Assembly: GCA_028748925.1 (NCBI GenBank)
Contig: JAQTPE010000001.1
Location: forward strand, 12,065 to 58,103
DNA from: Candidatus Omnitrophota bacterium
GTDB taxonomy: Bacteria; Omnitrophota; Gorgyraeia; 2-01-FULL-45-10
Direction of reading: 5' to 3'
DNA: 46,039 nucleotides
The notes beneath the pieces were generated by a model. That model was not told where the DNA came from. It did not search any database and was given only the letters and a program-made list of their open reading frames with translations. Numbering within the stretch: position 1 is the stretch's first letter; every line of letters starts with the position of its first letter. Both the position numbers and the translations under genes were made by a program. Shown one piece after another: positions 1 to 46,039 of this stretch.

Positions 1-127
1 TAACTCTTATACACGCCGCGGTAGAATACGCCGTAAAGAAGACCGCAGGCACAAAATGGGACACAGACCTCGCCGATAAATCCCACGCTCTCGCTCTGGA
101 AACGGAGACGAGATTAGGCCAGGCGTT
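1..127 (+). repeat. Exact 127-bp direct repeat, copy 1 (copy 2 at 2314-2440)
   Basis: Base-by-base identical to 2314-2440; diverges at 128 (g) versus 2441 (a). Confidence 0.97.
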
Positions 128-3100
128 GAAACGCATCCTGATTCCGTACGAAGACCTTCTGCTTAAGTTCTCAGACAGGGGTAAGGATACCGCCATATTA
201 GAAGAGTTATTGGCTGACCCCTCAAGAGATCTGGAATTAGAGGATCGCATAAACCACATGAATGCGGCAGTGCGTATCCTGCCTAAGCTCAAGACATTAA
301 CGCCGGCCAAGCCAGTTATTTTTGAGGACGGAAGAGAAGCTCTCGATATCCATACCCAAAAGGCGGTAGATTCTTTAATCAATGGAGAGAACGCCGTAAT
401 CCTGTTTGCCGCAGGCGAGGCAAATAGATGCACGAATTCTTTAGTTGCCGCAGGCATTATTACGGAGGAAGAGGCGCAAGGACCTGATTACAAACTATGG
501 AATCAGAACCTGTGGGATATCGCCACTCGTTACAACGATAGGAGGGATAAAGACCTAACCGAAGAAAGAATCAAAGAGTTAGGCCTGAAGACACCCAGGC
601 AATATGCCATACCGTCTTACACGCGTAATCTTACGCTGGGCGTGCGGCATATCAAGGCTTACTTGGGAGGCATCGAAGATGAAATAATAAGATTAGGCGG
701 AGGTGACCGTGACGTCCAGAAAGCAAAGAAAAACCTGAAATTCGTAATCACCGTAAATAACGATATCATAAGAGATGTTGAAAAAGATATGATCGATAAT
801 CACTTCTTTGGGCTTGATCCGTCCAATGTGATACTTGTGTTAAATGACCTGGCAAACGGCTTTGTTATTAAGGATGGGAAATACGTGCTGTCGCAGGATC
901 CTAAACATAGGACGAACTATAACCATGGCTTCAATCTCATAAACGGTAATATACCCGGCTTCAGCTATAAGTACGATCAAAGTCAGAGAAAATTTGTACC
1001 CATGATTGAGGTGAGCGGGTTCGACTACATAAAAGGTAAAGGCGCGAAAACAGCCATAGTCCATAGAGTAAATGATCTTATACTTTTAGTAGGCAAGCAC
1101 GCCGTTGATATAGATATGCTGGCCTTGTGGCAGAAATTGCGCGCCGAAAAGGGTGCCAACTGCATGTTCGAGGTAATGAATAATCCAAACAAACAGAAAG
1201 GCGGGTTAGCCTTTACTGAAAATGGATTCGACTTCCTCGTAGAAGGCACCTCTATCAAGTCGACTATTGTTGAGGCGGCCATGGGTAAACTGAATGACAA
1301 AATTGCCAAGGACCCGGGATCTCAGCTCTTGCGCGGCGTTCCTTATAACAGGTTATATATGTATTTTGATATCGCTGAAATCCAGGAGGCTCTTAATGAA
1401 AACGACGGCCTCATGCCTATGTCCATAAAACATAAAAATGGCGCTATCTCTCCTGAAATACCAACAGGCGATATTACCAGCATGCCTGGCGTAAAGGCTC
1501 TGTCAATAATACGTAAGAACGATCCCTTGATAGATGAAGAAATCATCAGTCCAAATAAGGATTATCCAACCCGCGGTGTCGGAACAGGAGCTACCGTTCA
1601 TGACTTTAAGGAGTTAGCTAATTTAGAGGAAGCCCTGGAGATACTCGCAAAAGTAGATAACGCTACCGTTGAATGGTACTTGCATAACGGTGTAAGTGAG
1701 TACGGGTATAGAGAGCGCGAGGAACTCTCTGAAAAGATCGGAGTGCCGGTCCAGGATATGCTTGCCAGGTTCAATATGTCCGAAGAAGTTGTGAGGTTCT
1801 ACAGAGACAAGGCTGACCCGGAAGTGAAAAAGCTCATTATGATGCTTCTCTATTCCGCGGAGAAAGAGAGAATCGACACCTTTGTTTATAAGGCCGCTTC
1901 CTGGGTCATAAGAGAATTAAAGCTGCCCAGACCCAACATCTCCGATACAGGTGATATGTCCGAAGCAGCCCATATGGAGATTAATCATGAGATAGCTTTA
2001 GCCCGGTCAGAAGGACGCGGCTACCTGTTAAAGGGAGATATCGCCGGATGGCAGAAAGCTCAGGACCATGACATGTCAAGGGTAAATAACATTATAGAAC
2101 ACCTGAATGCGATACCCGTCCAGTCACGGATGGTCAATTTACCCCAGGCCTTGGGAGAAGTTAACTTATATGATATTCTCAGAACCGCCAACGTAGTCCT
2201 TATCAATCCATCGTCTACCGCTCCGCCCCAGAAGGACCACGCGGGAGTTACTTACGAAAGTATATATATAATAGCGCCTTCACTCGACCACTTCACCGAT
2301 AACGAACTCGCATTAACTCTTATACACGCCGCGGTAGAATACGCCGTAAAGAAGACCGCAGGCACAAAATGGGACACAGACCTCGCCGATAAATCCCACG
2401 CTCTCGCTCTGGAAACGGAGACGAGATTAGGCCAGGCGTTATCCAATCTTATTCCTGTTGCCGATTCCGGTCTCCTGCCGGTCCCTGAAAGGGAATACAT
2501 ATTAGAACAGAAAATTCTTGGAGTCATAGAGAAGACCAGGGGCTTGTCAGCCGATCTGCCGGGCGGATTAGGCAGAGTGGATATACATGAAGCTCTGAGA
2601 TCGGCCGGTATTACCTGGGCAAAGGCAAAAGTATCGGCACAGGCTACTGACCTGGAGATTTTACAGGTAATCCTTGAGAAGATAGTCGAAACAGAAGCTA
2701 AGAAAATAGATCCCGCTTGCCAGATCGATGACTTTATTTACGGACGTATGAGCTGGTGGCTTGGGCAATTAATAGCAGAAGGAAGATTGGATTTTGATAA
2801 TACGGTTCAGGAATTATGGGACCAAAGAATGCGCCGCGGAGGGGTATTCAGTTATACCTTTGACGCTGTCATGAACAAAAAGGCAGGCGAATTTGGAGTA
2901 TCATATGTTGCCGGCCGCACCGAATATGATAAGGCGTCGGGGAGAAAGCAGTCTTTAGAAGCCGGCTCTGTTATACCTCCGCCTGTCGACCCTAATAAAA
3001 ATTTCAATAAATTCCTGGAAACGGAAGGCCCTCAGAGGCGTTTACTCGATTTGGCTATAAATGGAATGCATATTGCTATTGATGTGAATAAAAACCCTAT

Positions 3101-5438
3101 TATTGGGTATGGTTTTCTTATTATTCCGGAACCCGAAAAAGAACATCCGCAGTATTTTACGGATATTGCTCTTGAAGCACTTATAGCCGTGAAAAGATTG
3201 AGTAAGTCTGGAAATCTTAAAATAGGATTCAATTCGTGGGGCGGATCAGCTTCCATAAATCATTTACATCTTCAGGCAGGCTACTATAATGAAGACGCGC
3301 CTATTCAAAACGCGCAGAAGAAGACTGAATTTAATATAGATGGTCTAAGGGCAGGTATCTTAACTGGCTATCCTGCATCTGCTGTTTGGTTTGAGATAGA
3401 CAGCAACGGCGAGTTTGTAAAACCATTTCTTGCATATCTTAAATTGGTTCAGGGCGAAAATCTTACACATCCGATTTCAATATTGGGCGATTATATCTAT
3501 ATCTGGCCGCAGGGAAAGTGGACAGGAGAATCTGTGTTTAGGTCCGACCGCCTGGGAAGTAACGAATTTGACGGCCTAATGTATGTAATGAAGCAAGATG
3601 ATTTTAATAAAATAGATACAGAAGGCGTTGAACGTGAAATGAGGATACTTAATGTTAAGGAAGGTAAATTCGGAGAATTATTAGAGAGCTTTAGGGGTTC
3701 TCTACAGCCGAAAAATATCGATATAATGAAATTAGTAAGAGAAGCCTGTGATGCATGCGATAGAAGACATGATATGGATTGGGCCGATGTTGTAAATGCC
3801 AAGGACCAATATGAAAGAATTGTGCTCAGAGGCAATGCTACAGAAGACCATCTTGCGGCTCAGGTTAATTTGCCCGTGGTTTCTCGGGCTTTACAGGTTT
3901 TGATCAGCGGTGCGCTTGCGGCCAACTACAAAAAAGAGTCGCCTCATATTTATGTAAATGTGAACCGGAAAGATTCTCTTGCGGAGATCGAAATATCATA
4001 CAACGGATTTAAAGAGATAGATATGCCGAAAGAGATATCGGACGCTCTTAATAAATCCGGAGCAAGCCTTACGATAAGGCCTAAATACTATAATGATGTT
4101 ACCAGTATTACTTTACGTTTGCCGCTTGCAAATAAAAAAGCAATAGAGCCCCGGGTTGGGTTGGATGTCAACGTGGTCGCTACATCTATGTTGTTGGGAT
4201 TCGCGTATAAAGCGATTTTTGGCCAAAAGGCCAATGATATAGCCGGTCATATGTATGCAGGGCTCTTTAGCGGCATACCGACCTCGATATTAGTTGCGGG
4301 CGCAGTTATTCTCGGCATCGCGATCATCGCCGCGCTCGTGATACGGTTGACTTCTCTGCGCCGGGCAGCTCATCCGGTCAGAGCAGGCCCGGATTTTGTC
4401 GTTGGTATTCTACGCACTACCCCCAATGACAGAGAGGCCGACGTGCGGGCCGCTTTCGCAGGTATGGGAATGACAAATGTCATTGTAGATAGGGTTGTTT
4501 CGCCCAAGAACTTTATGCCTCCAGCGGGCAAAGTCGGCATATTTATAAGTGACGACGTAAATCTGAAATACATCACCCTAGAATCGATTAAGGCTATAGA
4601 GCTTACCGCGAATTACCGCATTATACTTGCCATGACGAATATCGATCCCGATACGCGTGACCGTATAGCTAAGCTGATCAAAGAGATGCTTGGCGAAGTA
4701 AAGAGCATAGACGCGGCCGATATATTTAAAGCGGCCCAAGACCGCATGAAGAGAGATCCCAATTTTGCCGGAAAGGTCGGAGAATTAAGTTCGCTGGTCC
4801 AAACAAGAAGGGATGAGATAAGAGATGTCTATAATGACATGCCGATACCGACCGAAGCCCAGATAAATGGCAGGACTTTTGCGGTGGCAACTACAGAAAA
4901 AGTGGCAATGTCCGATATCTGCTTCGGTGAAAATGCAAGCCTTGCGACCAAGAAAGGCATAAAGAATGCATTTATATACGGAGATGATCTGAAGACCGAT
5001 AAAGAAGCGCGCAACTTCGTGGTAGCATCAGGTTATACCGGTAATCTCGAGGAGATGATTTTCATCAATAAGAATGGACAGACATATGAGAGCATTGTCA
5101 ACTACATCACGGGTCTTCCCGGAATAGGTGCGAGTGCCAAAGATGTTGGCGTAAGGGCAATCGAGGGGGAATTAAATATCGTCGCAACAAGGGAAGTGCC
5201 CGGTAAGTTGCTACAGATACAGTCGATAGAGATGAACGGCAAGCCCGTATATGCAACGATAAACTCTTATCAGACATTGTTAAATATGCTAGTGGCAGAA
5301 GGAGAATTGCCTCCAGGAGTTAAGGAGAGTGATGTAAAAGGCGTATTCAGATACATGCCGCGAACGTTGCCGATAGATTACGAAAAGGAGATCAGGACTT
5401 ATATTGAAGCTATCGCTGTGATACGTACAGCGGCATAA
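3..5438 (+). CDS. Giant multidomain protein, 5'-truncated by the window edge: nucleotidyltransferase-like N part, GDP-hexose phosphorylase/HIT-like segment, degenerate HATPase-like segment, TM helix, C-terminal domain
   Basis: The tracked ORF starts at a TTG at 126, but the same frame is open back to nt 3 (TLIHAAVEYAVKKTAGTKWDTDLADKSHALALETETRLGQALKR...), so the true start is upstream. Motifs: NSWGGSASINHLHLQAGYY (HxHxQ, GDPGP/VTC2-like), FFGLDPSNV and KGGLAFTENGFDFLVE (UDPGP-like), TM ILVAGAVILGIAIIAALVIRL. Confidence 0.6.
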   Translation, partial: TLIHAAVEYAVKKTAGTKWDTDLADKSHALALETETRLGQALKRILIPYEDLLLKFSDRGKDTAILEELLADPSRDLELEDRINHMNAAVRILPKLKTLTPAKPVIFEDGREALDIHTQKAVDSLINGENAVILFAAGEANRCTNSLVAAGIITEEEAQGPDYKLWNQNLWDIATRYNDRRDKDLTEERIKELGLKTPRQYAIPSYTRNLTLGVRHIKAYLGGIEDEIIRLGGGDRDVQKAKKNLKFVITVNNDIIRDVEKDMIDNHFFGLDPSNVILVLNDLANGFVIKDGKYVLSQDPKHRTNYNHGFNLINGNIPGFSYKYDQSQRKFVPMIEVSGFDYIKGKGAKTAIVHRVNDLILLVGKHAVDIDMLALWQKLRAEKGANCMFEVMNNPNKQKGGLAFTENGFDFLVEGTSIKSTIVEAAMGKLNDKIAKDPGSQLLRGVPYNRLYMYFDIAEIQEALNENDGLMPMSIKHKNGAISPEIPTGDITSMPGVKALSIIRKNDPLIDEEIISPNKDYPTRGVGTGATVHDFKELANLEEALEILAKVDNATVEWYLHNGVSEYGYREREELSEKIGVPVQDMLARFNMSEEVVRFYRDKADPEVKKLIMMLLYSAEKERIDTFVYKAASWVIRELKLPRPNISDTGDMSEAAHMEINHEIALARSEGRGYLLKGDIAGWQKAQDHDMSRVNNIIEHLNAIPVQSRMVNLPQALGEVNLYDILRTANVVLINPSSTAPPQKDHAGVTYESIYIIAPSLDHFTDNELALTLIHAAVEYAVKKTAGTKWDTDLADKSHALALETETRLGQALSNLIPVADSGLLPVPEREYILEQKILGVIEKTRGLSADLPGGLGRVDIHEALRSAGITWAKAKVSAQATDLEILQVILEKIVETEAKKIDPACQIDDFIYGRMSWWLGQLIAEGRLDFDNTVQELWDQRMRRGGVFSYTFDAVMNKKAGEFGVSYVAGRTEYDKASGRKQSLEAGSVIPPPVDPNKNFNKFLETEGPQRRLLDLAINGMHIAIDVNKNPIIGYGFLIIPEPEKEHPQYFTDIALEALIAVKRLSKSGNLKIGFNSWGGSASINHLHLQAGYYNEDAPIQNAQKKTEFNIDGLRAGILTGYPASAVWFEIDSNGEFVKPFLAYLKLVQGENLTHPISILGDYIYIWPQGKWTGESVFRSDRLGSNEFDGLMYVMKQDDFNKIDTEGVEREMRILNVKEGKFGELLESFRGSLQPKNIDIMKLVREACDACDRRHDMDWADVVNAKDQYERIVLRGNATEDHLAAQVNLPVVSRALQVLISGALAANYKKESPHIYVNVNRKDSLAEIEISYNGFKEIDMPKEISDALNKSGASLTIRPKYYNDVTSITLRLPLANKKAIEPRVGLDVNVVATSMLLGFAYKAIFGQKANDIAGHMYAGLFSGIPTSILVAGAVILGIAIIAALVIRLTSLRRAAHPVRAGPDFVVGILRTTPNDREADVRAAFAGMGMTNVIVDRVVSPKNFMPPAGKVGIFISDDVNLKYITLESIKAIELTANYRIILAMTNIDPDTRDRIAKLIKEMLGEVKSIDAADIFKAAQDRMKRDPNFAGKVGELSSLVQTRRDEIRDVYNDMPIPTEAQINGRTFAVATTEKVAMSDICFGENASLATKKGIKNAFIYGDDLKTDKEARNFVVASGYTGNLEEMIFINKNGQTYESIVNYITGLPGIGASAKDVGVRAIEGELNIVATREVPGKLLQIQSIEMNGKPVYATINSYQTLLNMLVAEGELPPGVKESDVKGVFRYMPRTLPIDYEKEIRTYIEAIAVIRTAA
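2314..2440 (+). repeat. Exact 127-bp direct repeat, copy 2
   Basis: See 1-127; same reading frame, offset 2313 nt. Confidence 0.97.
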
Positions 5439-5441
5439 CGA

Positions 5442-5538
5442 AATTATGTAGCATGGGGATTACCCCCTCGTCTGCCTTCGCTTTTCTCAAAGGGGCCGCC
5501 AAGCACTCTTTGGGGAGGCGGAGGCAGGCTACATAATT
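5442..5538. repeat. Intergenic inverted-repeat element
   Basis: Outer arms AATTATGTAGC (5442-5452) and GCTACATAATT (5528-5538) are perfect reverse complements; inner complementary GTCTGCCT / AGGCAGGC. Confidence 0.7.
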
Positions 5539-5563
5539 AGTTGCTCGTGAATCTTTCAGATAG

Positions 5564-5589
5564 GTAGGGCAGATTAAAACCTGCCCTAC
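5564..5589 (+). terminator. Hairpin, possible terminator or REP-like element
   Basis: GTAGGGCAG-attaaaac-CTGCCCTAC, perfect 9-bp stem; no clear T-tract follows. Confidence 0.4.
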
Positions 5590-5642
5590 GGTTGTCTCAG
5601 GGTAAGTGAAAATTTTTAAAAAGACCTTAACCAGGAGGTGAT

Positions 5643-6209
5643 GTGACAAAGATAATAAAGCATATCATAACGGTTACGAAGCTCGCCAGGATCATCGACA
5701 CGAGCGATGCCTGCCGGCGCCGCCACTCCTATAAGGTAGAGCGCTATTCACTACTCATCTGCAGAAGACTGAAACTCCCGGAACAGGAGATTAAGGTAAT
5801 CAAGATAGCGAGCATGCTTCATGATATAGGCAAGATCGGCATAGATCTTACAATAATCAAGAAACCGGCAAAGTTAACCATTGAAGAATGGGAGCAGGTA
5901 AAGAGGCATCCTGAAATCGGCGCGAATATAGTCAGTCAACTGGGTTTCTTTGGAGAGGTTTCGGATGTTATAAGGCACCATCATTCCCGTTTTACCGGAG
6001 GCGGATATCCGGACGCGTCATTATCCGGGAATAGGATCCCGATCGGATCACGCATAATAGCTGTTACCGACGCTTTCGACGCTATGATCAGTGACAGGCC
6101 ATATCGTAAAGCAATGTCTAAGGAGGCGGCGGTAAAGGAACTTGCGAGATGTTCAGGTACTCAATTTGATCCCTGTATAGTGGATGCATTTTTATCGGTA
6201 AATAAATAA
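5643..6209 (+). CDS. HD-GYP domain protein (putative cyclic-di-GMP phosphodiesterase-like)
   Basis: GTG start with SD aggaggtg; MLHDIGKIGI, HPEIGANI, HHHSRFTGGGYP, VTDAFDAM motifs. Confidence 0.85.
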   Translation: MTKIIKHIITVTKLARIIDTSDACRRRHSYKVERYSLLICRRLKLPEQEIKVIKIASMLHDIGKIGIDLTIIKKPAKLTIEEWEQVKRHPEIGANIVSQLGFFGEVSDVIRHHHSRFTGGGYPDASLSGNRIPIGSRIIAVTDAFDAMISDRPYRKAMSKEAAVKELARCSGTQFDPCIVDAFLSVNK

Positions 6210-6254
6210 TGATAGAGATACTTGTTAAAAAATAAAAAACTTAGTTTATTTTAG

Positions 6255-6282
6255 TTGACATGCAATTCACAAATGATATAAT
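6255..6282 (+). promoter_or_regulatory. Consensus sigma70-type promoter for the giant CDS
   Basis: TTGACA (6255-6260), 16-nt spacer, TATAAT (6277-6282). Confidence 0.75.
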
Positions 6283-6354
6283 ATACCATACAAGATAGTA
6301 AAAAGTTAGTTATTTACAGAGCCCATTAATTAAGAAACAAAGGAGAGACCTTAA

Positions 6355-9300
6355 GTGATCTTAACAAATCTGCCGTTGTATAGACACATTAAGAGAGCAG
6401 TATCGCTTCTTGTCGTAGTCTCATTTGTATTCTCCAATGTCGCATTTGCCGATATTTCAAAAACTACCAGCCTTGATGCCAAAAAACCTGTAGAAATTAC
6501 CACTGATCCGGATAAGATCGTCATCCCCCGTGATTACGGTCTCATAAAGTCCAAATATACAGCCAGAGATTCCAAGAGACTTGTCATTCACATCCAGGAC
6601 GCGCACTGCAATTATGAAGCTCAATCCAATATAATAAAGATATTGGAGTGCCTTGTTAAGAATGACGGCTTGAGCCTGGTGTCGGTGGAAGGCGCCGATG
6701 GTTTCATCGATACCTCATGGTTTAAGGCTTTCCCGGACGCCGATATAAGGAAAGAGGTTGCCGATTATTTTATGAAAAAGGGCGAGATCACCGGCCCGGA
6801 ATTCCTGTCCATAACGAGCGATCTGCCGATAAAATTATTCGGCGCCGAGACGCGTTCCTATTATATAGATAACCTCAATGCTTTTACCTCCAGCTATCCG
6901 CTCAAAGAAGACACCGAAAGATATTTTAACCGGATAAAAGCGGTCCTTAATAAACTAAAGATCACTATATACAGCGAAGAGCTGAAGGAATTTGACCAAA
7001 AGACGCAGGATTATGAGTCCAAGAAGATATCCTTCACGGATTATATAAAATATCTGGAGATCCTGGCAGCCCGGTATAAGGTGAGTCTGCGCCGGTACGA
7101 AAACCTCTTCAAACTCGTAAGCGTCCTTATTTATGAAAAGAAGATAGATTTTAACGTAGTGGATAAAGAGCGCGCCGCGCTGATCGATGCCATTACAAAA
7201 AAGCTCGATAAGGATCAACTGGCGGAGCTTGTTAACAAGTCGCTTGAATTCAAGGTCGGCAAGATCTCATCGGTTGAGTATTACAATTATCTTAGAGCGC
7301 TCGCCGCGAAATACGGGATCACGCTATCTTCGGAATATCCGAATCTCTTTAATTACATCATATACAATTCCGTATATTCAAGGATAGAGAACGAACATCT
7401 GTTTAACGATATCAAGAAGTTTGAAGAGGCCCTGAAAGAGAGGATGTTTGCCGATGATGACCAACGTACGCTCGACAAATTATCGCGCCACATAAACATA
7501 TTACTTGGCCTTACCAATATAAAGTTATTGAACGGAGACTTTGATTATTACAAAGAGCGCAAGGAAGAGTTCTCCCATGAGGTATTCGCCGGTTTCATAA
7601 ATAGGATGGCGGCGAAATTCGGTTTTGCTTATGAGATAGATCCTCCGTCCGAAGCGGTTGTCGAGAGCATGCCTAAACTGGAAGATTTCTATGCTATAGC
7701 GATAAAGCGCGATAAGGCGCTCGTTGACAATACGATGCAGGCTATGAAGAAGGAGAATGCGCAAATCTCCGTTTTAGTAACGGGCGGTTTTCATTCGGAA
7801 GGCATAACGAAGCTTTTAGAGAAACAGGGCGTATCGTACTTAGTCATCTGCCCGAATATAACAAAAGATGTCGAGACGCCTTATATAAAGATACTCACCA
7901 ATCAGCGCACCCCCCTGGAGGAGATACTCTCCGATACGGGTGCCGCAACAGCCGATGCTAAGAATGTAAAGGGCAGCATGCTCGCGCCTTACCTTATTAC
8001 TGCGGCCAGGACAGCTAAGATAGAAGAGATAGCGGATAGAACAAGAGAAGATCTTGAGCTGTGGGCCAGGATGAATATATCCCCATGGATTCCGGTAGCA
8101 TTGTCCGATCTTGTAAAGATGGGGATCCAGCCAAAGGCGGCGATCCTTGTAGTCCGTTTTAACAGCGATGTGGACGCGGCCCTCAAAAGATACGCCAAGG
8201 AAAATGAATTGGAAGGGAAGGATCTCGAGGCTTTTAAGAAGAGCGCCAAAGAGGTTAAGAAAATAGCCAAAGGCATAATAGCCGAATTAATGGAGAGACA
8301 GTCCGCTTATACCGTTTCGGGTGCAAAGAAAATAGAATGGCCGGATCCGAAAGATGTGACTCCCGATAAACGTATAGTCATGCTTATTAGTGGAGGTGAA
8401 GCGCCGGGCGTTAATGAGTACTTCTGGCGCGACGCCGAGATGCACGCGGAACTGGGCTATTCTGTAGAGGTGATGCATTTCGGATTGAAAGGGCTATTAA
8501 AAGGAAAGCTGGAAGTTGGTAATAACGGGCGGACCTGGGTGAATTGGGAAAGAGCTCGGGGTATAAATGGAATGCCCGGGGCTTTTGCCGGCACTTCAAG
8601 AGTCAAGATGAGCAAGAGCGAGATATTCAAGATGTTATGGGATGCCGCGGATTACACTAAGACATTAGAGTTTATAGGTGGCAACGACCATTTAGGGGAG
8701 GCGGCCAAAGTAGGAGAGATAATTAATCAGATAACGGGAGCAGATGATTACGCAGATTTTAAAGGGGAAAAAGAGGAATTCGTTAAAGCACTGAAAGATA
8801 TATTGAACAAAGCTGACATTTCACAATCTGAAATCGAGAGCGTCTTTAATGAATTGCATAAAAAGCTCAAGGATATGCTCGTCATCGCTTTGCCCAAGAC
8901 TATAGATGGCGATACCAAAGTCTATCCGATGGGCGCGAGTACCGCTCATGACAGGAACGAGGAGCTCATCAGGCGTGCCGCGCATAATCCGTTCACTAAA
9001 GAAGAGATCGCGGCGGGCAAGAGGGCGTGTTCGGTTGTACAGGTAATGGGCAGGGATAACGGTTATCTTGCCGTGGTCGATGGCAATCCAACTTACCTAT
9101 TATTACTGCCCGAATGGAGCCGGGGCGTTAAATGGGATACGGTACGCGAAGCCGTGAAGAGCAGATTGGATAAATACGGCGTCTGCACCGTGGTGACGTC
9201 CGAAGGTTTTGGCATAGAGTACAATGAAAAAGGCAAGGTCTCCGGTTGGCCGATTATAGATGAGATATTGGAGAGGTATCATAATCCTGTGCTTCAGGCA

Positions 9301-12300
9301 AAATATGATAACTTAGGCCGTGATGACCAGGGCAACCCGCTTGTTACCGAGCTTGCTTTCGCGGATTTTGTAGCTACAGCTTTAGGCGCGGATAAAGAGA
9401 TGGGCCTTAAAAAACGCGGTCATGATAAGAATCTTTTCCTTGAGAATCCCGCATATAGTTTCAGGGATACGGAGCCAAACGATATCGATAAGGCGGTAGC
9501 TGAATTTGCTATTCCTATTGCCATAGATATAAGTACAAATCCAGCCTTGAGGCGGGAGTGGATAAGTAGAGGTGGAGTGTGTATAGCCGCGGACGCAGGC
9601 GCTATGACAATGGAAAAGATTAGGGATACGATGAAAGCGCGTTCGCTTACGGAAGTGACGGGCAAGATCAGTCTGAAAGATGACGTGATCTTTACGGAAG
9701 ACGAACTGAACGAGATGAATATCATAGGTCATTCTGATTCGGCGGTGAATAGTCTGCCGGATATCAAAGATATTAAGGTTAAAGAGAGGCCCGCAGGCGT
9801 CAGTTTTAAGACGGCTGAATGGGCCACCGACTCTCAGGCTGAATCATTGCTGGATATGGCGCGGCCGGACTCTCGCATGATAAATATATGCGTAATATCG
9901 CGCAAAGACGAAAGCGAAGGCAATGCCCTTATAGGGGCGCTCAGGGATAGAAAGCCTGCCATGTTTAGTCCCGCGGAATATGTAAGGAATAGAACGAAAT
10001 CCGTGGCATCCTATGTTACATCCGCAGAAGACATGACGCTCTATGAGTTGGCTAAAAGGATCGCCGGTTCTGTAGATAAAAAAAATATGGCGCATCTAAT
10101 TATCTCGGATAAATTTAAGGTACACAAAGATGACGCGTTAATAAAACGATTGATGAAGAATCCTATATGTGCCACACTTCTTAGTAATGCTCAGGTAACC
10201 GAAGACGGAAAGAGTTATATCTTCGGCGCCCGGCTTGCGGACCTTCTCGACTATGCCTTTAAAGAAGCGCTGGGCAAAAAGATAAAGAAGATACGATCCA
10301 ACATCCTCGGTGAGTCGCTCAACATGCTTCCGGGTGAGGAAGCAGGTCCGACCGCTCTCGGCGCGATACGCGCAAACGGCGGCGCATCCGAGCAGGGCGC
10401 AATTACTGTAGATGGCGCAGAGCTTACTGACTCGCAAAAAATCGAAATTAATGGTAAAATAAGATCTGATTTCGAGAGCGGCAAGGCCAGGCTTGTAGAG
10501 ACCATAAATGGTGTTGAAATATATGAGATCCCGGGCCTGGAAGATCTTACATATCTGGTGGCCCATCCCGGCCGCGGCGGAGACGCATGTGATCATAAAG
10601 CGCGCCGTATATATCTTTCACCCAGTAAAGTAAGAGTATATAACAGCCTTTCACCGATAAATAAGGAGAAGTTCTTGAAGCACGAAATAGCTCACCTGGA
10701 TAACCCAAGATTGGCCGAAGATATTATTGAAGTTCTTGCGCCGTCACATGATGTTCGCCTGGAGATTTTGACAAAGGATATGTCGGGCTCGCAGAAAAAA
10801 GCTATCGATGAAGTCTACAGCGATGTATACAAAAAAGCGGTAAATGGCGGAAAAGAATACGCGCCGGAAAATGTAGCAAGCGAATACGGAATATCCGTGG
10901 ATATAGCGCGAGCATTACTGGATAAGATAGCCGAGGAGTCCGGGTACAACGCGATAAAGAGGGATATGTATCAATCCGTTATATCCAATACTCCGGCCGC
11001 CATAAAAGAGAGCTCTCTTTTAGACGTGTCAGAAAAGGGCAGGATGACTATCGAGTTTACGAGAGAGAATCTCGAAGACTTTGATCCGGTTAAAAATCCC
11101 AAAGGTATGAATCTGAAAAGTTGGCTTAAGAAATACAAGAAAGAAGCTTCCGTATCTACAGCCGGAATAAGAGGTCTGCAGAATATCTTGTTTCCTAATG
11201 ATCCGCGGGAACTCATGGGGGAAAAAGCGATTATCCTAGCTAACGTAGCCAAGGCGCTCGTCGCCCGTTCTTCATACTCCGGTGAAGAGATACATAAATT
11301 TGCTTCTTCGGAAGTAAGGTTTAATTCAAGAGAATATGTAGAGTGTATAGCCCGTATACAGGCGGCATTAGGAATAAAGACGTGTGTACCGTTGGACGGA
11401 GCGACTACGCCTATATGGATGGCGTCATTCCTGATATTCAAATATGATCTGATGGGCGGCGAATATGTAACATCGAGCCACGCTATCAGCAAAAAGATCG
11501 CGACAAAAGACCTTAATTCAGAGGGTAGCCAGTTTACACCGGATGAATCCATACTGTTCGTGAAAAAGATCGAAGAGATAATAGCCCAGATCGAAGATAA
11601 AGGCGTATATTCCGTAATATTGGCCGCGATGAATGACGAGAATATAGATCAGGTCTTTATGAGAAAGGTCAATAATGGCATCGAAGATTATGTTAAATAC
11701 CTTAAGACCGGTATAGCTACGCGTAACAATATTCAACTAATCAAAGAAGGTGAAAATAAGATCTTCATAGACGTTGTCGGTGGTTGTATGTACAGGACTA
11801 TGAGTAAGGTATTCAACAAACTTGGTATAACTGAAAAATTTAGATGGCTGCACATAAAAGAAGATCCGTATTTTCATGGAATAGGCAAATCATGCTACAG
11901 GCTGAATACGGAAAATGGCAAATTGGGCTTCGAGGATCTTTCCTGCGATACCAGCATAGTCGCCATCAACGAAAAAGAGGATGTTGAAAGGATCATGGGC
12001 TTTGTAGAGAAATTCAAAGATAGTATATCCAAAAAAGCGGTGGGAACACAAATTTTGATACCGGTGCCTGGATCAAACAGCAAGATCTTCGGGCAGATAA
12101 GGGCTTCTAATGATCCGGATTTGAGGCTTTTGAAGAATGTCGTATCTGTAGATCTGGGCGAAGGGAAGCTTTTTGTGTGCGAAACAGGGATAAGGATATT
12201 GCCCGTTATCAAGACGATGGGCTATAAGCAGAGCCTTAAAGACGCGCCTGTGGGTACGGTTATAGAGCTGACCGATCCTGACGGAGATCGTCTTATAACG

Positions 12301-15300
12301 GCTCAGATAGTGAATATAGAAAAAAGAGAGATGCTCGAGAAGCTGGGATTGGCGTATGAAATACTCGATTCCAGAAGAGTGCTGGTGGTATTTATGCCTA
12401 ACCAGTCTTTCCTGATGACGATCGATTTCAGGAAAGAGATGCTCAAGAGGGACGGGGAGTGGGCAAAGCGTAATTGGTTCATGATAAAGACTACCGCTTC
12501 AGCCGCCGCATGGGATGATTGGGCCGCTGCTCAGAGCGATAAATCGTACAAAATAAAATACACGGGAACGAATGATTGGGTTGACGCAAAGGGAGTTCCC
12601 GTGATAAACACTCCGGTCGGGTTTAAAGAGATAGCGAGCATTATGAAGAAAGCTGAGAAACAGATGCGCGAAGCGCCGGATCGGGATGTCATAATAGAGG
12701 ACGTATTCGGAAATCAGATTAATCTGGGTGTTCAGCCCAGGCTTTTATTTGCCGGTGAGGAATCTGGCGGCGAGATATTCGGGCCTACGGAGTTGATCGA
12801 GAGCGTGAATGGCAGAAGAGCGCTCGCCATGAGAGAAAAGAGCGCGGGTGAAGCTATGGTTATAACGAGCGCTATGGCCGCCGACCTCGAAGCAAAAGGT
12901 ATGACGTTGGTAGATTATTTAGTGAATATTAATAGTGAGAATAAGATCGTCAATCGTTTTGACTATAGGGAAGACATTATTTATTTCAATGAGAGCGAGC
13001 CGGATATCAATGTCAGGAAGGCGGCGGAGGCAGAAGGCCTGAAGATGAAAGAGGAGAACGATTTCTTCTTCCTGGCGATCGCCATCGCGTTGAGAGACGG
13101 TAAAATTACATTCGATCAGGCATCTGTCTTTTTAAGGAAGTTGTTCCCCGCGGTAGATTTCGAAGAACTTAAAGGCGTATATTTTGTCGGAGATGGTGTA
13201 TATCTGAAGTTTACCGATAGGGTAGTTGAGATAAGGCCATCCGGGACAGAAGCTAAGACTAAGGGTTATGCCATGGGGGCGAGCCCCACTATGTTGGTAA
13301 ATGACGCTAAGGCGCTTGCCGGATATTATTCAAATGAGATGAGAGACCGGTTAGTGGATCTCTTGGGCGCGGAAACGCATGCGGCATATTTTAAAGAATC
13401 GGAATTCATGGGCACGAAAATGCCGGCTGTAAAAGTGAGAGCTATGGAAATTTATAGCGCATACCTTGCAAATGGTGCGGAGACTAAACAATTTGTGCCG
13501 CCCACGGATTATAAGTATTTGAATGTGCCAATTTGGGCAAAATCAGAGAAAGAGAATGCCTCTTTTATAAGCCAGAAGCTTCATACGCCGCTCGTTGCCG
13601 CTACGCCCGAAATGGCGGCGCGATTTATGCAAGGCGGATATAACCAGGTTGGTTATGGTCTTCCCGCAGGTGCGGCGATAGACGGATCGTTCGCTATAGG
13701 CCAGGAAGGCAACCAGGGGTATTATGTAGATGGCGGCAAAAAGATATTCCTGGATACCGTCCAGAGCATGAAAGATTTCTTTGCCAGGAGAGAAGCAAGA
13801 CTTGGTAAACAGATCAAATATGTCATAAAGCCGGGAATAGGCGGGCAGCATACTCCGTTCCAGGGTATCGCGGACGCGTTCCAGCTTATCGATGTTGCGA
13901 CAGGAAAGGTCGTAGGAGAGTATGAGCTCGGTAAGGATTACGAGGCGGCCCTATCGGCTAACTTAAAAGAGCTCGGCTCCCGATGGGATCAGATCGCGGT
14001 TATTCCGAGTTCAAAATCCGGCTCTACCGATGAGACGATGATGATATTTACAGAGATATTCTATGTTCTCTTGAAGAATGTAGCCGCGGAAAAGGGAGTT
14101 AACGGCGAACTCTTCGCGCAATCGGTGCTCGACACTATGCATGATGTGAATTTTGCGAACGGCATAGAGCGTCCGGCAAAAGACTTATTTAAAGGATTCA
14201 GCGCCGCTTTGGTGGCGAACAAATTTGACGGCAGGCTGGGAGTCGGAGGAGTGAAGCAGATATTGGATATAGTGCTGGGGAATATGTTCTTCGAGACCAC
14301 AGATAGGCCCCAACAGAGCCGCCTTTCGGCTTTTATAAGGAATTCGGAATTAACAAAGGAGCTTGATAAAGAAGATATCCCGGGATTCGGCGCCATGTTC
14401 GACAATGTCGGTGGGCGCTGGACGGCGGATCTTCATATGATGACATTTCTTGCGTATCATAAATTAGACGCCGAAGGATATTGGAATACTCGTTATGAGG
14501 GCATAAAAAAGGTACGTGAAGGAACTCATAAGGCAAATGAATTAGCCGATATAATATCGAATGAAAGTATTACGGACATAGCCCTTGTCGTTCCGGATGA
14601 GTTGTTCTGGTTCGGAAAAGCTATGGAACAGAATTTTAACGAGAGTATCTGGCAGAACGGTTTCGCGAACCTCGTAGCTATTAAGGAGAGCGCATGGGAA
14701 GTTCAAAAATCTCATTATGCCGGGGAGGCTTCAAGGCTCGTTATAAATATCTCAAGCCTTGATATTCCAGCAGCCTCATTTAATACCGCGCCTCTTGGTG
14801 AATTCAAGCTAGATGGCGTAGGAAAGCAGAAACTTGCAGACTCGCTGGGCGAATTATTTACGACATTCTACGGCATGACCCATAATGTGGGTAACAGGCT
14901 TATAGCAAGAGCGCTTGCCGAGAAAGGTTTTGCTCCGGAAGATGTAGATATAAATGATCTCGATAATCCTGTTACCAGGATATTCCAGCAGAACCTGTAT
15001 GTGCGCCAGCCTTATGTAGAGCTTGGCAAGGGATTACTGGAGCATAAACTTAAGACCCTGCAGGCGAAGGGGCAGCATGCTATAGATGAGGAATTGAACA
15101 GAATAAAGGCCGCGGCGCGCGACAGGGAGATAGAGTCGAATACCCCGGAACTGAATCTTCCGGGTAAGATCGCCGATGTGGAACAGCTAACCGCCGCTAT
15201 AATACAGGCCGCGGAGTTTGCCAAAGAGAGCGGACGGAAGTTCGTGCCGTTCATTTATCTCGAAGGCGAAAAGTTCCTCGAGATTAGGGAGCTATTGATA

Positions 15301-16443
15301 AGCTTAGGCGTTGAATGGGTCATGCAGGGTACCGGTGACCAGCATATAAGTTATCAGCAGCCCCTCGCTCAACCGCAGAAATACCTGCCTTTCATAATCT
15401 CTTTTGTCCCGGAGAATACGCTTTCAGGTCGTCCGGCGGTAGGATTTGCGAAAGGCTATCTGAATAATGTAAGCCCCAACATGGTGCGCGATCTTTTTGC
15501 CGAAGCTTCCTATAAAGCATTGACCGCTTATAGAAAGAATGAGGCCGGCGAGCATGTTAAGGGCGCGGCAGGGATATTCTTGCGCCTTACCGACTCAGAT
15601 GATGATCGTAATATGCTTATAGAATCTTTTAAGGCAGCTATCAAAGCTCTTAAACCTGTGGAAGATAGCGCAGAAGAGCTGTCTCCTGTATCATCTGAGA
15701 CATCTTCGATCGGAGATGAGATGGTGAGGATGATTGAAGAGAGAGAGCCGGAGCTTGCGCAAAATCCAAACTATCAGAAGTATGTAAGACCGTACATCGC
15801 CAATTTTATGGAGACGTTGGCTTCAACAGGATTTGATAACAAGACTAAAGAGGATGTCACTACGGTTTTAGCCCACGATACCGCGATAAGTCTTGAGCAG
15901 CAGGAGGCTGTGCAATTGATGCACAAACTTCTCGCGAAATATCTTGGCAAGTCGGTTATCACTGTAAGAGGAACGGGCGCCGCGCTCGTCGGGGCAATCG
16001 ATGATAATATAAGATCACTACGCGCGTCCGGCAAAAAATTTGCCGTAATAGCGATGACAGGGAAAGATACATTTGACAAATACGGCCAGGGGGCAGATGG
16101 GCTTCTTGCAAAAATAAATGATGTGAATGGCTATATGAAGACTACGTTTAAGGAGGACGCAGAAAAGCTTCCGATCAGCGCGGTATTGAATGTACAGGAT
16201 CGCATGCCGCTCATGCCGTTGTATGATGTAGCGTTGCGTTTGGCATATAATTTGGGCAGTGAGAAGATCCTCGAAGGCTTAAGAGCTGTAGCGAGAGACG
16301 AGAATAATCAACCCTTCACGAAAGATAACCTGCTCGAATTCTTGAAAAGAGGTTATATCTGCTTGAAGCCTATCGTGCCGATCGATTTCAACGCGGCTAT
16401 CGAGGCTTCCAAAGCAGAATCCGCCGCTCTGAGATCATTGTAA
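6355..16443 (+). CDS. 3362-aa secreted multidomain protein: ChaN/TraB(Tiki)-like, phosphofructokinase-like, HExxH segment, phosphoglucomutase/phosphomannomutase, phosphoglucose isomerase-like
   Basis: GTG start after SD aaggaga; signal peptide ...SLLVVVSFVFSNVAFA; SGGEAPGVN / PKTIDGD / MGRDNGYLA (PFK); TSSHAIS / TDPDGDRL / GEESGG / RPSGTEAKTKGY (PGM/PMM); SSKSGSTDET / GGRWTADLH / GDQHISYQQ (PGI). Confidence 0.8.
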   Translation: MILTNLPLYRHIKRAVSLLVVVSFVFSNVAFADISKTTSLDAKKPVEITTDPDKIVIPRDYGLIKSKYTARDSKRLVIHIQDAHCNYEAQSNIIKILECLVKNDGLSLVSVEGADGFIDTSWFKAFPDADIRKEVADYFMKKGEITGPEFLSITSDLPIKLFGAETRSYYIDNLNAFTSSYPLKEDTERYFNRIKAVLNKLKITIYSEELKEFDQKTQDYESKKISFTDYIKYLEILAARYKVSLRRYENLFKLVSVLIYEKKIDFNVVDKERAALIDAITKKLDKDQLAELVNKSLEFKVGKISSVEYYNYLRALAAKYGITLSSEYPNLFNYIIYNSVYSRIENEHLFNDIKKFEEALKERMFADDDQRTLDKLSRHINILLGLTNIKLLNGDFDYYKERKEEFSHEVFAGFINRMAAKFGFAYEIDPPSEAVVESMPKLEDFYAIAIKRDKALVDNTMQAMKKENAQISVLVTGGFHSEGITKLLEKQGVSYLVICPNITKDVETPYIKILTNQRTPLEEILSDTGAATADAKNVKGSMLAPYLITAARTAKIEEIADRTREDLELWARMNISPWIPVALSDLVKMGIQPKAAILVVRFNSDVDAALKRYAKENELEGKDLEAFKKSAKEVKKIAKGIIAELMERQSAYTVSGAKKIEWPDPKDVTPDKRIVMLISGGEAPGVNEYFWRDAEMHAELGYSVEVMHFGLKGLLKGKLEVGNNGRTWVNWERARGINGMPGAFAGTSRVKMSKSEIFKMLWDAADYTKTLEFIGGNDHLGEAAKVGEIINQITGADDYADFKGEKEEFVKALKDILNKADISQSEIESVFNELHKKLKDMLVIALPKTIDGDTKVYPMGASTAHDRNEELIRRAAHNPFTKEEIAAGKRACSVVQVMGRDNGYLAVVDGNPTYLLLLPEWSRGVKWDTVREAVKSRLDKYGVCTVVTSEGFGIEYNEKGKVSGWPIIDEILERYHNPVLQAKYDNLGRDDQGNPLVTELAFADFVATALGADKEMGLKKRGHDKNLFLENPAYSFRDTEPNDIDKAVAEFAIPIAIDISTNPALRREWISRGGVCIAADAGAMTMEKIRDTMKARSLTEVTGKISLKDDVIFTEDELNEMNIIGHSDSAVNSLPDIKDIKVKERPAGVSFKTAEWATDSQAESLLDMARPDSRMINICVISRKDESEGNALIGALRDRKPAMFSPAEYVRNRTKSVASYVTSAEDMTLYELAKRIAGSVDKKNMAHLIISDKFKVHKDDALIKRLMKNPICATLLSNAQVTEDGKSYIFGARLADLLDYAFKEALGKKIKKIRSNILGESLNMLPGEEAGPTALGAIRANGGASEQGAITVDGAELTDSQKIEINGKIRSDFESGKARLVETINGVEIYEIPGLEDLTYLVAHPGRGGDACDHKARRIYLSPSKVRVYNSLSPINKEKFLKHEIAHLDNPRLAEDIIEVLAPSHDVRLEILTKDMSGSQKKAIDEVYSDVYKKAVNGGKEYAPENVASEYGISVDIARALLDKIAEESGYNAIKRDMYQSVISNTPAAIKESSLLDVSEKGRMTIEFTRENLEDFDPVKNPKGMNLKSWLKKYKKEASVSTAGIRGLQNILFPNDPRELMGEKAIILANVAKALVARSSYSGEEIHKFASSEVRFNSREYVECIARIQAALGIKTCVPLDGATTPIWMASFLIFKYDLMGGEYVTSSHAISKKIATKDLNSEGSQFTPDESILFVKKIEEIIAQIEDKGVYSVILAAMNDENIDQVFMRKVNNGIEDYVKYLKTGIATRNNIQLIKEGENKIFIDVVGGCMYRTMSKVFNKLGITEKFRWLHIKEDPYFHGIGKSCYRLNTENGKLGFEDLSCDTSIVAINEKEDVERIMGFVEKFKDSISKKAVGTQILIPVPGSNSKIFGQIRASNDPDLRLLKNVVSVDLGEGKLFVCETGIRILPVIKTMGYKQSLKDAPVGTVIELTDPDGDRLITAQIVNIEKREMLEKLGLAYEILDSRRVLVVFMPNQSFLMTIDFRKEMLKRDGEWAKRNWFMIKTTASAAAWDDWAAAQSDKSYKIKYTGTNDWVDAKGVPVINTPVGFKEIASIMKKAEKQMREAPDRDVIIEDVFGNQINLGVQPRLLFAGEESGGEIFGPTELIESVNGRRALAMREKSAGEAMVITSAMAADLEAKGMTLVDYLVNINSENKIVNRFDYREDIIYFNESEPDINVRKAAEAEGLKMKEENDFFFLAIAIALRDGKITFDQASVFLRKLFPAVDFEELKGVYFVGDGVYLKFTDRVVEIRPSGTEAKTKGYAMGASPTMLVNDAKALAGYYSNEMRDRLVDLLGAETHAAYFKESEFMGTKMPAVKVRAMEIYSAYLANGAETKQFVPPTDYKYLNVPIWAKSEKENASFISQKLHTPLVAATPEMAARFMQGGYNQVGYGLPAGAAIDGSFAIGQEGNQGYYVDGGKKIFLDTVQSMKDFFARREARLGKQIKYVIKPGIGGQHTPFQGIADAFQLIDVATGKVVGEYELGKDYEAALSANLKELGSRWDQIAVIPSSKSGSTDETMMIFTEIFYVLLKNVAAEKGVNGELFAQSVLDTMHDVNFANGIERPAKDLFKGFSAALVANKFDGRLGVGGVKQILDIVLGNMFFETTDRPQQSRLSAFIRNSELTKELDKEDIPGFGAMFDNVGGRWTADLHMMTFLAYHKLDAEGYWNTRYEGIKKVREGTHKANELADIISNESITDIALVVPDELFWFGKAMEQNFNESIWQNGFANLVAIKESAWEVQKSHYAGEASRLVINISSLDIPAASFNTAPLGEFKLDGVGKQKLADSLGELFTTFYGMTHNVGNRLIARALAEKGFAPEDVDINDLDNPVTRIFQQNLYVRQPYVELGKGLLEHKLKTLQAKGQHAIDEELNRIKAAARDREIESNTPELNLPGKIADVEQLTAAIIQAAEFAKESGRKFVPFIYLEGEKFLEIRELLISLGVEWVMQGTGDQHISYQQPLAQPQKYLPFIISFVPENTLSGRPAVGFAKGYLNNVSPNMVRDLFAEASYKALTAYRKNEAGEHVKGAAGIFLRLTDSDDDRNMLIESFKAAIKALKPVEDSAEELSPVSSETSSIGDEMVRMIEEREPELAQNPNYQKYVRPYIANFMETLASTGFDNKTKEDVTTVLAHDTAISLEQQEAVQLMHKLLAKYLGKSVITVRGTGAALVGAIDDNIRSLRASGKKFAVIAMTGKDTFDKYGQGADGLLAKINDVNGYMKTTFKEDAEKLPISAVLNVQDRMPLMPLYDVALRLAYNLGSEKILEGLRAVARDENNQPFTKDNLLEFLKRGYICLKPIVPIDFNAAIEASKAESAALRSL

Positions 16444-16451
16444 TAAATACT

Positions 16452-16495
16452 TAAAAGGGGTCAGGCGCTTTTTACATAGGCACCTGGCTCCTTTT
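16452..16495 (+). terminator. REP-like hairpin, probably also the intrinsic terminator of the giant CDS
   Basis: GGGGTCAGGCGC...GCACCTGGCTCC (mostly paired, with G:U wobbles) followed by TTTTTcTTTTTTT. Confidence 0.65.
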
Positions 16496-16665
16496 TCTTT
16501 TTTTCATCGTACCCTACCGATATTCCCTGATCAACTAACCAAGTTTCTAACTTTCGTTTAAACTTTTTTCCCGCACAATTTAAGTATTTTGCAACAATTT
16601 ACCTACTTTTTCCGTCTTATAGTATAGGGAGACATAACGCCTGTAAGGCAGAAAGGGTATGGTAT

Positions 16666-16839
16666 ATGAAAGCACTTATTCCGCAGGAAGTTGTGGAGAA
16701 GAGAATATTTTTTATAAGAGGCCAAAAGGTTTTAATGGATAGAGACTTGGCTGAACTTTATGGTGTGACCACAAGGCACCTTAAGAGGCAGGTAAGGCGC
16801 AATATTCAGCGTTTCTCCGAAAATTTTAGAGAGAGGTGA
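16666..16839 (+). pseudogene. Truncated ORF6N-domain gene (57 aa)
   Basis: Manual translation MKALIPQEVVEKRIFFIRGQKVLMDRDLAELYGVTTRHLKRQVRRNIQRFSENFRER*; matches the ORF6N core (IRGQKV..DRDLAELYGV..). Too short for the ORF track. Confidence 0.65.
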
Positions 16840-16843
16840 TTTT

Positions 16844-17533
16844 ATGCCGAGAGCACAAAGGGTCTGTTTTTCCGGAGCGTTGTATCATGTTTATCAAAGA
16901 GGTAACAATAAACAGGACATTTTTATTGACGACACGGATAGATGGCACATTCTGAAACTTTTTCTAGAGTCTAAAAAGAAATTTGATTATCTTTTGCATT
17001 GTTATGTATTGATGAGAAATCATTTTCACATAACGATCGAAACGTCGAACGCAACACCTGTTTCTAAAATCATGCATTACATAGACGCCGGTTATGCAGC
17101 GTATTTTAACGCCAGACATAATAAAAAGGGGCACTTGTTTCAAGGGAGATTCAAAGCGTCCTTGGTTGAGAAAGATTATTATCTTTTGGAATTATCCCGT
17201 TATATTCATCTGAATCCGGTCAGAGCGGGACTTGTCTCGATGCCCGAGGATTATAGTTGGAGTAGCTATCGAGTATATATTGGATGCAAAAAGGATGCTT
17301 TGGTTGACACCGAAACTGTGCTTGGATACTTTGATGCCTACGATAAAGAAAGAGCCCAGAGAGAATATAGAAAGTTCGTTGAAAGTGCTATTTCTTCGGT
17401 ATTTGAGAAGAAGGATTGGATCGAAGAGAATTTAAAAAGACAGCGTTTTATCGGATCGACAGACTTTGTGAGAAAATATCTAACTAAAGAAATTTCAAAA
17501 GAAGCGCCAGGCGCCTACCTAAAAAGCGCCTGA
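16844..17533 (+). CDS. REP-associated tyrosine transposase (Y1_Tnp / TnpA_REP family)
   Basis: YHVYQRGNNKQDIF, LMRNHFHITIET (HUH-like), LSRYIHLNPVRAGLV, YSWSSYRVY. Confidence 0.92.
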   Translation: MPRAQRVCFSGALYHVYQRGNNKQDIFIDDTDRWHILKLFLESKKKFDYLLHCYVLMRNHFHITIETSNATPVSKIMHYIDAGYAAYFNARHNKKGHLFQGRFKASLVEKDYYLLELSRYIHLNPVRAGLVSMPEDYSWSSYRVYIGCKKDALVDTETVLGYFDAYDKERAQREYRKFVESAISSVFEKKDWIEENLKRQRFIGSTDFVRKYLTKEISKEAPGAYLKSA

Positions 17534-17604
17534 CCCCTTTTATTATTTCCGCTGTTATGATATACTCGTGAGCATAGAGTATAACCCTGCTGTATAAAAG
17601 GAGG

Positions 17605-18222
17605 ATGCATATGACACATGAAATGCACAGGCGGACTCATTATCTGGTAAAGAAGAATTTTCAACTCAAGTACACTCTTGCGATAGTGATAATGATATTA
17701 TCGGTAATGCTCGTAAGCGGCGCAGGGATATATGTCGGCATGTGGTCTTCCATAATAGAGAATTTTTCGAAGTTCAAGGTTTCCGAGAACCTCGAGACGG
17801 CCGAACGTATAGCGGGTTATGAGGAAGCGAGATATGGCAAAGGCGACTTCAGATTAGAGAAGATCTTCAGAGAAGCGGAATTGCTGAGCGCCCAGGAACG
17901 GGATACCCTACATAACGCTTTAAATTCAGTCAATAGGGCGCTTCTTCCCAAGATAATAATACTCGTAGCGATAATATTTATCGGCGGCATATTCGTCTCA
18001 CACAGGATAGCCGGGCCGATGTACCATTTTGAAAAATCGGCGCGGGCGATACGCGACGGGGATCTGAACGTAAACTTCAATATAAGAAAGACGGATGAGA
18101 TGAGGGATGTCGCCGTAGACCTGGAGAAGATGGTTGAGTCGCTGCATGACGACATCGCAAAGATAAAAAAAATAAATCACGATCCGGAGATTGCCGGAAT
18201 ATTGTCTAAATATAAGACATAA
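17605..18222 (+). CDS. Two-TM membrane protein with a HAMP domain and no output domain
   Basis: TM1 LAIVIMILSVMLVSGAGIYVG, TM2 IIILVAIIFIGGIFVSHRIAGP, HAMP-like FEKSARAIRDGDLNVNFNIRKTDEMRDVA. The ATG at 17611 is better spaced from the SD aaaggagg than the ATG at 17605. Confidence 0.75.
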   Translation: MHMTHEMHRRTHYLVKKNFQLKYTLAIVIMILSVMLVSGAGIYVGMWSSIIENFSKFKVSENLETAERIAGYEEARYGKGDFRLEKIFREAELLSAQERDTLHNALNSVNRALLPKIIILVAIIFIGGIFVSHRIAGPMYHFEKSARAIRDGDLNVNFNIRKTDEMRDVAVDLEKMVESLHDDIAKIKKINHDPEIAGILSKYKT

Positions 18223-19496
18223 TGTCAAATAGAATAGTTGCGTTAATTCTTGCCGCGGTCTTCTCAGCAGGCATTTTATCCGCTCAAACCAATGATAGCG
18301 TTCTTTCCACTTCCGGCGTGGAAACAGGTTCTTCGGATGAGAAGTTCCTCGATAAGATCGAATACGATTCCATCCTCTATTTTGTGCGCGAAATGAACCC
18401 CGCAAACGGCCTTATCAAGGATAGTTCGCGGCCCGGATCTCCCGCGAGCGTGGCGGCGGCCGGATTCGGGCTTACGGCGATATGCGTCGGTGAATCCCGC
18501 GGCTGGATCGCCAGGGACGACGCATACTATCTGGTGCTGAAGATCCTGAAGACATTCCGTGACAACGTCCCTAACGAAAGAGGCTTCTTCTATCATTTTC
18601 TTGATATGAGAACCGGTAACAGGGCATGGAATTCCGAGGTCTCATCGATAGATACCGCCCTCTTTCTTGCCGGAGCGCTCTTTGCCGGCGAATACTATAA
18701 AGGCAGTGAGGCCGAAGCGATAGCAAAAGAATTATATGAGCGTGTGGAATGGCCGTGGATGCTTAACGGCAAAAAGATCCTTTGTATGGGTTGGAAGCCC
18801 GAAGAGGGTTTCCTGCGGTACTATTGGGATTCTTATTCCGAGGCGATGATATTGTATGCGCTCGCCATAGGATCTCCGACATATCCGATCCCCGCGGAAT
18901 GCTGGTTCGAATGGAAACGGCCTGTCGATTCTTACAAGGATTACAAGGTCATCTATTGCACCACGGGAAGCATATTTACGTATCAATATTCGCATGCGTG
19001 GATAGATTTTCGTGAACTCTATGAAGGCGATACGAATTATTTCAATAATTCCATCAGCGCCGTTAAGGCTAACAGGCAGTTCTGTATCGATAATTCCGGT
19101 CTCTACAAAACATACGGTGAAAATTCATGGGGATTGAGCGCCTGTCTGGGGCCGGAAGGATACAGGGGCTATGGCGCCAAACCCGGAGAGGCTTTTAACG
19201 ATGGTACTGTACCGCCCTGCGGTATCGCGGGATCGTTTCCGTTCGATCCTATAGCGTCCCTGAACGGCTTGAAAAGATTATACACCGACCATAAAGATTT
19301 TCTATACGGCAAATATGGCTTTAAGGATGCTTTTAATCTCGATAAGAACTGGTGGGCGGAGGAGTATCTCGGTATAGATGTCGGTATCACCGTCTTAATG
19401 GTAGAGAACTACAGATCGGGCCTTGTGTGGGATAAATTTATGTCTATTGCTCCAATAGAGAACTGGACCCTTGCATGTTTTGCAAAGAGGGAATAA
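18222..19496 (+). CDS. Secreted glucoamylase-like (PF10091/GH144-like) glycoside hydrolase
   Basis: Signal peptide; GFGLTAICVGESRGWI, RGFFYHFLDMRTG, SSIDTALFLAGALFAGEYY, YWDSYSEAMILYALAIGSPTYPI; starts in TAATG overlap with the previous CDS. Confidence 0.8.
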   Translation: MSNRIVALILAAVFSAGILSAQTNDSVLSTSGVETGSSDEKFLDKIEYDSILYFVREMNPANGLIKDSSRPGSPASVAAAGFGLTAICVGESRGWIARDDAYYLVLKILKTFRDNVPNERGFFYHFLDMRTGNRAWNSEVSSIDTALFLAGALFAGEYYKGSEAEAIAKELYERVEWPWMLNGKKILCMGWKPEEGFLRYYWDSYSEAMILYALAIGSPTYPIPAECWFEWKRPVDSYKDYKVIYCTTGSIFTYQYSHAWIDFRELYEGDTNYFNNSISAVKANRQFCIDNSGLYKTYGENSWGLSACLGPEGYRGYGAKPGEAFNDGTVPPCGIAGSFPFDPIASLNGLKRLYTDHKDFLYGKYGFKDAFNLDKNWWAEEYLGIDVGITVLMVENYRSGLVWDKFMSIAPIENWTLACFAKRE

Positions 19497-19605
19497 TGGC
19501 AGTCGGTGTTTAAATGTTAGCTGTAATATGTTGTTGGATAGCGTAAGTCATTGCTGTTTGGATAGTTACGTAAATAGTGAACATAAATAAAAGTTAGAAC
19601 AGATA

Positions 19606-19636
19606 TTGACAAAAGACCAAATTATGGTAATATAAT
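19606..19636 (+). promoter_or_regulatory. Promoter with -10 directly abutting the start codon (probably leaderless)
   Basis: TTGACA (19606-19611) and TAATATAAT (19628-19636) upstream of ATG at 19642. Confidence 0.55.
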
Positions 19637-19641
19637 ATAGT

Positions 19642-21360
19642 ATGTATAGACCTACACAAAACGGGCATAGGAGGATCATTATCCTCATCGGCATAGCAGC
19701 TCTATTACTGATTACCGTATATGGGGATTATGCTGATGGGGCCGACTTCAAAAGCGAAGATGAGCTTATCGATGAGACGCGGGCGAAGGTTGAAAGGCAT
19801 TTGAAGGATGAGTTTAGGGCGTCATCCCATACGGTTAAAGAAGAGAATGCTTTTGAAGAGCCGAAAATAATCAAAGAAGCTCCTGTAGCGATGAATGAGC
19901 CTGTGCCTGCAAAAGAAGCGCCAGCGTCCGTGCCGGCGGCTGAAAATAAGCCGGTCATCATAGAAACTCCTGTAGCAGTACAAGCTCCGCTATTGCCGAA
20001 AGATCCACCGGCAGTGCAAGCTCAGCCCATCTTGCCGAAGAAAGATCCGCCTGTAGCGCAGGATCCGTCGAACGCAGTAAAAAAAGAAGATCTCCCGTCC
20101 GATGTTATCACGATAGATCCTGAAAGCAATTCTGTAACTAAGAGCGACAAAGAGGCCATTGGTGAAGATATAGAATTTATATCCGGCATTAAAAATCCGG
20201 TACAGGTTAAGCCGCTTGTGGAACCTGTGCTAAAAAAGATGGACGTCAGCAAGATAGGGGCGAGTCCGTATTATGAGACTTATGAGGGCTTGAGGCTCTT
20301 AAAATATTTTACTGTGGCGCAGAGAGTTGAGATATACCAGGAGGCCAGGCCTATCGATTCGTATATACTGGATGCGTTCGCTATAAGATATGGAAATTGG
20401 CCTCATTCTCGATGGAATGCCAAGAGCGACTATAGGAGCCAGCTCACTCCGATATTCACCCGTGCATACGGGACCGAGATCACGATGAGTAATCCAAAGA
20501 ATAAAGAGGGTCAGATTCGGTATACTCATGACTATCGTGAGATATACAGGAACTATTATCCGAAATGGCCGCAAATAAAGAGAGAGATGTGGGACCAGAA
20601 CGAAGTGCTCTTCATGCATTCCAAGCAGATAGAGCCCATAGGCTGGAACTACACATCCAACCTGGGGTATAGATATTCTACTCTGAGCGATAAAGAAGCT
20701 CCGGCAAATATTTATAACTCTTATTACAATATCAGGCAGACATATTTTGGCAGCCTGTCGCTTGCGCCTAACGAGAAACTGGAATGGTTCGGCCAGGCGG
20801 AATATTATAAGAGCAAATACGTAAAATGCTCATGGGCCTATAGTCCCGATCATTTCCTGGGAAGGACCGAGCTCAGGATAAAATCGAACGACATGAAGAC
20901 GCTCTACGTGCCGTCATTCAGTTATTCTAAAGACTACTATTATCCGTTTGCGAATACATACCAGAAGTATGAGATACAATTCAGGGTAGGACGTGATTTC
21001 ACAAAGCGGTTCAGCGCGACGAGCACTATTAAGTACGCGATGGGTTTAAGGGATGAGCCGGACCATGACGATTGGCCGGGCGGGGTACGTACAAGGAGTC
21101 CGTTCAACGATAAAGCTTATGCCATTTCGCTGGAAAACAGATTTAGTTACAATATATACGATAGGCTTTATCTGCAGGGAGGCCTCGATATTTCAAACGG
21201 CCTCAACTGGTCGATCTTTGATAATTTTGCCATGTTAGCGGGCCTTGAGTATTACGCGCCCGGCATGATCAGGGTCGATTTTGGATGGACAGGAAACTAC
21301 TATTATAATCTGCAGGACTTTATGTCCTCTCTTTACTTTAAATTTTACCTGTTCATGTAA
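19642..21360 (+). CDS. Putative outer-membrane beta-barrel protein with Pro-rich linker
   Basis: Signal-anchor-like N-term, Pro/Ala-rich segment (KDPPAVQAQPILPKKDPPVAQDPS), aromatic alternating beta strands, C-term SSLYFKFYLFM. Confidence 0.5.
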   Translation: MYRPTQNGHRRIIILIGIAALLLITVYGDYADGADFKSEDELIDETRAKVERHLKDEFRASSHTVKEENAFEEPKIIKEAPVAMNEPVPAKEAPASVPAAENKPVIIETPVAVQAPLLPKDPPAVQAQPILPKKDPPVAQDPSNAVKKEDLPSDVITIDPESNSVTKSDKEAIGEDIEFISGIKNPVQVKPLVEPVLKKMDVSKIGASPYYETYEGLRLLKYFTVAQRVEIYQEARPIDSYILDAFAIRYGNWPHSRWNAKSDYRSQLTPIFTRAYGTEITMSNPKNKEGQIRYTHDYREIYRNYYPKWPQIKREMWDQNEVLFMHSKQIEPIGWNYTSNLGYRYSTLSDKEAPANIYNSYYNIRQTYFGSLSLAPNEKLEWFGQAEYYKSKYVKCSWAYSPDHFLGRTELRIKSNDMKTLYVPSFSYSKDYYYPFANTYQKYEIQFRVGRDFTKRFSATSTIKYAMGLRDEPDHDDWPGGVRTRSPFNDKAYAISLENRFSYNIYDRLYLQGGLDISNGLNWSIFDNFAMLAGLEYYAPGMIRVDFGWTGNYYYNLQDFMSSLYFKFYLFM

Positions 21361-21369
21361 GGGTATTCT

Positions 21370-22701
21370 ATGCGATCGATCGGATCTTCGGTCTTTGTAT
21401 TGGTTATATGTTCTTTGATAGCTATGAATTCAGGATGTTCAAGTTCCTCGTCGTCTAAAGCTTCCGCTTCCGGCGGCAAAGGCGCCGTCGAGGTTAGAGT
21501 CGCTTTCTGGGGCTCGCCCGATGAAGTCAATATAGTTAACGACATCATCGGCGCCTGGCAAAAATCGCATCCCGAGATAATAGTGAAACTGGACCATACG
21601 CCATATCGCGGTTATGTCGATAAGCTGCTTACCAGGATCGCCGGGCGTTCGGCTCCCGATATAATATGCACGGAGGTAGACCTCTTCGTAACGTTCCAGT
21701 CAAAGGATGTGCTGCTTGATCTGACGCCTTTTATGAAAGCCAACCCGGAATTCAGCACAAAGCAGTTCTATCCTGAAATAATTAACAGATTCACGGTTGA
21801 CGGCAAACTATACGCGATCCCTAGAGACACAGCGCCTTTTGCCTGTGTCTATTACAACAAAAAGCTCTTTGATGAAGCGGGCGTTCCTTATCCGAAGGAT
21901 GATTGGAACCTGGACGACTTATTGGATAAAGCACGGAAGTTGACGAAGACGGACAAGGACGGGCGGGTCACTCAATACGGATTCTACGCTTGGGCGTGGC
22001 CGAATTTTGTATACGCCTTTGGCGGAAGCATGGTTGACGATGTTAAGAACCCGTCCAAGTGTACGCTAAATTCCGGGAAATCGATCGCGGGGCTGCAATT
22101 CTATTCGGATTTGATAAATAAGTATAAGGTGCATCCGACTTCGACCGCTATGACGAATCTCGCTATGGGCGTTCAGGGAATGTTCATGACAGGAAGGCTC
22201 GCGATGTTCTCATCCGGCATATGGGAGACGCCGGGTTTGAGGAAGATGGCGTCACTCGATTGGGATGTAGCGATGTTTCCCAAAGGCCCCGGCGGCATAA
22301 GGGCTTTCGGTACGGGCGGTTCAGGTTACTGCATATTGAAAGAGACGAAGAATCCCGAGGCCGCTTTTGAGGTGATAAAAGCGCTTGCCGGCAGATCCGG
22401 TCAGACGATGTTAGCCGATACGGGCCTCGCGCAACCGGCCATAAAAGATATAGCACAGAGCGGGCATTGGGCGTTTGACAATAAGAAGCCCAAGAATAAA
22501 TCTATGCTTGACGAGGCGATGAAGTATGTCATATATGAACCTTTTCATCCCGCATGGAGAGAGGCCAAGGAGTTATATATAAATCCCGAACTTGATATGG
22601 TCTTCAGCGGGAAGAGGAGCGTGGAGGATGCGGTAGAGAATTTTACCGTTAAAGTGGATCGTTTGTTGAAAAACTTGGGGAAAAATGGAAAGGGGGAGTA
22701 G
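21370..22701 (+). CDS. Sugar ABC transporter substrate-binding lipoprotein (family 1, MalE/UgpB-like)
   Basis: Lipobox-like IAMNSGC; VAFWGSPDEVNIVNDIIGAWQKSHPEIIVKLDHTPY..., AFGTGGSGYCILKETKNPEAAFEVIKAL. Confidence 0.88.
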   Translation: MRSIGSSVFVLVICSLIAMNSGCSSSSSSKASASGGKGAVEVRVAFWGSPDEVNIVNDIIGAWQKSHPEIIVKLDHTPYRGYVDKLLTRIAGRSAPDIICTEVDLFVTFQSKDVLLDLTPFMKANPEFSTKQFYPEIINRFTVDGKLYAIPRDTAPFACVYYNKKLFDEAGVPYPKDDWNLDDLLDKARKLTKTDKDGRVTQYGFYAWAWPNFVYAFGGSMVDDVKNPSKCTLNSGKSIAGLQFYSDLINKYKVHPTSTAMTNLAMGVQGMFMTGRLAMFSSGIWETPGLRKMASLDWDVAMFPKGPGGIRAFGTGGSGYCILKETKNPEAAFEVIKALAGRSGQTMLADTGLAQPAIKDIAQSGHWAFDNKKPKNKSMLDEAMKYVIYEPFHPAWREAKELYINPELDMVFSGKRSVEDAVENFTVKVDRLLKNLGKNGKGE

Positions 22702-22703
22702 TT

Positions 22704-23312
22704 ATGTTTAAAAGAAGCATGTGTATCGCGATGATTGCTGTCTTGTTGGCTGCGTTCGCGCCGGTCAGCTCTTTCGCGGCAGTAAAGTCGAGTTCGAGTG
22801 AGCTCATGGTGGCCGATTTCAATACCGGCGACAAGCCCAGCAATATCGGGGGTGATTTCGGATCGTGGAATAAAGATCCCGCGGACTTCACCCAGGGCTG
22901 CACCGAAGCCTTCGACAGCGCCAACAGGCATGGCGATGCGGGGTTCGCAATGAAGCTCGAGTATAGCGTAGATTCCAAGAACCCGGCGTATAACGGATTC
23001 TGGATGGCGCTTCCAAATATCGATGTCTCCGGATACGATAATTTGGCTTTCTGGGTGAAGGGAGATGCGAAGTCCGGATACACCACCGTATTTAAAGTCG
23101 AGCTTAAGAATGCCGGAAAACAGATCGGTCGTTACTATGCAACGAATGTTACCGACCAGTGGCAGGAAGTAGTTATACCTTTATCCGAATTCAAGGGCTT
23201 GACGGACACTTCCAATCTGACGGAGTTCGTCATAGTATTTGAAGACAGGATAGCTTCGAATAAGAAGGGCATCATTTATATAGATGATGTCAGGTTTACG
23301 AAGAATAAATAA
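22704..23312 (+). CDS. Secreted single-domain carbohydrate-binding-like protein (CBM11/CIA30-type beta-sandwich)
   Basis: Signal peptide; MVADFNTGDKPSNIGGDFGSWN...GFWMALPN...LAFWVKGD...IYIDDVRF. Confidence 0.65.
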   Translation: MFKRSMCIAMIAVLLAAFAPVSSFAAVKSSSSELMVADFNTGDKPSNIGGDFGSWNKDPADFTQGCTEAFDSANRHGDAGFAMKLEYSVDSKNPAYNGFWMALPNIDVSGYDNLAFWVKGDAKSGYTTVFKVELKNAGKQIGRYYATNVTDQWQEVVIPLSEFKGLTDTSNLTEFVIVFEDRIASNKKGIIYIDDVRFTKNK

Positions 23313-23329
23313 GGGGTTGTTAAACTGAA

Positions 23330-23393
23330 GATAGCGGGGCAGGTTTACCTGTCCGCCGTAATCCTGGCGAAGGCGAAAACCCGCCCTGCTATC
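23330..23393. repeat. Intergenic REP-like inverted repeat
   Basis: GATAGCGGGGCAGGTTT (23330-23346) pairs with AAACCCGCCCTGCTATC (to 23393) with two wobbles. Confidence 0.75.
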
Positions 23394-23416
23394 TATCATC
23401 AAAACTAAAACAATTT

Positions 23417-25690
23417 ATGAGAAAAATATTATTTTTTTGCTTACTTTTTACCGCCTTTTTAAATAGATCGTCCTATGCGCAGGATACCGCGGATTATAAA
23501 TTTATACCTCCGCTCGTCCTCTCTGATTATAACGATGGATCCACAATGAACAATCTTGGGGGTATTTCCGGAGGAGACGCGGAGCTGCCCGGTACGGCAT
23601 ATGCCGCGATAGTTTCGGATAACAGTTTCCGCCGCGGCGAATCCGGCTCGGCTCTCAGGATAGATTACGATGTGCCGCTTCCGGGAGATTACTCTTTCTA
23701 CTGGATCAAGATGGGCAAAGAACTCTACGGTAAGCCGGGCGTCACAGCGGCATTCGACATGGGGCTTTATAATTATCTCTCTTTCTGGATAAAAGGGGAC
23801 CCCGATATCAAGAATATTAAGGTAGAGGTTCACCAGGATGTCGATAATAACGGCATATTTGTATTTGGCAAAGATGTTACGGCCTTCGTATATACGGATC
23901 CATATATGGACGGCGTTGTTGATAAGAACTGGAAGAAGGTAGTGATACCGCTGGCGGATTTCCCCTTGATAAAAGACTGGTCCAAGATAATCGAGATCGT
24001 CTTTGTCTTTGAGAACAAGAACGGTACCCCGAAAGGCACGCTATATTTGGATGATATGATCCTCGGCTATAGGCCCCCTCCTGTGTTGATGTCAAAAGAT
24101 ATAAAGGAGATAGCCGCTCCGATAGAGTCATCATTCAAAGTGAACGGCGCAAATTCCAAACAATGTCTTACATTCAAGGGTTCGAATGTTCTTACTATAA
24201 ACACCGGGAACGTATACGATAATCCATATATTGAAAGTTTCAGGTTTGAATACAGCGCAGATAAAGGAGATACATGGAGGACCATAGGGACTGATTATGA
24301 TGTTTCAAAAAATACGCATAATTTGAATTGGAATCCGGATAATTCGAGAGAACTTCTGCGTTATCAGGTGAGGGCCGTCGCTTCCGATATCCGCGGCAAT
24401 GATAAGGCGACCCGGGTCCTGATAGACTGTCCCGTGCAGCCTATTACCGACGATGAATTCCTCGATATGATAGAGAAGAAAGCATTTGACTTCTTCCTTG
24501 ACCACCAGAACCTGGGCACAGGGTTATTCTCCGACACTACCGGGGGCGGTGACGCGAGTATCGCTTCCACGGGTTTCGGGCTCGCCGCTCTGTGTATAGG
24601 GGCCGAGCGCGGATGGATCTCAAAGTATGACGCCCAGAAGAGGATCATACTTGCGCTTGACGCTTTTCTGCCTAAACCCGGAAACGAAGAGTCTATGGCC
24701 GCCGGAAGATACGGGTTCTTCTACCATTTTCTGGATATTAATACCGGTAAACGAGCCGGAAAGAGCGAGATATCCACTGTCGATACCGCCATACTTGTGT
24801 GCGGAGCCATAACGGCCGGGGAATATTTCGGAGGCGATATTAAGAAGAAAGCGGATAAGATATATGAGAGGGTGGAGTGGGAGAAATTTTTATGCCGGGA
24901 CAAAGGCCCGTTTCTTAATATATTCTCGATGGGCTGGTCTCCCGAGCGGGGGATGCTGGAGTCGTACTGGGACTATTACACAGATGAAGTTATAATCATA
25001 GATCTCCTGGCTATAGGGTCTCCCACGCATCCGGTTCCTCCGGAGGCATTCTACGCGTGGATTAGAAATAAGGGCTCTTACGGCGGCGGGAAAGAATTCA
25101 TATACACATGGCATGGCGCCCTCTTCTCTTATCAGTATGCCAATGCATGGTTCGATTTTAGGAACCTGGTGGATAAGAATGGCGTCAACTGGTTCGATAA
25201 TTCCACGAACGCGACTTTGGCTAACAGGCAGTTCTGCATCGATAATGCCGATAAGTTTAAAGGGTATGGCCCTAATGGCTGGGGCATTACTTCAATGGCG
25301 AGGCCGGAAGCCTACACCATGCATTTTGGAGTTCCTCCTACGGGGAACGGAGAGCCGGAATACGACGGCACACTGTCTCCTACCGGCCCGGCCGGATCGA
25401 TAGTATTCACTCCGTATCTTTCTCTCTCCGCGCTGAAAACCATGTATATGAATTATCCCCGGCTCTGGGGACAGTACGGTATGAAGGACTCATTTGACGC
25501 GGATAAGAACTGGTATTCGATGACATATTACGGTATCGGCGAAGCGATGATACTGCTGCCGATAGAGAATTTTCGGACAGGATTTGTCTGGAAATATTTC
25601 ATGAAGAGCCCGTTTATCCAGGATGCTCTTAAGAAAGCGGGATTTACCAAAGTTAAAAAACGCCTGCCTGCCCGGCAGGCAGGGAGGTAA
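23417..25690 (+). CDS. Secreted CBM-like, Ig-like linker and glucoamylase-like (PF10091/GH144-like) hydrolase
   Basis: N-term LSDYNDGSTMNNLGGISGG...LYLDDMIL; C-term GFGLAALCIGAERGWI, YGFFYHFLDINTGKR, YWDYYTDEVIIIDLLAIGSPTHPVP; clear paralog of the 18222 CDS. Confidence 0.8.
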   Translation: MRKILFFCLLFTAFLNRSSYAQDTADYKFIPPLVLSDYNDGSTMNNLGGISGGDAELPGTAYAAIVSDNSFRRGESGSALRIDYDVPLPGDYSFYWIKMGKELYGKPGVTAAFDMGLYNYLSFWIKGDPDIKNIKVEVHQDVDNNGIFVFGKDVTAFVYTDPYMDGVVDKNWKKVVIPLADFPLIKDWSKIIEIVFVFENKNGTPKGTLYLDDMILGYRPPPVLMSKDIKEIAAPIESSFKVNGANSKQCLTFKGSNVLTINTGNVYDNPYIESFRFEYSADKGDTWRTIGTDYDVSKNTHNLNWNPDNSRELLRYQVRAVASDIRGNDKATRVLIDCPVQPITDDEFLDMIEKKAFDFFLDHQNLGTGLFSDTTGGGDASIASTGFGLAALCIGAERGWISKYDAQKRIILALDAFLPKPGNEESMAAGRYGFFYHFLDINTGKRAGKSEISTVDTAILVCGAITAGEYFGGDIKKKADKIYERVEWEKFLCRDKGPFLNIFSMGWSPERGMLESYWDYYTDEVIIIDLLAIGSPTHPVPPEAFYAWIRNKGSYGGGKEFIYTWHGALFSYQYANAWFDFRNLVDKNGVNWFDNSTNATLANRQFCIDNADKFKGYGPNGWGITSMARPEAYTMHFGVPPTGNGEPEYDGTLSPTGPAGSIVFTPYLSLSALKTMYMNYPRLWGQYGMKDSFDADKNWYSMTYYGIGEAMILLPIENFRTGFVWKYFMKSPFIQDALKKAGFTKVKKRLPARQAGR
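25663..25683. repeat. Palindromic element at a gene junction
   Basis: CCTGCCTGCC-c-GGCAGGCAGG. Confidence 0.8.
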
Positions 25691-25694
25691 TTCT

Positions 25695-27470
25695 ATGAAA
25701 AGAAGCCCTGCCGCGGTTCTTTTAGCCGCATCATTAATGGTTTTCCTGTGCGCATCCTCTGCTTTTTCACAGGAAGAGGGTACCGGGACAGAGGCTGTTT
25801 CACCCGTTGCCGCTATAAAGAGCGCCCAGGATTGGGATGGAGCCAGGGCAGAAAGCGAGAAGGCGATAAATGCCTGTAAATCCTACGATGATTATGAGAA
25901 GCTTGCTTCCGAGATTAAGAAGGCGGGCCTAAGGTCCGTAAAAGAGCCCAAATATTCAGACATACTCTACTATATGTGCGCTAAGAACAGGGTCAAGGAG
26001 CTGTCGTATCTGACAAAAAAGAACGATATAGATTCGGGCCGCATATATATGTCCGTCAGCGAAAAGTACTACAACGACGCCCTTACCTGTCTCGATAAAG
26101 CCTTACAGGCTACGAAGTCCAAGGACCTGAGCCTCGACATATGTTTCTTAAGGTTCCTTATATTCAAGGAGATGTTCCAGACGGAAAAGATGGACGCGGT
26201 CTTCGGTGAAATGATCGAAAAAATAGCTTCTTATTCTCCGGATACTTCGAAGAATGTGGCGAAACTGAACGAGCTTTCGCAGCTATTTAGCGAAGAGGGG
26301 CTGGGTGACTATGCGATGAAGCTGAAGCTCCTGTACGCCTCAAAGGTTGACGCCGACAGCGCCAGGATGATCGCCGACGACATAAAGGCAAGCGCCGATA
26401 AATATTTCGACGCGGGCCGCGCCAAAGAGGCTCTCGCGACTTATGACACATATCTGCAGCTTGCGGAAAATTATTATGACAAGGACGCATATGGGCCGAA
26501 AATAATGGATGTTGCGGAGAGGTATTTTAATAAGAACCATTATAAAGAGGCCGTAAAATATTATTCGGTCTACCTCTTTAAATACAGTGATTCGCCGGTC
26601 GCAGATTATTGCAGCTACAGGCTTGGTATGTCGCTGTACTACAATAAGGAATACAAAAAGGCCATAGAGAAACTCGAGGAGTTCCTGAATACTTATCAGA
26701 ATAGTGTGTGGTTTGAAAAAGCTTTTGAGAGCCTATGTAAACTCTATTACGAAAATCTGGGCATAGATGACGCCATAGAGGCTCTTCAGAAGATATCGGA
26801 TAAATATCCGCGCAGGGACTCGAGAGATTATGCGTATCTGCTTATGGGTATACTCTATTACAACAATACGGATTACGATAAGTCGGCCCAGACGCTTAAA
26901 AAGATAGAGAGCGATTTTCCGAGAAGCGTCTATATTTACGCATCGCGACAACTTATACAGGATATAGGCGATATAAAGAAAGGCGCGGCTCCGTCCTACA
27001 GTTTCGGCTCAAAAGATCTGTATAAGATCTGGGAGCCTTATATGTATATAAACTGCGATATAACTGTGAGTGATGGCGCCGAAACCGTTAAAGATAAAGA
27101 TTCAAAACCCGGGGAGATATTCATAAAGACCGCGCCCGGAGCCAAAGTTACATTTAATATGACCGGCCTCGAGGATATGGACAGGTTCAACGAATATATG
27201 CAGGACAAAGAGGACCAGTCGAGATTGCCGCGCAAGATCAGGGATGGAACGGAGAAGGATCTCGTATTCTTTTCATGGGCCGGACCCGAAGGCGGTAAGT
27301 TTATGGATGATAAGCAGGCGCTCTCAAGGGTTTGGCAAGCACCCAATGAGCCGGGTAATTACACCATGACCATCAATATAGGCGATCTTGGACTTATTCG
27401 TCCGCCTGATACCGGCGCAAAAAAAGATCCTGCGAAGACCCTTACCGTGCATATCAGCGTAGAAAAATAA
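25695..27470 (+). CDS. Secreted TPR-repeat protein
   Basis: ATG at 25695 after SD gggagg, then signal peptide MKRSPAAVLLAASLMVFLCASSAFS; multiple TPR-like repeats (KEAVKYYSVYLFKYSDSPVADYCSYRLGMSLYYNKEYKKAIEKLEEF). Confidence 0.75.
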   Translation: MKRSPAAVLLAASLMVFLCASSAFSQEEGTGTEAVSPVAAIKSAQDWDGARAESEKAINACKSYDDYEKLASEIKKAGLRSVKEPKYSDILYYMCAKNRVKELSYLTKKNDIDSGRIYMSVSEKYYNDALTCLDKALQATKSKDLSLDICFLRFLIFKEMFQTEKMDAVFGEMIEKIASYSPDTSKNVAKLNELSQLFSEEGLGDYAMKLKLLYASKVDADSARMIADDIKASADKYFDAGRAKEALATYDTYLQLAENYYDKDAYGPKIMDVAERYFNKNHYKEAVKYYSVYLFKYSDSPVADYCSYRLGMSLYYNKEYKKAIEKLEEFLNTYQNSVWFEKAFESLCKLYYENLGIDDAIEALQKISDKYPRRDSRDYAYLLMGILYYNNTDYDKSAQTLKKIESDFPRSVYIYASRQLIQDIGDIKKGAAPSYSFGSKDLYKIWEPYMYINCDITVSDGAETVKDKDSKPGEIFIKTAPGAKVTFNMTGLEDMDRFNEYMQDKEDQSRLPRKIRDGTEKDLVFFSWAGPEGGKFMDDKQALSRVWQAPNEPGNYTMTINIGDLGLIRPPDTGAKKDPAKTLTVHISVEK

Positions 27471-27483
27471 CTTATGGCACTTT

Positions 27484-29532
27484 ATGCGTAGGCTTAAGCC
27501 CGCTTCGTTAATAGTTTTTATAAGCCTGTTTCTTTTCAGACCTCAGGTTCTTTCCGGCGCCGAGTCCAATAAGCCTGAGCCCGCGACCTTCATAATAGCC
27601 GATTTTAATAATGGAGCCATGTTCAGCAATCTGCAAACTGAAATGGGCACTTGGGAGATGAACCCCGAGGATGAAGCCCAGAGCATAGAAGCCTCATTGG
27701 ACAAAAATATAAAAATGGGTAAGAGCGGCTATTCGTTAAAGATAGACTACAATGTCGGTTCCCCAAAGAATGCCGTCAACGGTTTCTGGATGCAGATGAG
27801 ATTTTTTGACGCTTCACCGTATGATCATTTTGAGTTTTATGTAAAGGGCGATAAGGATAAGGGCTCTACCGGCGTATTCAAGATAGAATTCAAGAAATTG
27901 AATAGGAGCTCTGACGGCGAAGAAGAGACGGTAAGGGGGAGTTTTATAGTAAAGGGCGTCACCGGCGAATGGCGTAAGATATCTATCCCGCTGAATGTTA
28001 TGAACGGGATAACCGACTGGAAACAGATGGGAGAATTTGTAATCACTTTTGAGAAGAGGCGCGTCGATAGTCTTAAAGGCACTCTGTATTTTGACGATTT
28101 AGCGTTTGTGAAGACCGGATCTCCCGGGCCAAGTATCAGTGATCCCGTAGAGCATAAGGCCAAGAAGACGAAGACTGCTCTCCCGCCGGCCGAATTCGCG
28201 AAATTTTTGATCAAGAGGCTCAAGGGTTTTCCATCGAAAGTATTTTTGGATAAAACTTTCCCGAAAGACGATAGGGCCATGTTGATGGAGATAGCAAAAG
28301 ATACGTGGAACTATTTTGACATGTTTGTAGACAAGAATTATCAGCTCCCGATAGATAATGTTGAGTTCGCGGCGGACGGAACGGTTTCCGGCGGGACAAA
28401 AATAGGGGACTATACTAATATCACGAATGTAGGGCTCTATCTAATGTGTATCGTGGCAGGATACGATTTCAAATTTATAACTAAAGAGGACGCTGTCAAC
28501 AGGCTTAATCTTACGCTCGATTCGATAGAGAAGCTGGAGAAGTACAAAAATTTTCCGTATAATTATTATGATATTACGATATTCCAGAGGACGAGCAACT
28601 TCGTCTCTTTTGTGGATTCAGGCTGGCTCGCCGCGGGTATCGTAGTGATAAAGAACGCGTTCCCGGAAATTTTAGGCGAAAGATGCCGGAAGATACTGGA
28701 TGGTATGGACTTCTCTTTTTTTTATGACGAAGTGGAAGAAGAGATGTATCATGGATTTTACACAAACATAAACCATTATTCCGATTACAATTACGGCGTG
28801 CTCTACACCGAGCCCAGAGCGATCAGTTATCTTGCCATAGGCAAGGGCGACGTTCCGAAGGATCACTGGTTTAAATTGGCAAGGACTTTTCCAGATACGT
28901 GGGCCTGGCAGACCCAGATGCCGAAAGGCAGGAGAGAGAAGACTTACCTGGGATGCGTTACCGAAGGCGGGTATTATACTTATAATAACACGAAATTTGT
29001 TCCCAGTTGGGGCGGCAGCATGTTCGAAGCGTTAATGCCAACCATCATAATCGATGAGAAGAGGCTGGCTCCGAAAGGACTGGGCGCGAACGATGAAAGA
29101 CATGTTAATATCCAGATTAAATATGCGCTCGAGAAACTATCATATCCTGTATTTGGAATGTCTCCTTCTTCCATACCGGAAGGCGGCTACAGTGAGTATG
29201 GAGTAAAGCCTCTCGGTATAAAAGGCTATAAACCGGGTGTGGTCACTCCGCATGCGACATTCCTGGCGCTTGAATTCGCCCCAAAAGAGTGCATAGCCAA
29301 TATACGCAAGATGCTGAAGCTCTATAATGTTTATGGAGAGTGCGGATTTTACGACGCCATAAACGTGGAGACGGGTAAAGTGGCGATCAAATATCTGTGT
29401 CTGGACCAGGCGATGTCATTTCTGGCGCTCGATAATTATTTGAATGACGGGGCCATACGCAGGCGTTTTGCCGCGGATTCTATAAACAGGCGCGCGGTGG
29501 AATTACTGAAAGTAGAGGATTTCTTTGATTAA
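27484..29532 (+). CDS. Secreted CBM-like plus DUF3131/glucoamylase-like family protein
   Basis: IADFNNGAMFSNLQTEMGTWE...; GDYTNITNVGLYLMCIVAGYDF, FVPSWGGSMFEALMP, GMSPSSIPEGGYSEYGVKPLG, VVTPHATFLALEF resemble the glucoamylase-like domain of cyclic beta-1,2-glucan synthases. Confidence 0.65.
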   Translation: MRRLKPASLIVFISLFLFRPQVLSGAESNKPEPATFIIADFNNGAMFSNLQTEMGTWEMNPEDEAQSIEASLDKNIKMGKSGYSLKIDYNVGSPKNAVNGFWMQMRFFDASPYDHFEFYVKGDKDKGSTGVFKIEFKKLNRSSDGEEETVRGSFIVKGVTGEWRKISIPLNVMNGITDWKQMGEFVITFEKRRVDSLKGTLYFDDLAFVKTGSPGPSISDPVEHKAKKTKTALPPAEFAKFLIKRLKGFPSKVFLDKTFPKDDRAMLMEIAKDTWNYFDMFVDKNYQLPIDNVEFAADGTVSGGTKIGDYTNITNVGLYLMCIVAGYDFKFITKEDAVNRLNLTLDSIEKLEKYKNFPYNYYDITIFQRTSNFVSFVDSGWLAAGIVVIKNAFPEILGERCRKILDGMDFSFFYDEVEEEMYHGFYTNINHYSDYNYGVLYTEPRAISYLAIGKGDVPKDHWFKLARTFPDTWAWQTQMPKGRREKTYLGCVTEGGYYTYNNTKFVPSWGGSMFEALMPTIIIDEKRLAPKGLGANDERHVNIQIKYALEKLSYPVFGMSPSSIPEGGYSEYGVKPLGIKGYKPGVVTPHATFLALEFAPKECIANIRKMLKLYNVYGECGFYDAINVETGKVAIKYLCLDQAMSFLALDNYLNDGAIRRRFAADSINRRAVELLKVEDFFD

Positions 29533-29535
29533 TTA

Positions 29536-29544
29536 TGATATAAT
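29536..29544 (+). promoter_or_regulatory. Extended -10 (TGaTATAAT) just upstream of the permease start
   Basis: TGATATAAT; ATG at 29557; no SD. Confidence 0.45.
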
Positions 29545-29556
29545 CCTGAAATTATC

Positions 29557-30495
29557 ATGTTAAGAAGCTCTGCTAAAGAAACGGCGGCCGGATATCTGTT
29601 TCTACTGCCAAATCTTCTGGGATTTTTGGTATTTACGCTTGTCCCCGTCGCATTGTCGCTCGCTTTAAGTCTCGTTGATTGGGATATGCTCTCGGCCCCT
29701 AAATTTGTCGGGCTGGCAAATTTTGTCAATCTTTTGGGTTTCCATACCGAGAACGGGTCATTTATCCCAAACGATCCGCTATTCTGGAAATGTGTAGGCA
29801 ACACCCTCTTCTTGATGATAATAATACCTGTCGAGATGATGGTGGCGTTATTATTGGCGCTGGCTATGAACCAGAAGATAAAAGGGGTGAAGTTATTCAG
29901 AACTTTATATTTTCTTCCGACGATAACAAATGGCGTGGCCATATGCCTTCTCTGGGCATGGCTCTACAATTATGATTTCGGTTTGTTGAACGGCCTTATA
30001 ATAAAACTGGGCGGTTTTTTGAATTTAAGTTTTAAAGGGATACCCTGGCTGACCTCTACGGTATGGTCGAAGCCTTCGCTGATGATAATGGGCTTATGGA
30101 TAGCTATGGGCGGTTATAATATGATACTGTTTGTGGCCGCCCTCCAGGGGGTCCCCAGAGAGCTCTATGAGGCCGCCGAAATAGACGGAGCGGATCCGTG
30201 GCATAAATTCTGGTCCGTAACATGGCCGATGATAAGCCCTACTACATTTTTTATCGCTATAATGGCGGTCATAGGAGGGTTCCAGGGCGGGTTCATGCAG
30301 GCATATGTCATGACAGGCGGCGGACCCCAGCGGTCTACAACGACTCTGGAATATCTTATATATAATCATCTCTACAGCTGGCAGCATGTCGGATACGCGG
30401 CGTCCATAGCATGGTTCGTATTCGTTATCGTGTTCGTCATAACTTTATTCAATTGGCGTTTTGGCGGTAAATTAGTGCAGTATTACCACTACTGA
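29557..30495 (+). CDS. Sugar ABC transporter permease (MalF-type)
   Basis: AAGYLFLLPNLLGFLVF, LYEAAEIDGADPWHKFWSVTWPMISPT (EAA loop). Confidence 0.92.
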   Translation: MLRSSAKETAAGYLFLLPNLLGFLVFTLVPVALSLALSLVDWDMLSAPKFVGLANFVNLLGFHTENGSFIPNDPLFWKCVGNTLFLMIIIPVEMMVALLLALAMNQKIKGVKLFRTLYFLPTITNGVAICLLWAWLYNYDFGLLNGLIIKLGGFLNLSFKGIPWLTSTVWSKPSLMIMGLWIAMGGYNMILFVAALQGVPRELYEAAEIDGADPWHKFWSVTWPMISPTTFFIAIMAVIGGFQGGFMQAYVMTGGGPQRSTTTLEYLIYNHLYSWQHVGYAASIAWFVFVIVFVITLFNWRFGGKLVQYYHY

Positions 30496-30496
30496 T

Positions 30497-31339
30497 ATGG
30501 TATATAGAAATATCCTGCGGAAAACTTTTTCCTATAGCTTCCTTATCATGGGAGCCGTTACCATGGTGTTGCCTTTCGCCTGGATGGTGTCCACATCGCT
30601 TAAATCTTATAGTTCGGTCTTCATATTCGATATTAACGAAATCAATTGGATACCCAATCCTGTATACTGGAAAAACTATATAGACGTCTGGAAGGTAGTA
30701 CCGTTCGCCAGATTCTACTTTAACAGCCTATTTGTTTGTATCACCGTAACTTTAGCGCAGGTCGCGACGAGCGCTTTGGCCGCATACTCTTTTTCGAGAT
30801 TAAAATTTCCGGGCAGGGAGAAGATATTCTTTTCTTATCTGGCCACTATGATGATACCCGGATCCGTTACGATGATACCGGTCTTTGTGCTTATGAGGAT
30901 GTTTGGCTGGATCGATTCGTACAAGGCGTTGATAATACCGGCGGCTTTCTCGGCGTACGGCACCTTCATGCTGCGCCAATTTTTTATGACGATACCGAGG
31001 GATCTGGAAGATGCCGCCAAGATAGACGGATGCAATCACTGGAGCATATTCTGCAAAGTCATACTGCCGCTGTCGAAAACGGCGCTCGCCACGCTTACCG
31101 TATTCGTGGCTCTTGGAAATTGGGTGAGCTTCATGTGGCCTCTGTTAGTCACTAACTCGCTGGAAAAGAGGACGCTTCCCGTGGGGCTGGCTTATTTCCA
31201 GGAGATGTATCAATACGCCCAGCCCGACTGGGGGCTCTTGATGGCCGGGTCACTCGTTACGATGATTCCGATCATAGTGATTTTTATATTCGGCCAGAAA
31301 TTCTTTGTGGAAGGAATTAAGTTAACCGGATTAAAATAG
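30497..31339 (+). CDS. Sugar ABC transporter permease (MalG-type)
   Basis: PFAWMVSTSLKSYSSVF, LEDAAKIDGCNHWSIFCKVILPLSKTALATL (EAA loop). Confidence 0.92.
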   Translation: MVYRNILRKTFSYSFLIMGAVTMVLPFAWMVSTSLKSYSSVFIFDINEINWIPNPVYWKNYIDVWKVVPFARFYFNSLFVCITVTLAQVATSALAAYSFSRLKFPGREKIFFSYLATMMIPGSVTMIPVFVLMRMFGWIDSYKALIIPAAFSAYGTFMLRQFFMTIPRDLEDAAKIDGCNHWSIFCKVILPLSKTALATLTVFVALGNWVSFMWPLLVTNSLEKRTLPVGLAYFQEMYQYAQPDWGLLMAGSLVTMIPIIVIFIFGQKFFVEGIKLTGLK

Positions 31340-31364
31340 GAACAGACGCCTGTTCTAAATAATA

Positions 31365-31422
31365 GTATTGTGTATCGTGTATATAATATACACGCAATAC
31401 TCAATACACTATACTCAATACG
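31365..31422. repeat. A/T-rich palindrome plus short tandem repeat
   Basis: CGTGTATAT-a-ATATACACG (31376-31394) followed by ATACTCAATAC twice. Confidence 0.7.
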
Positions 31423-31442
31423 AAAAAGGAGGAGAGGTAAAG

Positions 31443-32246
31443 ATGAAGAGGATAATGGTTTTATTATTAGCGTTATTGTTCGTAGTTCCTTTAGTGGCGG
31501 GATGCGGCCAGAGCCGGCAGCCTCAGGATGAAAAGAAGCCTATAGAGATAAAGCCGGATAATGCGGTTATGGATGATGAAGAGGTCACGGAACCGGAAGA
31601 GGCGTCGGACGCTGTTGCTGAGTCGACCTTAGAAAAACCGGAAACTCAGGCTATATATCCGAAAGAAACCTCCGCAACGGCCCAAGCGCCAAATCCGGCA
31701 GCGCCTGAGTATTCCGAGGAGATTATTGTGGCAGATTTCAATAGTGGGGAGAAGCCGAATAATCTCGGAGGGAATTTCGGAGCGTGGAATAAGGATCCGT
31801 CCGATCCGACTCAGTGGTGCAAAGAGGGTTTTGACAATGTATCCAGGCATGGAGATACCGGATTCGCGATGAAACTTGACTACAGCGTGGACTCGCCCAA
31901 TCCGGCTTACAATGGGTTTTGGATGGTGCTTCCCAATTTTGACGCTACAAAGTACGATGCCCTGAATATGTGGATTAAGGGGGACTCCAAGGCCGGATAC
32001 ACGACGGTACTTAAACTGGAATTGAAGAATGCCGGTAAGCAGATAGGACGCTACTATATCTCTAATGTGAGCGATCAGTGGCAGGATATCTCTATACCTT
32101 TATCCGAATTTAAGGGCTTGATCGACAGGTCGAGTCTGACTGAATTCGTCGTTGTATTCGAGGATAGGATGGCTTCGAATAAGAAGGGCGTGCTTTATAT
32201 AGACGATATAAGGTTCGTAAAATTTGCTTCTGCCGACAAGGTTTAG
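31443..32246 (+). CDS. Lipoprotein with CBM11/CIA30-like domain (paralog of 22704 CDS)
   Basis: ATG at 31443 with SD aaggaggagagg; lipobox LVAGC; domain aligns nearly residue-for-residue with the 22704 product. Confidence 0.75.
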   Translation: MKRIMVLLLALLFVVPLVAGCGQSRQPQDEKKPIEIKPDNAVMDDEEVTEPEEASDAVAESTLEKPETQAIYPKETSATAQAPNPAAPEYSEEIIVADFNSGEKPNNLGGNFGAWNKDPSDPTQWCKEGFDNVSRHGDTGFAMKLDYSVDSPNPAYNGFWMVLPNFDATKYDALNMWIKGDSKAGYTTVLKLELKNAGKQIGRYYISNVSDQWQDISIPLSEFKGLIDRSSLTEFVVVFEDRMASNKKGVLYIDDIRFVKFASADKV

Positions 32247-32300
32247 TAACAAGAAAACCATGGCAGGGCCTCACTGAAATTTCACCGCCGAAGGCGGCGG

Positions 32301-33050
32301 ATGAATGCGGGAAATAACGTCTATATGAACAAGCGCGTAGATATCCAGGACGAGATAGCGAAAACATATTTTAGCGCCATGCCTAAAAAGCATGGTAAGA
32401 AGAAGCCGAAATGGAGATCGTTCCTGCCCTGGGCGGTGGCTATACTGGCTCTCTTCTTTGCGGCGGCGATATTGATCTTTAATAGTTCCATAGAGGTCAA
32501 AGTGCGTTTCCTTGGAGAGATACCCTCTTTGCCGATTGACAAAGGTGCGTATAAGATCGGCGAAAATCTCGATAAGGGGATATTTCTTGTAGAAGCCGGA
32601 GTGCCGAACAAGGATATAGTAAAGAACGCTTACTTTATGGGAGACGCCAAAGAGTTCAGCATCGATAGGCCGGATGAGCTGGTTCTTTGTAACTCCAGGG
32701 GATCCGGCTGGGCAAATTACACTATAGAGCTTAAAGAGCCCATAGATCTGGATAAACTGGATATAAGGTATATGGCGAGAGGCGTCCGGGGAGATGAATT
32801 CCTATCTCTTGTTATAGTGGACAGCAATAAGCGCAGTTACAGGCTTGAAAAAGATCTTTCGTCGGCCATGGGCAAGGATTGGCAGAGGTATACGATAAGT
32901 TTCAGGCGGGTTAAGAAAGCCGTGGATATTTCGAATATATCTACGATAAAATTTGAGTTTGGCACTCTGACCGTCGGAAATTATCCGAGCGCGGTTATGT
33001 CGCTGAAAGATGTGTATATAACAAAAACAGGAAGGTTGAAATGGCTGTAA
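32301..33050 (+). CDS. Single-TM protein with C-terminal beta-sandwich (galactose-binding-like)
   Basis: TM FLPWAVAILALFFAAAILIF; C-term MSLKDVYITKTG. Start may be ATG 32325. Confidence 0.5.
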   Translation: MNAGNNVYMNKRVDIQDEIAKTYFSAMPKKHGKKKPKWRSFLPWAVAILALFFAAAILIFNSSIEVKVRFLGEIPSLPIDKGAYKIGENLDKGIFLVEAGVPNKDIVKNAYFMGDAKEFSIDRPDELVLCNSRGSGWANYTIELKEPIDLDKLDIRYMARGVRGDEFLSLVIVDSNKRSYRLEKDLSSAMGKDWQRYTISFRRVKKAVDISNISTIKFEFGTLTVGNYPSAVMSLKDVYITKTGRLKWL

Positions 33051-34270
33051 AAAGAGAGAGCGTCTTTACCTATCATGTTTCGCAGGACAGGCAGCGCAAA
33101 AACTTATCTATCCTGGAGCTCATAAGGAAGAAGGGCCCTATTTCGAGAGCCGACATATCCAGAGTGCTTGGGCTTAATATAGTGAGCGTATCGAATTATC
33201 TCGATTTTTATATTAATAAGAAGATGATACTTGAAGTAGGGTACGATGTTTCGAGCGGAGGGCGCAGGCCGGAACTGTTGGAGCTCAACGCGAAGAGCGC
33301 TTATATAGTGGGCGTTGATATAGGCCCGGACAACATGAAAGCCGTGGTGACCGATCTGCAGGTAAACGTTGTCTCCAGCGCATACGCTCCGAGGCCGAAC
33401 GTCGGCTTGGAAGATCTTCCCGGGTATGTATTAAAAGTGATCGAAGAGGCCGTTTATAAAAGCAAGCTTGATAAGAGCGCCTTAAAGAATATAGGTATAG
33501 GCACATCCGGCATTATAGATTATGTCATGGGGACTATTCATGATACGGACCCTGTAAGGGGCAGGAGCAAGACGAGCCTTCTGAAGTTCTGTAAAGCTAT
33601 AGAACAGAAGTTCTATGTACCCGTATATATAGGTAACGACGCGTCCTGCGCGGCGTTCGGAGAGAAGACGCTGAATCACGCCGCGGATGTGGAGAATATG
33701 CTTTATATATATTCCGACATAGGCCTGGGGATAATTATGCAGAACGATGTATATTGCGGATCGAGCGGCTGCGCCGGAGAGATACAGCTCGTATTTTCAG
33801 GCCTTCAGAAAGATGAAAAGAGTATTATGAAGGAATATACCCACATGAGGCCGTGGGGCGTGGATCTGGGTGTGGTTATGGAAGCTATGAGAGCGATAGA
33901 TAAAGGCGTTTCAACCGAGATCCTCGGTATGGCAGGCGGTGATGTTACCAAACTTACGAAAGAGATTGTCATAGCCGCCGCTAAAAAGAGGGATAAACTG
34001 GCGGTAGAGCTTGTCTCGAATGCCGCCAGGAATCTCGGGGTGAGAGTGGCGTATCTGGTGAATATATTCAATCCGGATATAGTGGTCATAGGCGGCGGAA
34101 TTGAGAAATCCGGAGAGGTATTTATGGATGCCATAAAAGAGATGGTGAAGAAGTTCTCCTTTGAAGAGCCTGCGAGCATGGTCAGGATAGTTCCGACGCT
34201 CCTGGAGGATAATTCGGTTGTGCTGGGCGCGGCGGCACTCGCGGCAAGAGAAGTCTTTATCGAAGCGTAA
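33041..34270 (+). CDS. ROK-family transcriptional regulator
   Basis: N-terminal winged HTH (LELIRKKGPISRADISRVLGLNIVSVSNYL), ROK fold (YIVGVDIGPDNMKAVVTDL, IGIGTSGIID, IGNDASCAAFGE, IVVIGGGIE). Confidence 0.88.
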   Translation: MAVKRESVFTYHVSQDRQRKNLSILELIRKKGPISRADISRVLGLNIVSVSNYLDFYINKKMILEVGYDVSSGGRRPELLELNAKSAYIVGVDIGPDNMKAVVTDLQVNVVSSAYAPRPNVGLEDLPGYVLKVIEEAVYKSKLDKSALKNIGIGTSGIIDYVMGTIHDTDPVRGRSKTSLLKFCKAIEQKFYVPVYIGNDASCAAFGEKTLNHAADVENMLYIYSDIGLGIIMQNDVYCGSSGCAGEIQLVFSGLQKDEKSIMKEYTHMRPWGVDLGVVMEAMRAIDKGVSTEILGMAGGDVTKLTKEIVIAAAKKRDKLAVELVSNAARNLGVRVAYLVNIFNPDIVVIGGGIEKSGEVFMDAIKEMVKKFSFEEPASMVRIVPTLLEDNSVVLGAAALAAREVFIEA

Positions 34271-34302
34271 TATTTAAATCGGTTAGATTTAAGGAGGCAG
34301 TA

Positions 34303-35268
34303 ATGTGGCACTTAAGGCTCAGGATGTATATATTGATGGCGGTATTATTCGCGATCATTTATGCCGTGGTATCTATGATAAGTTTTCATCTCGGCGTAAC
34401 AAATTTCTATTTCTACCTGATATTATCTCTTGTGATAATGCTCATACAATATATGCTGGGTCCGAAGATCGTAGAGTGGTCGATGGGCGTGCATTATATA
34501 AAAGAGAGCGAATACCCCGCGCTTTATCAGACGGTACGGTCTCTCGCGGCTATGGCCAAGATCCCGATGCCCAGGGTGGGTATCTCCGATCTGGCGATAC
34601 CCAACGCGTTCGCTTTCGGCAGGTCGATCAAGGACGGCAGGATATGCGTTACACGCGGTATAATGGGCCTGCTGAACAGCGAAGAGTTGCGCGCGGTATT
34701 GGGACACGAAATGAGCCATATAAAGAACAGGGATGTTTTGACTATAACGATTCTTTCCGTAATACCGATGATATTATACCGCATTGCGTGGCAATTCCTC
34801 TTTTTCGGGAACAGGCGCGACAGGAGCCAGGGCTCCAGCGCCATGATGGTTGGCCTGGTAGCTTTTCTCTTCTATTTTGTGACGAACCTTCTCGTTCTAT
34901 ATGCGTCGAGAATAAGAGAATACTTTGCCGATAAAGGATCGGTCGATCTGGGAAACAATCCGGCTCTTCTCGCGTCCGCATTGTATAAACTTGTGTACGG
35001 GTCCGCGAGGATGCCCAAGGACGCGCTTAAAACGGCGGAAGGCATGAAGGCTTTCTTCGTTAATGATCCGTCAAGGGCCCTAAATGAATTGAAAGACCTG
35101 AGAGAGCTCGACCTCGACAGGTCAGGCACTATATCGCCACAGGAACTCGACACTCTCAGGAACAAGAGTATAAAATTGAATTTCGGCGATAAATTGCTCG
35201 AAGCGTTCTCAACGCACCCAAATATGCTGAAGCGTATAAAGCGTTTAAGCGATTGGCGGTATACTTAA
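34303..35268 (+). CDS. htpX: HtpX-like M48 membrane metalloprotease with EF-hand loop
   Basis: VLGHEMSHIKNRDVLT, FADKGSVDLGNNPALLASAL; EF loop DLDRSGTISPQE. Confidence 0.85.
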   Translation: MWHLRLRMYILMAVLFAIIYAVVSMISFHLGVTNFYFYLILSLVIMLIQYMLGPKIVEWSMGVHYIKESEYPALYQTVRSLAAMAKIPMPRVGISDLAIPNAFAFGRSIKDGRICVTRGIMGLLNSEELRAVLGHEMSHIKNRDVLTITILSVIPMILYRIAWQFLFFGNRRDRSQGSSAMMVGLVAFLFYFVTNLLVLYASRIREYFADKGSVDLGNNPALLASALYKLVYGSARMPKDALKTAEGMKAFFVNDPSRALNELKDLRELDLDRSGTISPQELDTLRNKSIKLNFGDKLLEAFSTHPNMLKRIKRLSDWRYT

Positions 35269-35305
35269 ATTTATCCGCTTTCGGCGGGATTAATTACAAG
35301 GAAAA

Positions 35306-36325
35306 ATGAAATTCAATTTCGAGGCCACGGGCATAGGAAGTCTTCCTTTTAAAGATCCGAAAGCCGCGTGCCGGCTCATATTCGACAATTTCAAATCCAT
35401 ACCTTTCTGGCCCCAGCTTAACAATCGTTCCTTCAAAGAACACATGTATTGCCAGTTTTCCGAAGGGCTTCCGGGTGTGGTGATCGACGAAACGAAGAGG
35501 GCTATATATATCGATTCCAAAGAAGCTTCTTCCGGTATGGAAAAAGTTTATCAAAAGTATCTCGATCAGGATGTGGATTATTTTAAGATCTCAAGCTCTT
35601 TCGCCGAAGGCTTCTATGAGTTTACAGGCTCTTTTAAAAAAGAAGCGCCTTCGGCAAAATTTGTAAAAGGCCACATCACAGGTCCGGTAAGTTTCGCGCT
35701 CTTTGTGACAGATAAAGACAAGAGATCGCTGATCTACGATAAAGACCTATTCGATGTAGTTACAAAGGTTCTCGCGATGAAGGCGAGGTGGCAGATACGC
35801 GAGCTTAAGAAACTGTCTAAAGATGTCATCATATTCATAGATGAGCCGTATCTCGTATCCATAGGTTCAAGTTATGTCAATATCCCGATAGACGATGTAA
35901 CAAGATCTCTCGATGAGATATTTTCCGCGATAAGGGAAGAAGGCGCTTTATCGGGCGTACATTGTTGTGGAAATACGGATTGGCCGCTCTTGCTCAAAAG
36001 AGGCGTTGACATATTGAACTTTGACGCTTATAATTTCATGAAAGAGTTTTTTCTTTACCATCAGGATATAAAGGATTTTATCAAAAGGGGTTCCACGATA
36101 GCATGGGGGATAGTCCCCTCATCTTCCGCCGTGGATTCGGAGTCCCCCGAGAGCGTCGCGGAAAAACTTAGAGCCGCCCTGAAGTTGTTGAAAGATAAAG
36201 GCGTCGACGGATTTTTAGTCTCTTCGCTCGTGACTTCAAGCTGCGGTCTTGGGACTCTCGATGAACAAAGGGCGAAGAGAATAATAGAGATGGTCAACAG
36301 AGTGTCGGATATTCTTAAAAATTGA
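35306..36325 (+). CDS. UROD/MetE-like superfamily protein (candidate core methionine synthase)
   Basis: ATGIGSLPFKDP, FVKGHITGPVSFAL, IDEPYL, SGVHCCGNTDWPLLL, SSCGLGTLDEQRA. Confidence 0.65.
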   Translation: MKFNFEATGIGSLPFKDPKAACRLIFDNFKSIPFWPQLNNRSFKEHMYCQFSEGLPGVVIDETKRAIYIDSKEASSGMEKVYQKYLDQDVDYFKISSSFAEGFYEFTGSFKKEAPSAKFVKGHITGPVSFALFVTDKDKRSLIYDKDLFDVVTKVLAMKARWQIRELKKLSKDVIIFIDEPYLVSIGSSYVNIPIDDVTRSLDEIFSAIREEGALSGVHCCGNTDWPLLLKRGVDILNFDAYNFMKEFFLYHQDIKDFIKRGSTIAWGIVPSSSAVDSESPESVAEKLRAALKLLKDKGVDGFLVSSLVTSSCGLGTLDEQRAKRIIEMVNRVSDILKN

Positions 36326-36337
36326 TTAAAATTTTAT

Positions 36338-37225
36338 ATGGAAGATAAAAACAGGATAAAAAATTATACAGCGCTGGAAGAGGAGTACTCCAGCTTGAAA
36401 AAATCGAAAGTTGTGGTGATACAGGTTCCTTATGACAAGACGGCCACATATCTTAAAGGGGCCGTTAACGGGCCCGAAGCCATAATAGACGCTTCAAAAA
36501 AGATGGAGCTATTCGATGAAGAGCTTAATCAGGAGACATATAAGATAGGCATACATACTATGGATCCGTTGCCGGTACAGGACCTGCCTCCGGAGGCGAT
36601 GATAGATAAAGTTTATAGTTCTACGATAGAACTGTTGAAGGCGGGCAAATTTCCAGTTCTTCTGGGTGGCGAACATTCTCTGACCATAGGATCTATAAGA
36701 GCCTTTAAAGAGGCCTATCCGGATATATCTGTACTGCATCTCGACGCGCATTACGATATGAGAGACGAGTATTTCGGTTCCAAATTCAACCATGGGTGCG
36801 TTGCGCGCAGGATCAGCGAGATATGCCCTATAATTCAGGCCGGGACCCGCAGCTTATCGAAAGAGGAGAAGGATTTTCTCGCTACCCAGGCGAACGGCAG
36901 GATCAAGACGGTGAATGTCTACGATATACTGGAGATGCCCTTATGGAAAGATTTCATCTCGCGCAGTTTGAGCGAGCATGTCTATGTTAGCATAGACCTC
37001 GATGTCTTCGACCCGTCGCTTATGCCGGCTGTCGGGACTCCTGAGCCGGGCGGTATAGGCTGGTACGAGACACTCGATCTTTTGCGCGAGGTATCCAAAG
37101 ATAAAAAGATAGTGGGATTCGATGTCGTGGAGTTGTGTCCCATAAAAGGCCAGGTCTCGTCGGATTTCCTGGCGGCGAAGCTCATTTACAGGCTTTTGGG
37201 ATATATATTTCCAACAAAGAAATAG
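36338..37225 (+). CDS. speB: Agmatinase
   Basis: VLLGGEHSLTIGSIRAF, VLHLDAHYDMRDEY, VSIDLDVFDPSLMPAVGTPEPGGIGW. Confidence 0.9.
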   Translation: MEDKNRIKNYTALEEEYSSLKKSKVVVIQVPYDKTATYLKGAVNGPEAIIDASKKMELFDEELNQETYKIGIHTMDPLPVQDLPPEAMIDKVYSSTIELLKAGKFPVLLGGEHSLTIGSIRAFKEAYPDISVLHLDAHYDMRDEYFGSKFNHGCVARRISEICPIIQAGTRSLSKEEKDFLATQANGRIKTVNVYDILEMPLWKDFISRSLSEHVYVSIDLDVFDPSLMPAVGTPEPGGIGWYETLDLLREVSKDKKIVGFDVVELCPIKGQVSSDFLAAKLIYRLLGYIFPTKK

Positions 37226-37233
37226 GAGTTTAA

Positions 37234-37803
37234 ATGCTGCTGGTCCCGAGAAAAAATTTGCTCGTTCCGAAGAAGATGTTCCTGACGAAAGGCGTCGGCG
37301 TCCACAAGGCGGAGCTCAGGAGCTTCGAGCTGGCATTGCGCGATGCGGGAATCGAAAAGTGCAATCTCGTTCATGTATCAAGCATACTTCCTCCCGAATG
37401 CAAAGTCATTTCCAAGAATGAGGGACTGAAGGAGCTTGTGCCAGGCATGATAACTTATGCCGTCGTCTCCAGATGTTTTTCGAACGAACCGCATAGGCTT
37501 ATTGCGGCGGGCGTCGGCTGCGCGGTTCCGGCCGATCCGAACGCGCACGGCTACTTAAGCGAGCATCATTCTTTCGGCGAGAATGAAAAGGTCGCGGGCG
37601 ATATCGCCGAAGATCTGGCCGTAGAAATGTTGGCATCCACGCTCGGATTGGAGTTCGATGAAGATAAGTCATGGGATGAAAATAAAGAGATATATCAGCT
37701 CAAGGACAAGATCATCCGCACTTCCAATATCACGCAGACCGCGATAATCGGTCCCGAAGGTAACTACGCCACCGTCGTAGCCTCAGCAGTATTCCTGTTC
37801 TAA
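37234..37803 (+). CDS. pdaD: Pyruvoyl-dependent arginine decarboxylase
   Basis: KGVGVHKAELRSFELALRDAGI, HVSSILPPECK (self-processing serine region), AHGYLSEHHSFG. Confidence 0.9.
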   Translation: MLLVPRKNLLVPKKMFLTKGVGVHKAELRSFELALRDAGIEKCNLVHVSSILPPECKVISKNEGLKELVPGMITYAVVSRCFSNEPHRLIAAGVGCAVPADPNAHGYLSEHHSFGENEKVAGDIAEDLAVEMLASTLGLEFDEDKSWDENKEIYQLKDKIIRTSNITQTAIIGPEGNYATVVASAVFLF

Positions 37804-37846
37804 TAATTTTTTCCTGCCACCCCTCCAGGCCTTTGTTCGCGGCTTA

Positions 37847-38025
37847 GAATTTTTCCGCCGTGTGCTTCGGTTTACGTCTCGCTCATTTGCAGGAATTCCT
37901 TCGTCCGCTCTTTTAATTTTGCTTTTCGCAAAATTATAGCAAAGAGCGTCCTCAGTCAGTTCCTGCATTCGCTCGACGTAAATCCTCGCACACCGACATA
38001 TAGTAGGATTATGCCGAAAAAATTC
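37847..38025. repeat. Long imperfect hairpin (about 75-nt arms)
   Basis: Paired segments: GAATTTTT-CCG/CCGAAAAAATTC, TTTACGTC (37871-37878)/GACGTAAA (37975-37982), TGCAGGAA (37888-37895)/TTCCTGCA (37960-37967), CGCTCTTT (37906-37913)/AAAGAGCG (37941-37948), apex AATTTTGC (37915-37922)/GCAAAATT (37928-37935). Confidence 0.85.
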
Positions 38026-38062
38026 AATAAGCCGCTCACAAAGTCCTGTAGTGGTGTCAGGT

Positions 38063-38107
38063 TGTTAGCCCAGGCAGTGAGCGATAAGCGAACTGCCTGG
38101 GCTAACA
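38063..38107. repeat. Perfect 16-bp stem hairpin, 13-nt loop
   Basis: TGTTAGCCCAGGCAGT / ACTGCCTGGGCTAACA; flanks CCTGTAG / CTACGGG extend it imperfectly. Confidence 0.9.
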
Positions 38108-38122
38108 GAACACTGCTACGGG

Positions 38123-38350
38123 AATTTTTATGGGTGATGCTCCTGAAGCTTTTCTTGATATGGGCTCGCATGGGATGGGGGTGTCCGCTGATTAGGATTA
38201 CTGAGGCTTATGCAATAGCTATTGAGATGCCATATAAGGAGGTAATCCTGCGGACATACAGATACTACAAGGCTACCTACATATCTATTGTACACCCCAT
38301 GCGAGCCCTAGAAAAGAAAAGCTGAAGGAGCAGCAGGACCCATAAAAATT
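38123..38350. repeat. 228-bp inverted repeat with nested inner palindromes
   Basis: AATTTTTATGGGT/ACCCATAAAAATT outer stem; GGGCTCGCATGGG (38162-38174)/CCCATGCGAGCCC (38296-38308); AGCTTTTCTT/AAGAAAAGCT; inner CAATAGCTATTG (38213-38224). Confidence 0.9.
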
Positions 38351-38442
38351 ATTTGACTAGTGGCGCCATGTTTGGTGGCTTGTGAGGCTTAGGTTTGAAG
38401 AGCAGAGCCTGAAAAATAGAGGAAGTCAGGGAGGGGGAAATC

Positions 38443-38451
38443 TGCTATAAT
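38443..38451 (+). promoter_or_regulatory. Extended -10 TGcTATAAT upstream of the hyp operon
   Basis: TGCTATAAT; ATG at 38464, no SD. Confidence 0.5.
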
Positions 38452-38463
38452 ATTAAGATACAT

Positions 38464-39567
38464 ATGAAGAGATTGACGCTGCCATTTAGGGTGAAGGGGC
38501 CCATCTTAGCCTGCGGAGCTGACTTAAAAGGCGCTTTTGCGCTCGCTAAAGGCAGAGATGCGTATCTCTTTGACGGTTTTGGTGATCTTTCGGATCTTGA
38601 TAATTACACAAGGTATGGAAGAGCGATCAAGGCCGCGGGGAAAAAGCTTGGTATAAGGCCGCAGATAGTAGTCTGCGATCTGCACCCCGGTTATTTTTCC
38701 ACACAATTCGCGAAAGAATATACGCAGTACGTAGTACGTTGTACGCTGTATGAAACACAGCATCACGAGGCTCATATAGCAAGCGCGATCATCGATAACA
38801 GGATAAGCGGTGAAGTGCTGGGGGCCGCATTTGACGGGACGGGATACGGCACCGATGGCAATATATGGGGCGGGGAGTTTTTTACGGGTGATGCCGGGAG
38901 TTTCAAAAGAATCGCCCATTTAGATTATATACCGATGCCCGGAGGCGAGGCGTGTATTAGAGAGCCATGGCGTATGGCCGTGAGTTACTTATATTCGGCT
39001 TTTGGCCGGGACTTTCTGAATCTTGAGACAGATCTACTGAAGAGCGTCGATAAAAAGAGCCGGATTATATTGAAAGAGATGATCGATAAGAGAATAAATT
39101 CGCCTTTCACGTCGAGCATGGGAAGGTTTTTTGACGCGGCAGGCAGTCTCATATTAAACAGAAGAGATGCTTTCTTTGAGGCAGAATTGCCGGTAGAGCT
39201 GGAGAGGATAGCGAAAGCGAATATCGATAGCAGTTACGGTTCAATCGATTCGATTAAAATTATCAAGGGAATAGTCCGCGATATCGAAAAGAGAGTGGCC
39301 GCTCCGGTGATCTCGGCGAAATTTCATAATTCGATAGCCGGTATGATATTGAACGCGGCCGGAACCGCGAAGGTAAAAAAAGTTGTATTGTCGGGCGGAG
39401 TATTCCAGAATAGATATTTGAAGGACAGGGCGACGAAGCTATTAAGCAAAAATGGCTTTAAGGTTTATTTGCATTCTAATGTCGAGACGAATGACGCGGG
39501 TATACCGCTGGGGCAGATCGCTATAGCGAATGCGAGGGCCTCCGCCTTCGCATTCAACAAGCAATAG
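38464..39567 (+). CDS. hypF: HypF-like protein reduced to the Kae1-like carbamoyltransferase domain
   Basis: PILACGADLKGAFALAKG, DLHPGYFSTQFAKE, QHHEAHIASAI, GAAFDGTGYGTDGNIWGGEF, VLSGGVFQNRYL, NDAGIPLGQIAIA; no acylphosphatase, zinc-finger or YrdC part. Confidence 0.85.
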   Translation: MKRLTLPFRVKGPILACGADLKGAFALAKGRDAYLFDGFGDLSDLDNYTRYGRAIKAAGKKLGIRPQIVVCDLHPGYFSTQFAKEYTQYVVRCTLYETQHHEAHIASAIIDNRISGEVLGAAFDGTGYGTDGNIWGGEFFTGDAGSFKRIAHLDYIPMPGGEACIREPWRMAVSYLYSAFGRDFLNLETDLLKSVDKKSRIILKEMIDKRINSPFTSSMGRFFDAAGSLILNRRDAFFEAELPVELERIAKANIDSSYGSIDSIKIIKGIVRDIEKRVAAPVISAKFHNSIAGMILNAAGTAKVKKVVLSGGVFQNRYLKDRATKLLSKNGFKVYLHSNVETNDAGIPLGQIAIANARASAFAFNKQ

Positions 39568-39617
39568 ACATAGTGCTTCGGCGGATTTCGCGTTGAAGTA
39601 TTAACGGAGAGCTACAC

Positions 39618-39824
39618 ATGTGTTTAGCAGTGCCGATGAAGATAATCGAGATAAATGGCGACGAAGGGTTCGTCGAGTCGTCCGGCCTGAAGCGGAAAGC
39701 GAATTTCTCGCTCCTGAAAAATCCTAAAATCGGCGAGTACGTGCTTCTTCATGCGGGATTTGCGATAGAGAGGGTCAAAGCAAAAGAGGCGCAAAAGACC
39801 CTTAGAATGTTTGAGAGTATATAA
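39618..39824 (+). CDS. hypC: HypC/HupF hydrogenase maturation chaperone
   Basis: MCLAVPMKIIEINGDEGFVE...PKIGEYVLLHAGFAIERV. Confidence 0.95.
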   Translation: MCLAVPMKIIEINGDEGFVESSGLKRKANFSLLKNPKIGEYVLLHAGFAIERVKAKEAQKTLRMFESI

Positions 39825-40921
39825 TGAAATACGTCGATGAGTTCAGGAATAGGCGATTAATAGAGAGGGTGGCGGGTCAGATCCGCGGCGCCGTAAACCC
39901 TGATTGCGCTTACAATATTATGGAGGTCTGCGGTACTCATACGATGAGCATATTCAGGTTTGGGCTGCGCGATATTCTGCCGCCCAATATACGGTTAATC
40001 TCCGGCCCGGGATGCCCGGTCTGCGTGACGCCGAACGAATTTATCGATAAGGCCATGGCCATCGCTAATATGAAGAACGTGATTATCATGACGTTTGGCG
40101 ATATGATCAAAGTTCCGGGGTCGCGCTCAAGCCTTGAGAAAGAGAAGGCCGGCGGCGCGGATGTAAGGATAGCCTATTCGAGCCTCGACGCTCTCGAGCT
40201 GGCGAAGAAACATCCGGATAAAGAGATAGTATTTTTGGGAATAGGTTTTGAGACGACGGCTCCGACCGTGGCGCAGTCTCTGATAATAGCAAAAAAAACC
40301 AAATTAAAGAACTACTCGGTGCTTTGCGGGCACAAGACGATGCCCGAAGTTATGGAGACGCTCGTAAAAGACGGCTCTATAAAAGTGGACGCTTTTATGC
40401 TTCCAGGCCATGTAAGTGCTATAATAGGCCTTAAGCCTTACGGATTTTTGAGTAAAATTTATAAGAAGCGCTGTGTGATATCCGGTTTCGAACCGCTCGA
40501 TATAATGCAGTCTATCCTCATGATAGTAAGACAGCGCAAGCCGGAGATCGAGGTCCAATACGGAAGGATCATAGAGAGAGACGGCAATCCGCTGGCTCAA
40601 AAATGCATGAACGATATTTTTGAAAAATTCCCATCTGTCTGGCGCGGTATAGGATGCGTTAAAGATAGCGGTTTTAAGATAAAAAAATCTTACGGGGTAT
40701 TTGACGCGGAACTGAAATTCAGACCGCGTATCGAAAGACCAAAAGATAATATAAGATGTTTCTGCGGATATATACTGAAAGGTACGAAGACGCCGTACGA
40801 TTGTCCTTCTTTTGCCGGGAGGTGCACTCCGGAAAATCCGGTGGGCGCATGCATGGTATCGGGCGAAGGGACATGCGCGGCGTATTATAAATATGGAAAA
40901 GATACTGTTAGCTCACGGTAG
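39824..40921 (+). CDS. hypD: HypD hydrogenase maturation factor
   Basis: NIMEVCGTHTMSIFRFGLRDILPPNIRLISGPGCPVCVTP; GIGFETTAPTVA; TAATG overlap with hypC. Confidence 0.97.
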   Translation: MKYVDEFRNRRLIERVAGQIRGAVNPDCAYNIMEVCGTHTMSIFRFGLRDILPPNIRLISGPGCPVCVTPNEFIDKAMAIANMKNVIIMTFGDMIKVPGSRSSLEKEKAGGADVRIAYSSLDALELAKKHPDKEIVFLGIGFETTAPTVAQSLIIAKKTKLKNYSVLCGHKTMPEVMETLVKDGSIKVDAFMLPGHVSAIIGLKPYGFLSKIYKKRCVISGFEPLDIMQSILMIVRQRKPEIEVQYGRIIERDGNPLAQKCMNDIFEKFPSVWRGIGCVKDSGFKIKKSYGVFDAELKFRPRIERPKDNIRCFCGYILKGTKTPYDCPSFAGRCTPENPVGACMVSGEGTCAAYYKYGKDTVSSR

Positions 40922-41894
40922 CGGCGGGATGTTGATGCACAAATTGATAGACTCTCTATTCATAGAGAGATTCGGCGGCAGTGTGCTTAAAGAAAAGAAA
41001 GATTCCGCCATCATAAGGATGGGCGGTAAAGAGGTAGCTTTTACTACCGATTCATATGTTGTGGATCCGGTATTTTTTCCGGGCGGGGACATAGGAAGCC
41101 TGGCTCTTTACGGTACCGTCAACGACCTGTCCGTATGCGGGGCAAAACCTTTATTCATATCCCTGGCTATGATAATAGAGGAGGGGCTGGACAGGGATGC
41201 GCTGGAAAAGATAGCATCTTCCATCAAAAACGCAGCCAGGGCCGCAGGTGTAGAGATAGTTACCGGCGATACGAAAGTAGTGGAGAGAGGATCGTGCGAT
41301 AAGATATTCATAAATACCAGCGGTATAGGCGAGATATATTATCCGGGGCTCTCGGTGGATAGGATAAGGCCCGGAGACAGCATTATCTTAAGCGGTACGA
41401 TGGGAGAACACGCGATAAGCGTGCTCTCGAAGAGGGAAGGTATATCTTTTTTATCAAAAGTTAAGAGCGATTCCGCGCCCTTGAATGGCCTGATCTTCAG
41501 GGTGTTGAAGGCCTCGAAGATGGTTAAATTCATGAGGGACCCGACAAGGGGAGGCGTAGCCACTACATTAAATGAAATAGCCGCCGGCGGAAATTTCGGG
41601 ATAGCGATAGATGAGAGCAGTTTGCCTGTGGCACCAGGTGTCAGAAGCGCTTGCGAGCTTCTGGGATTCGATCCTCTCTATCTGGCGTGCGAGGGCAGGG
41701 TGATCATGGTCGTGCGTAGAGGTGATGAGGGTAAAATATTAAGAGCTATGAAGAGAGATCCTATAGGGAAAAGCGCTTGCGTCATAGGCAAGGTGATAGC
41801 CCAAGGCCGCGGCAAGGTATATCTAAATACCGCCTCGGGTGGCAAGCGGATCGTGAGTATGTTAACAGGTGAACAACTGCCGAGGATATGTTAA
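40893..41894 (+). CDS. hypE: HypE hydrogenase maturation factor
   Basis: Start MEKILLAHGSGG (ATG 40893, overlapping the hypD end); FTTDSYVVDPVFFPGGDIG; C-terminal PRIC. Confidence 0.96.
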   Translation: MEKILLAHGSGGMLMHKLIDSLFIERFGGSVLKEKKDSAIIRMGGKEVAFTTDSYVVDPVFFPGGDIGSLALYGTVNDLSVCGAKPLFISLAMIIEEGLDRDALEKIASSIKNAARAAGVEIVTGDTKVVERGSCDKIFINTSGIGEIYYPGLSVDRIRPGDSIILSGTMGEHAISVLSKREGISFLSKVKSDSAPLNGLIFRVLKASKMVKFMRDPTRGGVATTLNEIAAGGNFGIAIDESSLPVAPGVRSACELLGFDPLYLACEGRVIMVVRRGDEGKILRAMKRDPIGKSACVIGKVIAQGRGKVYLNTASGGKRIVSMLTGEQLPRIC

Positions 41895-41900
41895 AATACC

Positions 41901-42623
41901 ATGTATAAGGAAAGGTCTTACAGGCAATGGGTGAAGAGCGAAGGCCTCGTTACTTTTGAGGTTAAAGAACTTGAAACCGATCTGCTCATATCGACCGGAA
42001 AGAACCTGGAAAATAAGGCGCGTGAATCCGTCTTAAATTACAGAGAAGAGATACGTTCTTACGTAGAAAAGAACAGAGATTTTTTTACAGCGCTCAAACC
42101 GGTAGATGTAGGGGCTTGCGCTCCAGGGATAGTAAGGGCGATGGCGAATGCCGGCAGGAAGGCGTCCGTAGGGCCCATGGCTGCTGTTGCCGGAGCGATA
42201 GCGGAATTTGTGGGAAGGGACCTGCTGACATATACCGATGAAGTTATAGTGGAAAACGGCGGGGACATATTTATTAAGACGAAAGCTAATAGAACCCTCG
42301 GTATTTATGCCGGAGAGAATTCTCCTTTTAGCGGCAAGCTGGCCATCGAGATATCTCCTTCGGATAAGGGGTTGGGCATATGCACTTCGAGCGGTACAGT
42401 GAGCCATTCTTTGAGTTTTGGGAAAGCCGATGCGGCAGTGATCTTATCAGATGACACGGCGCTCGCGGATGCGGCGGCCACGGCTATGGGCAATATTGTA
42501 AAGAACGAAGATTGTATAGAGAAGGGGATAGAATTTGCTAAATCGATAGACGCCGTAAGGGGCGCGTTGGTTATCGTAGGGGATAAACTCGGCAGTTGGG
42601 GGAATATAAAACTAGTAAAGTAA
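41901..42623 (+). CDS. UPF0280 (COG2122, ApbE-superfamily-like) protein
   Basis: MYKERSYRQWV..., GPMAAVAGAIAEFVGRDLL, VIVENGGDIFIK, GICTSSGTVSHSLSFGKADAAVILS. Confidence 0.88.
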   Translation: MYKERSYRQWVKSEGLVTFEVKELETDLLISTGKNLENKARESVLNYREEIRSYVEKNRDFFTALKPVDVGACAPGIVRAMANAGRKASVGPMAAVAGAIAEFVGRDLLTYTDEVIVENGGDIFIKTKANRTLGIYAGENSPFSGKLAIEISPSDKGLGICTSSGTVSHSLSFGKADAAVILSDDTALADAAATAMGNIVKNEDCIEKGIEFAKSIDAVRGALVIVGDKLGSWGNIKLVK

Positions 42624-42654
42624 CAAGACGAAACCCTCTACAAGGAGGTTATAA

Positions 42655-43062
42655 ATGGTATCAAAGAGGATAGTCTTAACATTTCCGCATAAACTCGTAG
42701 ATAGGCCCATAGTCTATAAGCTGGTAAAGGATTTTGACCTCGTCTTCAATATTTTACAGGCAAAGATCACACAGCAGGAAGAGGGGCTCCTGATCCTGGA
42801 GCTAACCGGCACAAAAGAGCATTACGCGAACGGCATAAAATATCTTACGGAGTTAGGCGTCAATATCCAGCCGTTAAGCAAAGACGTTACCAGGAACGAT
42901 GACCGTTGCACGCATTGCGGCGCCTGTGTTACCATATGTCCCACGGGAGCGCTATATATGGATAAGAATACGATGAAAGTCGTATTCGATTCCGATAAAT
43001 GTATCGCATGCGAGCTCTGTGTAAGGGCTTGTCCTCCGCGCGCTATGATAGTAAAACTCTAA
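42655..43062 (+). CDS. NIL-domain 4Fe-4S ferredoxin
   Basis: NIL-like N-term; CTHCGACVTICPTGAL and CIACELCVRACPPRAM. Confidence 0.9.
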   Translation: MVSKRIVLTFPHKLVDRPIVYKLVKDFDLVFNILQAKITQQEEGLLILELTGTKEHYANGIKYLTELGVNIQPLSKDVTRNDDRCTHCGACVTICPTGALYMDKNTMKVVFDSDKCIACELCVRACPPRAMIVKL

Positions 43063-43077
43063 AATACCGCGTTGACG

Positions 43078-43106
43078 TTGACTTAGAACGTGAAATGCAT
43101 TAAAAT
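43078..43106 (+). promoter_or_regulatory. Promoter upstream of the hydrogenase subunit genes
   Basis: TTGACT (43078-43083), 17-nt spacer, TAAAAT (43101-43106). Confidence 0.5.
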
Positions 43107-43134
43107 AGAACACTTTATAAGATAATCACAGTAT

Positions 43135-44238
43135 ATGTTAGTTACTCATTACTCCATAACGAAGAGCGACCTATTCGATCTTTTAGCGCGTCTGGCGCAA
43201 ACGAGCAGGGTCTTCGTGCCCTACAGTTGTGATAGCCAGAGATCCGAGAATATCAGGTTTTATTTTGGCGAATTCGACCCTTCCAGGGAATCTGCGGTAG
43301 AATTGGGCGGCGTCAGGCAGAGCCAGCCTTTTAAATCGTTCATAAGCCCTGCCAGAGAGACGGTTATGGGCGGGAACGAGCCTGGCCCGAAGCCGGCCCA
43401 GCGCCACTCGCTTCGTTCGGGTACGGGGCGCGTAATAGTAGCGGGCGTTAAAGCCTGTGATCTGTCGAGCCTTATCCTGCAGGATTACGTATATTTAAAA
43501 GGCGACGTTAAAGATCCTTTTTACGCTTTTCGCCGCGATAACACCCTGATAATATCCTGTGACTGTACATACGCAAAAGAGACCTGCTTCTGCGTAGCTA
43601 TGGGCGGGCGTCCTTATCCGACAAAAGATTTCGATCTTAACCTCTCTCCGCAGGATGGTTTTTTTGTGGTAGAGGTGGGCAGCGATAAGGGCAGGGAGAT
43701 CGTGGATAGCTACAAGACATTCTTTAAAAATTGTAAAAACAGAGACTTCTCCGGACGTGACAGTATGCGCGAGAATGTCGGTCTTCAGATACAGGATTTT
43801 ATAAAAAAAAGAGGCACTCCGGATACGGCAGCCATAAACGGTAATGTGAAAAAGAGCTATGATAATCTGCCTCTTTGGCAGGATGCCGCGTCCACGTGTG
43901 TGGAATGCGGAGCGTGTAATCTTGTTTGCCCGACCTGCCACTGCTTTTTGCTGTTCGATGAGAGCGCCCGGCAGAAGATAGGCAGAGGAAAAGTTTGGGA
44001 TGCCTGCCTGTACAAAACGTTCGCCAAAGTCGCCGGAAATCATAACCCGAGGAAGTATCTTTATGAAAGGATGCGTAACAGGTTCGACAAGAAGTTCGCG
44101 TTCTTTCCCGAGGTGCTCGGCTATTTTGCCTGTACCGGATGCGGCCGATGTATAGAAGCGTGTCCCGGGAATATAGATATAAGAGAAGTGCTTAAAGGCG
44201 TAGTTACGGGAAAGTGGAAAAAACCGCCTCATGATTAA
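43135..44238 (+). CDS. 4Fe-4S dicluster protein, sulfhydrogenase beta / AsrA-like (HydB-type)
   Basis: GVKACDLSSL, CVECGACNLVCPTCHCFLLFD, CTGCGRCIEACPGNIDIREVL. Confidence 0.85.
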   Translation: MLVTHYSITKSDLFDLLARLAQTSRVFVPYSCDSQRSENIRFYFGEFDPSRESAVELGGVRQSQPFKSFISPARETVMGGNEPGPKPAQRHSLRSGTGRVIVAGVKACDLSSLILQDYVYLKGDVKDPFYAFRRDNTLIISCDCTYAKETCFCVAMGGRPYPTKDFDLNLSPQDGFFVVEVGSDKGREIVDSYKTFFKNCKNRDFSGRDSMRENVGLQIQDFIKKRGTPDTAAINGNVKKSYDNLPLWQDAASTCVECGACNLVCPTCHCFLLFDESARQKIGRGKVWDACLYKTFAKVAGNHNPRKYLYERMRNRFDKKFAFFPEVLGYFACTGCGRCIEACPGNIDIREVLKGVVTGKWKKPPHD

Positions 44239-45058
44239 TTGTAAAAACCCATATTCGTATATAGAAGCCGAGATCCTTAATATTACGACGGAGACGTCCA
44301 ATATAAAGACTTTTACGTTAAAGCCCCGCGAAACTATTCCGTTTCTGGCGGGCCAATTCATGGATGTATCCGTACCGGGTGTAGGCGAGGCCCCGTTCAC
44401 GCCTTCATCGAACCATAAGATTGCGGATAAACTGGATTTTACGATAATGAACGTAGGGCGCGTTACCGGATTATTGCATGAAATGGAAAAAGGGAAGACG
44501 GTGGGGCTCCGCGGTCCGTACGGGACCGCATATCCTATAGCAGAATGGAAGAATAAGGAGATATTTATCGTTGGCGGCGGGGTGGGCCTGGCGCCTCTAA
44601 GAGCTCTGTTATATGCGTTATTCAATAATATAGACGATTATAAAAAAATAATCCTCAGATACGGCGCGAGGACTTATAAAGATATAGTCTACATAAATGA
44701 GATAGAAACATGGAAGAAGAGGGCGGCCAATGTCGACATAGGGGTTACGGTCGATGTAGGGGATGAACTATGGAAAGGTAATGTAGGTCTCGTTACCACT
44801 GTGCTGAAAGATTCGGGGGTTGATATCAATAACGCAGTCAGCATAGTCTGCGGTCCTCCTATAATGATGAAGTTCGTTACCTTTAAACTTCTCGATATGG
44901 GATTTAAAGATAATCAGATATATTTATCGATGGAGAAGAATATGTCGTGCGGCATAGGAAAGTGCGGCCATTGCAGGATAGGGCCCTATTACGCGTGCAA
45001 AGACGGGCCGGTTTTCACATACGACAAGTTGAAGAATTTACCAAATATCTGGGATTAG
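44231..45058 (+). CDS. FAD/NAD(P)-binding oxidoreductase, sulfhydrogenase gamma / AsrB-like (HydG-type)
   Basis: GLRGPYGTAYP, FIVGGGVGLAPLRALLY, CGPPIMMKF, MSCGIGKCGHCRIGPYYACKDGPVF. Confidence 0.9.
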   Translation: MINCKNPYSYIEAEILNITTETSNIKTFTLKPRETIPFLAGQFMDVSVPGVGEAPFTPSSNHKIADKLDFTIMNVGRVTGLLHEMEKGKTVGLRGPYGTAYPIAEWKNKEIFIVGGGVGLAPLRALLYALFNNIDDYKKIILRYGARTYKDIVYINEIETWKKRAANVDIGVTVDVGDELWKGNVGLVTTVLKDSGVDINNAVSIVCGPPIMMKFVTFKLLDMGFKDNQIYLSMEKNMSCGIGKCGHCRIGPYYACKDGPVFTYDKLKNLPNIWD

Positions 45059-45082
45059 ATAGCTGAAAGCTGAAAGCAAACG

Positions 45083-45586
45083 ATGAAACGACTGCTAATA
45101 GACTTGGACATATGTTCGAAATGCAAAGAGTGCGGGATGCTCTGCAGTTATATTCAGCACCCGGGCAATAACGGCATAATGACATTAAGAGAATTTGCGC
45201 ACTTCGCTGTGGTCTGCAGGCGCTGCGATGACGCGCCATGCGTCTCTTCGTGCCCATGGGAAGCCCTTGAACTTCAACCTTCTAATATGCTGAAGCGGTA
45301 TATGATGAGATGCACATCCTGCAAGAATTGTTCCAGGGCGTGTCCCTTCGGAGTGATATATCCGGAGACGATACCTTTTGTTATATCAAGGTGTGATTAC
45401 TGCATGGGAAGATTAAAAGACGGTGAAGTTCCGATATGCCTGCAATCCTGCACTCATGGCGGTATCCAATACGGCGAATTCGAAGAGAAGAAGGAAGATG
45501 GCATCTTTAAGGCGTCGGATCATCTGATGGTCAAAACCGTCTTTAAATGGGAGAGAGCGGAGGAGATTCCGCCTAAAAAAAAGTAG
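45083..45586 (+). CDS. Polyferredoxin (HycB/CooF-like, four Cys clusters)
   Basis: CSKCKECGMLC, CRRCDDAPCVSSCP, CTSCKNCSRACPFG, CDYCMGRLKDGEVPICLQSC. Confidence 0.88.
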   Translation: MKRLLIDLDICSKCKECGMLCSYIQHPGNNGIMTLREFAHFAVVCRRCDDAPCVSSCPWEALELQPSNMLKRYMMRCTSCKNCSRACPFGVIYPETIPFVISRCDYCMGRLKDGEVPICLQSCTHGGIQYGEFEEKKEDGIFKASDHLMVKTVFKWERAEEIPPKKK

Positions 45587-45589
45587 GCT

Positions 45590-46039
45590 ATGCTCGAGAA
45601 TCTTTTTAAATTTATGGTTTATCCCGGATTTTTGTTTTCCGGCGCTATAGGTCTTTTGGCCGGGTGGTTCGACAGGAAGATTACGGCGCGCCTGCAATGG
45701 AGGGTCGGGCCCCATTGGTATCAGAATTTTATGGATATAGCAAAACTCTTTTTGAAGGAGACGCTTATACCCGATGGCGCTTCAAGGATGGTATTCTTTG
45801 CCATGCCTTTATTAGCGATAGCCGGCTCGACGCTCGCTTCAACGATAATCATGGTTATCAATCAAACCCCCGGAGTTACATTCATAGGCGATCTTATAGT
45901 GGTTGTTTATCTGATGTTGATACCTCCGCTTGCTCTCATGCTGGGAGGGTTTGCATCCGGTAATCCGCTAGCTTCTCTGGGCGGGTCAAGAGAGATGAAG
46001 CTGATGCTCTCTTACGAACTCCCGTTTCTCCTGGCGCTT
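45590..46039 (+). CDS. NuoH/HycD/EchB-like membrane subunit (3'-truncated by window end)
   Basis: Manual translation MLENLFKFMVYPGFLFSGAIGLLAGWFDRKITARLQWRVGPHWYQNFMDIAKLFLKETLIPDGASRMVFFAMPLLAIAGS...SREMKLMLSYELPFLLAL; absent from the ORF track. Confidence 0.9.
   Translation, partial: MLENLFKFMVYPGFLFSGAIGLLAGWFDRKITARLQWRVGPHWYQNFMDIAKLFLKETLIPDGASRMVFFAMPLLAIAGSTLASTIIMVINQTPGVTFIGDLIVVVYLMLIPPLALMLGGFASGNPLASLGGSREMKLMLSYELPFLLAL

Follow-up and report, generated by a model that had tools for sequence, protein, structure and literature searches.

A signal-bearing giant protein of an Omnitrophota bacterium with phosphofructokinase, phosphoglucomutase and phosphoglucose isomerase-like domains: a putative exported multi-enzyme

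Bacterial glycolysis is by textbook account cytoplasmic, with its intermediates and cofactors kept inside the cell. Glycolytic enzymes that moonlight on bacterial surfaces (enolase, phosphoglucose isomerase (PGI) and others) are ordinary cytosolic proteins without signal peptides, and we know of no bacterial system comparable to an exported glycolysis. Among eukaryotes, stramenopiles have mitochondrial TPI-GAPDH fusions (PMC3527533, PMC6198282). Giant ORFs have already been described in the Omnitrophota, where adhesion, coats or predation were tentatively assigned to them (PMC10066038, PMC11573180, PMC12057145). In the giants of Seymour et al. 2023, adhesion-type domains and transmembrane helices occur and few domains are annotated; neither phosphoglucomutase nor glucose-6-phosphate isomerase turned up in a text search of that paper (PMC10066038). 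Our literature search, which extended neither to bioRxiv nor to most subscription papers, returned no report of glycolytic cargo in Omnitrophota giants.

The window analyzed here, a stretch of 46,039 nucleotides from an Omnitrophota MAG (G000; 158 contigs, 92%-complete), contains a giant ORF at positions 6355–16443 of the forward strand. It comprises 3,362 codons in a single unbroken reading frame, starts at a GTG preceded by an AGGAGA-type site, and runs for 10,089 bases without an N or a stop; the whole window is likewise free of N. The encoded domains follow in the order Sec-type signal, head, phosphofructokinase (PFK), HExxH segment, phosphoglucomutase (PGM), PGI-fold block and C-terminal domain, and the chain contains sixteen cysteines. 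Its phylum of origin, its signal, and the head and C-terminal domain that it shares with giants place the ORF among the Omnitrophota giants. The original prediction had described one uninterrupted ORF encoding a signal peptide and PFK, PGM and PGI domains; the reading frame and the three enzymes were recovered in our analysis, whereas the head, the HExxH segment and the C-terminal domain had been missed. A PDB sequence search with the whole giant protein as query found no match. We tentatively read the protein, at somewhat less than even confidence and from its sequence, as an exported soluble multi-enzyme whose PFK, PGM and PGI-like domains are catalytically competent and would constitute a second upper-glycolysis set outside the cytoplasm.

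The PFK-like block, with a C-terminal extension, lies at 8182–10341 (+) (residues 610–1330). PF00365 matches residues 673–994 (nt 8371–9336) with E=4e-18 over model positions 1–256 of 277, in agreement with the PFK-like domain predicted at ~8365–9700, and a 9-sequence profile of the exported PFK matched PFK structures at 2e-35. A second structure model is good only for the head and its PFK residues are of low confidence, so the PFK assignment rests on sequence. Identity between the exported PFK and the standalone PFKs of relatives is only 22–25%. Alignment with those standalone cytosolic enzymes shows that the GG loop, the Arg of GTSR, the K, T, D and D of PKTIDxD, MGR, the Glu of EG and the Arg of QRGG (column R428, nearly invariant) are conserved in the exported PFK. 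An altered active site without QRGG, as originally proposed, is therefore not well supported. One change that had been noted is real: GGND replaces GGED/GGDG, so that GG[DE]x lacks its first, Mg-binding Asp/Glu. This is, however, a family-wide trait rather than damage particular to the giant, as Asn occupies the position in most exported PFKs of relatives and Asp in that of L028. The Asp after GGN and the Lys before TID are positions that mark PPi-dependent PFKs. Both occur in the giant’s PFK (Asp of GGND, Lys of PKTID), as they do in relatives’ standalone PFKs, and the enzyme thus need not require ATP.

A linking segment at 10330–11100 (+) contains HEIAH, an HExxH motif (10681–10695, residue 1443), and may be a zincin-like domain. 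It had no Pfam match, and a 131-aa piece of it is 55% identical in the relative L042. The PGM/PMM-like block follows at 11110–13284 (+) (residues 1586–2310), with the motifs SSH (phospho-Ser loop, from 11467), DPDGDR (metal loop, from 12271), GEESGG (sugar loop, from 12754) and RPSGTE (phosphate loop, from 13234), invariant or nearly so in 5 homologues. By hmmscan, PF02878 at residues 1654–1747 reached E=9e-4 and 19.4 bits (cut-off 22.5 bits), while the same stretch scored 25.4 bits in the genome search, just over the cut-off. TIGR03990 matched the block partially, a profile of the block matched phosphoglucomutase/PMM structures in the PDB, and in other giants that share the head, the PGM domains were clearly over the Pfam cut-off, with E as low as 5e-25. 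The motifs and the PDB profile matches uphold the PGM/PMM domain with four canonical motifs that had been placed at ~11120–13300.

The PGI-fold (SIS) block spans 13522–15684 (+) (residues 2390–3110, about 710 aa). It had no Pfam match and no PDB sequence match in a profile search at E<=1, and a profile–profile match to PGIs covered 105 columns only, at a probability of 84%. An AlphaFold model built from 35 aligned sequences had a mean pLDDT of 83; its best 33 PDB hits in Foldseek were all glucose-6-phosphate isomerases, with E from 4e-8 and a TM-score by target of up to 0.60. The PGI-like domain expected at ~13500–15650 is hence confirmed as a fold, by the model and Foldseek, and not by sequence libraries. 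The block bears the motifs GIGGQH, SKSGSTDET, VGGRW, FNES and GTGDQH. From comparison by eye, we take GIGGQH/SKSGSTDET to be the phosphate loop of PGI, and VGGR, FNES and GTGDQH to hold its Arg272, Glu357 and His388. Alignment of 26 sequences showed 50–67% identity and >100 invariant columns, among them the Glu of FNES, the His of GTGDQH and other key residues. We found no equivalent of the PGI Lys518 segment in the block. In two relatives a canonical-type PGI accompanies the PGI-like block (in an adjoining ORF in L054, upstream in L064), so that the substrate of the PGI-like block may be a related phosphosugar.

Similar cargo was found in relatives. Their large signal-bearing ORFs carry PGM, PGI, PFK, FBPase, TIM, PGK, enolase, PGAM and PPDK, as well as UDP-glucose pyrophosphorylase, and in most cases normal copies of these enzymes are present elsewhere. 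Other domains in relatives’ large ORFs include PMI, starch-synthase-like, transaldolase, NagB and ROK, along with the non-glycolytic aminotransferase, glutamate dehydrogenase and a PRPP-synthetase-like domain. L047 has a PGM+PGI-like ORF followed by a NagB+PFK ORF, a PGI-like ORF adjoins a PFK ORF in L046, and G020 has a giant that joins PGM and PGI-like domains, its PFK being encoded by a separate signal-bearing ORF. FBPase occurs in export-tagged ORFs of L048 and L054, and canonical PGI in a large ORF of L064 (a sequence without the 5' end of that ORF). L021 and L042 share head, PGM and PGI-like domains in one ORF, which argues against the assembly join that the original prediction had named as a refuting condition. 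The L021 giant also ends in the C-terminal domain, and the truncated L042 contains the start of it.

What appears to be the clearest exported lower-glycolysis cluster seen is at L148 (402–15607), where three neighboring ORFs, all export-tagged and sharing a head and a tail, encode, respectively, an aldolase-like domain, TIM+enolase and PGK+PPDK. Their catalytic motifs are intact (GHSERR, YEPVWAIG, HRSGETED, GGMTSHAA and similar). At L153 (1637–9333), PGK, enolase and iPGM each have their own ORF, side by side and with an N-terminal signal or anchor. The PGK ORF also contains the motif SCNTTGL, which resembles one of archaeal-type GAPDH, an assignment made by motif only. The two Pfam domains of the L153 iPGM are in reversed order. 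In the L047 giant (1–7779), the C-terminal domain of enolase stands ahead of the N-terminal one, as it does in glutamate dehydrogenase, possibly reflecting circular permutation or rearrangement.

For each enzyme we counted the genomes with a copy in an ORF of at least about 900 aa and applied Fisher tests: such copies were found for PFK in 10/37 and PGM in 14/28 genomes (samples weighted to close relatives), for TIM in 11/109, PGK in 6/117 (one case, G107, on a contig with masked stretches) and enolase in 4/117, compared with 0/109 for each of the controls SHMT and adenylosuccinate synthetase, and the p-values are only indicative because the genomes are not independent. The two control families speak against any housekeeping enzyme being equally likely to occur in giants. 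SHMT (PF00464) itself had no match in the 92%-complete G000 and is present in most relatives. The exported glycolytic set is incomplete in any single genome, and in G000 only its upper part was seen. Matches to the ATP/ADP-translocase (TLC) were found in 10/137 genomes, weak and mostly absent where PGK is exported. We rejected TLC import of externally made ATP as a general link on the basis of these few weak matches and their little overlap with exported glycolytic enzymes.

The rival explanation that survives best is that the domains are exported yet non-catalytic, their folds repurposed within giant surface proteins for binding, adhesion or a coat. Adhesion or coat roles have been proposed for Omnitrophota giants (PMC10066038), and the domains are very divergent, with PGM barely detected by Pfam, Asn in place of the metal-site Asp in PFK, and the Lys518 segment of PGI not found. 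We nonetheless consider a non-catalytic role rather unlikely. Catalytic residues are kept in PGM and nearly all are kept in PFK, the exported TIM, PGK, enolase and PPDK of L148 have textbook catalytic motifs, enzymes of a single pathway occur in large ORFs more often than two control enzymes do, and a Pfam search of the giant ORF matched no adhesion domain. The occurrence of glycolytic enzymes in relatives’ exported proteins thus makes an enzymatic role more likely than a purely structural role.

The modules flanking the enzymes are shared widely. The conserved head domain (6394–8103 (+), residues 14–583, ~570 aa) has a GxxH-like motif, HIQDAHCNYEAQ, together with EGADG and GGFHSEG, and is 57–82% identical in other giants whose middles differ. 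Head profile matches were found in 109/197 genomes of the class, with several copies per genome, and ORFs bearing the head reach 12,701 aa. Its model has pLDDT >90 over most of residues 50–510, and comparison with PDB folds gave no match below E 0.1. An EreA/ChaN/TIKI-type identity, prompted by the motifs, was rejected, with an erythromycin esterase ranking no higher than 18th (E=0.85). The C-terminal domain (15685–16440 (+), residues 3111–3362, about 220 aa) ends in ...AALRSL. In a profile search, this domain, ending ALxSL or ALxAA, was found at the exact C-terminus of ~35 other large ORFs that otherwise differ from one another, and it weakly matched the N-terminal part of PTS Enzyme I in the PDB (E=0.005). 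Head and C-terminal domain look like shared modules of giant exported Omnitrophota proteins, probably serving delivery, anchoring or processing, with the enzymes as cargo. Giants without the ALxSL tail have a second type of C-terminus, short ends such as ...SGV, ...SNL and ...GNI seen in large ORFs of L039, L046, L047, L048 and L054, which could be another sorting or processing tag.

A glucan-use locus at window positions 18222–33050 includes three PF10091 proteins, two CBM11 proteins, a TPR protein and a sugar ABC transporter with its binding protein, and a ROK protein is also among the giant’s neighbors. Directly 3' of the giant, at 16844–17533, lies an ORF resembling REP-associated tyrosine (Y1) transposases. 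The ORF at 3–5438, which precedes the giant, is the 3' end of another giant (L138) that extends upstream beyond the window (G000:C1:1-12064) across a 100-N scaffold gap. This gap is directly left of the window, and a 120-bp stretch is repeated on either side of it. L138 contains HEAT repeats, a PF10091 glycoamylase-type domain and membrane segments; its HLHLQ motif resembles that of hexose-1-phosphate transferases, and its C-terminus weakly resembles the ALxSL-type tail domain. The region at 36338–45058 encodes arginase and a pyruvoyl-dependent arginine decarboxylase, followed by genes for hydrogenase maturation (a separate HypF C-terminal-part ORF, HypD and a HypE-like gene), with Fe-S/NAD oxidoreductase genes also within it.

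The giant might instead be secreted beyond the cell, its enzymes acting in the cytoplasm or lysate of a host or prey. Omnitrophota have been inferred to be host-dependent or predatory, and giant-ORF peptides increase in attached cells of V. archaeovorus (PMC10066038). ATP, NAD and sugar phosphates would be available from the prey’s cytoplasm, and the position of the conserved C-terminal domain at the very end of many giants would fit a signal for secretion or sorting. The window’s glucan-active genes and sugar ABC transporter, however, are consistent with free-living glucan use, and we regard host- or prey-directed cargo as clearly unlikely.

The evidence for export begins with a Sec-type signal peptide at 6355–6450 (+) (residues 1–32, ...SFVFSNVAFA), composed of the n-region YRHIKR and the h-region AVSLLVVVSFVFS, then NVAFA. 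By a 19-residue hydropathy threshold, residues 14–35 are the sole hydrophobic segment of the giant protein. Because a basic n-region precedes this single stretch, the remainder is predicted to be outside, cleaved or anchored. The lone segment and a similar N-terminus in ~30 divergent head homologues sustain the signal peptide of the original prediction, and all head homologues with a complete 5' end have a signal-like N-terminus. In a home-made heuristic, with positives defined as signals starting within the first 25 codons, ~35/41 large glycolytic ORFs had a signal compared with 0/26 control ORFs, most of the latter being standalone glycolytic enzymes. Two further large-ORF positives and all three control positives were discounted as starting deeper; one of the two, the L153 enolase, nevertheless has a plausible signal further upstream in the same frame. 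Across relatives, the giants’ signals often share the pattern F-x-x-[ST]-N-x-x-[FY]-A, sometimes with LRVPL or LRPPL 10–20 residues after it, and this pattern is possibly a dedicated export signal.

A signal-like segment kept in ~30 divergent heads and the contrast between large and control ORFs make it improbable that the N-terminal segment is non-functional as a signal and the giant an unusual cytosolic multi-enzyme. Its basic n-region and single hydrophobic stretch, which predict the rest of the chain outside, argue the same way, as do the separate cytosolic enzymes of G000, which encodes two PFKs and one PGM as standalone proteins apart from the giant ORF. A cytoplasmic location would accord with the normal setting of such enzymes, which work there with ATP or PPi, with the sixteen cysteines, and with the standalone PGI-like proteins of some relatives, which start without a signal. 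It would also suit the result for canonical PGI (PF00342), which had no match in the 92%-complete G000 or in several near-complete relatives. A chimeric join of separate genes, or another assembly or annotation artefact, is highly improbable despite the 158 contigs of the MAG and the scaffold gap at the left of the window, given the 10,089 bases without N or stop, the relatives with head, PGM and PGI-like domains in one ORF (and the C-terminal domain in L021), and the fusion or adjacency of PFK to sugar-phosphate enzymes elsewhere.

For the exported multi-enzyme that we tentatively favor, Sec export would place the giant in the periplasm, at the surface, or in material being digested, with head and tail acting as delivery, anchoring or processing modules for their enzymatic cargo. 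PGM would convert G1P to G6P, the PGI-like domain G6P to F6P, and PFK F6P to FBP, or the steps would run in reverse. The neighboring glucan-active genes and sugar ABC transporter would fit as a substrate source, and glucan phosphorolysis might yield G1P (a phosphorylase was not among the genes identified). We infer export in vivo, activity, substrate direction, channelling and the roles of head and tail, and a channelled extracytoplasmic machine is possible.

A broader reading, conceivable but on balance doubtful, is that Omnitrophota run a second, exported glycolysis in which Sec-tagged giants would jointly cover the path from G1P to pyruvate outside the cytoplasm, possibly on pyrophosphate. 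Its enzymes would be PGM, PGI, PFK, aldolase, TIM, GAPDH, PGK, PGAM, enolase and PPDK. We know of no supply of ATP, NAD or pyrophosphate outside the cytoplasm. Export-tagged glycolytic copies would mean sugar-phosphate chemistry outside the cytoplasm and, if exported glycolysis is true, the periplasm, the surface or the prey would be a metabolic compartment. This would bear on how the uncultured, apparently host-dependent Omnitrophota feed. Glycolytic cargo also gives the largely unexplained giant ORFs of this phylum a testable biochemical function.

Compared with known systems, the protein is closest to the Omnitrophota giants of Seymour et al. (PMC10066038), which belong to the same phylum, have very long ORFs, are often predicted to be extracellular and have poorly assigned domains; here, by contrast, a coherent set of sugar-phosphate enzymes lies between a shared head and tail. 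A ~6,000-aa protein from Menyafoubacteria, a sister PVC lineage, likewise has a secretory signal and a catabolic interpretation, but it is discussed for its carbohydrate-degradation domains, in passages that do not mention glycolytic enzymes (PMC12057145). Stramenopile TPI-GAPDH fusions and kinetoplastid glycosomes resemble our case in having glycolytic enzymes, some of them fused, outside the cytosol by means of a targeting signal, which here is predicted. The eukaryotic cases are organelles that import enzymes, whereas here a bacterial Sec-type signal is combined with giant multi-domain chains and separate cytosolic copies. Moonlighting enzymes are also glycolytic enzymes outside the cytoplasm, unlike the dedicated, divergent, signal-bearing paralogues described here. 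With PPi- and ATP-dependent PFKs (PF00365), the giant’s PFK shares the fold, PKTIDxD, MGR, EG, the Arg positions and the PPi-type Asp/Lys pair, and it differs in its long C-terminal extension and in having GGND for GGDD/GGDG. In its anatomy the giant is thus a variant of known Omnitrophota giants, while exported glycolysis, if true, would be new in kind.
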